Positions 1-64,000 of a stretch of DNA of 64,000 bases are shown piece after piece (within the stretch, counting starts at the first letter, position 1; every line of letters begins with the position of its first letter). Under the pieces are notes generated by a model. It searched no databases, was not told the DNA's origin, and saw nothing but the letters and a program-made list of their open reading frames with translations. The stretch is from Agelas oroides (taxonomy: Eukaryota; Porifera; Demospongiae; Agelasida; Agelasidae): contig OX422192.1 of the NCBI GenBank assembly GCA_949130485.1, forward strand, positions 2,670,085 to 2,734,084, given 5' to 3'. The position numbers and the translations under genes are program-made.

Positions 1-121
1 GTTCTGGGGGGTCCTTATTTATCGAAAAATTAGTTTCGGGGGAACCAATTTTGATGGGTCCACTTTTACCATGACAGTTCTGTACTCAAGTTGGTATGCA
101 TTTCTTTACTTACAATTCCAG

Positions 122-3100
122 GTGGTTGCGACATCTGAATGAGTATGGAGTATGTCTGCTCACTGATGTTCCTACAGAACTTGGGCAGCTCAGGAAGGTA
201 ATAGGAAACGAAACAATTGTACAGGCTCATTGTCAGTTGAAGGAACCTTTCATGTGTCTCTTGAAAATAGATTTTTGCAAAAACAAGAATTGTGAGAACC
301 CATATGGGTGGGTCTATAAACATATTAGGTGGGCCAGGCCCACCCAGACCTACCTACCCTTGACTATGCCACTACCGTTCAAACATGCATGTGGCATTCC
401 TGTGTAGAAATTGAAGATTATTCCGTTGCATATTTCAAACACATCATTGCATTCGAAGTGCTGTATTGCTGAGCTTCATATTTGATGCATCTACGAAGTG
501 CATATAAGCCCTGCCCTTACCAAAAGTTCAGTGATATGGCACTTCAAACATGGTGATGCACTCAAAATACATGTCAGAATAATCTTCAATTTCTAGACGG
601 GACTACGACACATCCATATTATGACATACATGTAGTAGCAGAGGTTCTAATGTTAGAATAATGAAGATACTGCAGAGATCAACACATTGTACCACTGCTT
701 TGTCCGGATATGATAATTGTCACAGGTTGTGGAAAGTGGAGGGCTATTTCCAGTGGAGACTTTGTATGGAAAGGTAAGTTAAGTTTGTACTTTAAAGTGT
801 ATCACATGTGATGCACAAACTGTTTGTCGCTGGTGATCACTTTGTAATCTCACACATAAAACTGTAGCATTATGGTATTGATGTGTTGGTTATGCATTTG
901 GTTTCAGACCTGGTTATGAGACTATTCATCAGCAAACCAACTGTCTCAATTTCAGATATTTGATGTCGTTTCAATGGAGGAGCCTACGAACCTGGCATAC
1001 TGTCCAGTGGGATTGCCGTTTCACATGGATCTCACCTTTTACGAGAGCCCACCTGGATTGCAGTTCCTACATTGCATCAGGTACCTTAGGAACCACATTG
1101 CAAATGTTATATTGTACCAAGAGCGCATAAGAACAGGCGGCTAGAGGAAGAGCGTGTAACTCCAATAGAAGCCCGTAGTCCAGTCAAAATTATTGAACTG
1201 TACTAAAAATAGAACACTCGGCACATGCTTTGCAACAATGGCTTATGTCTATGTGCAGCTGCGCAGTACGTGTTACTATTTTTAGTACGATTCAATAATT
1301 CCGACCGGTTTCAAATTTACGGAGTTACACGCTCTTCCTCTAGCCGCCCGTTCTTATGCGCTCTTCTTGTACCTATAGTCTTGTTCTCAGTCTTCCCACC
1401 ACAGTTTTTGATTGTTTTGAAGACCAATTATTGTGTGAACTACAGTAGGAAGTCACTTACATGTGTCTGAACTTCAGTTAACTGAATCTTTAGTTATCCG
1501 AACCCCAAAAGTAATGATACTGTGCACTAAATGGCAAGTAACCTGCTTTGCATTCGAATTGTATTGTTCACTTATCTGAACATTTCAGTTATCCGAACAC
1601 CCTTTGGTCCCAACGTGTTCGGATAAGTGATTTCCCACTGTAATATTAATGTCTACCTTGGTAGACTCCCAACTAAAAGCATAAGCTTGAGGCCTTTTCT
1701 TGTGGTTTCAATCAAGTGTTGAAATCTTGCAACGTTCATGAAGTGTGGCAGTCCCGTGTAGAAATCAAAGGTTATTCTGTCGCGTATTTCGATTGCATCC
1801 TGCCATCGAAGTGCCGTATTGCTAAACTTCTGTTAAGGGCGGGGCTCATATGTGCTTCGTAGATTCATTAGATATTTATGCACCTACGAAGCACGTATGA
1901 GCCCCGCCCTTAACGGAAGTTCAGCGATACGGCGCTTCAAACACAGCAATGCGGTCCAAAGTACGCGATGGAATAACCTTTGATTGCTACACGGGACTGC
2001 CACAAGTAAAAAAACTTGCTGCTAATTGTTCACGATGAAGAAAATATGCGTGAAACACATTCTTTCAGTTGGGGGGGCCTCCTCCCTTCTCCTAGGTAGA
2101 CATGACTCAGTTTTTACATACTGTAGTGATCCAAAACTGGATGGTGAGAAAGCCTGGGAATGAGGCTACCTATTGACTGGTCTACGTGGTGTGTTAAATT
2201 TACTGCAGGAATGATGCGTGTGTTGAGGGAGGTGAGAGTGTGCTTCTTGATGCCTTTGCTGTGGTGGAGGAGATGAGGAAGAAACACCCCCAGCACTTTG
2301 CCACACTCACCAGGGTCCCTACAACCTTCCAAAGGATCCACTCCAAGAGGTTAGTTACGTGGACACACGAGATAACCTCATAACTGCAGTACAGAATGAA
2401 TTTGCCATGTGGTGTCAAAAACACCTCCAAGAAGTTACATTGACACACACAGTGCAATGTTAACTGCAGTGCAGAATAAATTTGCCACTTCGAAACTAAA
2501 TTATGCCAACTCACTCCAAAAAGATACACGCATACATATGACTGCAATAGTCCATATTGTTAGCCTGTGCAGAAGGAACTTGCCAGTTCCAAGTGTGACA
2601 GGCCTGTGTAGAATTTGAAGATTGTTCCGTTGCGTATTTTGAATGTATTTGAAGCACTGTAATGAGACTATTCATCAGCAAACTTTCTTTAACTCTTTGC
2701 ACGCGATGGGCACATTTATGTGCCCACGTAATGCTTCTGCGCTACGCGACGGGCACATTTATGCGCTGATGTCGTACAATCTTACGAGGTAAATAGCGAA
2801 GCCAAGCAAGCCTTTGGGGTAAATCCTTGCCTGTTGAGTAGTAATACACCTTTCCACTTACATCGCCCCGCGGGAAAGGCAGGAAGGGGCGGTGCTAGTT
2901 TGTAATCGTTCGTGAATTACAAGAAGGTGGTCAAACGCTAAGCTTTTTCTTGAACACAGGGAACAAGCGGCTTCTAGGTTTCACATAAGGCAGGAGTACT
3001 AACTTCAAATAACTTGGAAATAGACTTGGGGTGTCAGAGCTGTACATAAAAAATGAGAAAATCGGCACCGTTTCAAATTGCTGATAAGCTATGAGGTACA

Positions 3101-6100
3101 CCTACAGATGATGGCTTCAAACGTGTAAATGATTTCTGCGTGCAAAGAGTTAAGGGTGGGTTCACTTTGTAGATGTACAGTAGGAAGTCACTTACCCGAA
3201 CTTCAGCAGGTAGCCAAAGTCCTCCTACCTCACCTTTCCTCCTTTTTCCTCCTCCTCCTACTTTTCTTTCTCCCTCTCTTTTTGTCCTTGTTCCTGTGTG
3301 CTCCCTCTTCATCCTCCATCGTCTCCACCCTCCCCCTCTTTCCAACCTTCTCCTTGCCCCACGTGCTAGATCGATGGTTATCCAAATCTTCAGTTATCCA
3401 AACCCCCAAAATAATGATATTCATAAAAAAATTTGCTGTGCGTTAAATGAAAAATAATGTGCTTTGCATTCAAATAGTATTCTTTCACTTATTGGAACAT
3501 TTCAGTTATCTGAACACCCTTTGGTCCCAACTTGTTCGGATAAGTGACTTCCGCCACTGTCCTATGGAACGCCAAATGCAACAAAAATAAGCTGTTTGTG
3601 TAGGCTGGATCGTTCCTCGTTCTCACGACCGTGTCGCGAATGTTTGGGTCGAAGTGCGATCACGGGAACGTATACTCACGTTTTCAAGAGCGTTTCAAGG
3701 ATCGATCCCAGGAACGATCTCGGGAACGCTCCAAGGATCGATTCCAGGAACGTTCTCGAGAACGTTCCAAGGATTGATTCCTATTTTTGTATGGGTGCTT
3801 ATAAACGGCACTGCCCCCCTCACGTCTACCCTCATGTCTATCTGACGTCACGCACGTGACTCTATCTCCCAGGCCTTCCTCCTCCATTTTATCATACTGC
3901 AAGCGATCAAACTGGAGGCGGGAATGGCCTGGGAACGAGGCTACAAAATCATGGAATGTTCTCGAGATCGTTCCCGGAATCTATCCTTGGAACGTTCTCG
4001 AGAATGTTCCCGGAACCAATCCTTGGAACATTCTCGAGAACGTTCCCGGAATCGTCCATACTGTACTAGATATATTCATGTGTCTATGAATCAGGAATGA
4101 TCGAACCTTATCCTTACCGGAAATTCAATGATACGGCACTTCAAATGCAGCGATACATTCTATAGAATAATCTTCAATTTCTACATGAGACTGTCACAAG
4201 TATTATTAGTGAAGCAGAAGATCTCAAACTGGTTACAACCACTCTGAGTTCACGTTATTGTTAACAGAACTCATTTTTGGCTCAGTGATGATCAGACTTA
4301 ATAGTCATAGTGTACACTAGCTCAGAATCTATCAAGTAATCTGAGGGCTACGTGTATGCTCATACCGTAAAATTAAGCACCAGTGCTTATTTTTTGAAAT
4401 TAGCAGCCAGAATGGGTGCTTATTTTCGAGGGGTGCTTATTTTCATGGTGTGCTAATACATGCAGGTAATTTTCTGGCAGTGTGGGAACGGATTAGCTAT
4501 ATTAGGCCTAGAGATTCTAATTTCTGTCCTATGTTTATAGCTTTTCTACAACCAGACATACAGTCAGCAATCGATCGATCGTTGCCAACCCCTGCCCACC
4601 AACCATAAAGTGCTTGGAACTAACGAAAGTTTTTCCTAATTCCTTGATATGCTTTATCAAGAGGCCTTGCCTAAATTTTGGTTTGTAACCTGTGCCGATA
4701 GCTTGCTTACAATTGGAGATAGACACTGGCGGAAATTAGCTGCCACATTCGAAAAAGCCAAATCAGCAAATTCACTTCATTTGCACGGTAATGGATGCCT
4801 TTTCATGTGGGGTGCCTATTTTTGTATGGGTGCTTATAAATGGCACTGTGGTTGTTGTAATCAAAATGGGTGCCTATATTCATGGGGCACTTATTTTCTA
4901 TGGGCGCTTATTATCCCAATTTCACGGTATACAAAAACGTAGTACTGTATAAGCTTTTGCTCTGGTACATAATCTTGTTTCTGTTGCTGTCTCCTCCCTC
5001 TGTATACAGGGAGAACCCAGCTTGTTTTACCTACCAGAGACCTCACATTACACTGGACGAGTCCTCAAATGTGAGCCATAAAACTTTCTTAGATGAACAG
5101 TGTAGAATGATGTGCCCCCAAAGGAGTATGGTATAGCCATAGTAGAGTTTGGTAGGCAACACACTACACTGTTGCAAGAATGCAAAAAGAGTTTGAGAAG
5201 CAGTCAGAAGGCAGCCAGGGAACTGGGCTGCCACTGTCTCGCCTCCAGACCAAATTTCTCGCTCTAGCCTCATCATAAAATAGGGTCTGGACACTTTCAC
5301 TGGTAAATCACTAATTGTAGGTGTTACAGTAAAACCTCTAATAACGGACCCTCCGAAGAGCGGCGGACTACCTCTCTATAGCGGACAGATCACTTGCCCC
5401 CAATTGATTTTACCATAGAACTAATACATTTCGAACCTCCGAGAAGCGGACACCTCTTAACTCCATACAACGGACACTGATGAGCCCCAGACTTACCTTA
5501 GCCAATACAAAATTACCTCTGAAAACGGACAGTGAAACTACACCCACCAATAGTTTTGTACATATTGCGAATGCTTGTCGACCGCTTTCGTAAGATTGTG
5601 CGCCACCATTGCTGGATTCAAAGACCGGGCATTATATTAGCACTGCTGCTTATTGTGCTAGCCTTTCTCGTCATGGTACAGCAACGGAGAGGTCTGAAAA
5701 TACGACCTCATCGTGTCAAACAGCCCGAGCACACATTACCACGCCTACCGGAGGTATACCGAATGCCCATAATGGATACCTCCGTATTCTGGATACGCAG
5801 TGGTGGTCCTTTCCACTGTACTCGCAAACGAAAAGTTTCGGTTAGCTACGTACAAATATCATTCGAGTGTTTACTGTATAAACATATGTCATAATTGCAT
5901 CATTCTGCATTTTTTATGCAAGTAGCATTGCTCTTGCCATCTTGCAATTGAAAAAAATATCAAAATATATCCACAGAATATATTGTACTACTACAATTTA
6001 AAGCCTTTAAGTGTTAGTTTTTTTTGTCTTTAAGGACTTTCCAATGGGTTTAAAAGAAAACTTCCAAGAAGAGGACAACCTCTCTACAAGGGACAAATGA

Positions 6101-9100
6101 GGTTTTACTGTAAATGCATTATCAGTTACTAGTGGCATAAGTTATCTGTGATGATATAATTTACTTGTCTGAGCAATCTGATTGATACAACAACATGCCG
6201 ATATGCTTTATAATTAGGCCCCAGTTTTGTGTCCAGATCCTACTCTTTGATGTGGCCACCGGGTGTGCATGTGCAAAACATTTGGTGTGGGGGAAAAAAT
6301 CCATCACAATGACTTAAATCCTGAACTAAAGTTATTTGTTAGGCAACCTGTGTCAATATTCCTATGGTACAATACTAGCTTGCAACAAGATTCTTGTATT
6401 GTGCTTGGGTCTGGCTTCACCTCAGCCAAGTTACTCCACTGTATCGATCTTCCTACAACTAGTTTACTATAGGTTTTGTAGGAACTTACATCAGAACTTA
6501 CATGGGTTTATCTTCCACAGGTTACAGGCATTTTCTGGAATCCGCAAATTGAAGGTCCACTGTCCATTCCTGAGGTGTGCAGAATTTTAAATTACTTGTC
6601 CTTGCTATCTTCTCTCATTTATCATATACGTATGTAGTATGTAGCAGGAGCCTGTGTGTTGGTCTTCACCGATTTTGGTTTCTTGCACAGGAGGACGTTG
6701 AGAGTTACTATGAGGCCTACATCTGCATGGGAACCATGTTTGATGAATCAGATCTTAAGGTGAAGCAGTCTCGGGTAGAAATCAAACATTATTCCATATT
6801 TCAATCACATTACTGCGTTTGAAACACTGTAGCGCAGAACTTCCATTAAGGGCAGGGCTCGTACGTGCTGCATAGACGTGTCAGGTACTCATGCATCTAT
6901 GCAACATGTATGAGCCCTGCCCTTAACGAAAGTTCTGCGCTACAGTGCTTCGAACGCGGTAACACAGTCGAAATACGCAACAGAATAACTTTCAATTTCT
7001 ACCCGGGACTGCCACATGTTGTTTCACAGCACTGAATTATAAACATACACTATGTATTTACGCAAGTATAAAAGCATTATGTGCCATTACATACCATACT
7101 CTTGCATTGTTAAGCGCATTTCACTTGTAAGCGCATTTCACTTGTAAGCGCATATTTGCTATTAAGTGCTGCCCTGCTGGAAAAACTACACAAGAAACAT
7201 GCATGTTTCATGCATGTCACAGCAAATTTCATGCGTGCTTCACCATGCCTGTTTCATGCATGTCCCACATACAATGTACATGCATGTTTCATGTTCCATG
7301 CATGGAACATGCATGGAACATGTGAGAAATTGGGACGTTTTTCATGCATGTGACATGCATGAACCATGCATGCTACATGAATGCGATTACCATGAATGTA
7401 CCATGCATGAGCCATGCATACATGGTCTGGCCGTAGTCTCGTCCCCAGACCTCATCCAGCGCTGGGGTTGGTTTGGGGTCTGGGACCGAGACTAGGTCTG
7501 GCTGTTGAAAAAGCATTCTGCTGTGTTCAAGTTTCTTGTATAGAAGCCTGCATGTGAGTAGCACAAGTTGAAAATTATACTAGGTATATAGCCAGCAAAT
7601 CCACCATGCTACGCATACACAATACTAGGTAGCCAGCAAATCCACAGCACTACACAATACTAGGTAGCCAGCAAATCCACAGTGCTACGCATACACAATA
7701 GCTACTAGGTAGCCAGTAAATTCATTAGCTGTGCTACAACAGTAGCTGGCTAGCTAAGCTATAGCCAGTGAATCCACAGCACTATACATGCTACATAAGC
7801 ACTAGTTAGCCAGCAAATTGACAGCGCTGCACAAAACCAGCTAGCTAGCAAAATCATAGTGCTATGTATACACATTGTACTAGCTACCCAGCTAAATTTA
7901 ACTTCAGAACTAGAAAAAAACTCTACTGTCTACAGCTAAGTAGCCTAAGATTAGCTTCCTTTGCAGTAAAGGGTGCAGCATTAAACTACAGTGTCTATAG
8001 TTACATGCAGCTACCTGAAAAGATTACAACTGAAAAGCTTGGACTCACCATATCTCTGGCTGTATAGGCAGCTATATACAACACTCAAGTATGTTAATAG
8101 CTATAGCTTGACTTGGGGCCAGCAGCAAATTAAGCTAAGTTGGACCAACTCAACAGTTATAGCCACAGAGCTACTCTTCCATGCAAACTTCACAGAAATT
8201 TGAAAAGATTTGAGCAGCTGTACGTTGCAGCTGCTTAGAATTTTTGGAGCCAAAATTGTTGTTTACAGTATCAGGGGTCCCTTCCATGCATGTATCATGC
8301 ATGGAAAGGAGAACCTTGCATGCTTCATGCATGGAAGGGAGAACCATGCATGGAAGGGGGAGGCTCATGCATGAAGCATGCATGGTTCTCCTTTCCATGC
8401 ATGATACATGCATGGAAGGGGCAGGCTCATGCATGTATCATGCATGGAAGGGAGAACCATGCACGCTCCATGCATGGAATGGTAGACTTGTGCATGTACC
8501 ATGCATGGATCATGCATGACACATGCATCCATGCATGGAATACGTTGAAACATGCATGTTTCATGTACAGAATTTCCAGCAGGGTGGTCTGTTATTGCAT
8601 AATTCTAAATAAAGCACACACTAAATGCAGTTTGTTTATTAGGCACTTATTTCCTTGCTGTGGAGATATAAGCATATGTACTCAACAACGCATGAGTATG
8701 GTAAAATGGTGTTCTGCAAATTACTCTTCCTATGAGAAGTGACTGTCTGAATTTGTTTGTTTCATGCAGCTTTATCATCAACTAAAACCTGGAGAAGCGA
8801 TAACCTTCAACAACAGACGGTTCTTACACTCAAGGACGGCCTTTAAGTTGAATGGTGGAATGAGACATTTACAGGTGGCCACATCCCTACTGATCATTTT
8901 GCTACATAGTTACTGTATGTATGATCTCGATAATACCCTCCCTGGAGTTTCGAGCTTTTGGCACACCATCTATATGCCTTGTACTGTCATTACTGCAGTA
9001 TTGCCCATGCATACATATACATACATCTTTATATATAGCGTAAAATCTTCAGGGAAGACTCTGCAAGGCAAACAGCCCCTGAAGATAGAAAAAATACACT

Positions 9101-10083
9101 TACATTGAAACCTCTAGTAACGGACCCTCCGAAAAGCGGACTACCTCTGTACAGTGGACAGACCACCTGCCCCCGATTGATTTTACCATAGAGCTAATAC
9201 ATTTTCAACCTCCGAGAAGCGGACACCTCTCAACTCTGTACAACGGACACTGATCAGCCCCAGACTTACCATAGTCAATAATTACCTCCTAAATAGGACA
9301 GTGAAACTACACCCACCAATAGTTTGTACAATCATAGTGTGGAGATGCTTGTCAACCGCTTTCGTAAGATTGTGCACCACCGTCGCTGGATTCAAAGACT
9401 GGGCATTATATTTGCACTGTTGCTCATCGTGCTAGCCTTTCTTGCAATCATACAGCAACGAAGAGTTCCAAAAATGTGACCTCATCGTGCTCAACAGCCG
9501 AGTACACATTACCACGCCTACTGGAAGTATACCAAACGCCCATAACGGTATTCAGGACACGCAGTGGTGGTCCTTTCCACTGTACTTGTAAATAATGAAA
9601 ATTTCGGTTAATCGAGGTTTATTTAGTTACTGTATAACTATGTAAGTCACAATTGCAACCATTATACATTTTTTATACGATTAGTATTGCTCTTGCCATC
9701 TCACAATTCAAATATATATATGTATAATGTATTTTAAAGACTTTAAGTGTTATTTTTGGTCTTTAAGGACTTTACGTATAGCCACATCATTACCCCGTTG
9801 ACCAGTTATGTATCATGTTAGCCCCTCATACCACGTAGCTGCCAACAAAAGTGTCTAATCATCTGAGTCTCTGTTTTGATGTTAGTCTAGCTGGTACTGC
9901 ATGGATACGTGAACTGTTCAGTATTACGAGTGTGTTTATATCATTCTGTAACGTTGGCTGCTTTACCTTTTCCAGGGTATCTATGTAAACATTGATGATT
10001 TCAAGAGTCGAGTCCGGGTTCTCGCATCCAAGTTCTCCCCCAACTATGCAGTTAAAACTGTTCTCAACCAAGAATGTGCTTAA
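122..10083 (+). CDS. Gamma-butyrobetaine dioxygenase-like gene, copy A (3' part)
   Basis: Nine coding exons with matching GT..AG borders and phases: 122-197, 726-773, 956-1080, 2209-2349, 5010-5070, 6521-6574, 6691-6759, 8770-8874 and 9976-10083 (TAA stop), together 261 codons. The family is Fe(II)/2-oxoglutarate dioxygenases of the BBOX1/TMLHE group, which hydroxylate trimethylammonium substrates in carnitine synthesis. Seen: the HxD iron pair in LPFHMD (exon 3), GGES early in exon 4, LKPGEAITFNNRRFLHSR with the distal iron His (exon 8), and an Arg 12 residues later in GGMRHLQ that fits the 2-oxoglutarate ligand. The C-terminal GIYVNIDDFKSRVRVL looks closer to BBOX1 than to TMLHE. By comparison with copy B about 199 N-terminal residues (leader, zinc domain) lie left of the window. 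The large introns hold several MITEs. Exact substrate is not proven. Confidence 0.85.
391..611. repeat. Hairpin MITE, family 1 (degraded copy)
   Basis: Begins gtggcattcctgtgtag and ends with a degraded complement (gacgggactacgacac). The internal halves are inverted copies around 480-500. It is related to the better copies at 1745-2003 and 6763-7014. Truncated relatives lie at 2595-2665 and 4076-4199. Intronic in copy A. Confidence 0.6.
1443..1640. mobile_element. Short pogo/Tigger-like MITE
   Basis: CAGTAGGAAGTCACTTAC at the left and its near-complement GATTTCCCACTG at the right, flanked by TA on both sides (1441-1442, 1641-1642). TA duplication and CAGT..ACTG ends fit Tc1/mariner-pogo elements. 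It is 198 bp with no coding capacity. A longer relative is at 3178-3559. Confidence 0.6.
1745..2003. repeat. Hairpin MITE, family 1 (near-complete palindrome)
   Basis: Termini GTGGCAGTCCCGTGTAG and CTACACGGGACTGCCAC are exact complements. Almost the whole 259 bp folds back, including the inner pair around gggcggggctcat and atgagccccgccc. Such full-length palindromes are typical of non-autonomous hairpin MITEs. Intron 3 of copy A. Confidence 0.75.
2595..2665. repeat. Family 1 MITE, left-end fragment
   Basis: gtgacaggcctgtgtagaat and the following ~50 bases match the left end of the family 1 hairpin at 391-611. The rest is missing; the piggyBac-like element at 2689 starts shortly after it. Confidence 0.5.
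2689..3153. mobile_element. piggyBac-like MITE
   Basis: TTAACTCTTTGCACGC at the left and GCGTGCAAAGAGTTAA at the right are perfect inverted repeats that include a TTAA on each side, the target duplication of piggyBac elements. The element is 465 bp with no transposase reading frame. A second, degraded copy with shared interior (gtaaatcc..gttgagtagtaat) lies at 36776-37416. Confidence 0.75.
3178..3559. mobile_element. Pogo-like MITE with a pyrimidine-rich insert
   Basis: Same ends as the element at 1443-1640 (CAGTAGGAAGTCACTTAC and a complementary GTGACTTCCGCCACTG). It is expanded by a CT-rich low-complexity tract at about 3221-3360. The reading frames across that tract are compositional and I do not call them genes. 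Confidence 0.55.
3697..4057. repeat. Inverted arrays of a 36-bp unit
   Basis: The left arm (about 3697-3780) has two 36-bp units carrying GGAACGTTCTCGAGAACG. The right arm (about 3952-4057) has three 36-bp units in the opposite orientation. Between the arms lies about 170 bp that includes the right end of the TAGTCTCG-family MITE (near 3924-3943). It is a foldback structure with internal repeats, probably transposon-derived. Confidence 0.6.
4076..4199. repeat. Family 1 MITE, right-half fragment
   Basis: Carries the right half of the family 1 hairpin (ccttaccggaaattcaatga to ctacatgagactgtcac). It directly follows the 36-bp inverted array, so it may have been truncated by that insertion. Confidence 0.5.
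4363..4929. mobile_element. Non-autonomous element with TACCGTAAAATT ends
   Basis: TACCGTAAAATTAAGCACC at the left pairs with AATTTCACGGTA at the right. The interior repeats gggtgcttattttcatgg-like units several times. It is 567 bp with no coding capacity. Its termini resemble those of the 1.7-kb foldback at 27006-28683. Confidence 0.6.
5327..6110. mobile_element. Pogo-like non-autonomous element, copy 1
   Basis: CAGTAAAACCTC at the left and GAGGTTTTACTG at the right are perfect inverted repeats flanked by TA on both sides, as in pogo/Tc1-mariner elements. It is 784 bp. The interior holds an open frame starting at 5568 with a hydrophobic stretch (IILALLLIVLAFLVMV) after a basic region. The same stretch occurs in copy 2 near 9350. 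No transposase is present. Intron 5 of copy A. Confidence 0.7.
6763..7014. repeat. Hairpin MITE, family 1, next to a splice donor
   Basis: Left end gcagtctcgggtagaaat and right end atttctacccgggactgc are complementary, and most of the interior folds back. The left end begins a few bases after the GT of exon 6691-6759 of copy A. Confidence 0.7.
7434..7494. repeat. TAGTCTCG-family MITE
   Basis: tagtctcgtccccagacc paired with ggtctgggaccgagacta, 61 bp. It is one of many copies in the window of a short inverted-repeat family with ends TAGTCTCGTTCCCAGAC (or TAGCCTCGTTCCCAGGC). Single ends are seen near 2150-2165, 3924-3943, 20814-20834, 23228-23245 and 24330-24350. Confidence 0.65.
7577..7880. 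repeat. Degenerate minisatellite (ctaggtagccagcaaatcca)
   Basis: Six to seven imperfect units containing tagccagcaaatccacag and gctacgcatacaca, spaced about 40-60 bp. Units to the right are more diverged. Part of intron 7 of copy A. Confidence 0.55.
9103..9775. mobile_element. Pogo-like non-autonomous element, copy 2 (3' truncated)
   Basis: Diverged copy of the element at 5327-6110, starting at gaaacctctagtaacggacc and ending near ctttaaggactttacg without the right inverted repeat. It keeps the region with the hydrophobic frame but has a TGA shortly after it. Confidence 0.6.
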
Positions 10084-10091
10084 TTAAGTTG

Positions 10092-10200
10092 TTATTACAA
10101 TATTTATATGCAGTGTTAGCTAGTTTATAACTAAGTCTTGTCATTGCAGTATTTATATGCAGTGTTAGCTAGTTTATAACTTGTCATTGCAGTATTTACA
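10092..10200. repeat. Tandem duplication of ~45 bp
   Basis: tatttatatgcagtgttagc plus ctagtttataac occurs twice with the spacer (aa)cttgtcattgcag, followed by a third partial unit. It lies just downstream of the copy A stop codon, in its likely 3' UTR. Confidence 0.65.
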
Positions 10201-10639
10201 ACTTGTAGCTCATGACATTTTTGCCAAAAATAATCATCTTACAAAAGGACACAGACAGTTACAGCTGAGGCAACATGCTCTAAATCGCTCGGTGTCAGGT
10301 TGCAAGTCACAAGAGGTATGTGCATAAGACACACTCCAGGGTTGCACCAAGCCAGATGACTAAGGCATGTGTTAGGAAAGTAGTGCTGTCTTCAAACATA
10401 TCTGCTCTTAACTTGTTAGCTTATGACTGTTTTGGCTTGTAAAAAGAATAATTGTATAATTATATATCTTACAAAAGGCATAAAAAGTTAACACATGTAC
10501 AGGCAACAGTCGTCATGTTGTTTGCAAGCAGTTAGTGTCTTCAACAAAACCTCTGGTCTTATCCTGAATTACTATGTGTGCAAGTGTCACAGATCCAGTG
10601 TTCCTACTAGTAGTTTAGTTTCAGTTTAATTGGGCTATA

Positions 10640-11240
10640 GATTCGATCATTGTTAGTTTTGGTTTGCTAAATATAGTATGTTTTAGTTGACTACCATTTT
10701 TGAGTAAGGTATACTGGTCATCATCACTGAACACCAGGACCTTGTGCATGTTTGAATGCTTCCTTAATTGAGTGTCAAAGTCTATGTCCCTAGCTTGGAA
10801 ACTTGAGTCAGCATGGACCATCATCAGGCATACCAAATGATCAATCAGACAAAATTCAAGTTGGAGTATATAAAACACCTGTACTCGAGATCTGCCACTG
10901 TCACACACATATGTAGCTCGTATTTAAATGGTATCCAATACCCAATGGGTAGTCAAAGTTTTGCCCTCCCATCTTCCTTACTGACTTCACCACCTATAAT
11001 CAAAGTAACCATGTCTGTTGAACTATTTGCATGCTTTGGTAACATCCACATTGCTCTCACTATCTGTAGCCAGCAATGTCAGTGGGACCTCCACTCCCAA
11101 ATGGTGGCTTCCCTTTGGAAGCTACAGTCCAAACTCTTTGGCCCTGTGTATCGATGTACTGCTGTGTATACCCTCTAAATGTGCTGCACAGGTGCTTGGT
11201 ACTGAATTCCTCAGTCAGACGCCTGGCAGCTACTCAGTAT
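10640..11240 (-). pseudogene. Decayed NHL-repeat copy 1
   Basis: On the minus strand the pieces align with the better copy at 12129-12950. They include a VCDSGRSRVQVF blade strand (about 10880-10910), a KVLVFSDDDQY strand (about 10700-10750), and weaker matches up to about 11240 (IDTQGQRVWTV). Frames are broken by several stops and shifts. NHL repeats build beta-propellers, for example in TRIM2/3/71-type ubiquitin ligases. No intact gene can be read. Confidence 0.6.
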
Positions 11241-11886
11241 GTGCGGTCAACTCCATTAGGGAATATTAAATGCATGCATGTGTTCTGTCTTGATGGAGAG
11301 AAATATTTTGTTAGACTCCTAAAGGAGTTCTGACGGCACCTACTGAGTGGCAGGTACTGCAAGTAGTACTGGAGAAGGTGAGATAATATGTGTTGATAAA
11401 TTAAACACATCCAAATCATTCATTATGACCGGTGATGGGGGAGTGAGAGGATATGGGAACTAACCTATTTATTGGCAGGATTTGCTGACAGCTTACTTGT
11501 AACATAGGTAGTTGCTGGCAAATTTTATTGTGCAGTTTCACCATTTAAATTCTGAAGTGACTGGTGAAATTGATGAAAATTCCTCTTACAAAATGTCCCG
11601 CTATACTATATTACAAACTAAAATACACATATATATACTCCACTTCACCCTTGTTTCTGTGGCAACAGGTGGGTATTATTTTCCATATACTGACAGGAAG
11701 TTGTAGATTCTGTAGATTCTGTTCCATATATCCCAGAAGTTGTAAAATGATGTTTCCTATAAGCTACCTTGTTTACAGTGTAAACTACTTTACATGTTTA
11801 CTAATAACATAGCTTGTTTACAGTGAAAACTACCATGTGTGTTTACTAATAACAACAAGGACCAATCAGAGTGGAGAATATAACAT

Positions 11887-11997
11887 ATAAACCACAGTAG
11901 ACAGGGATTTATGGTCCATAAACAACCCTCGCCCTTGGGCTGCGCCCTCGGGCTCGGGTGGTTTATGGACCATAAATCCCTGTCTACTGTGGTTTAT
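11887..11997. repeat. Palindrome of 111 bp
   Basis: ATAAACCACAGTAGACAGGG at the left is complementary to the right end, and the arms run about 45 nt with few mismatches around a GC-rich centre. It is likely a hairpin MITE between the two NHL pseudogenes. Confidence 0.65.
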
Positions 11998-12128
11998 CTA
12001 TTACATATAGCATAATATTATATGTTTTGTAGTAATTACACTAAACACATCTACAACCTAAAATATGTGAATGCAACTAAATTGATGAAGTAACTCCTGG
12101 GGGATGTAACAGTGTATGTCTGTATGAT

Positions 12129-12950
12129 ATCTAAAATACTTGTATACAACAATTGCGATGATCACAAACAAACACAAAGCCATCTTGATCTATAAAAGCT
12201 AAACCACGAGGGTACCACAGTTCACCACTGCCATGTCCCCTCTTCCCAAAAGAGTAGACAAACTCACCAGATGTGCGGAACACTGAGACACGATGGTTAC
12301 ATTTTTCACTCACATATACATAATCACCAATGACACAAGTCCTTTTGGATCATTGAGTTCACCCTTGAATCGCCCCCAATAGCTAAAGCAATGCAGATAT
12401 TGGCCATCCTCACTGAACACCAGGACCTGGCATTTGTGACAATCAGCAATGCAAAATGTTTCCCTGAGTCGAGTGCCAACGTCTATGTCCACTGGTTCCT
12501 CGAGCTGGCCTGGTCCATCGCCATGGGTGCCAAATGATTAGACAAAGTTCAAGTTGGAGTCAAACACCTGTACTCTGCCATTGTCCCTGTCACATACATA
12601 GACTTGATGGTTATGGTATCTGACACCCCATGGTTCACTAAACTCTCCAACATTTTCCCCCTCCTTCCCAACTGACTTGACCACCTCACCACCTCTGTTC
12701 AATTTCTGCACTTTGTGATTTCTACTGGCTACATACACATTGCTATCATCATCTGTGGCAATGCCAGTGGTCCATCCATATTCATTAAATGGTGGTTCAT
12801 GACCCTACAGTCAAAACTCTCTGCCCCTGAGCATCAAGCACAGCACAGTGTATCCTCTCTCCCAATGTTCAGAGGACTGATTCGTCAACCAGGGACTTCA
12901 GCTCAGCTGAGATGTGCTGCTGGACTGAAGTAGGCTGGCTGTGGGTGTCA
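12129..12950 (-). pseudogene. NHL-repeat (TRIM-like) pseudogene
   Basis: Read leftward from about 12950 the minus strand gives at least four NHL blade strands: NVYVASRNHKVQKLNRGG, VYVCDRDNGRVQVFDSN, KCQVLVFSEDGQY and NHRVSVFRTSGEFVYSFG, with linkers such as GPGQLEEPVDIDVG. Visible breaks are a frameshift near 12790, an in-frame TAA after NLNFV at about 12538, and a frameshift near 12325. A stop follows QVF at the left end. A region before the propeller (QQHISAELKSLVDESV) may be the end of a preceding domain. The lesions argue for a pseudogene. Introns removing them are possible, but no GT..AG pair sits at the breaks. Confidence 0.7.
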
Positions 12951-13311
12951 TGTGTATACTGTGAGCTTGGACACCTGGTTGGTGGTGGCAGACTTGAGAC
13001 CTTGGCCATCGATTTCAGCTACACAACTCTTCTTACAGAGCTCTGCAAGACTGGTGTGAGGAGGAACTGCTATGAATGTGTTGGACTACACTTCATATCT
13101 TGGTACTTCCTAGATACTTCCTGACCTGTGGATTTATTTCTCATGCTCTTGGTAACCAAACCAAATGCTGAGAGTTGCATCAATTGCACAAAAATGTGAT
13201 AAATGATGTCTACTCTGATTCTGAGCCAAATATCATTGCTAAACAGTAAAGCTGCTACAGATGTTACAGATCCTATGCCAATGATTCAATAAATGCAGCA
13301 ACTAACAGTAG

Positions 13312-16300
13312 CTAATTGTAAATGCTGTCTTGATTGAACACGTTCTTAACTTCATAGTTGGGGGAGAACTTGGATGCCAGAACCCGGACTCGACTCTTGA
13401 AATCATCAGTGTTTACATATATACCCTGCAAACGTAAAGCATCCAATGTCAAGAGTATTCCCAGTCTCCATTGAAGTGGATTTCGCTAGTGGCAGTTATC
13501 AAATTACAGTGTACATTGCTCACCAGCAACATAAAACTTGCAATGGCCTGGGCAACATCAGATCATGATAATATAAGCTGTCTATGGCATAATGCATCCC
13601 CACCTTCCTACAACCCAAAGTAAGTGACATTGGGCTGAAGATGGATTTTGGTATTATAGTACTGCCTAGATGACTAGAGGTATGAATCCTATCTCTAAAT
13701 ACTGTTTACATGTAAATGCAGTTACTGTTATAGGGGCTTTCCAAAACCCACCCACTTTTGGGGAGTACCTCTGATTGTCCTGAATTTTAGATATGACTTA
13801 GTATTCATTCGGAAGAGACTAAGTTGAAAATTTGAGCTGGATAGCATGTTTAGTTTCTGAGATCTGCACACTCAAAATTTCAGTTTTCCCATACATTTTA
13901 ATAGCTAGGACCCAATCTGGCCCCAATCTCCATCTAAATATACAGGAAAGTTTCAAACTTGAAGCCTGCATATCCAATGAATGAAACATGGTATAAAGCT
14001 GAAATTTGCAAGTCAGTCTGCAGTCATAGAGTACTAACTATGGTAGGTAGATCAAGATGCTGGGAGAAACTTTAATGGAGGGGGCGTGGTTTTGGAAAGC
14101 CCCTATTATGTGAGTACCTGCAAATGCCTTATTCCACCATTCAACCTAAAAGCATTTCTGGAGTGCAAGAAACGTCTGTTGTTAAAGGTCATGGCTTCTC
14201 CAGGCTTTAGTCGATGGGCGAGCTGCATGAAACAAACAACAATTACAAACATACAGACAAGCACAAACCAATCAGGCAATAACTTTTATATAGCATATTA
14301 CACTGTAATATATTTCAAGAGAAAATGAAATTTGAACTTCGTGCAATTAAAGTCACCAGTTAGCATTATGTATGCTCCTGCATGTTTGTTGATTGATGAC
14401 TCTGTATACTGCAAGTGAGTTGCAAACACTTTACCTTCCTATCTGACTCAATAAACATTCTTTCCAAGCAGATGTAGGCCTCATAGTAACTCTCAATGTC
14501 CTCCTGTGTTACATAAGAGAGAAGAGTTTATTGACATGTTACTGCAGTTTATATAGCTAAATATAGATGTTAAATAATATCTATTTAGTCTCGTTCCCAG
14601 GCTCCGCCTAGCTTTCTGCATGTCGGTAAACATTTTTTGTTCGCGTGCGGGTAGAGCCTGGGAACGAGGCTAATATCCATTTACAGCCGAAACAATGCTG
14701 CATGTGAGCAGGTAGAAAGCAAGAAATGGAGTTGATCTGCATTACCTCAGGAATAGACAGTGGACCTTCATTTGCAGGGGTCCAAAAAATAGCCTTTACC
14801 TATAAGAAGATAAAGTCCAAATTTTAAAACTTCAGTGCATTACAATTATAGTAATCCAGTAGGACTATAGAGAGCTCCTAAAGTGTAACCGCCCCCTGAA
14901 AGGCACTTAGCTAGATTTATCTTCAGTTGTAGAAAGACACTTAGCTAGATTTATCTTCAGTTGTAGAAAGACTGCACAGGTTGTCTAATACTCACATTTG
15001 AACATCTGTCCAACAAAATGTGAGGTCTTTGGTATCTGTAACTAGCAGGGCTGTCCCTGTATACAGAGGGAAGAGGCAACATGCAGAGACTATATGTGTA
15101 TGCACTTTATGTCTTGTTAGAAGTGAGTAATAAAATCCTATTATGCACTCACCTTCAGCCTTACCCATGCAATTCATAGACGGCGGAACTGGGGGGGGGC
15201 AGTGTGGGCAGTTGCCCCCACAAAATATAAGGCGTGGGGGCATAGCCCCCACAATCGCCCACAGTCATGACAGTGACACGGCAAGCACCCTTTATTAGAT
15301 ACCGTATACTCACAAACTGACACCACTGCAGCTATATAGTAACCATTGTCTAGGCCAACTAGTCTCGAGTCTCACAGCATGTCGCAGAGATCCCGGCGCA
15401 CGAGTGTCGAGTCTCGCTACGTTGTGGCCCCGCCCCAAGCTCAGTAGGCCTATATAGTACCCAGCACTGGAAACTCAGAGGTTTGGACTCTTCAGCAACG
15501 GCCACTGCATGGTATGTGGACGTCTATACGAATTAGAGTCATACATGCGAAGATGTACAGATAACAATGATAACTGTAGTGCCGGTTTGGGCCAAAAGTG
15601 GCCTCAGAAGCAATCTCAGAGCATCTAATTTGCAAAATTTTCCTGGAGGAGCATACCCCCAGACCCCCCTAGCATGTGCCACGCACACAAATTGTTCACC
15701 CCCACAATCTCAAATGTCTTCCGCCGCCGTTGCAATTGATTTGCCTATTGCACTCTGACCCACACAATAAAGATTTATATGAGTAAGCAATCACATGTAA
15801 CTATGGTAGATAGACAGGGACTTAGCAACCATCACCATGGTAACAGGTTTTCTTCCCTCATTATTGGAGGGTCTAGGAGCTCATTAGGCAGTTAACAAGG
15901 ACAGGGACAATGGCTACTAGATCTTTTGTTGCTCATACTACACATGGCTTCGCTGCTTTGTAGCATACTAGTATGCGAATAACATATACATAGATCAGTT
16001 ATCTATGAGGGCTATGTGATTTATGGAAGTGAGTAGCTATGTAACGTACAGATGTAAATTGATACACTACTATTGTAACTTCTTGGAGGTGTTTTTGACA
16101 CCACATGGCAACTTCATTCTGTACTGCATATTATTATGAGGTAACTTTTGTGTATGTCTGTGTAACTAACCTCTTGGAGTGGATCCTTTGGAAGGTTGTA
16201 GGGACCCTGGTGAGGGTGGCAAAGTGCTGGGGGTGTTTCTTCCTCATCTCCTCCACCACAGCAAAGGCATCAAGAAGCACACTCTCACCTCCCTCAACAC

Positions 16301-19300
16301 ACGCATCATTCCTGCAGTAAAAATATCAGTGTAGACCATGGTAGTAGTGCATCTGCTTGGCAATATACAACAAACAACATAGAAGTTTTCATCAGTTCTG
16401 TGGTCATGCTAAACTGAGATGTGAGATGAATTAGGCCTGATATAATTATAACCTCACACAATTAATAGTCATGTATTAGTATATAGTTATACTACAGCTA
16501 AATGGTCAGGGACATTAACTCACTGCAAATTCCTGTTACATAGATGTTGTGCCTAGCAATAAAAGATTTCCAACCACAGAGCCAACTTATTGTCTAACTG
16601 AAGACTTAAAAATGGAGTGCAACCTGTGTATATACTCTACTCGAAATGACTGTAAGCTCCACTGCTTCCTCTTACTAGCTCTAGCCACATGAATGGTGTA
16701 TAGCCGAGTGTATAGATGGTTTTCATGGTGTGTTGCTAAGTATTCACTTCCGGAGGGCAACGGGGGAGGGGGGGGTATGTGGGTAGCAATAGATGACAGT
16801 CTTATGGTATACTAACCTGATACAATGGAGAAACTGCAATCCAGGTGGGCTCTCATACCAGCAGTTATCCATGTGAAATGGCAATGCTGCAGTCGTGTGT
16901 GCAAGGTTTGTTGGCTTTTCCATTGAAAAAACATCCATTATCTGAAAGGAAATTCAGTCACTTTGCTAATGAATGCCCAGCTAGGTATGGAATTTGACTA
17001 TCTTGGGAATGAGTATAGTATCAATACATGCAGCAAGAGTCTTCTTAAGTAAACAAACAAGTAAGACAAACAAACAACTAAACAAATAAACAATCAAACA
17101 TGCATACTCATATATACAGGTACTTTGACATTAGGTATTACTCTGCCATTACACATCACCTACCAATCCATACAAGCTTTCTGCTGGAAATAGCCCTGCA
17201 CTTTCTACAACCTGCATGATTGACATTGTATTGTGCAGTTACGTGTATTGAGGTCCAAGGACAGCTGTTGTAGGTAGAACATACCGTATGGTGAGAAATT
17301 TTCACGGATTGGCCGCTGGCAAAGATTTCGCGAAAAAATTTTCAAACTGGAGAGACAGTGGTTATGAGGGGCAGCTGCCCAGATCATCTTACAACCACAA
17401 TACACTGAAAACTCTCAAACATCTGTGATTCCCTCACCGGTTACATTAAGAGCATGAAAGTTCCTTACTGCAACTTTGAGTGCTTTTGTAATGACTCCCT
17501 CACAGATGTTCTGAGGGGTATCCGTGTACTGTGGTTGTAAGATGAACTGGGCAGCTGCCTATTGGGTTGACTTATGCAATTAGTCTCTAATACCAAAGCA
17601 AACCTTTCATAACCCACTGTCTCTTCAGCTTGTCTGCAACCATGGTAACCACTCTGTGGTTAAAACAACACCAACTTGTTTTTGGTGTGTACACTTTGTG
17701 TGAGGATGGTGCAGTGGAGGGTAATACAGCCCATACCATGATGTGTAGTTTCTTCAATTCCGACTAGAAAACTGGTCCTGAGCCACATTGCTGTAATGAT
17801 GAGCTCCATGCCACCCCAGAAAGTCAATGATGGAACCATATATGCTACCTTAGTGTGTTACATTCCTTCTAGCTAGCAACTAGCTTACCTGATTATTGCA
17901 ACCAATAGTCCGAGTGTTGTATACAGATGTGCCCTGAAGATGACTACTGCATTGTGGTTGCAATTGATGCAATTGATGCTAGTTTGATGTGAAAACTTTG
18001 GGTTTGAATTGAAGAAACTGACAATATTTTACAGTAGTTATCCTGAAGAGACAGAGGTTGTCACATAGTCCTCTGATCAAAGCCACTTTACCACCTGTTC
18101 AGCTATCTCACTTGGCTATTATAGCTACTGTCTGTACAGAGTAACGATCTATGGGCATCAAGCCAAAATACAGCGGTAGCTACTAATCGAGTTTCCTATA
18201 CCTTTTTGATGTGCCCACTTTCTGTAGGTACATCAGTGAGCAGACATACTCCGTATTCATTCAGATGACGCAACCACCTGCAATTAGAAAAAGACACAAC
18301 TGACAGCAATAACATGAACGACAACTAGCAATCTGATTACTAGCTGCTTCTACAAAGCCCACTTACTACTATATAGCAGACTTGATCTCTCAATGTATCT
18401 TGCTGAGTAAGTAGCCTATGTAACAAGGGTTCAAACTACTGTTATGATGACAAACTAGAGACTCTAGTATTACAGCACACGCTCATGCAATTAAAATCCC
18501 AAACGAAATTAGGGCAGGTTAGGTTGAAGACACCCAGTTACTAACTTCCATACTCCTTCTTCTCCTTTCAGCACATCAGAGTAGCTTGTTTGAGGTAATG
18601 TCCTCTATAGAACAAAAAAGAAACTCACAAAACTGTCCATAGTGCACAAAAATGGAAACACTGTATTATCATTGAAGTAAATGTTAGAATTTAGAAGACT
18701 GTAACTTTGCAAATGTACACTAGTTACCTGGACACTTATGTACTCAAGCAAGCATCCACTTTCCAATACCTTCCTGTTTCACTTCAACAATAACCAGTGT
18801 TTCTATTCCCTTTGTGGGACTTACTGTGACTGGTGGCATGCTGTGCTGCTGTCTTTCTCTGAGGGAGGTAGGAGAGTAGCTGTTCTCTCGGAGCCACTCA
18901 AGGTCAATTTCTCCTTGGTGTTGACTGCCATTGTTGTAAGACCAGCTGATGTTCAGCTTGCTGCTACCATCTGAAGATCCATTATTGTACATGCATGTAG
19001 TCAAGAGTGCACGATGATGTCATTTTTATTGTGGAGGGGTAAAAATTAATGATGTCATCATACGCTCTTGGTGTAGTATAGGGATGGTGCAGGTATTATT
19101 AATGTCTAACATGAGACTACCATGGTCATCACACATCCTTTCACAGGGACCCTTTACACATTTGTGGGGACGGTGACTTATGCTAGCCCCAAGTATTATA
19201 CTGCCTGAAGTGATCTCTCTCTCACCACAAACTTCAGTGGTGTGAATGGTGGGTCCTCCAGCCAGATCAGGAGGTCTGACCTTCCTCTGATCAGTGGTGA

Positions 19301-20737
19301 CATCCCAGCACATGGGACAAGTGCAGTTGTGTCTCAGCCACAGGGAATGGAAGGAGCTGTGCTCTCCATCTGGCCAGGATACCTACAGTCATGAGAGAGA
19401 CGGACAGTGGGTCACTACACTACTCCATTGTTGCTTCTGTCTGCTCTAACTAATCTGTACATGCACAGGTATAGATTATTATGCCTGTCCAAGACTAGGA
19501 AGAGAGATGGATGGTTCCCCTACCACCTAGAATGTGAAGTCCTAATCCTATACTTGTTAGACTGCATAGGGTTAAAGGTTTACTGTTATAAGAATGGGAT
19601 ACTCAATTCATAATTATAGTACATGTATATATATATCCCTTTGGTGTTACTATATTTTCTTATTCAGGTAGTATGTTGTTTGAACTGCTGCATATATCTC
19701 AGGGGAAAATATACACAACATTTTGACCTAGCTATGTCTAGTCTCGTACCCAGACCCTCCTCCAAAGAGGAAAGGAGGGTCTGGCGAATATAGTACAGCC
19801 TTACACCACGGGCTAGCAGATTCTGCTAAAAGCTAAGCTATTGAAGTTGCTTGCTGGGCTTCAGCAAATTGGAGGTGTGCTAAGTAGGTTGTAAAGGTGT
19901 GATGAGTAGAGCTAAGTGGTTTGTGGTAAGGAAACCCAATATAGGTGAGATAATTGCCACATCAGCCAATCAGATTGTGCCGCCGAAATTCCTCGGAGGT
20001 ACAAAAATGTTGTACTATATTCACCAGACCTCTTGGAGTGTTGAAGGGGGGTCTGGGGACGAGACTAAGCTATGTCCTGAGTCCTGTGGTGAAGATCACA
20101 TGGGGGTTGGAACGTTGTGTATTAAGTTTTTGCCACAAAGTGTCTGTGGCAGTTCACACTACAACCTCCACTGCCATGTTCTACGCAATTTTTGAAGAAC
20201 CACTAGCTGGTGTAACAGTGGGTATTTGCTTTTAGTTTATGAGAAGCATGCATTATGTACTCTTATGTTTAAACAAATTCACTCTATAGCACTGAACCAT
20301 CCATTTTAATTGTGCTTTCAGACCTGGACCCTCTCTTAGAGCACAGACTGAAGGTGATGGTGCAATTACCTTTAGTTTCTTCCCATCAGTGCTGCACTCA
20401 AGTGTGGGGTGAGCAGGAGATTGCTGAGTAGTGGCTACTGATGATGATAACCTGGTTGTGGACCAAACTGACATACACCTGATCACAGCACATTCAGTGG
20501 TGGAGAAAATACTAATCATTTTGTGATCTATTGATCAATTGTACTTGATGCAAGTCACATTTGGTGTGGCAATACCACCCATACTGCCAATAGCAAAAGG
20601 TATTTACTTTACCTATCTATTCTGTTGGTGGCCACAGTAGGATGTAGAGCAGGATATAGCATAGGGATCACAGATTGAGCTAGAACTGTACGGTGACATC
20701 TCCCTCTCACTGTCTGTGCAATCCTCATGCTGGTCAT
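13312..20737 (-). CDS. Gamma-butyrobetaine dioxygenase-like gene, copy B
   Basis: Fourteen coding exons in transcript order: 20613-20737, 20370-20478, 19226-19382, 18825-18970, 18546-18604, 18202-18277, 17164-17211, 16817-16941, 16171-16311, 14996-15056, 14746-14799, 14435-14503, 14118-14222, 13312-13425; 462 aa. Residues 1-41 are basic and Ser/Thr-rich (MTSMRIAQTVRGRCHRTVL), like a mitochondrial presequence. An N-terminal zinc domain has C98-x-C100-x2-C103 and candidate ligand H148. The catalytic jelly roll has H263-x-D265, H410 and R422 as Fe and 2-oxoglutarate ligands. The predicted reaction is hydroxylation of gamma-butyrobetaine or a similar trimethylamine. BBOX1 is usually about 390 aa; the excess is the leader. 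I chose the ATG at 20737 because exon 1 ends in phase 2 and fits exon 2, as in copy C. A later in-frame ATG (20726) could also serve. TTTATT at 13133-13138 is a candidate poly(A) signal. Confidence 0.85.
13731..14105. mobile_element. MITE with TAGGGGCTTTCCAAAACC ends
   Basis: TAGGGGCTTTCCAAAACC and GGTTTTGGAAAGCCCCTA are perfect inverted repeats, flanked by TTA on both sides (13728-13730, 14106-14108). A three-base TTA duplication suggests PIF/Harbinger. It is 375 bp without a coding frame. It starts about 10 bases from the splice donor of copy B exon 14118-14222. Confidence 0.7.
14586..14672. repeat. TAGTCTCG-family MITE
   Basis: tagtctcgttcccaggctcc at the left pairs with gagcctgggaacgaggcta at the right, 87 bp, in an intron of copy B. 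Confidence 0.65.
14904..14971. repeat. 34-bp tandem duplication
   Basis: cacttagctagatttatctt and the following tcagttgtagaaaga occur twice head to tail, identical by eye. Intron of copy B, about 25 bp from exon 14996-15056. Confidence 0.7.
15590..15690. repeat. Dispersed repeat shared with 35680-35765
   Basis: gggccaaaagtggcctcaga and the following agcaatct..aaaattttcctggaggagcat match the complement of 35680-35765. The short frames in both copies are therefore repeat-derived and not exons. Confidence 0.55.
19739..20067. repeat. TAGTCTCG-family element, longer version
   Basis: tagtctcgtacccagaccct at the left and gggtctggggacgagacta at the right enclose 329 bp without a coding frame. It lies between copy B exons 19226-19382 and 20370-20478. 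Confidence 0.6.
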
Positions 20738-21039
20738 GGCGCCTCTGTAGACAGACTCACACTGGGGAGAGCTTGCTCAAACAGTCAACACACATAGAGT
20801 AAGCCACCTGCACTAGTCTCATTCCCAGAACTTCAGTATACACAAAGCCGATGATAATAGAACGAATCTGGCCAATTATCCACTGGGCTTCCTTACCACA
20901 AGTGGTTCACAGAGGTCACTCATGCAATTATCATTTATGTTGCTGTACTAAATGCAATTTTGTTGCTATGGTAGAAGTGGGTCTATGTCAGCAGTTTTAC
21001 TTTTATTGGTTTTGGCTAAACCACTTCCACCTTGTACTA

Positions 21040-21091
21040 TAGTCTCGTGCCCCGTCCGCGCGCGCCTGGGTGGGGTCTGGGGACGAGACTA
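21040..21091. repeat. TAGTCTCG-family MITE
   Basis: tagtctcgtgccccgtccgc with GGGTCTGGGGACGAGACTA at the right, 52 bp with a GC-rich loop (cgcgcgcctggg). Confidence 0.6.
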
Positions 21092-21781
21092 GTTGTACTA
21101 TGACATAAACTTTGCAGGTTGCTTCAAAGAATGCAAATCACTCATGCGTGCATAATTAATAATGGCAAGAGCTACATCAAACACAGTACTTGCTGTGATG
21201 AGGTTTTCAGGTTGGCTGTGGGCTCCCATTCCTAGTAGGCACATGCTCAATAATTTTCTGGTTATGCCATTTCACAATTCCTACATTTCTAGCTCATTAT
21301 GCCAATTATGCTTGAAAGTATGCTCACAAAATAGTAGTCTTCAATATACAATAGAATTATAGACAACTGAGTATTGTATTGTTGCGACGGCAACGAACTG
21401 GTGTGAAACTTGGTCTCAGAGGATGTGGATGCCAGCTGTTGATCATTGGATTCACCGTTGGTTAAGCTGGAACTCACACTGTAGTCTAGTCAGCAACTAA
21501 TGACTAGCGATTTAGCAATAGCATGTGTAGCTTCTTCAAGTATTATGCTCTGGAATTATGCTTGTATGCTCACTGCTACTAATTATGTTCAAAATTATGC
21601 CGGCATAATGTACGCCTCCCTAATTCGCTGGCCCTGCCCAGCTTTCTGTCACTTATAGACCTACTTAGTGTACATACTTCTAATTTACTGAAGCCAAGCA
21701 AGCTTTATTGGGTTAAATTTTAGCCAGTAATGATGTATCACACCATTACAGTGATAATGTACTATATAGCTAGCTTTCACC

Positions 21782-21831
21782 TAGTCTCATCCCCAGATCC
21801 CTTGGGGAATAGAGGCCTGGGGACAAGGCTA
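21782..21831. repeat. TAGTCTCG-family MITE
   Basis: tagtctcatccccagatccc paired with ggcctggggacaaggcta, 50 bp. Confidence 0.6.
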
Positions 21832-22991
21832 GCTTTCACCAGACCCTCCTTCTCGACCTTTAATTCTTACTAGTCTGGGCATAAAACTAGCCGGGCCACC
21901 ACCAGTACTCACCACAGGAAGTAGAAACTAGTAGACCCACCCATTCAGGCACTAGAAGATGCATGCCCCCCGCTCCACTGTAGCTAGTTTAAAACTGGAG
22001 TAGCCTTTATTAAAGCAACTTGTCACCCCAGCACAGCTGATAAGGCCGGCCTGGTATTGGGCGAAATGCATCCTGCACATGCAGTGGGTGACTTTGCATA
22101 AAATTTAGGCTTGCTTTTTTTATTTAGGAAGATGTGGTTTGATTATTCATGCTTGGGTAATTCAGTGGCCAGCCTTGGGGTAGTAGGTGACCTTCAACTA
22201 TGCAGTAACCACAGTTTGGGAAGATTGTTTTGGGTGTAGAGTGAATCTAGAGTACGGTACTATAACAAAGTCCATGCTCACTAAAGCAGTCTCCTCCTCC
22301 GTAGTGCAGCAATTTGCAGAGGTGCAAAGTGCCATGCAAACTTTTGGGCATGGGTGCAGGAAGGTGTTTACATAGACGCTTACACTACAACCTATTATTA
22401 GTGGGGAAAACGGCTCTTCTGACTTCTACTGGCACTGAAAAAGGCCCATGATATTGATAGTATACAGGAGTTGCTCCCTTTTAGTTAATGTTAGAGCAGT
22501 GTGTTCCCTGCATGAAGGCAGGAAAAACATCTGTACCTCAAGAGTCGAGAACAGCGCAACATGTAGACAACTAGACTTGTACCATTATATTAATTTTGCA
22601 AGGATCAGTACATTTCAGTGATAGTGATATTGTCACATAATTATACAACTGTCTGACATTTATTAGCGACCTGCATGCTTCTGCTTTTGATCTCTCCAGT
22701 GTCTTCAGTCAGGTTAGTACGGTGAGAATGACCAAATGCATGATGTATGTGCCAAGCAACTAATCTTACAGACTTCTCCTGATCCAAGGGGGATCATTTT
22801 AATAGTATTATGAGAGGAGGGTAGCCTGGCCTGATCTTGCTCGTGCAATACATTCATGCTTAAAACTCCTCAAATATTGCGTAAGATGTAATTTTTATAT
22901 ACAATTGTATGAGGTTGCTCTTGCTACAGTTGAAATATGAGCTGCAAATTATAAAACTAGCTATAGATGCAACAAAACTAACACCTATGTA

Positions 22992-25900
22992 TTAAACAAT
23001 GTCTTGATTGAAAACAGTCTTAACACTGTAGGTGGGAGAAAACTGAGACGCCAGAGTATGAACACGGCTCTTGAAATCATCAATATTTACGTAGATTATC
23101 TGCAAAAAAAGCAAAGTATCCAATGTCAAACTAGTCTCTACTGAACAGTCGAGTGTGTGCATTTGACATCATTGCCACATAATATTATGTGGCACCTTGT
23201 TGAGAGGCAAGTGAATAGGAAAATTGTAGCCTCGTTCCCAGGCCTCCCCCGTTTTTGTTCCTCGGTTTGCGTTATACTGAACGCAAACAAGCTTCTTTCG
23301 AGGTATAGAGCATGAGATTATGCTGAGGGTTGGTAAGGACATTTATCATACTTGCATAAGAAATTAATGCTACTGGTAGGAGCACTAGAGTGGAATTTAA
23401 TGAGGTATATAGCACATTGAAAACCATCCACTTTGCCTCTCAAGATGGTCACATAATTTATACCACATTGGGACAGTAAACTATCACTCAATTTTGTGTA
23501 AATTATTCTGGTACAACATGTCAACTATGCTGGTACAACATGCAAGTTTTGTGCAAACTACAATTTTACATAATAAGAGTATATGACTCGTTATACTGTG
23601 CTGTTCGTCCAATGAAATACCCATAGAAAGTGATGTAATGTGGTATAATGTTACGTATGACATAAACACACAGCTATACAAGCAACAAAAGCGAAGACTA
23701 CATTATAACTAAGACAAGCTACACACTATAACTCTAACTCTAAAAGCACCTGCAACATTAAGGTAAGATGCACAGCAATAACTACATGTATGTCAAATAG
23801 CCTGACCCAGGCTCTAAATATGCAGATTACTAAACATGGCAGAGTTCTTTTAGTTAACTATAACTTTGACTAAAAAACCTTTTAGTATGGCCTTTTAAAA
23901 TTTTCATTATAACTAAATCCATACCGGCCAAACTGCAAACTATAACCAAAAACCATGGCTATACTAAAACAGAAAACGTTTTGCACTCATAACTATAACT
24001 AAATACCTTTCAGTAAGGAGTTGTAGAAATTAAAACTAAACTATATGATGCATTCTACTGTTATTACAAGCATTAGCAATGCTACACGTACCTGCAAATG
24101 TCTCATTCCACCATTCAACTTAAAGGCAGTCCTGGAGTGTATGAATCGTCTGTTGTTAAATGTCATGGCTTCTCCAGGCTTCAGTCGATGGTGGAGCTGC
24201 AGGAAATTCAGACAATAAACAGATAGATCGTTGGGAGAGTTACGTTCGAAAGTGCATGCATGTGTACCAACTAAGCTTTGTTTCCAGGTCCCTGCCCAGA
24301 TTATAACGTATTGCAAATGATGAAAAGCTGGAGCCTGGGAACGAGACTGTACTGAATTCTTTTGACTATAGCAACAATCACAATCATATAATTATACCAA
24401 CATGTTGTAAATGTGTAGATACAGGTATGTTCATTTTTAAATTTTTTGTTGTTATGGTTTACCTGGGATGACCCAGTTAACGAGGAAATCCCCAATAGCA
24501 CTTAGGCTAATTTTAAGGGGGTCCCCGGGACCGACGGCTTAACGTCCCTTCCGAAGGATGCGAAGGAAAACCTTCTACTCAATTTATGAGGTAGGGCTGA
24601 GTGTACCCAGAAGAGAGATAAATCTCTGCTGCAAGTGGGACTGGAACCCTGGACCTTTCAATCCGCAGTCCCCCCTTCATGATTCATTGCATATGAGCTG
24701 CAAAACATGTTTTACTTCACCTTCATTTCAGACTCATCAAACATGGTTGCCAGGCATGTGTAGGCCTCATAGTAACTCTCAACCTCCTCCTATAATTTGG
24801 TAGAGAAAAAGAGTTAATTAAAACTCTAGTGCAACATTTTGCTGTTTTCGACTACATATACACTATAAGTGAAGATAGAGACCAAGTAGATACCAAGCAC
24901 TGTTACTAATACTAAATGTACAATATCAAATGTTCAGCACACCTCAGGAATGGACAATGGGCCTTCAAGTACAGGGGCCCAGAAAATGCCAGTAACCTGT
25001 GGAATATAAAGCCCACCCAACTTAGTAGTTAATAATCTACAATAAATAATTATTATTTTACAGACGAAGAAACTCCTTGCAAGAATTTTCTGCTCTTTAC
25101 CAGCATTTATGTGGAATGACTTAGCCTTCAGTTGTAGGAGGGTACAGTGTAGTAATCTAAGGCTGAGAAATTAAAACGGAGCCAAGGGGGGTGTATTAAT
25201 TAAATACCTAGATTTCAGAATCCACAAATCCAATTGATTTCAACATTTCCTGAAGTGACTTTCATATTTTTGAGCTTATGTTCCATAAAATTAATGCTTT
25301 CATACTTTGGTTTATGCAAGGACAACTGCTTGGGTACTGACCCGTCATCTAAGACTGTTTGTCATCTAAGACTGTACTCACATTTGAAGAACTGTCCACA
25401 GAAATGTGAGGTCTCTGGTACACATAAATACCCCTGTGTGCAGAGGGAAGAGGCAATAACAACCACAAACAATCAGTGGCTTATGCACTGAGTGACTTTA
25501 TGTGACTGTACATATTGGTATACGTAAAATGTATTGGTTGATGTGGATGAGTACTAAAAATGACAAAGCGATGCATTAATGTGTCATGTATGTAACTTCT
25601 TAGAGCGGTCTGCTCTTTGGAAGGTTGTAGGGACCCTGGTGAGGGTGGCAAAGTGCTGGGGGTGTTTCTTCCTCATCTCCTCCACCACAGCAAAGGCATC
25701 AAGAAGCACACTCTCACCTCCCTCGACACACGCATCATTTCTGCAGTAAGAACATGGAATACTCTATTGGCACACACAAGAACATGTTAACAACACGTTA
25801 ACAACAAGTTAACAACACGTTAACAATACCCAAGTAGGGCAACCATGCAATATAGGACAGTCTGAGTTCTGTGGTACCTGATACAGTGCAGAAGCTGCAG

Positions 25901-28900
25901 TCCAGGTGGACTCTCATAGTAAGTGAGATCCATGTGAAACGGTAATGTCTGAGAACTGTGCCCCAGGTTGGTAGGTTTTTCCACTGCAATGACATCAAAT
26001 ATCTGATAGGAAGATCAAGATTCACGATTTGAGAGTCAGTTTAATGTATAACTCCAGACCCATGTCTGACACTGACCACTTGGGAATGAGGAGACTGCAA
26101 GAATATATGCATGCACTACTTAGTATTGCTACGATCTTACACGTATACCATAGACAGGTCACTTTACCAATCCATACACATTTTCCACAGGAAATAGCCT
26201 GGCACTTTCCACAACCTGTGGTGGGAGTTAAGTGATCGTGCAGGGGACAGTGGTGTAGCAGCACACATGTAGAATAATGATACAATGTCACATACGTACA
26301 TAGCGCTATTCATGAACATGCAATCAATGAACCACATCAAGGCAGGCCTAGATGTTATGCAAAGCCACCCACGGCACAAGACGTATTTCGGCCATTACTA
26401 TAGGCCTCATCAGCTGCATTGTAGCAATCATGTATAGTAGTAGCTTCAGTTTTGAGACCCTGTGTCACACAAACTTAGAGCATGAAACAACTGGAGGTGG
26501 AACAGGGCTGCAATTTGAGGCAGAGGTCAGGTTCTTCACCAGGGTCTTGGATTATTGTCAAAGGTTGGAGTGATCTCAAGTTTTTGATCCCATTGTTTCA
26601 GTCACTTGGTAATTGCTGCATGTTCAGTAGCTTACTTGGTTAGCATAAATTTTTTTTGCATTAACAAATGCAAGGATGCACAAATATAAGCTAATGCAAG
26701 TTTGTACCCAGTTATGATTACAAAACGAGGGTGCAACAAGCAATTAAATGAATTGATGGAGTGTGCTGTAGCTTTAGATTTTGCAGCAATATCATATCAG
26801 AGCACAGTCCATAGATGTTGGATTTCCTATTACCTTCTTGATATGCCCAAGTTCTGCAGGAACATGAGTGAGTAGACATACTCCATACTCATTCAGATGT
26901 CGCAACCACCTTTAAAGAAGCCATCAGAACTGGATTAGTAAGTTTTTTTCATATGATTAAATCTTGACTCAGAGATAGTTCTACACAACAAAGAATGTGT
27001 ATATGTACCGTAATCTCCGAAAATAAGGCCACCCTTGAAAATATGCCCACCCCCCTTTTTTGAATGAAGTTGTTGCAAAGGGTGCTTTACTCTCTAAAGT
27101 ACGCCCACCCATTTATGCCGCAGTACATGCTGTTATGTTAAGCAAGCAGCACCAAAGAAGCTAGCCTCGTTCCCAGGCCCGTAAGGGTTAAAACCGGAGA
27201 AAAGGACCCTTACAGGCCTGGGAACGAGGCTACAAAGAAGCAGCTCTGTGCAAGAGGAGGGACTAACAAATGAAGGCAGACACCATTTGCTGTTATTGCA
27301 TAAGCAAGCGCATGACAAAAGAGGCAGAATCACTGCATGCACAAATAACGGGAAGTGGTAAAACCAGGAATGATGGAAATGGAAATGGAAATGGAAGCGG
27401 AAGCAGAAATGGAAACGGAAATGGAAACGGAAATGGAAACGAAAATGGAAACGAAAATGGAAATGGAAATGCAAACTCACTCGATCTCACTCGCAGTGCT
27501 GTAGTTGCTCGCAGTACTAGTGAATTCTGCTACCGTTCTGTATAAGGCCCGGCAAACTAGATTTATTGTTTCGCATCAGCGCCCGCTTCCACTGAGACCT
27601 GCCGCCTCAACTGTCATTGCCTTCCGAGCAATGACACGCACACTTTTAATGGCCATAGCACCGTAGATTTGCCGAGCATTTATTGGCAATGAATAAGGAG
27701 TAATGACTGCCCGCCCGAACGCAAATCGAGTAGAGTGGCTGATGCGAAACAATAAATGTAGTTTGCCTGGCGTAAGTAACAGCACACAAACTTCGGACAG
27801 CTGTCACTGAAAAGGGAGCCCTCCAGGTGCCCCTTCAGAGTTCAGACCCAAGAGAGCCGCTCTAACTAAGGCACATTATTATTCGTCAGAATACTGACGC
27901 TAGTCTCGTTCCCAGACTACACAAAGGAAGGTGGCTTTCCAAGCATCAAACTTGCAGCTAGTGTACAGCAACATCCAGTTAAAGGAGTGTCAGCTGTGAG
28001 CTATTATCAGTAAACAGAATTCAACTGCTCTAAAATTTCAATGGTTGGTGAGCTTAGTGCTCTTGTAATTGAATGTTCAATGCTGCAATTCACATTACGC
28101 TGAGCCGCATGACCTGTAAGCTCACCTGGTCACAGCCCTGCAGTCTCATGAGCCATAAGCTGGAACGCGAGACAAGCCACTGTAAGTTTGATGTTTGTAA
28201 AGCCACCTTCCTCCGTGTTGTCTGGGAACGAGACTATAGCATCAGTAGCGACGAATACACTGAATAATGTGCCTTAATTAGAGCGGCTCTCTTGGGTCTG
28301 AACTCTGAAGGGGCTCTGGAGGGCTCCCTTTTCAGTGACAGCTGTCCGAAGTTCGTGTGCTGTTATTTATACAGAACGGTAGCAGAATTCAAAGGGGACT
28401 GCAACTTTGAGGGCACTAGTACTGCGGAGCAACTACGGCACTGCGAGTAAGAGTGACAAGTGAGTTAGCATTTCCATTTCCATTTCCGTTTCCATTTCCG
28501 TTTCCGTTTCCATTTCCATCGTTCCTGGTTTTACCACTTCCCGCAAATAACAAGGGCTAGACTGTGTGAGGTGTGTGAGGTGGGAGTATTTTCGATTGAA
28601 ATATCACAACTCTCGAAAATACGCCCACCCCCCTCTTTTAGGAGCCACTTAGGTTCATCGCGTATTTTCGAGAGATTACGGTATATAAATATATGAGTTG
28701 TGCAGTGCTTTTGTGATCAATACCAGTAGCACTGTTTTGTTTACTCACACTCCACTACTTATCCCTCTTTACAGAATGCTTCATAACTGCACCACAGCCT
28801 TCACTATCAACTCTATGCACGCAGCACTTCCTTTAGTTTTCACACTCGTGCACTGCTCAGTACATGTTAATTGTGTGTAACACTGTGGCTGTACATGTAC

Positions 28901-31900
28901 CATATTTATAGCCCTCATTTCTCCTTTGTTGTATGATTCCAAGGTAGGAACTCACTTCCATACTCCTTTCTCTCCTTTCAGCACCTCTGAGTAGCTCATT
29001 TTAGGTAATGAGGTCTGTAGAGCAAAGAAACATGTTTGAAAAAAAAAATTTCAATGCTTTCCTGCACACAGCATTGTTGTATACACTCCTACCTAGTCAC
29101 TTTGAGCTAAGGTAAGCAATGCTTGCACGCTTGCTTGAGGTGCAATATACTTGATATACTACCTACATGTTGCACTTGTTGTAGTTGCAAGCTAACATCC
29201 ACTTTCCTGAATAAAGTAATTGTAGCACTCTCAAGCGGACATTTAATGTTTCAATGATAAGGCCATTCTGTTTGTTTGAACTAACATGACCACAAGAATG
29301 TTGGGTCGGTCGGTCGGGTAATATTTTATTTAGGCCCACCGGATGTATTAAACGTGGCAGCTTAGCTCTGAAATGGTAGCCTAAAAAAACAATTTTATCC
29401 TACTTGTGCTACAATGTTTGAGGCGGTGCATATAACAATTATTACCCAACTATGAGGCACTTTTAAAACTTCAGGTCGGTCGGGTTAGTTCAAACAAACA
29501 ATTAATTCAGAGTGGCCTAAGATAAAATGCAAACTTCCATGCACTTACGGTGACTGGAGGCACACTGCGTTGCTGCCTTTCTCTGAGGGAGGTAGGAGAG
29601 TAGCTGTTCTCTCGGAGCCACTCGAGGTCAATTTCTCCTTGGTGTTTACTGCCATTGCTGTAAGACCAGCTGATGTTCAGCTTGTTGCTACCATCTGGAG
29701 ATCCTTTAGTACACATGGATACGCGGGAATGTCATGCAAGACGTATAGTTTATATATGCATAAAGTTATACTGTATTGTGTTATGCTAATAATACGTAAG
29801 TGGACTATTTCAAGCAATCTTCATCAAAAGAACATTCCAGCTAAGTATGTAGCTAGTAATGTAGACTCTGTAGCTAGTGGTTCACACCCAACAAGACACT
29901 TCCGTATAAGGCAATGAGTAGAACTTGCCGAGGAAAAGGACTGAGAAAAAAGTCTAAATGCTCTTACATTAGAATTTTGAACCAAGGCATACAAACGCAC
30001 TATACATGCAGCATATACTTCCTACTCATGGTTGCTGCAAGTATTATACTGTCTGAAGTGATCTCTCTCTCTTACCACAAACTTCAGTAGTGTGAATTGT
30101 GGGTCCTCCAACCAGATCAGGAGGTCTAACCAGCCTCTGATCAGTGGTGGCATCCCAGCACATGGGACAAGTGCAGTTTTGTCTCAGCCACAGGGAATGG
30201 AAGGAGTTGTGCTCTCCATCTGGCCAGGATACCTACAGTCATGAGAGAGACGGACAGTGGGTCACTACACTACTCCACTGTTGCTTCTGTCTGGATGACA
30301 TAATTATGCTGAGGTCTAGAAAGACAGGTAGACAGACAGATGAGAGGAATACCTACAGTCATAAGAAGGCAGCAGCATGCATAGCCAGGAGAGAGAGAGA
30401 GATGGGATATGACATAATTATGCCAAAATCCAGAAAGGCTGATGGACAGAGAGACAGATGAATGGAAGGGAAATTTAGACCCAAGCACAACCAGATCACT
30501 ACTATAATATGCTTTGTTGCCTGCAAATGAATGGACATACAAGTCTATCTATGGATACATGATAACCATACACTAACTCAATAGTCACGTTTAAACACTC
30601 CCTACAATTGTATCATTATTGTGGATGTATGCTAGCATTAGCTGTACGCTATTTCATGCATCTTTGCTTTTATGCATAAATTTCATCGAGAAACAAAAAA
30701 CCACAAAAAAACACACATTAATTGACAGACACAAATTAAAACTAAGACTTGTACAGATTCTTTATTGTTTTAATTCTCACCATGCACCTTTACCATTCTG
30801 GTACAGTCTGGTGCAGTACATTGCACATATATCTACCCAGTAACTATTCAACTTTGCACAGGAACAATACATTATAATAAGATAGTCTACCAGGACAGAA
30901 CAACTAATCTATGATCGCAGGCCAGTCTCAGTTTTGGATAGGGAGGGTGCATGTCACTTATCACCTTTAGTTTCTTCCTATCAGTGCTGCACTCAAGTGT
31001 GGGGGGAGTAGGAGATGGCTGAGTGGCAGCTACTGATGATGACAACCTGGTTGTGGACCAAACCGTTGTAGGCCTGACCACAGTGCATGCAGTGTTGGAG
31101 AAAATGTGATTTGCACCTGATGTAAGTCACACAAGGTGTGGAGCAAACTGTTGTATGCCTGTTAGTACACAAAATAGAGTTTTGCAGTTTTGAGCGGCAT
31201 GTCTTGTAGACCGGTTTCCTACCAGAGAAGGTCGGATACAGTTGGAACTTGAGTAGTCAGGTCAATAACAATAATGAGCATGCTCTAATGACAATTCCAA
31301 GGGTAGGAATCATAAATATGAGCTAGCTGCAAGAAGTGCTCTATTGATGATATCAGGATGGATCCAGAGGGTTTCTACATGAGAAAGCCACTAAAGCCGT
31401 CTGGCTATAGTTAGGCTTCCACATATTATGCCAGCATTATTTTAGCATTGCTGTTGGGCATCAAACAAGTTTTCAATTAGTTTACGAGAAGTATTTATGC
31501 CAATTATGTAAATCCAGTGCAGCTGCACACAATGGAATCATCAGAATCTGTTGCCAGTGTAACTGGCAGTGTTGTCAAATCTGCTGATTGTAATTCAAGT
31601 GATTGAATGGGATCAGTTAGCTGGGAAGCAGCTAAATTGCTACTAAGTAAGCTTCAAATTTTGAGACTAGATCTGAAGATTCTCTAAATCTGTGTGGGAC
31701 TGCAAAAGCATAATGAAAGCATAATGAGAAAGTGGCCCGTTAATTACAAGAGGCAGTTTTGTAGGCTTCCTTGTATTACTATGATGCTCCTCAAGTTCAT
31801 ATTTACATCACTGGATAGCCTGGCCATTGCAACACTGTATATAAGTGATAACAGCCAGCCATACTGTGGGTTCGTAGTAGGATTGGGCAGGTCCAGTAAA

Positions 31901-32295
31901 TGCCATGTCATGCAAGGGAGTCAGGTATCCTGATCTGATGCTCAGCTATAGTTGCAAGGAGGTGCATCATGTTTGTCTGAGTGTTAATGGCTCACTTCCC
32001 TATTGTGCTTTTTTTTTTTAATACTACACTTAGCTATATACATGGTAAGTTCAGTTTGCGACTATTGTACAGCAAAATTATACCAGTAAGCTTGAGTACG
32101 CACTACTTCATGTACCAGACACTCTATTGCGTGTTTATAATGGTCTGCTTCTTGAGGAAGATGCACACTTTTTTACCCGTTGGTGGCCACAGCAAGCTGT
32201 AGAGTAGGGATCACAGATCGAGCTAGAACTGTGTGATGACATCGCATTCTCACCGTCCGCGCAACCGGCCTTAGCAGCGCTTTCACGCTAGCCAT
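22992..32295 (-). CDS. Gamma-butyrobetaine dioxygenase-like gene, copy C
   Basis: Fourteen coding exons in transcript order: 32177-32295, 30965-31073, 30076-30232, 29549-29694, 28956-29014, 26834-26909, 26168-26215, 25878-26002, 25597-25740, 25382-25433, 24943-24996, 24721-24789, 24092-24196, 22992-23099; 456 aa, with the same phases as copy B. Exon 1 (MASVKALLRPVARTVRMRC) is an amphipathic, arginine-rich, acid-free presequence typical of mitochondrial import. The CTCPMC zinc motif, HMD and RFIHSR iron ligands and the GGMRHLQ arginine are intact. Exon 25382-25433 is three codons shorter than in A and B, and exon 25597-25740 one codon longer. If exon 2 is extended upstream there is no ATG and an in-frame TGA, which supports the separate leader exon. 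Its introns carry a SINE, a 1.7-kb foldback and several MITEs. Confidence 0.85.
24480..24690 (-). repeat. tRNA-derived SINE
   Basis: On the minus strand ggtccagggttccagtccc (about 24640-24658) resembles a T arm with an RNA polymerase III B box. Downstream a body with gaagggacgttaagccgtcg and gtcccgggg resembles the conserved part of many invertebrate SINEs. It is intronic in copy C, between exons 24092-24196 and 24721-24789. The A box is not clear. Confidence 0.5.
27162..27232. repeat. TAGTCTCG-family MITE (nested)
   Basis: tagcctcgttcccaggcccg pairs with ggcctgggaacgaggcta; the loop contains a further inverted pair, gtaaggg / ccttac. Confidence 0.65.
27901..28236. repeat. TAGTCTCG-family element (nested, at the fold)
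   Basis: tagtctcgttcccagacta at the left and gtctgggaacgagacta at the right, 336 bp, inserted near the centre of the foldback element. The interior also has inverted segments (aaggaaggtggcttt / aaagccaccttcct). Confidence 0.65.
29259..29521. mobile_element. MITE with GTTTGTTTGAACTAAC ends
   Basis: gtttgtttgaactaac at the left and gttagttcaaacaaac at the right are exact complements, and flanking aaggccattctg / cagagtggcctaag extend the pairing. Both ends carry ggtcggtcggg motifs. It ends about 30 bp from copy C exon 29549-29694. Confidence 0.65.
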
Positions 32296-32324
32296 GATGC
32301 TTCTGCATGCTCTGTGTTTTAATA

Positions 32325-32422
32325 GCCTGATCAATACTAGAGACTCTAGCATTAATATTTGATCAGGCGGATCATAGGGTTTTACTCTAGTAGAGTAAAA
32401 CCCTGTTATTCAATGATCCGCC
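32325..32422. repeat. Two adjacent hairpins upstream of copy C
   Basis: gcctgatcaa / ttgatcaggc (32325-32368) and ggcggatcatagggttttac / its complement (32366-32422) form two touching stem-loops. They lie only about 30 bp upstream of the predicted copy C start codon at 32295, so they fall in its 5' UTR or promoter. Confidence 0.55.
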
Positions 32423-33204
32423 ACTTTTGACCTTTGTAGCGACGTTGGCTTTCTTTCTCATCAGCAAGGTAATGGCAAGCAAATTTCAGACTTCTTCAAA
32501 TTGACTCCAATTCCAAAATGCAAGAGGTAATGATTTGCATGAACGCCATGTATTGCGGGCTAGACATGAGTTTACATACAATAGCTAAAAAAATAACCCA
32601 GTAAGTTAACTCCAAACTACTATATACAAAACCGAACATATCAACTAATTTTCTCACTGACTGATTGATCATGTATAGCTATGAAATCTAGTCTGTGTAG
32701 ATAGTTAGCTACATGTATGAGTGGGATTAAGCTACCTAACTGTGACAGATAACTGCCCTAACATGTCTAGCTAAGTGTAACACTGACTTTCTGATTCAAT
32801 AAAATAAAGCAAATATACGATTTTTAATGAAGTTGGGCGTCTCTAAGAGTGCTGACTTTGGAGTCTCCCAGCTGCATTGGGAAAGGTGTTGCATGTGTTT
32901 GGGGAATGGAAGAATTATTGCAGTTGTAGTTGTGAGAAATGATGAGTGAGATTGACATATCTTGCTACTAACTATACAGCATACTGATTGGGGCAAGCCT
33001 TTGGTACCCCAAGCACACATTTGTCTATACCATGCTGTAATTGAAACTAGTTAGCACAGGTATATGTTGCACAAATAGAGTACAATTATTAACAGGTATA
33101 TCTCATTATCTCATACCCCACACCTTTCCCACAGTTAAAGACGTGAAGGCTATTTTTATGTCATCAGACTTATATTGGAGGGACAAGAGGATTACTTCAT
33201 ACAT
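32423..33204. other. Intergenic stretch between copy C and DNase gene D1
   Basis: Expected to hold the copy C promoter and the D1 3' UTR. AT-rich, with no family-like coding segment, and I see no clear regulatory motif. Confidence 0.4.
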
Positions 33205-33875
33205 TTAATTAACCCAGCACACTATTATGTATTTTTTACCTTGCAACTTAAGCTCAACAGGATAATGGTCACTGACATCTTGAGCCTAGTAGTAGCAAGC
33301 ATAGATATTATCTACTGTAAGCACTCTAAATACCCCCAAAAATGCAAGGTTAGAAAATATGTTGCAAAAAACAAAGCATGTCTTGTGATGCAATATTAGA
33401 AGATGAGTGAGATTGACATATCTTGCTACTATGTAGCAAAAGCACACACACACACACACACACATGCACTCATGTATGACCTGCTCTTGTGACAGTCTAT
33501 ATTCTTGATCAAAGAGGAACACTTTTGAACTGTTCATCACCACATGGTCACTGATGCTGCCAGCAACAACGATTCTGCAGAGGACAATGATCACAAGAGT
33601 GGGTGACATGCACACATGCCATTATGAGCTTCACACTCAAAGCTAGCAGGGGAATCTCTGCTATCAGGTCATACATAGCTAGTCATCCGTGCACAGCCCT
33701 TACATATACTAGAAATTGAGGGTCTTAAACCAAACTCTGCCATCTTTTGTCATCTGTGAGCAGCCTGGCTTGCCTGCATTGCATAGGCTGTACTTAAAGA
33801 AGTCAGTGATTAAGCATGCATGCTACAAATACGGCTATTCAACTACACACATACACATGCACACACATGCACATA

Positions 33876-33938
<63 letters not shown>

Positions 33939-36900
33939 CACATACCACACACACACACACCTGTCATATGCGCAGTTGCTATTCTTTGTGGTCGTATCAA
34001 CATCGGTGTCCAGCAGCCAGGTGAACCGTGAGTCTGTGACTAGCTCTAACATGTTGTAACGCCTTTGAGAGAGATAGCGGCAGTCCGCATTAAAATCACC
34101 CAAGATGATCCCATTCTCAGTGCCATAATGACTGACAGCCTCATCATAGACATCAACAAGTGCATTGATTTCACTGAAGGCTTCGGAGGGCTTTGTGTGT
34201 ATACCGACAAGGAAGAACTGAGGGAGACCTGGGGAGAATGGGGGGTTATCAGGAAGTGTGTGTGTGTGTGCACGTGTGTGTGTGTGTGTGTAGCCTTGTT
34301 CACAGGTTCCTCCACAACAGGCCAGGAGAGACTTCTGACCCCTAACCTCCTAAAGGTGCATTCTCTGATGGATGACCTTTGACCTCCAGGAGCCCCAGTT
34401 TTGTAACCAAAATGTACGTTTTCTATCTTACCTGCTCCTTCCTGTCTGCTCCTGATGAGCACACTGTACGGCTCCCTCTCAAAGTGGTCACTGGCTGAGT
34501 CATTGTATTGAAATGTACGTACAATCTCCACACGATCTGTCCTGTAGGATATGAAGACTGACCTGTAGGACAACTGAGTCTTTCACCCCTAGTCTTATAC
34601 CTTACCTGTACATGAAGGCATACTGTTCTTTGGTGTTGGATCGTCCCAACCGCTCACTGACATTAACTGCATATGTCACTGAACTGTGTGTGCAGATAAC
34701 AATGAAAGGCACTGAAGTGCCAAACCCTCAGTGCAGCAGTGCATGTGATTGTACTTGTGTGTTAACTGGAATCAATCACTGTCTCGTGAACAATAGTATC
34801 ATGACGTTTGCTCTCGAGTTGATATGGCATGATATCAATTCATTCCTAACTGTCTGTCCTCAAATCTGTTCTGGACAGCTATAGGCATTTGGGCCTAATA
34901 TTAACACAGTGCAGACTCTCTCATGCTTGCCATGCGCATTCTGTTTTGTTCCTGCCTATGCAAAGTTCGCTCACGAGTTTCTGACGCTCTTTCACAGGCC
35001 TTGTGCAAACTTATCTTTAGCTTTCCTAGCTAATTTCACACTATCTGATTCTACTGCTCTCATACACTCTACTTTTCATTTGGATCGAAAGACATGATCA
35101 CAGCGTTCACATGTCTTCCGTCTTACAGGTACAGCAGCTTTACAGTGCGGGCATACCTTTGTTGGAGGCATACTTACTGCCAATGGCCAATAATCGAACT
35201 CGCAAAGAACGTCTCTCCCAAGTGAGGCCACTAACCACTACGTGGTCCAGATTCATACGCATGCGCGCGCGTTTTCCGCGGAGTAAAAAATGGCCGACTT
35301 ATACATACCAACAGGAAACGCTCTAGCTTCGCAACGAAGCATTTTCAGAGAAAATCGCTTAAACTTTTCGACCTTCATCCGCCGCTGAGAAGGTTAGTAT
35401 CGTTTGTGGTACGAATAATGAAAAGTGAGATGTTGAGTAACAGACACACACACACACACACGACCAAGTACCGTAACCCTCGCTGCGCATGCGCGCCGAG
35501 GGTTAATAATCATGAACAATCAACGCACCACATCTCCCTTATAAAACAGGCCTAGATGTTATGCAAAGTCATGAAAGCCTTTTAGGAGATGATCTTTGAG
35601 AACCTCAGAACAATACAGGGCTGTAGTCATCAGGTTTGAAGTGGTCAGGTTCATAGTGCGTGCGTAAGCACACTACAGCTAGGGTTGTTTGGGGGCATGC
35701 TCCCCAAGAAAATTTTTTGAATTTAGATTGCTTCTGAGACCATTTTTGGGCCAATACGATGCTTCTCGGCGGCCAGACGACAGTTTCACCTGAACAAATA
35801 CCTACCCTTTCTGCCCATTGTGTCGTATACAGCACTGGTTTCGACTTTCAGATCGTTCACTTACCCAGTAAGCAACATCCTTCACAGATGAGGCTTGCGA
35901 GACTAATCGGTAGTTTGTGAGAACCGGAAAGTTGTTGGAAGACTTGGAAGAGTTCTTTTGCACTGTTTGCAGCCATCTCGCAAGTTTCAACATGTCACCT
36001 GTGTGCTTGGGGGCCTTGCATGGGCGTCCGCCGAGCAATGGCACTAACTTGTCTGGTTGAAAGCGGACTAACCGGACTGGCGGCTACGGCCCTGCAATAC
36101 TAGGCCTGACAATGGTAGCTAGGTATGTATAGAAAATACAGAAATGTGGTTATGTGTTTTGAGTTACCCCCTTGCCAAGCCTTAGCTCTATGAGAATGAT
36201 AAGAATAAAATCTAGCCTTTTCCCTTGTTGTGAAGCTTGACTGTATATGTGGGGGGGGGGGGGGGGGGGGTGGGAATATTATACTGAAGAAAGATTGTCC
36301 ATGTGTTTCTTAGTAATTTTGTACGGTACATTTTCCAGGAACAACTATTTTTTGACTCTTTGTTACAATACCATATGACATAAGGGACACCCACAAACAA
36401 TGTAGTACATCAGTATATTTTGGTATTTGAGGCAACACAACTGTAATCAATGAAATAAGCTTGCTCCATTTGCTCTTGCCTAGATACATATGTATGTAGA
36501 AGGGCATAGCATGTACAGATGACCTGTGTGTCGTATCTTGGCTACATTTCATCTATATGTTCCTCTGTGTTTGTAAATACTAGCAGAACCGTAGATGCAT
36601 ACATGGCTTACATGTCTATCTATTTCATGGGCAATCTTATGGGGGAGTGCTGTGATTTATTATGTAGTTGCTGTGTGTGTTTCACTCAGAAGCTACTGTT
36701 GCTGCTATGAACCCACGCATATCACCTACAGCTAGGAATATTGAGTTTGGTCATTATGTCACTGCATATTTAACATTAACTCTTTGCACGCGAAGTGCAG
36801 ATTTATATGCATACGTGATTAATTTAGCCTACGCGAAGTGCACATAAATCTGCACAGGAACTTGGGAAAAGCAGAACCACGCAATAGTAAAGCCAAACAA

Positions 36901-38893
36901 GAAGTTAGGGTAAATCCCTGTCTATTGAGTAGTAATAAGTCTAGGCCACACCTTTCCACTTACGTTGACCTCATAAAAGGCAGGAAGGGGCGGTGCTAGT
37001 TCGCGGGTGATCGTGAATTTGACCAAGAGCTGCTAATAAACGCGAAGCTTTCTCTTCGAGCAAACGGCCTCCAGTTTTCACTCGAGGTTGGAGTACTACC
37101 TTTAGATAACTTGGAAATCGGCTGAATCTGTCAAGGCTCTAGGTACAAGTGAGAAAATCGGCGCCGTTTCGAATCGCTGGTAAGCTATGATGTAAAGCCG
37201 CAGATAATGGCTTCAAACAAGTACAAATTGCTTACCTAGCAGTGATCAGCTATTTAGATAAACTAGTCCAGCCTAGTTACACGCTGTCTATGCAAATCAG
37301 CCTACTGGCACTGCCCAGGGCTTGCTAGGCAACGCTTGCCACTTTGACCTCAGACTGATAACATTAATTTCCGCGTTAATAAACGGCAGTGTACAAGCCA
37401 TTTCCGCGTGCAAAGATGATTCGTATATAACACTTAGCTATGTTGCACTGCTACATGCTTTGCTTTACCTGTTTGTGTTCACTCGTTCCAGGAAGGAATG
37501 GATGACAGTACGGGAAGAATCCCGGATTTCTTGAATTAAGATGATGTCATATCTGTGTACAATCTACAGGAGACGGCAACAACAATACAGAAAGTAAGTA
37601 AAACTGTTAGTAAAGAATTTAGTGAGGCTTACATGCATGTAAGCGTACAAAATTTTTATCGCAGCTCATACTCCTAGAGGACTAAAGTTATGAGCACCAT
37701 TCTGTCTGTTAAACCTGTCATGGTATGACCTGAAGCTACCATTGTATAAATTTAACAATGAAATTTGAAGAAACCTTTCTTTCATATTAAGGTAGGACAA
37801 CCTTGAATCACAAATCTCCAAGTCATGTGGACAGACGGATGGGTAATGTCTAAGTGTACACAAGATTCACAAGTTTGTAACCAAACTGCTTTCTCTACCT
37901 GATTAGGCCAAAAAACTCAATTTTCAGTCTAAAATAAAAATTTGCACCCTTTCCAAGGATCCATCCCCAGTCTGACCACATCATCAACACACACACAAAA
38001 CAAGTAAAAACATTACGTATGGATTTGTCCTGTGACCACTTCAATTCCAGTCTACAGACCAAAACACACATTTGACCTCAAAACAGTAATTTTGGCTATG
38101 CTGGCTTTCAAGAAAAATTCGACACACCCCCACTCAAACCAACCAAAACTGAGCCCAGTTTCAGAAAGCTCAACTCACCCCCTACAAAACTATGTCCCAC
38201 TCACCTCCAGGCCAGGGAGTTATGCCCACAAACCTACTCCCTGTCATTGCCCCTAGAATGGAGCCAAGTTACACACATTCCCGCTAGCATAAAATTGGGC
38301 GGGGCCTACAAGCCCGAAAAGTCAGCTTTCTACAGTACCTTGGCCAGACAACTGTGTGATGACACCCGTCTTCCAGGATGGCTCTCTGCATTTCCACCAC
38401 ACTCACAAACATTCAAGCCCACTCTGGCAAGCTTTGCACACACAAATAGCCAACCATCGCATTCAACGAGCTAGAAAATCTTTTTAGTGTGTTTTAAGTG
38501 TTGGAGGATTTCTTCAAAGTTCTGCCCAGCCACATGAAAGTGCCGCCAGACCACTACAAAGGGCCGCAGACCACATCAAAGGGACACGCCCCCCTTGTTG
38601 ATTCCGGTTGCCGCCGTTGGAAAGTGTAAACAAGCCAATGAATTTCAATTGCGCCATTATGGTCACCCGATCATTAATTATTCCTGAGCGAATCGGCCCG
38701 ATTCGCGATCCAAGGTTGTCCTACCTTAACTCATAGACAGATGCAAACAAGTTGCAACAATGGTGGCTCACTTGCACAAGTGTTGCCACCACATCTTGTT
38801 TCCTGAACTTTGACTGTCCAAAAATTTGAATGTTGAAGGCAGAAATTTTCAGCACAGAGGATGGCTGTAATGTTGGTGGGCACAAGGTGTCTC
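33205..38893 (-). CDS. DNase I-like gene D1 (signal exon not placed)
   Basis: Seven exons in transcript order: 38772-38893, 37469-37563, 34606-34683, 34432-34541, 33961-34228, 33481-33574, 33205-33285. DNase I is a secreted Mg/Ca-dependent endonuclease of the endonuclease/exonuclease/phosphatase fold. Seen: LKISAFNIQIFGQSK, ILIQEIRDSS (catalytic Glu), GIHTKPSEA with the catalytic His (CAC at 34197-34199, equivalent to mammalian His134), GDFNADC (catalytic Asp, disulfide Cys), NCAYDR and SDHYPVE (second catalytic His). All core residues are present. The first exon begins in phase 1 after TTTGCAG, so an upstream signal-peptide exon is required but not identified. The stop used by D2 and D3 (TAG) reads TAC here, adding YIIVCWVN before TAA. 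Intron 1 holds a piggyBac-like insertion. Confidence 0.8.
33840..33960. repeat. (CA)n microsatellite touching a splice donor
   Basis: A long CA run ends at 33960, directly at the donor of D1 exon 33961-34228 (minus strand reads AG then gtgtgtgtgt). A shorter (GT)n tract at about 34257-34290 lies just upstream of the same exon. Confidence 0.85.
35255..35388 (+). promoter_or_regulatory. CpG-rich NRF1/YY1-like patch with a 32-codon frame
   Basis: CGCATGCGCGCGCG near 35258 resembles an NRF1 site. AAAAAATGGCCGAC at 35285-35298 resembles a YY1 site overlapping an ATG. The frame from 35290 to 35388 starts MADLYIPTGNALASQRSIFR and ends in TGA; GAGAAG followed by gttagt just after could be a donor. 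It looks like a housekeeping-type promoter inside intron 2 of D1. I cannot connect it to further exons. Confidence 0.35.
35484..35495. promoter_or_regulatory. NRF1-like palindrome
   Basis: TGCGCATGCGCG fits the NRF1 consensus and sits in a wider inverted repeat (aaccctcg / cgagggtt). It may be a regulatory site or the centre of a small hairpin repeat. Confidence 0.35.
35680..35765. repeat. Dispersed repeat shared with 15590-15690
   Basis: ggggcatgctccccaagaaa through gagaccatttttgggcca is the complement of the copy at 15590-15690. Confidence 0.55.
35865..35993 (-). CDS. Candidate first coding exon of an unknown gene
   Basis: An ATG at 35993 opens 43 codons (MLKLARWLQTVQKNSSKSSN..) that end exactly at a strong donor, TGG followed by gtaagtg (35864 downward). 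The start is basic and amphipathic. The upstream frame stays open. It lies within intron 2 of D1 on the same strand, and the next exon was not found. I do not recognise a family. Confidence 0.3.
36251..36270. repeat. Poly-G run of 20
   Basis: Twenty consecutive G. It could form a G-quadruplex on the plus strand and is prone to sequencing length error. Intron 2 of D1. Confidence 0.9.
36776..37416. mobile_element. piggyBac-like MITE, degraded copy
   Basis: Left end TTAACTCTTTGCACGCG matches the element at 2689-3153 and right end CGCGTGCAAAGA is its complement. The interior (gtaaatcc..gttgagtagtaat, aggaaggggcggtgctagtt) is shared. The right TTAA has been lost. Intron 2 of D1. Confidence 0.65.
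37787..38729. mobile_element. TTAA-flanked element in D1 intron 1
   Basis: TTAA-GGTAGGACAACCTTG at the left and CAAGGTTGTCCTACC-TTAA at the right are exact inverted repeats with TTAA on each side, as in piggyBac-type transposition. It is about 940 bp. The homologous D2 intron lacks it and reads straight across (near 43540-43550). Frames inside show no transposase. Confidence 0.75.
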
Positions 38894-38984
38894 CTGCAAA
38901 TCGTAAATGAAAACTATATCATAGTTTGTACCATGGTGGGCATGGCCATCAAAGGAGCCGACAGTGCAATATACGGTGAAGACA

Positions 38985-39050
38985 CGTGCGCACCAGTGCA
39001 ATATGTATATTGCACGGTGCATATTGCACTCTCGCGCACGTGCACACTAG
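38985..39050. repeat. Short palindrome
   Basis: gtgcgcaccagtgcaatatg and catattgcactctcgcgcac pair around a TATATTGCAC centre, just upstream of the D1 first exon. Confidence 0.5.
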
Positions 39051-39059
39051 TATAGTACA

Positions 39060-39236
39060 GAGAAACTTCCGAGCGTCAGGCTTCTTGCTAAGCATAAACC
39101 TCTGGAGTCCGGCAAGAAGCTGATGCACACTTCGTGGAGGGTAAGGCTGCCCATCCTTCCTCCGAACTTCAGCAATGAAACGAGAGACCCAGCGGTTCAG
39201 CTGACCAATATTGGGTTCTTCAAACAACTTCTCGGG
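39060..39236 (-). pseudogene. Tyrosine recombinase-like (Crypton/DUF3504) fragment
   Basis: Reads IGQLNRWVSRFIAEVRRKDG, then QPYPPRSVHQLLAGLQRFM and ends around KPDARKF. The R-K-DG-x-YPP..L..GLQR pattern is characteristic of the N-terminal part of DUF3504/Crypton-derived recombinase proteins (KIAA1958, ZMYM2-type). Only about 55 codons remain and no catalytic region is seen. It is flanked by hairpins at 38985-39050 and 39258-39344. Confidence 0.55.
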
Positions 39237-39257
39237 GCACAGAAAACTAGTACAAGC

Positions 39258-39344
39258 TAGTTAGACCATACCTGTTCCTCGGGATTTATCGGGAATATCA
39301 CTTCGTGTATTTCCAATAAATCCCTCGCAGGCATGGTCTAACTA
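39258..39344. repeat. Hairpin of 87 bp
   Basis: tagttagaccatacctg / caggcatggtctaacta with inner cgggatttat / ataaatccc pairing. Probably a small MITE. Confidence 0.6.
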
Positions 39345-39942
39345 TTACATAATGAATGCTGCACTTTATTTGGATGTAAAAGCAAGTACTTTCTCCTTCA
39401 AAAATGATTACTATTTTCTCCATACGTAGCTATCCGGAGCGGTTGGTAATTACCTCCCATTTCTTGAAAATTTTTTCCAATGTTCATTATGATTTGATTG
39501 ATACCAGAGGTATCCAGGCAATAGTCTACTAAGCCAGAAAGGTTGTCCTGTGCATGATACTAGCTATGCACATTGTTCAGTAAAGCAAGAATATGCATGG
39601 TGTCAAATGTTATGCATTATGTTACGCCACTGGTCAAAAATGTCAATAGAAGCATAGCATAATACAACCATGACATAGCCTCTACCACCAGAGTATGGTT
39701 GCTATGGCAACCACCACAGACTGACAGTGGAGGCTGGCAGTTAATTTACCAGCTGATGTTGGAGTTATGGTGCCACCTGTATTACCTAGGGAGGGAGAGG
39801 GGAGAAAGAGGGTATGGAAAGGGGGATAATAAGGAATGGGAGGAGAAAATAGAGGCGGAGGAAGAAAAAAGGGGAATGAGATGACTGACGAGCCATACAT
39901 ATGTCGACTATACTTCATATCTTATAGCTAGGTGTATGCAGA

Positions 39943-42900
39943 CTATTTCCTACCCTGCAGCTCAAATTCAACAGGATAATGGTCACTGACATCCTCAGCC
40001 TGTGAGAGTAAGGTAGGAAGTATACAATCAAATGAATTCATGTCTGAGTGCAATGTCATCATGGCTAACTTGACCCTGTCATTGTAGAGTAGCTAGCTAT
40101 AACAGTAAGGAACTGAGTATTAATGTCAGTGTAGCATATTTGGAGTATCCATATGTCACTGTAAGTAATCTTGTTGATTGAGGTGTTTAGCATACATTAT
40201 GTTACAGATCAACTCATTATCCACATGATTGTGACCCTTATCAACACACACGCAGAGATACCTATGTACATAGGAGGTAGCTATACCAGCTCCCCCACTC
40301 TTTCTCCCACACACACATACACCCATGTATAACCTCCTCCTGGGACAGTCCATATTCTTGATCAAAGAGGAACACTCTTGAGCTGTTCATCACCACATGG
40401 TCACTGATGCTGCCAGCAACAACAATCCTGTGGGAAATTTCAACCATGAACTAATGGGGTATTGGCTAGGATGGTGTAAAGGTCACAGATTGGATCAACA
40501 ACAGTTAAAGATCTTCTCCACTCCCTCCCAACTCACCTCCACTCTTCCCCCCTCTACCCCCTCTCTCCACCCATCTATCCACCCCCTCCACCCCCCTCCT
40601 CCCCTCCCCCCCTCAACACATACACACACCTGTCATATGCACAGTTGCTATTCTTTGTGGTCGTATCAACATCGGTGTCCAGCAGCCAGGTGAATCGTGA
40701 GTCTGTGACTAGCTCTAACATGTTGTAACGTCTTTGAGAGAGATAGCGGCAGTCCGCATTAAAATCACCCAAGATGATCCCATTCTCAGTGCCATAATGA
40801 CAGACAGCCTCATCATAGACATCAACAAGTGCATTGATTTCACTGAAGGCTTCGGAGGGCTTTGTGCGTATACCGACAAGGAAGAACTGAGGGAGACCTG
40901 GGGAGAATGGGGGTGCCAGGAAACATGTGAGTGTGTATGTGTGGGTAGAAGGTAAAGTGAGGTATGATGTGGATTTGACACATGATATTATTATTAAACA
41001 TGTAATCCACACCACAAACAGGTGTATTTTACAACAATAATAATTAGGTAATTTAATAACGTGAGGCAGTACGAGCCATACAATTCAGAGAGAAACGATC
41101 AAAGCCTGGCACAAAAATAAATGTGTCTCTTATCTCCTTAATTAACCTTACTAATGAAAAATCCACACTGCTATCAGTGGCGTAGCTAGAAGCTGACAGT
41201 TGGTAGGGCACAAGTACAGACTGGGAATGAGACATGTATCTACTTGGGTAGGCGTGGTTTGTAGACCGTGACATGTCAGTAGACGAAGAGAAGCCCAGCG
41301 TGCCTGGCGGTTGCTCGAATGAAGCTACGTACGTACAGCACTGTTACACTGGCGGTTGTTTAGCTCCAGTAAGTGAGAAAGCCGGACGGTAGGGCTCCAG
41401 TTGGTAGGGCACTTGCAGCAGTTGGTAGGGCCTAGGCCCTACCAGGCCCTACCTTAGATCCGCCACTTACTGCTACAATCACGCACAGATGAGGAACCAA
41501 ACTTATAATTATAACCAACAAAAGAATGACATGATAGGGAAGTGGCATGAATTTAGCAAAATCCTCTTGTAACCAAAATCCTCTTGTAACCATCTTGTCC
41601 GTTCTGTCTTTGAAGACAGAACGGACAAGATGGATTTTGCTAAACATAACATTTTATAGAATCGTTTATAGCAAGTATTGTAAATACTGTAGCACCCTGA
41701 GATAACAACATGAAGAATGCTTGTGTGACAATTAAAAGGCAGAGACCAAACATGACGCAAATGTTGTTCATATAGACATCAAGGCATTTAATAGATGGGT
41801 TACTTAAATTCCACAGTACACAACCATAGAAATATTGTCTATGTTTGTATGTCAGTGTGTGTGTAGCCTCATTCTCAGGTTCCTCCCCCACAACAGGAGA
41901 GACTTCTGACCACTAACTTCCCAAGTGTACATTCTCTGATGAATGAACTTTGACCTCCAGATATTACAGTTATGTAACCATAGAAATATGTTAGTCCTGT
42001 ACCTGGCTTGCATGCGCCATGAGAGGGTGGGGTCTGGGCCAAAAGTAGAAATATATTTCTATTTTACCTGCTCCTTCCTCTCTGCTCCTGATGAGCACAC
42101 TGTACGGTTCCCTCTCAAAGTGGTCACTGGCTGAGTCATTGTACTGAAATGTACGTACAACCTCCACACGATCTGTCCTGTAGGACATGAAGACTGACCT
42201 GTAGGACAACTGAGCCTTTCACCCCTAGTCTTATACCTTACCTGTACATGAAGGCATACTGCTCTTTGGTGTTGGATCGTCCCAATCGCTCACTGACATT
42301 AACTGCATATGTCACATTGTCAGCAGAGCTGTGTGTGGGGATGACAACATCTCCCATAAAAGTAAGATGGTCTTTAGGAATAAATGCAAACTCAGAACAA
42401 AGAGATGACTCTGGATCAAGCCGGAGATTTATAATACCCTCAGATAATGCTTTTGTTAAGCTAACTGGATGACATAACCAAATGGCACGATGAAAGTATT
42501 AAATAGCTACAGAAATGCACGGAAAGAAGTGATAGATGCAAAGCATCACGCATGATCTCGAGGTGATGTTGTACCAAGAAAGTTAATAATCCATGGGAAA
42601 AATATCAATCCAGCTGAGATTTGAACCCAGAATTCTGAATACTGCTAAGATTCTCTGTACCACTGAGCCACGTTCTCACCCTTTCAACAAAACAAGTGCC
42701 TACTGTTGCCTACAGCAAATAACACCAAGCTTCTGAGGGGGAGTCAAGTGAGCAGACGTGTAACTTCAAACTGCGGCATACACTTTAATTTGAGTGAAGA
42801 AAGCATGAGAATGGCAACTTTGTAGAGATCATGTTGGTGACTCGAATAGTTCACAAGCACTACATTGTATAATTAGCATGAGAAGGACTCTATATAAGTA

Positions 42901-43723
42901 TGTACTTTGGTGTAGCCACTACTCAATAATACCAGAAATGATTGATCACTCCTTAGCTACTCATCTGCATCCAAATTCCAGGCTGCTTGCTTGTTATTCA
43001 GATGCAGATGTCAGGCTTGGATGAACAGATGATTGCTGTAATGTGTGTTGCATTTTTAACCAATCTAATTGCATAGTTTAACTGTTCATGCATGTAATGT
43101 GTTCACTCATGCACTTGCAACCCATATTATAATTGATGGTTAAGCAAAAGTATAAACAACTCACTGATTTATATTAAAATATACTGCACAGATGGTACAA
43201 AACGCTCCAGGTATATTCAATATGTGCCATCAAAACTTTTGAACCTAGCTCACAAGTTTTGATATACTTGTGTTTGCTTTACCTTTTTGAATTCACTCGT
43301 TCCAGGAAGGAATGAATGACAGTACGGGAAGAATCCCGGATTTCTTGAATTAAGATGATGTCGTATCTACGTACAATCTACAGGAGATGGCAACAACAAT
43401 ACAGAAAGAAAGTAAAACTGTTATAAAGAAGTGGGGCTCAATTGAATAATGGCAGCTCACAGTTGTAGATTAAAAGTTATGAATAGCATTTTGATCTGAA
43501 GCTACCATTGTGAAAATTTGACAATGAAGTTGAAGAACCTTTCCTACTAACTCATGAACAGATACAAACTAGTTGTATCAATGGTGGCTCACGTGCACAA
43601 GTGTTGCCACCACATCTTCTTTCTTGAACTTTGACTGTCCAAAAATTTGAATGTTGAAGGCAGAAATCTTCAGCACAGGCCCTGGATAGGATGGCTGTAA
43701 TGTTGGTGAGAACAAGGTGTCTC
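39943..43723 (-). CDS. DNase I-like gene D2 (His to Arg; signal exon uncertain)
   Basis: Exons in transcript order: 43593-43723, 43283-43377, 42242-42328, 42068-42177, 40630-40897, 40334-40427, 39943-39999 (TAG). The frame is intact from DTLFSP to the end, SDHYPVEFELQGRK. The catalytic Glu (LIQEIRDSS), Asp (GDFNADC) and second His (SDHY) are present. The residue equivalent to mammalian His134 is Arg (CGC at 40866-40868, in GIRTKPSEA). Cys residues of the conserved disulfide (GDFNADC, NCAYDR) remain; the second, CxxC-type disulfide loop is absent in all three copies. The first listed exon starts in phase 1. A candidate signal exon in the correct phase lies at 44586-44655. Confidence 0.8.
41177..41471. 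mobile_element. MITE with CAGTGGCG ends
   Basis: cagtggcgtagctag at the left, and the right end atccgccacttactg gives cagtaagtggcggat on the other strand. The interior repeats ggtagggc. The ends resemble hAT-type elements. No duplication is clear. In an intron of D2. Confidence 0.4.
41552..41646. repeat. Palindrome with a perfect 20-bp stem
   Basis: catcttgtccgttctgtctt at 41591 is followed almost at once by its complement ending 41632. Flanking ttagcaaaatcc / ggattttgctaaa extends the pairing. An 18-bp direct duplication (aaaatcctcttgtaacca) lies on the left arm. Confidence 0.7.
42600..42682 (-). repeat. tRNA-like sequence, probably SINE head
   Basis: On the minus strand TGGCTCAGTGGT (42659-42670) fits an RNA polymerase III A box and GGTTCAAATCT (42617-42627) a B box, spaced as in a tRNA. 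The cloverleaf stems are poor, so it is more likely a tRNA-derived repeat than a functional tRNA. It lies upstream of D2 exon 42242-42328, in an intron. Confidence 0.45.
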
Positions 43724-44154
43724 CTGCAAACGGTAACAGATGATTCATCATCATGGGGCGAGCCTGAGCAAGCAGCAAACTGCTGATTTACTACTTTGTC
43801 ATGGCACACAGCAGGATTTGTCACTGTCGACTGTTTAAGCCAAATTTAAATTAACATATTAGCTAAGTCCTTACCAGAGATAAATGTAAGTATCACATAT
43901 GCCAGCCATTTCTCCAGCCAGGGCAGCTAACGTGGCTACACATGCATGGACTAAGCTTTACACCGAAATAATGTTCTGGCGTTTATGAGTGCCGTTTATG
44001 CATGGCCGCCCGGCGCTACCCAGTCAATCACCGTCCATATTATATCAGCAGAGGCGGAGACAGCTACCAAGAAGTGGGGGGGGCTCATGTTCTAAATGTT
44101 AAGCTGTGGGGGTGAGATGATATTGTATTTGTCTGTACAACTAGTAGGAAAATT

Positions 44155-44176
44155 GGGGGGGGGGGGGGGGGGGGGG
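44155..44176. repeat. Poly-G run of 22
   Basis: Twenty-two consecutive G followed by ctgagccccccaat, which can pair back onto the run. Upstream of the D2 first placed exon. Confidence 0.9.
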
Positions 44177-44407
44177 CTGAGCCCCCCAATCTGAAAAGTC
44201 ACGAACTCCATCTTCGTGAAATATTTTAACGCTCATGCATTTACGGTAAGTGGTCGAAGCCAGCCAGCCACAATAGCTGGAAAGTAGAAGCTGGTAGTTA
44301 AGTTATGGTGACACCTGTGTTACCACTCCATACACTAGTACATTATGTTGGGTGTATCGATGCAGCAAGAATAACTCTAAACCATGCCATAGCTAGGTGT
44401 ATGCAGA

Positions 44408-47400
44408 CTATTTCCTACCCTGCAGCTCAAATTCAACAGGATAATGGTCACTGACATCCTCAGCCTGTGAGAGTAAGGTGTATGCATACATGCCAAAATA
44501 AAGTAAAAAAAACAACAACCTGTCAGAGTGCAACCGTGTACAGCTGTTTCATCAATATTAATGCAGCATGATAACTTGGGCTGACCAACAACTGCAATGA
44601 ATAAAACTACAAGTACATAGACAGCCATATCCAGTGGTTGCTTGTGGCCAGCCATCGTGAGTTTTATTAGTGAGTAGTACAATCAACACACAATCATACA
44701 TCACACATGCACATACACATAAGCATGTGTGCATGTTCACGCAATGCAAGCATCACACACACACACATCCTTAAACTTGTATAACCTCCTCCTGGGACAG
44801 TCCATATTCTTGATCAAAAAGGAACACTCTTGCACTGTTCATCACCACATGGTCACTGATGCTGCCAGCAACAACAATCCTGTGGAAGGTTGCAGTATCC
44901 AACTAGTGACAGGTTTAATTGAACAAGCAGTAAAACTCCCCCCCAATCCTCCAAACGTTCACAACAAGCAAAGCTGAAGAAATTGCTGTGCATGACTTGT
45001 ACTTTCCCACAATAGGAAACATTGCCCAACACACATAGCTAGAGGTGTTAACCTGTCATATGCACAGTCACTATTCCCAGTTGTGCTATCAATGTTGGTA
45101 TCCAGCAGCCAGGTGAACCGTGAGTCTGTGACTAGCTCTAACATGTTGTAACGCCTTTGAGAGAGATAGCGGCAGTCTGCATTAAAATCACCCAAGATGA
45201 TCCCATTCTCAGTGCCATAATGACTGACAGCCTCATCATAGACATCAACAAGTGCATTGATTTCACTGAAGGCTTCGGAAGGCTTTGTGCGTATACCCAC
45301 AAGGAAGAACTGAGGGATATCTGGGGAGATGGAGACATGTGCATGAAGGGAAAGGAAGGAGGATGTGCATGTATGTGTGTGTGTGTGTGTGGGAGAATAC
45401 ACTCCATCAATTAATCGTTACGTACACAAGATCAAGGTGAGGTCATGCATCTATATTATAATATAGATGCATGACCTCAGATCCCACCCCCTTCCCTCTC
45501 GATGTCCTTTACCTGCTCCTTCCTGTCTGCTCCTGATGAGTACACTGTACGGTTCCCTCTCAAAGTGGTCACTGGCTGAGTCATTGTACTGAAATGTACG
45601 TACAATCTCCACACGATCTGTCCTGTAGGACATGAAGACTGACCTGTAGGACAACTGAGTGAATTCAGCTCATACCCCCTCACTCCTCCTGTTTCTCTTT
45701 TCTCCCTCCCTCAAATTCTCGCTTTCATCCATTCCCTATTAATTTTTACCTTCCCTTTCAAACCTGTCAATCTCTTACCTGTACATGAAAGCGTACTGCT
45801 CTTTGCTTGCAGATCTTCCGAGTCGCTCGCTGACATTAACTGCATATGTCACACTCGTACTAGAGCTGTGTATGTGCAGGTGACAACAATGAACTGTCTA
45901 GAACATTTACGTAAGCTAGATGATAATTGCATCACTGGTAGAAACCTGTGGAAATGTGACCAGCTATGTCCCTTGGCCCCTCACAATTTCATCATTCTTC
46001 ATAGCAAATGTCTACCCTAGCTATTAGGGTATCTTCATGAACCTTCACATTAATTGACAAGGGACTTCAAATCTATATAGAGATAAGGTCCACATTTTAG
46101 GTAGATTCCATTAGCTACTGAGGCCATAACACTGCTATCCTCATTGGACAATTCACTTATATGTTGAGTTGGTGCATTCAGTGACTTCTGTGTTGTTTAT
46201 CATGTTACAGTGTTAATGATTTCTTGCATCTAGCTACTTTCACTAATAGCTCCTTCTGACTTTCTTTATAGCTACACACTAGCTGTTTACATTCTGTTCT
46301 GTTGCTTTTACAGCAATTTTTTTGCATTGAAGTGCTATCGGTGCCTTTGATCTGTCCACAAGTTACAGTTTTGATGGCAGGAGAAATTATTATGCTAGCA
46401 AGCATTTTTTTGGTGTTTCTTTAAATTTAACATTGGCTACATCATCGGTGTAGTAGCTATGTACATGAATGCATCTTATTATGTGCAACTTAACTATACT
46501 GAATGATTTTGTATTGCAACAATTCCAATTGTAGCTACATGCTTTTGCTTTACCTGTTTGAATTCACTCGTTCCAGGAAGGAATGAATGACAGTACGGGA
46601 AGAATCCCGGATTTCTTGAATTAAGATGATGTCATATCTACGTACAATCTACAGGAGATGGCAACAACAATACAGAAAGTAAAACTGTTATAAAGAAGTG
46701 GTTATACACACACACTAGACTGATGCTTTGAAAATAGTTTCTATGCCAATGTTATGAGGCAAATAAAAACTTCAAGCATATCTTCAGCAGAGGGAAGATG
46801 TTCAAAATCATTTAGAATACCATTCAGCATGGCTTCTCTCCTGATGGAGAGATGTTTCCAGTTGACCCAACAGAGCTCTGATGGTAGCTCCCAAGTGTGC
46901 AACTGTTTTTTGACATTTCTCGCAGTCAGCTCATGACGGCAAACATGCATGTCTTTAAAAATAGTTTTTTTACAAACTAACTATGCATGAGTAGTCGAAA
47001 ATTGTGTTCTGCATTCTATGGATTCTATGGATGCCAGTCCAGAGACGAATGTCTAGCTCCTAAAGACATCATATTAGTGTGTAAATTATGCAGGGTTGGC
47101 TTTGTATAACTATTTAAGAGACATTTACCACAATTAGCTCGATTAGTTATTTGCTGCAATTGCAATCACACTTAGTAATTCAAGACATCAAAAAAGCAAC
47201 TATTTTCCATGAAATGCATGCACATCATCTCTAATATCAGTATATGCTACTCCTTTAAAGGGCCGTCAATATGACAGTCAAATATTTAATTATAAGGAAT
47301 TGCCAGAATGTGCATATGGTGTGAAGACAACTACTGCCTTTCAGATTTTGCTCATGAAGAGGTAGAAATTGACCATCAAATTTGTCTAGAATTTTGAACC

Positions 47401-47919
47401 TCCAGCAGTGTGTATAGGCCTAGACATATTGAGGTGAACCAGGTGCAATTGTTTTTATCTCACAGCTCTGTTGGATGACGTGTGGTGGTGTTAATAACAT
47501 TTTCAACCGTGAATGTTGCTTGAATGCATGCACTCCGTATAAATATTTTTATCTTCAGATCGACAGAGATGGATTTAGCTACTTGTGCAGATTCATCAAT
47601 ACATCGACGGCGTTTTGTATACCGGTAGACCATGTAACGTAAAAAGTGCATATTAAACTTTGATACCAATGGGTACTTACTAATGGTAGCTACCATTTGT
47701 CACTCAGGTATTCATAATACTGTATGATAGTATTTTGTGATGAACCAATGCAGAGCAATGCTGACTTACCCGCACAAGTGTTGCGACCACGTCTTCGTTT
47801 TGGAGCTTCGACTTGCCGAAAATTCGAATGTTGAAGGCAGAAATCTTCAGTGTGTCACACGCACACCACCCTACCACCCCAAGTAGCAAGCAGACAAATA
47901 CAGCTTTACTTTGCTGCAT
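44408..47919 (-). CDS. DNase I-like gene D3 (complete; His to Arg)
   Basis: Seven exons in transcript order: 47770-47919, 46554-46648, 45779-45865, 45513-45622, 45053-45320, 44786-44879, 44408-44464 (TAG); 286 aa, close to the 282 aa of human DNase I. Residues 1-22 (MQQSKAVFVCLLLGVVGWCA..) form a signal peptide, so the product is secreted. LKISAFNIRIFGKSK starts the nuclease fold. E62 (QEIRD), D192 (GDFNADC) and H275 (SDHYPVE) match catalytic positions, but the His134 equivalent is R158 (CGC at 45289-45291). Exon 45513-45622 can also start 21 nt earlier at a second TCCTACAG acceptor (45643), which would insert seven residues. The flanking gene D2 lies downstream on the same strand. Confidence 0.85.
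44586..44655 (-). CDS. Candidate signal-peptide exon for D2
   Basis: An ATG at 44655 gives MAGHKQPLDMAVYVLVVLFI then AVV and ends in phase 1 before gtcagc. Joined to the D2 exon at 43723 this gives a signal peptide followed by GDTLFSP, similar to ..CDTLKIS in D3. It lies inside the last intron of D3, so the two genes would overlap. The donor is weak. This is inference from phase and hydrophobicity only. Confidence 0.3.
45438..45479. repeat. Perfect 42-bp palindrome
   Basis: tgaggtcatgcatctatatta followed directly by its exact complement with no spacer. It is 33 bp from the donor of D3 exon 45513-45622. Confidence 0.85.
46741..46950 (-). other. Unidentified 69-codon frame in D3 intron 1
   Basis: From ATG at 46950 to TAG: MHVCRHELTARNVKKQLHTW and onward, with balanced composition and no repeats. 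Coding-like by eye, but I recognise no family and no splice partners. It could be a transposon remnant or chance. Confidence 0.25.
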
Positions 47920-47993
47920 TTTCTCGGAACACTCTCCGCAAGCAGGAATAATCCTTGGTTAATTAATAATAACTTCGCGGCCGGTGTAAGCAG

Positions 47994-48062
47994 GATATGG
48001 GGCTCCACGCGATATGGGGGCTCCACGCGATATGGGGGCCCCGCGATTTGGGGGCCTGTCGC
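47994..48062. repeat. GC-rich tandem repeat upstream of D3
   Basis: Four imperfect 16-18-bp units (gatatgggggctccacgc, gatatgggggccccgc, gatttgggggcctgtcgc) 75 bp upstream of the D3 start codon. It is the likely 5' UTR or promoter zone. Confidence 0.6.
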
Positions 48063-48998
48063 GCGAAAATCGATCCTACCCAAAAGTGGTTCCCCGGACT
48101 GATTTTGGCTGCCAAAAATGGTCCCCCCGGACCACTTTTGGTTGCCATAAATGATCCCATCTTGCCAAAACTATAGTCCAAATTTGGCAACCAATAGCTG
48201 TATACTAAGTGTCTGTTATATATATAGTTTGTCCATATTCTTATGCAAGTGTTGCCTATATATAAGTAGCGATTACTGCATGGAGATGTAATAAGTGTCT
48301 GTTCATGCACATCCTTGATGCATGACTGTGCATGTTGCCTAGGTAGCAATTAATGCATGGAGATTTAATTTGCGTACATTGTCATTGTGAAGATCTCCTT
48401 CTCATGCATTGCTATTCTATTTCACACTGCAGGAAGAAAACCTGGATGAACAAATTGCCGAAACAAACTTAATTACCCGTACATAGCTGTCATCAGCATG
48501 GACTTTTCTGTTAGCATGTTCTTAGTAGTTGACCGTGAAATTGTTTGTAGTGTTAAGTCTGTTTTTCAGGGAGTGCAACTTTTACTATCTGCGTATTATG
48601 CTTTTAATATTTCCTACCCTAAACTCCTACATGTATAGGTGGTCTTTTGTCTTTAAGTGTTTTTAAACTTAGAGCTGTAAAGGACCAGTTTCAGTTTCTC
48701 AGTTATGCAGTGTTTTAGATGTGGTGTAGTTACACTGTTAAAAGGAACGAGTAGGAGTTACTCTTTTGAAAGAGTTCAGACAGCCAGACAAATCTAACCC
48801 CCAAGGGAGTAATATTTTATGGAGTTATGATAAGTACTAAAGGGACTAACTCTTATGTGGAGTTTGTGTAACTAGTAAAGTAGTTTAATTAAACATTTAA
48901 TGTAGTTCGTAGTGCTTAGCCTTTACAAAATAACAAAGATCAATATTATTGACAGCATGCACAAGTGTAATGCAAAAACAAAACTGGAGACACGAAAG
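48063..48998. other. Intergenic stretch between D3 and the retrotransposon
   Basis: Starts with a segment holding inverted pieces (ccaaaagtggt / accacttttgg at about 48080-48142) and continues AT-rich. No coding, RNA or clear regulatory signal is seen. Confidence 0.4.
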
Positions 48999-48999
48999 T

Positions 49000-49730
49000 T
49001 GAATTGAATTGAATTGAATTGAAATAATTTTATCCATACAAGGAAAGGGTTATACGGAGGTAGTCCTATAGTAGTGCTCCCCTACACAGTACAGTAGACC
49101 AGACAGAAATATGTACAGCAACAAGCAAGTAAAAAATAAATAAATAAAAAAACAAGTAAACCGGTACTATATAAAACATAAAATCTAGAAACATAATTTT
49201 ATTTTACTAACTCGAGATGGTGATACAACCACCTCTTGAAACAAGGGTAAGTTTTACAATCAAGAACATCAAGGGGAATTCTATTCCATAAATAGGGAGC
49301 ATTTATAAAGAATGAATACCTAAAACTGTTTATACGAGCCAATGGGAACACAAGAGAGAGCTGGTGAGACCTAGTACAATTTGTGTTAAAGGTAAAGTAC
49401 GAATTAAAAGGAATGCAATCTAAGTTATGGATAATTTTATAAACTTGACACAAGGATAGCATAATTCTTCTACTTTCTAACGTATTGAGTTTGAGATGTT
49501 TGCAGCCTCTTCATATGTGTTTGACCAGGTGTATGTGTGGCGGTCCCACCGGCAGTATGCCCAATGCATGTGCAGACCGTTTCTGTACCTTTTCAAGTTT
49601 ATCACAATCCTTCTTCAGGTGTGGATTCCATACAGGCGAGCAATACTCAAGATATGGACGTACCAAGGCGACATATGCTCTCTTTTTCGCTTCCTTACTG
49701 CAACCATGTATGGACCTTCTCAAGAGGTTG
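49000..49730 (-). mobile_element. 3' end of a non-LTR retrotransposon
   Basis: Minus strand: a reverse-transcriptase C-terminal part with RAYVALVRPYLEYCSPVWNP and DKLEKVQKRSAHALG (about 49723-49511), a stop, then in another frame the terminal region RSHQLSLVF..PYLWNRIPLDVL..FKRWLYHHLE (to about 49199). A short 3' UTR leads to a pentamer tail (TTCAA)n at about 49000-49022. The layout fits Jockey/CR1-type LINEs, whose 3' ends often carry short tandem repeats. The in-frame stop and missing 5' part make it dead. Confidence 0.75.
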
Positions 49731-50027
49731 AGAATGCGTAATATACAAAAGTTAGCCAGACAAAGAAGAACACAGAGAAGAAACAGATGGTGGTACTTTT
49801 TGATTGTCCTTTATATAGTCCAAAGACAAAATGCTGAAAAAAGATATGTAAGCAATGCATAAACTGATTTGAAATGTCAAATACAAAATAGGTGCACATG
49901 AGATATGCTGAAGCATCACCCAGAGTGCGTGTTGAACCTGCAAGTAAATCAATTTCGCACGAGGTCGTGCAATGCCGAATATATGAAATTGGACGGCAAA
50001 ACCTAACCCTAAACAAATGTTGCAACG

Positions 50028-53000
50028 CGTCAGTGGAAATTCACGCAAACTCGCGGCTAACCCTAGCCCGGAGCAAACGTTGCGCTAATGCAAGTAGCAT
50101 ATAAACTAGAAGCTAAGGGTATGGAGAGTTTGAAACTGTAAACCGTGAGTCGGTGCAACAAGCGCACAAACCTTAACGAACCTGCAAACAGTATCGGGCG
50201 TCCTCGCACGATCTTGCTGTCTGGGTCGAAGTCGGCCATCCCAAGGTGATGTGTCCACTTGTTCTACAATTGGCGTAGCAGTGGAAATTCACGCAAACTT
50301 GCGCCTTTTGCACTAATGCAAGTAGCATATAAACTACAGGCTAAGGTTATGGAGAGTTTGAAACTGTAAACCGTGAGTCGGTGCAACAAGCGCACAAACC
50401 TTAACGAGCCTGCAAGCAAATGCGTATCCTGCGAAGCAGTATTGTGCCGTCAATGGAAATTCACGCAAACTCGCACCTTTCCCTAGCCCGGAACAAACGT
50501 TGCACTAATGCAAGTAGCATATAAACTAGAAGCTAAGGGTGTGGAGAGTTTGAACCTGTAAACCGTGAGTCGGTGAAACAAGCGCACAACCTTAACGAGC
50601 CTGCAAACAATTGCGTATCCTGCGATGCAGTATTGTACCGTCAATGGAAATTCACCCAAACTCGCGCCTTTCCGTAGCTCGGAACAAACGTTGCACTAAT
50701 GCAAGTAGCATATAAACTAGAAGCTAAGGGTGTGGAGAGTTTGAAACTGTAAACCGTGAGTCGGTGCAACAAGCGCACAAACCTTAACGAGCCTGTAAGC
50801 AAATGCGTATCCTGCGAAACAGTATTGTGCCGTCAATGGAAATTCACGCAAACTCGCGCCTTTCCCTAGCCCGGAACAAACGTTGCACTAATGCAAGTAG
50901 CATATAAACTAGAAGCTAAGGGAATGGAGAAGATGAAACTGTAAAACGTGAACCGGTGCAACAAACGCACAAACCTTAACCAGCCTGCAAACAATTGCGT
51001 ATCCTGCGACGCCGTATTGTACCGTCAATGGAAATTCACGCAAGCTCGTGCCTTTCCCTAGCCGGGAACAAACGTTGCACTAATGCAAGTAGCATGTAAA
51101 CTAGAAGCTAAGGGTATGGAGAGTTTGAAACTGTAAACCGTGAGTCGGTGCAACAAGCGCACAAACCTTAACGAGCCTGCAAACAATTGCGTATCCTGCG
51201 TCGCACATTCTGCCGTCAATGGAAATTCACGCAAACTCGCGCCTTTACCTAGCCCGGAACAAACGTTGCACTAATGCTAGTAGCATATAAACTAGAAACT
51301 AAAGGTGTGGAGAGTATGAACCTGTAAACCGTGAACCGGTGCAACAAACGCACAAACCTTCATGAGCCTGCAAACAATCGCGTATCCTGCGATGCAGTAT
51401 TGTACCGTCAGTGGAAATTCACGCAAACTCGCGCCTTTCCCTAGCCAGGAACAAACGTTGCACTAATGCAAGGAGCATATAAACTAGACGCTAAGGGTGT
51501 GGACAGTTTGAAACTGTAAACCGTGAACCGGTGCAACAAGCGCACAAACCTTAACGAGCCTGCATACAATTGCGTATCCTGCGACGCATATTCTGCCGTC
51601 AATGGAAATTCACGCAAACTCGCACCTTTCCCTAGCCCGGAACAGACGTTACACTAATGCAAGTAGCATATGTACTACAAGCTATGGGTGGGGAGAGTTT
51701 TAAACTGTACACAGTGAACCGGTGCAACAAGCGCACAAACCTTAACGAGCCTGAATACAATTGCGTATCCTGCTACGCATATTCTTCCGTCAATGGAAAT
51801 TCACGCAAACTCGCACCTTTCCCTAGACCGGAACAAACGTTGCACTAATGCAAGTTGAATATAAAATAGAAGCTAAGGGTGGGGAGAGTTTGAACCGGTA
51901 AACCGTGAACCGGTGCAACAAATGCACAATCCTTAACGAGCCTGCAAACAATCGCGTATCCTGCGATGCAGTATTGTACGGTCAATGGAAATTCACCCAA
52001 ACTCGCGCCTTTCCGTAGCTCGGAACAAACGTTGCACTAATGCAAGTAGCATATAAACTAGAAGCTAAGGGTGTGGAGAGTTTGAAACTGTAAACCGTCA
52101 GTCGGTGCAACAAGCGCACAAACCTTAACGAGCCTGCAAGCAATTGCGTATCCTGCGACGCCGTATTGTACCGTCAATGGAAATTCACGCAAACTCGCGC
52201 CTTTCCCTAGCCCGGAACAAACGTTGCACTAATACTAGTAGCATATAAACTAGAAGCTAAGGGTGTGGAGAGTATGAACCTGTAAACCGTGAACCGGTGC
52301 AACAAACGCACAAACCTTCACGAGCCTGCAAACAATCGCGTATCCTGCGATGCAGTATTGTACCGTCAGTGGAAATTCACGCAAACTCGCGCCTTTCCTT
52401 AGCCCGGAACAAACGTTGCACTAATGCAAGGAGCATATAAACTAGACGCTAAGGGTGTGGAGAGTTTGAAACTGTAAACCGTGAACCGGTGCAACAAGCG
52501 CACAAACCTTAACGAGCCTGCATACAATTGCGTATCCTGCGACGCATATTCTGCCGTCAATGGAAATTCACGCAAACTCGCACCTTTCCCTAGCCCGGAA
52601 CAAACGTTGCACTAATGCAAGTAGAAAATAAACTAGAAGCTAAGGGTGTGGAGAGTTTCAACCTGTAAACCGTGAGACGGTGAAACAAGCGCACAAACCT
52701 TAACGAGCCTGCAAACAATTGTGTATTCTTCGACGCATATTCTGCCGTAAATGGTAATTCACGCAACCTTTCCCTAGCCCGGAACAAACGTTGCACTAAT
52801 GCAAGTAGCATGTAAACTAGAAGCTAAGGGTATGGAGAGTTTGAAACTGTAAACCGTGAGTCGGTGCAACAAGCGAACAAACCTTAACGAGCCTGCAAAC
52901 AATTGCGTATCCTGCGTCGCACATTCTGCCGTCAATGGAAATTCACGCAAACTCGCGCCTTTACCTAGCCCGGAACAAACGTTGCACTAATACTAGTAGC

Positions 53001-56000
53001 ATATAAACTAGAAGCTAAGGGTGTGGAGAGTATGAACCTGTAAACCGTGAACCGGTGCAACAAACGGACAAACCTTAATGAGCCTGCAAACAATCGCGTA
53101 TCCTGCGAAGCAGTATTGTGCCGTCAATGGAAATTCACGCAAACTCGCGCCTTTACCTAGCCCGGAACAAACGTTGCACTAATACTAGTAGCATATAAAC
53201 TAGAAGCTAAGGATGTGGAGAGTATGAACCTGTAAACCGTGAACCGGTGCAACAAACGTACAAACCTTAATGAGCCTGCAAACAATCGCGTATCCTGCGA
53301 TGCAGTATTGTACCGTCAGTGGAAATTCACGCAAACTCGCGCCTTTCCTTAGCCCGGAACAAACGTTGCACTAATGCAAGGAGCATATAAACTAGACGCT
53401 AAGGGTGTGGAGAGTTTCAACCTGTAAACCTTGAGACGGTGAAACAAGCGCACAAACCTTAACGAGCCTGCAAACAATTGTGTATTCTTCGACGCATATT
53501 CTGCGTAAATGGTAATTCACGCAACCTTTCCCTAGCCCGGAACAAACGTTGCACTAATGCAAGTAGCATGCAAACTAGAAGCTAAGGGTATGGAGAGTTT
53601 GAAACCGTAAACCGTGAGTCGGTGCAACAAGCGGACAAACCTTAACGAACATGCATACAATTGCGTATCGTTCGACGCATATTCTGCCGTTAATGAAAAT
53701 TCACGCAAACTCTCGCCTTTCCCTAGTCCGGAACAAACGTTGCACTAATGCAAGTAGCATATAAACTAGAAGCTAAGGGCGTGGAGAGTTTGAAACTGTA
53801 AACCGTGAGTCGGTGTAACAAGCGCACAAACCTTAACGAGCCTGCAAACAAATCCGTCTCCAGCGACGCCGTATTGTGCCGCCAATGGAAATTCACGAAA
53901 ACTCGCGCCATTCCCCAGCCCGGAACAAACGTTGCACTAATGCAAGTAGCATATAAACTAGAAGCTAAGGGTATGGAGAGGATGAAACTGTAAACCGTGA
54001 ACTGGTGCAACAAACGCACAAACCTTAACGAGCCTGCAAACAATTGCGTATCCCACGACGCCATATTATACCGTCAATGGAAATTCCCTAGCCCAAAACA
54101 AACGTTGAACTAATGCAAGTAGCATATAAACTACAAGCTAAGGGTGGGGAGGGTTTGAAACTGTAAACCGTGAGTCGGTGCAACAAGCGAACAAACCTTA
54201 ACGAGCCTGCTAACAATTGCGTATCCTGCGACGCATATTCTGCCGTCAATGGCTATTCACGCAAACTCGCGCCTTTCCCTAGCCCGAAACAAATGTTGCA
54301 CTAATGCAAGTCGCATAAACTAGAAGTTAAGGGTGTGGAGAGTTTGAAACTGTAAACCGTGAACCGGTGCAACAAGCGCACAAACCTTAACGAGCCTGCA
54401 AACAATTACGTATCCTCCGACGCATATTCTGCCGTCAATGGAAATCTACGAAAACCCGCTCCTTTACCTAGCCCTTAACAAACGTTGCACTAATGCAAGT
54501 AGCATATAAACTAGAAGCTAAGGGTGTGGAGAGTTTGAACCTGTAAACCGTGAGTCGGTGCAACAAGCGCACAAACTTTAACGAGCCTGCAAACCATTGC
54601 GTATCCTGCTACGCATATTTTCCCGTCAATGGAAATTCACGCAAACTCGCGCCTTTCCCTAGCCCGGAACAAACGTTGCACTAATGCAAGTTGCATATAA
54701 ACTAGAAGCTAAGCGTGTGGAGAGTTTGAACCTGTAAACCGTGAGTCGGTGAAACAAGCGCACAAACCTTAACGAGCCTACAAACAATTGCGTATCCGGT
54801 GACGCATATTTTTCCGTCAATGGCAATTCACGCAAACTCGCGCCTTTCCCTAGCCCGGAACAAACGTTCCACTAGTACAAGTAGAATACAAACTAGACGC
54901 TAAGGGTGTGGAGAGTTTGAAACTGTAACACGTGAGTCGGTGCATCAAGCGCACAAACCTTAACGAGCCTGCAAACAAATCCGTCTACAGCGACGCCGTA
55001 TTCTGCCGCCAATGGAAATTCACGCAAACTCGCTCCTTTGCCTAGCCGGGAACAAACGTTGCACTAATGCAAGTAGCATAGAAACCAGAAGCTAAGGGTG
55101 TTGAGAGTTTCAACCTGTAAACCGTGAGTCGGTGAAACAACCCCACAAACCTTAACGAACCTGCAAACAATTGCGTATCCTTCGACGCATATTCTGCCGT
55201 CAATGGCAATTCTCGCAAACTAGCGCCTTTCCCTAGCCCGGAACAAACGTTGCACTAATGCAAGTAGCATATAAACTAGAAGCTAAGGGTGTGGAGAGTT
55301 TGAAACTGTAAACCGTGAGTCGGTGCAACAAGCGCACAAACCTTAACGAGCCTGTAAACAAATCCGTCTCCAGCGACGCCGTATTGTGCCGCCAATGGAA
55401 ATTCACGAAAACTCGCGCCATTCCCCAGCCCGGAACAAACGTTGCACTAATGCAAGTAGCATATAAACTGGAAGTTAAGGGTATGGAGAGGATAAAACTG
55501 TAAACCGTGAACCGTGCAACAAACGCACAAACCTTAACGAGCCTGCAAACAATTGCGTATCCTGCGATGCCATATTATACCGTCAATGGAAATTCCCTAG
55601 CCCAAAACAAACGTTGCACTAATGCAAGTAGCATATAAACTACAAGCTAAGGGTGTGGAGGGTTTGAAACTGTAAACCGTGAGTCGGTGCAACAAGCGAA
55701 CAAACCTTAACAAGCCTGCTAACAATTGCGTATCCTGCGACGCATATTCTGCCGTCAATGGCTATTCACGCAAACTCGCGCCTTTCCCTAGCCCGAAACA
55801 AATGTTGCACTAATGCAAGTCGCATATAAACTAGAAGTTAAGGGTGTGGAAAGTTTGAAACTGTAAACCGTGAACCGGTGCAACAAGCACACAAACCTTA
55901 ACGAGACTGCAAACAATTGCGTATCCTGCGACGCATATTCTGCCGTCAATGGAAATCCACGGAAACTCGCTCCTTTACCTAGCCCTGAACCAACGTTCCA

Positions 56001-59000
56001 CTAATGCAAGTAGCATATAAACTAGAAGCTAAGGGTGTGGAGAGTTTGAACCTGTAAACCGTGAGTCGGTGCATCAAGCGCACAAACCTTAACGATCCTG
56101 CAAACCATTGCGTATCCTGCTACGCATATTTTCCCGTCAATGGAAATTCACGCAAACTCGCGCCTTTCCCTAGCCCGGAACAAACGTTGCACTAATGCAA
56201 GTTGCATATAAACTAGAAGCTAAGGGTGTGGAGAGTTTGAACCTGTAAACCGTGAGTCGGTGAAACAAGCGCACAAACCTTAACGAGCCTACAAACAATT
56301 GCGTATCCTGTGATGCATATTTTTCCGTCAATGGAAATTCACGCAAACTCGCGCCTTTCCCTAGCCCGGAAAAAAAGTTCCACTAATGCAAGTAGAATAC
56401 AAACTAGACGCTAAGTATGTGGAGAGTTTGAAACTGTAACCCGTGAGTCGGTTCATCAAGCGCACAAACCTTAACGAGCCTGCAAACAAATCCGTCTACA
56501 GCGACGCCGTATTCTGCAGCCAATGGAAATTCACGCAAACTAGCGCATTTGCATAGCCGGGAACAAACGTTGCACTAATGGAAGTAGCATAGAAACCAGA
56601 AGCTAAGGGTGTAGAGAGTTTGAACCTGTAAACCGTGAGTCGGTGAAACAACCGCACAAACCTTAACGAGCCTGCAAACAATTGCGTATCCTTCGACGCA
56701 TATTCTGCCGTCAATGGAAATTCTAGCAAACTAGCGCCTTTCCCTAGCCCGGAAAAAAGGTTGCACTAATGCAAGTAGCATATAAACTAGAAGCTAAGAG
56801 TGTGGAGAGTTTGAAACTGTAAACCGTCAGTCGGTGCAACAAACGCACAAACCTTAACGAGCCTGCAAACAATTGCGTGTCCTGCGACGCATATTCTGCA
56901 ATCTAAGGAAATTCACGCAAACTCGCGCCTTTCCATAGCCTGGAAAAAAAGTTGCACTAATGCAAGTAGCATATAAACTAGAAGCTAAGGGTGTGGAGAG
57001 TTTGAAACTGTAAACCGTCAGTCGGTGCAACAAACGCACAAACCTTAACGAGCCTGCAAACAATTGCGTATCCTCCGACATATTCTGCCGTCAATGGAAA
57101 TTCACGCAAACTCGCGCCTTTACCTAGCCCGGAACAAACGTTGCACTAATGCAAGTAGCATATATACTAGAATCTAAGGGTGTGTAGAGTTTGAAACTGT
57201 AAACGGTGAACAGGTGCAACAAGCGCACAAACCTTCACGAGCCTGCAAACAATTGCGTATCCTCCGACATATTCTGCCGTCAATGGAAATTCACGCAAAC
57301 TCGCGCCTTTCCCTAGCCCGGAACAAACGTTGCAATAATGCAAGTAGCATATAAACTAGAATCTAAGGGTGTGGAGAGTTTGAAACTGTAAACCGTGAAC
57401 AGGTGCAACAAGAGCACAAACCTTAACGAGCCTGCAAACAATTGCGTATCCTGCGACGCATATTCTCCCGTCAATGGAAATTCGCGCAAACTCGCGCCTT
57501 TCCCTAGCCCGGAAAAATCGTTGCACTAATGCAAGTAGCAATAAACTAGAAGCTAAGCGTATGGAGAGTTTCAAACTGTAAACCGTCTGTCGGTACAACA
57601 AACGCACAAACCTTAACGAGCCTGAAAACAATTGCGTATCCTCCGACATATTCTACCTTCAATGGAAATTCACGCAAACTCGCGACTTTCCCTAGCCCGG
57701 AACAAACGTTGCACTAATGCAAGTAACATATAAACTAGAATCTAAGGTAGGGCTCCCAACGAAAAAATCGAAGGTGCTCCGATTTCAAATTTGTTGTACT
57801 AGAACTAAGTATCTATCTGAGATATATAAAAACCAGAGTACAAAAGTTGGTGCTGCAAAGCTATTTTCAGTCAATTCGTCTTGGACTTGAAAGGGTTAAG
57901 TGTCAAAAATTGGACGCAATTCGGTTCAAGTGACTTTTGAAACTTCGCTATGAAACTAGTGGTACTGATGGATTTCACTTGATGTATCTCGTGCAAAAAT
58001 GCCTGGACCACTCAAGTTTATAGCTGTCAAGAGACTATATTAGCTGTTATTTAATGTTGCAATACATTTCTCCCATAGAAGAATAATTGATGGTTTGAAG
58101 TGACTTTTGACAAGTAAATTTAGCAAGCACCAGTGCAATTGATTATTCACCATTGGTAGAGTATTAAAATAGCTGGACCACTCACGTGGATATCTGTTAA
58201 AGGTATGTTCATATATAATCCCCCATATAAAATCAAAATCCTATAATGGCCATATTTTGGAACATAACCTTCTGTTTGCTTTATTTATTTTCGGAAGAAC
58301 GAAAGTCATAGAAATTATTGTAACTGTAGTTTGCAAACAAGGTCACTTGGTTCTTGGATTTCAGTATACTTGAGTCAAGTTTGTTCGTTCTTGGATTTTT
58401 TGTTGGGACCCCTATCTAAGGGTGTGGAGAGTTTGAAACTGTAAACCGTGAACAGGTGCAACAAGCGCACAAACCTTAACGAGCCTGCAAACAATTGCGT
58501 GTCCTGCGAAGCATATTCTGCCGTCTATGGAAATTCACGCAAACTCGCGCCTTTCCCTAGCCCGGAACAAACGCTGCACTAATGCAAGTAGCATATAAAC
58601 TAGAAGCTAAGGGTATGGAGAGTTTGAAACTGTAAACCGTGAAACGGTGCAACAAACGCACAAACCTTAATGAGCCTGCAAACAATTGCGTATCCTCCGA
58701 CGCCGTATTATATCGTCAATGGAAATTCACGCAAACTCGCGCCTTTTCCTAGCCCGGAACAAACGTTGCACTAATGCAAGTAGCATATAAACTAGCAGCT
58801 AAGGGTGTGGAGAGTTTGAAACTGTAAACCGTGAGTCCGTGCAACAAGCGCACAAACCTTAACGAGCCTGCAAATATTTTGCGTGTCCTGCGACGCATAT
58901 TCTGCCGTCAATGGAATTTCACGCAAACTCACGCCTTTCCCTAGCCCGGAACAAACGTTGCACTAATGCAAGTAGCATATAAACTGCAAGTTAAGGGTAT

Positions 59001-62000
59001 GGAGAGTTTGAAACTGTAAACCGTGAACCGGTGCAACAAGCGCACAAACCTTAACGAGCATGCAAGCAATTGCGTATCCTCCGACATATTCTGCCGTCAA
59101 TGGCAATTCACCCAAACTAGCGCCTTTCCCTAGCCGGGAACAAACGTTGCACTAATGCAAGAAGCATATAAACTGGAAGCTAAGGGTATGGAGAGTTTGA
59201 AACTGTAAACCGTCTGTCGGTACAACAAACGAACAAAACTTAACGAGCCTGCAAACAATTGCGTATCCTCCGACGCATATTCTGCCGTCAATGGAAATTC
59301 ACGCAAACTCGCGCCTTTCCCTAGCCCGGAACAAACGTTGCACTAACGCAAGTAGCATATAAACTAGCAGCTAAGAGTTTGGAGAGTTTCAAACTGTAAA
59401 CCATGAGTCCGTGCAACAAGCGCACAAACCTTAACGAGCCTGCAAACAATTGCGTATCCTGCGACGCATATTCTCCCGTCAATGGAAATTCACGCAAACT
59501 CGCGCCTTTCCCTAGCCCGGAACAAACGTTGCACTAATGCAAGTAGCATATAAACTAGAAGTTAAGGGTATGGAGAGTTTCAAACTATAAACCGTCTGTC
59601 GGTACAACAAACGCACAAACCTTAACGACCCTGCAAACAATTGCGTATCCTCCGACATATTCGACCTTCAATGGAAATTCACGCGAACTCGCGACTTTCC
59701 CTAGCCCGGAACAAACGTTGCACTAATGCAAATAGCATATAAACTAGAATCTAAGGGTGTGGAGAGTTTGAAACTGTAAACCGTGAACAGGTGCAACAAG
59801 CGCACAAACCTTAACGAGCCTGCAAACAATTGCGTATCCTGCGACGCATATGCTGCCGTCAATGGAAATTCACGCAAACTCGCGCCTTTCCCTATCCCGG
59901 AAAAAAAAGTTGCACTGATGCAAGAAGCATATAAACTAGAAGCTAAGGGTATGGAGAGTTTGAAACTGTAAACCGTCTGTCGGTACAACAAACGCACAAA
60001 ACTTAACGAGCCTGCAAACAATTGCGTATCCTCCGACGCATATTCTGCCGTCAATGGAAATTCACGCAAACTCGCGCCTTTCCCTAGCCCGGAACAAACG
60101 TTGCACTAACGCAAGTAGCATATAAACTAGCAGCTAAGAGTTTGAAGAGTTTCAAACTGTAAACCATGAGTCCGTGCAACAAGCGCACAAACCTTAACGA
60201 GCCTGCAAACAATTGCGTATCCTGCGACGCATATTCTCCCGTCAATGGAAATTCACGCAAACTCGCGCCTTTCCCTAGCCCGGAACAAACGTTGCACTAA
60301 TGCAAGTAGCATATAAACTAGAAGCTAAGGGTATGGAGAGTTTCAACCTATAAATCGTCTGTCGGTACAACAAACGCACAAACCTTAACGAGCCTGCAAA
60401 CAATTGCGTATCCTCCGACATATTCGACCTTCAATCGAAATTCACGCGAACTCGCGACTTTCCCTAGCCCGGAACAAACGTTGCACTAATGCAAGTAGCA
60501 TATAAACTAGAATCTAAGGGTGTGGAGAGTTTGAAACTGTAAACCGTGAACAGGTGCAACAAGCGCACAAACCTTAACGAGCCTGCAAACAATTGCGTAT
60601 CCTGCGACGCATATGCTGCCGTCAATGGAAATTCACGCAAACTCGCGCCTTTCCCTATCCCGGAAAAAAAAGTTGCACTGATGCAAGAAGCATATAAACT
60701 AGAAGCTAAGGGTATGGAGAATTTGAAACTGTAAACCGTCTGTCGGTACAACAAACGCACAAAACTTAACGAGCCTGCAAACAATTGCGTATCCTCCGAC
60801 GCATATTCTGCAGTCAATGGAAATTCACGCAAACTCGCGCCTTTCCCTAGCCCGGAACAATCGTTGCACTAATGCAAGTAGCATATAAACTAGCAGCTAA
60901 GAGTTTGGAGAGTTTTAAACTGTAAACCATGAGTCCGTGCAACAAGCGCACAAACCTTAACGAGCCTGAAAACAATTGCGTTTCCTGCGACGCATATGCT
61001 GCCGTCAATGGAAATTCACGCAAACTTGCGCCTTTCCTTAGCCCGGAACAAACGTTGCACTAAAGTAGGTAGCATATAAACTAGAAGTTAAGGGTATGGA
61101 GAGTTTGAAACTGTAAACCGTGAACCGGTGCAACGAGCGCACAAACCTTAACGAGCCTACAAACAATTGCGTATCCTCCGACATATTCTGCCGTCAATGG
61201 AAATTCACCCAAACTCGCGCCTTTCCCAGCCCGGAAAAAACGTTGCACTAATGCAAGTAGCATATAAACTAGAAGCTAAGGGTGTGGAGAGTTTGAAACT
61301 GTAAACCGTCAGTCGGTGCAACAAACGCACAAACCTTAACGAGCCTGCAAACAATTGCGTATTCTCCGACGCATATTCTGCCGTCAATGGAAATTCACGC
61401 AAACTCGCGCCTTTCCCTAGCTCGGAAAAAACGTTGCACTAATGCAAGTAGCATATAAACTAGCAGCTAAGAGATTGGAAAGTTTGAAACTGTAAACCAT
61501 GAGTCCGTGCAACAAGCGCACAAACCTTAACGAGCCTGCAAACAATTGTGTGTCCTGCGACGCATATTCTGCCGTCTATGGAAATTCACGCAAACTCGCG
61601 CCTTTCCCTAGCCCGGAACAAACGTTGCACTAATGCAAGTAGCATATATACTAGAAGATAAGGATATGGAGAGGATGAAACTGTAAACCGTGAACCGGTG
61701 CAACAAACGCACAAACCTTAATGAGCCTGCAAACAATTGCGTATCCTGCGACGCCGTATTGTATCGTCAATGTAAATTCACGCAAACTCGCGCCATTTCC
61801 TAGCCCGGAAAAAACGTTGCACTGATGCAAGAAGCATACAAACTAGAAGCTAAGGGTATGGAGAGTTTGAAACTGTAAACCGTCTGTCGGTGCAACAAAC
61901 GCACAAACCTTAACGAGCCTGCAAACAATTGCGTACCCTCCGACATATTCTGCCGTCAATGGCAATTCACGCAAACTCGCGCCTTTCCCTAGCCCGGAGC

Positions 62001-63631
62001 AAACGTTGCACTAATGCAAGTAGCATATAAACTAGAAGCTAAGGGTGTGGAGAGTTTGAAACTGTAAATCGTCACTCGGTGCAACAAACGCACAAACCTT
62101 AACGAGCCTGCAAACAATTGCGTGTCCTGCGACGCATATTCTGCCGTCTATGGAAATTCACGCAAACTCGCGCCTTTTCCTAGTCCGGAACAAACGTTGC
62201 ACTAATGCAAGTAACATATAAACTAGAATCTAAGAGTGTGGAGAGTTTGAAATTGTAAACCGTGAACAGGTGCAACAAGCGCACAAACCTTAACGAGCCT
62301 TCAAACTAATGCGTATCCTGCGACGCCGTATTGTGCCGTCAATGGAAATTCACACAAACTCGCGCCTTTCCCTAGCCAGGAACAAACGTTGCACTAATGC
62401 AAGTAGCATATAAACTAGCAGCTAAGGGTGTGGAGAGTTTGAAACTGTAAACCGTGAGTCCGTGCAACAAGCGCACAAACCTTAACGAGCCTGCAAACAA
62501 TTGCGTATCCTGCGACGCATATTCTGCTGTCAATGGAAATTCACGCAAACTCGCGCCTTTCCCTAGCCCGGAAAAAACGCTGCACTGATGCAACAAGCAT
62601 ATAAACTAGAAGCTAAGGGTATGGAGAGTTTGAAACTGTAAACCGTCTGTCGGTGCAACAAACGCACAAACCTTAACGAGCCTACAAACAATTGCGTACC
62701 CTCCGACATATTCTGCCGTCAATGGCAATTCACGCAAACTCGCGCCTTTCCCTAGCCCGGAACAAACGTTGCACTAATGCAAGTAGCATATAAACTAGAA
62801 GCTAAGGGTGTGGAGAGTTTGAAACTGTAAATCGTCACTCGGTGCAACAAACGCACAAACCTTAACGAGCCTGCAAACAATTGCGTGTCCTGCGACGCAT
62901 ATTCTGCCGTCTATGGAAATTCACGCAAACTCGCGCCTTTTCCTAGTCCGGAACAAACGTTGCACTAATGCAAGTAGCATAAAAACTAGAATCTAAGAGT
63001 GTGGAGAGTTTGAAATTGTAAACCGTGAACAGGTGCAACAAGCGCACAAACCTTAACGAGCCTTCAAACTAATGCGTATCCTGCGACGCCGTATTGTGCC
63101 GTCAATGGAAATTCACACAAACTCGCGCCTTTCCCTCGCCTGGAACAAACGTTGCACTAATGCAAGTAGCATATAAACTAGAAGCTAAGGGTATGGAGAG
63201 GATGAAACTGTAAACCGTGAACCGGTGCAACAAACGCACAAACCTTAACGAGCTTACAAACAATTGCGTATCATGCGATGCAGTATTGTACCGTCAATGG
63301 AAATTCACGCAAACTCGCGCCTTTCCCTAGCCCGGAACAAACGTTGCACTAATGCAAGTAGCATATAAACTAGAAGCTAAGGGTGTGGAGAGTTTGAAAC
63401 TGTAAATCGTCACTCGGTGCAACAAACGCACAAACCTTAACGAGCCTGCAAACAATTGCGTGTCCTGCGACGCATATTCTGCCGTCTATGGAAATTCACG
63501 CAAACTCGCGCCTTTTCCTAGTCCGGAACAAACGTTGCACTAATGCAAGTAGCATAAAAACTAGAATCTAAGAGTGTGGAGAGTTTGAAATTGTAAACCG
63601 TGAACAGGTGCAACAAGCGCACAAACCTTAA
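50028..63631. repeat. Satellite array, ~191-bp monomer, about 70 copies
   Basis: Landmarks such as gcaagtagcatataaactag recur at 191-bp steps (for example 50508, 50699, 50890, 51081) to the end of the array. Landmark words include caatggaaattcacgcaaac, cccggaacaaacgttgcact and gcgcacaaaccttaacgag. Longer periods are visible: 59701-60069 recurs at 60464 (763 bp, four monomers) and 53805 recurs at 55315 (1,510 bp, eight monomers). The first monomers are irregular, with about 85 bp of foreign sequence near 50190-50275. Minus-strand frames up to 122 codons occur because the monomer is stop-poor; 191 is not a multiple of three, so no long repeat protein is encoded. Confidence 0.95.
57748..58414. 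mobile_element. hAT-like MITE inserted in the satellite
   Basis: TAGGGCTCCCAACGAAAAAA at the left and a complementary end TTTTTTGTTGGGACCCCTA at the right. The monomer word tctaagg flanks both sides (57741-57747 and 58415-58421). Removing the element and one copy restores a normal monomer. The duplication is 7 or 8 bp depending on where the terminal A is assigned; 8 bp and a TAGGG end fit hAT. It is 667 bp with no transposase frame. Confidence 0.8.
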
Positions 63632-63884
63632 CCCTTTTAGCCCGACGCGCATGCGCAGAAATCGATCGCGTGGTTACGAGAGAAGCTAACAAAAAATGGC
63701 GATTTTGTGTAGTGTTGATTCATTGCGTTATATCTTTTAAAATAGCTGAGTTCAGGCAATGATAGTTAGGCTTAGCTTAGTTGAAAACAAACCTGCTTTA
63801 CTCAGAACGTACTCAGAAGACCTGCTAGTGAAGTCCGAAGAAGCTACAACGGTGGAAACGTAGGTACCCGCTGTGTACCTGAAA
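63632..63884 (+). promoter_or_regulatory. Promoter-like sequence or transposon end after the satellite
   Basis: The satellite stops at a TTAA (63628-63631) followed by CCCTTTTAGCCCGACGCGC, which looks like a piggyBac-type terminus. The same stretch has GCGCATGCGCA (63647-63657), an NRF1-like site, and AAAAAATGGCGATTT (63691-63705), a YY1-like site, as in TATA-less promoters. The sequence after it is unique and leads to the exon at 63885. Confidence 0.4.
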
Positions 63885-63930
63885 ATGACCGATAATACAC
63901 GGCAAAAGTTGGCAGAGATTTCCAGCGAAG
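63885..63930 (+). CDS. Candidate first coding exon, gene continues right
   Basis: ATG with A at -3 opens MTDNTRQKLAEISSE and ends in phase 1 at a good donor (GAAG followed by gtatgt). The upstream sequence is promoter-like. Too short to identify. It could be the start of a host gene or of a transposase. Confidence 0.4.
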
Positions 63931-64000
63931 GTATGTTTCAACTGTCGTTGACACGATTAGATAGTATATAGACGATAGAACATGTAGCGTGTGGATATAA

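Follow-up and report, generated by a model that had tools for sequence, protein, structure and literature searches.

DNase I-like units in the window and on the same contig

The window, the whole 64,000-nucleotide stretch of Agelas oroides DNA analyzed here (C10:2670085-2734084), belongs to an intron-bearing genome of 259 Mb in 141 contigs. Three neighboring DNase I-like units, D3, D2, and D1, lie in it in tandem on the minus strand. We spliced the units by hand from their splice borders, and seven exons at matching places were obtained for each; the signal peptide of D3 was judged by inspection alone.

44419..47919, minus strand: D3 unit (A type), hand-spliced with GT/AG borders, open over 283 aa
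D3 exons 1 to 4, minus strand: 47919-47770 (signal-peptide-like), 46648-46554 (Glu39), 45865-45779 (Glu78), 45622-45513
D3 exons 5 to 7, minus strand: 45320-45053 (Arg134, Asp168, Asn170), 44879-44786 (after Asp212), 44464-44419 (His252)
39954..43723, minus strand: D2 unit (B type), without a clear signal exon, hand-spliced
D2 exons, minus strand: 43723-43593, 43377-43283, 42328-42242, 42177-42068, 40897-40630 (Arg134), 40427-40334, 39999-39954 (His252)
33240..38893, minus strand: D1 unit (B type), without a clear signal exon, hand-spliced
D1 exons, minus strand: 38893-38772, 37563-37469, 34683-34606, 34541-34432, 34228-33961 (His134), 33574-33481, 33285-33240 (His252)

Searches of the genome with the largest exon and with the Glu39 exon each returned five places, both counts being lower bounds: D1, D2, and D3, and two copies that lie on this contig at a distance of about 2.1 Mb, hereafter far A and far B. 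The hand-spliced frames of all five units are open, and for D1 to D3, with their GT/AG borders, this bears out what had been read from the sequence alone. Each of the five units matched the Pfam Exo_endo_phos domain, and D3 matched bovine DNase I over D3 residues 11-282 in a phmmer search (E 2.2e-64).

Elsewhere in the window, exons of gamma-butyrobetaine hydroxylase-like genes were found at 8743-9105, 19029-19382, and 24044-24391; they match a TauD domain, at two places on opposite strands, and a GBBH-like N-terminal domain.

The His134 position and the other active-site residues

The codons at the position of DNase I His134 (residue number as in excerpts of PMC2987838 and PMC6832162) were read directly and placed by alignment.

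34197..34199, minus strand: D1 codon CAC, His, at the DNase I His134 position (direct reading; aligned to PDB DNase I)
40866..40868, minus strand: D2 codon CGC, Arg in place of His134 (direct reading; alignment)
45289..45291, minus strand: D3 codon CGC, Arg in place of His134 (direct reading; aligned to the His of five PDB sequences)

The corresponding plus-strand letters are GTG at 34197-34199 and GCG at 40866-40868 and 45289-45291. Among PDB sequences the largest exon matched five distinct ones, the best with E 1.5e-20; by phmmer, the D1 His stands opposite the His of 'VALHSAP' in bovine DNase I, and the D3 Arg stands opposite a His in all five PDB sequences that D3 matched. The sequence-only reading, in which His is kept in D1 and replaced by Arg in D2 and D3, was thereby borne out. 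Its description of the three copies as almost identical across the largest exon holds for D1 and D2 (98% over 298 nt) but not for D3, which is 89% identical to D1 and whose exon ends are of a type unlike that of D1 and D2.

It is highly improbable that the Arg134 codons are sequencing or assembly errors, or that His is restored to them by RNA editing. A base-calling error is unlikely because the same base stands in D2 and D3, 4.4 kb apart, with different flanks. A-to-I editing turns A into a G-like base and therefore cannot make CAC out of CGC; it runs in the wrong direction to restore His in D2 and D3. The earlier idea of A-to-I-editable sites in reverse consequently fails, since editing could recode the CAC of D1 but not regain His from CGC.

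Glu39, Glu78, Asp168, Asn170, Asp212, and His252 are present in the alignment in all five copies, as the sequence-only reading had held of the other catalytic residues of D1, D2, and D3. A cysteine pair at the C173-C209 positions, described as family-wide in an excerpt of PMC9208542, is likewise present in all five. His134 itself is found in D1, far A, and far B, and Arg takes its place in D2 and D3. Outside the sponge, His occupies this position in all 12 prokaryotic and viral homologues examined, a small and uneven sample, and in the five PDB sequences. Loci L021-L023 and L025 were dropped before the 12 were counted, as they repeat L009-L012; L027, one of the 12, has its annotation split in two and is possibly a broken gene, and the match to L029 stops short of His252. 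The bacterial survey of the position is weak: a search of the phylum, covering 395 genomes, gave 2 matches, of which one was the query's own genome, and among plasmid records 4 of the 12 that matched were examined. Conservation of the catalytic residues among the aligned DNase1 family sequences is described in PMC9208542, in whose text the word 'sponge' does not occur.

In the alignment, all 5 His residues of D3 are also His in D1, which rules out a stand-in of its own. A single additional His in D2 (column 57, at the end of exon 1) precedes Glu39 and, judged from the alignment, lies away from the active site. D3 thus appears to lack a catalytic residue that is otherwise conserved, with no other residue replacing it, the pattern by which a pseudoenzyme is recognized.

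In excerpts of the literature, His134 and His252 are said to touch the scissile phosphate (PMC2987838) and His134 to pair with Glu78 (PMC6832162). No activity could be detected for the H134A mutant of a Thioalkalivibrio DNase I homologue (PMC4486849); the same catalytic position is lost there, although to a laboratory Ala rather than, as in D2 and D3, to a natural Arg. Because of that mutant, D2 and D3 are probably impaired nucleases, and the impairment is probably strong. As a counter-case, an excerpt of PMC6832162 describes one DNase I-fold protein whose equivalent His is Gly and whose nuclease activity is reported as unaltered. No report or assay of Arg at His134 was found in the literature searched. 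Of the earlier suggestion, a retained fold sequence with lost or reduced activity in D2 and D3 is therefore probable, given the inactive mutant and the His of all other homologues examined. D3 is like the DNase I family (bovine and human DNase I, DNASE1L3/DNase gamma) in its whole-length homology, and D1 to D3 share with that family six of the seven listed active-site residues and the C173-C209 cysteines; the units differ from it in the Arg of D2 and D3 and in their tandem arrangement without clear signal exons of their own.

Origin of Arg134

At the His134 position, both far copies have His, encoded by CAT. Because His stands in these copies and in every outside homologue examined, it is, on this comparison, the ancestral residue and Arg the derived one. 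In the codon-bearing exon, D2 and D3 agree in a state absent from D1 and the far copies at two sites, one of which is the His134 codon. Synonymous divergence between D3 and D2 is 0.71, 0.05, 0.50, 0.05, 0.20, 0.11, and 0.00 in exons 1 to 7, with jumps from exon to exon such as gene conversion would give.

The longest run of agreeing variable sites between D3 and D1, 27 sites in exon 5 just after the codon, was equaled in 1 of 5000 shuffles, which supports the view that D3 and a D1-like sequence exchanged material in that exon. For the other pairs the counts were 251 of 5000 (D3-D2, not significant), 2672 of 5000 (D2-D1), and 185 of 5000 (far A-far B). Since the D3-D2 run test is not significant, a transfer of the codon between D3 and D2 would rest on the exon-wise divergence and on parsimony. 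D3 carries variants of its own at CDS positions 426 and 444, flanking the changed base (434) at distances of 8 and 10 nt, respectively, so that any transferred tract has to be short or to have arisen before them.

The largest exon of D3 is itself a mosaic: within 45042-45321 its ends resemble the far copies and its middle resembles D1 and D2, with a sharp border near CDS position 620.

A single A-to-G transition shared through conversion is the simplest account of these patterns, although unproven. Two independent A-to-G changes in D2 and D3 are possible; so is an Arg that came first, with D1 later regaining His through a change at a CpG.

We consider it fairly likely that the tandem DNase I units acquired one His134Arg transition, that it was spread by conversion, and that D2 and D3 still fold but hydrolyze DNA poorly. 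The A-to-G change would have turned CAC into CGC in D2 or D3 after divergence from D1, and gene conversion, in a direction we infer, would have copied CGC to the other. Arg134 is predicted to be unable to serve as general acid/base partner of Glu78. D2 and D3 should keep their fold and, probably, their binding of DNA and metal, but would hydrolyze DNA very slowly or not at all. The nuclease activity would then be supplied by D1, far A, and far B, which have all of the listed residues, and Arg134 would be tolerated because these intact copies exist.

Possible joining of the units and possible roles of D2 and D3

The phases of the exons would let the units be spliced to one another, and a single secreted three-domain protein is moderately supported by this sequence arrangement. 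D3-D2-D1 may accordingly be one gene, encoding a secreted protein in which D3 and D2, with Arg134, bind DNA without cutting it and D1, with His134, cuts; through its dead domains the protein would gain affinity for DNA or processivity on it. We rate this full reading as possible yet somewhat doubtful. A signal-like first exon occurs only in D3 and far A. Frame inspection and blastn gave no support for a conserved signal exon belonging to D2, D1, or far B themselves, and by blastn no conserved exon lies between the end of a unit and the next first exon for any of the three. Furthermore, the first exons of D2, D1, and far B are in phase 1, in all five units exon 7 reaches a GTA at a matching phase-1 border while the places of the read-through stops vary, and the concatenated D3+D2+D1 frame is open. 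Neither AATAAA nor ATTAAA was found in the D3-D2 gap (695 nt) or the far A-B gap (658 nt).

The splice scores argue against such joining: the exon-7 donors of D3 and D2 score 1.1, under all 30 other donors used (5.5-13.3), and the first acceptor of far B scores 1.7, under all 30 acceptors used (2.5-14.0). The D2-D1 gap also contains one AATAAA, and candidate alternative exons lie near the ends of D2 and D3.

39682..39785, minus strand: possible last exon after D2, with a hydrophobic GPI-signal-like tail, phase 1, ending in a stop (open frame, hydrophobicity)
44301..44324, minus strand: decayed remnant of this tail exon after D3, 24 nt, 92% identical, then a stop
44520..44655, minus strand: signal-peptide-like open frame (MAGHK...) within the final intron of D3, up to a phase-1 GT (donor score 3.3)

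A GPI-like tail exon is similarly placed after far A (far locus L007, about 1490-1593). The tail exons after D2 and far A share the phase of the joining border and have better acceptors (10.3 and 7.1, respectively), which speaks against a single gene and suggests that membrane-anchored forms may be made. The MAGHK frame could likewise start D2; it is possibly the own first exon of that unit, and no counterpart was seen by blastn in D1 or at the far locus. A still more specific reading, a single secreted protein whose first two domains received Arg134 by conversion and now grip DNA without cutting, feeding an active C-terminal domain, seems to us improbable.

Whether joined or separate, D2 and D3 may be drifting toward pseudogenes, with Arg134 a recent neutral or slightly harmful loss that brought no new role. 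We give this drift a real but minority chance. Changes specific to D2 are few (4 synonymous and 4 nonsynonymous codons), and at a nonsense share of 0.032 these 8 changes would be expected to yield about 0.26 stops; open frames are therefore weak, nearly uninformative evidence. The presence of intact copies in the genome also fits drift. On the other hand, every inspected splice border and the other catalytic residues are intact, and whole-length pairwise dN/dS is below 1 (D3-D2, 0.34; D2-D1, 0.22; D3-D1, 0.20), values that are swayed by conversion and by history before Arg134, which much of the divergence may predate.

The sequence-only reading had offered, as an example, D2 and D3 as decoys or regulators; in the form considered here they would bind DNA or protein and be kept for a non-catalytic function. 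The positive charge of Arg could contact phosphate or Glu78, and the six other residues are kept. There are also precedents: inactive DNase I with non-catalytic roles is reported in an excerpt of PMC5807897, and RNase II pseudonucleases with such roles in one of PMC8097288. The fungal Ssd1/Dis3L2 proteins of the latter are like D2 and D3 in having lost active-site residues, some after duplication, but they have the unrelated RNase II fold and are old, with established RNA-binding roles. Open frames and intact residues would, however, be expected even without selection, the D2-specific changes being few, and we regard this function as unlikely.

Should D2 and D3 be expressed, nature would have provided DNase I domains with Arg at position 134 beside a nearly identical domain with His134, and the comparison of D1 with D2 and D3 would amount to a natural experiment on the dependence of DNase I on His134. 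Were the units joined in one protein, the result would be a DNase with domains in tandem, most of them dead; no such case was seen in the titles and abstracts of the literature matches listed, nor were animal DNase I units of this kind seen among the matches listed from the sponge-focused literature.

Two further features of the window were observed. An open frame on the minus strand at 38952-39260, within the D2-D1 gap, matches a QRICH1 domain (E 2.9e-08) and is perhaps a remnant of a mobile element. A long tandem array at 50308-63632, in which a 191-nt unit is repeated about 69.5 times (79% matches), takes up most of the window's right end.
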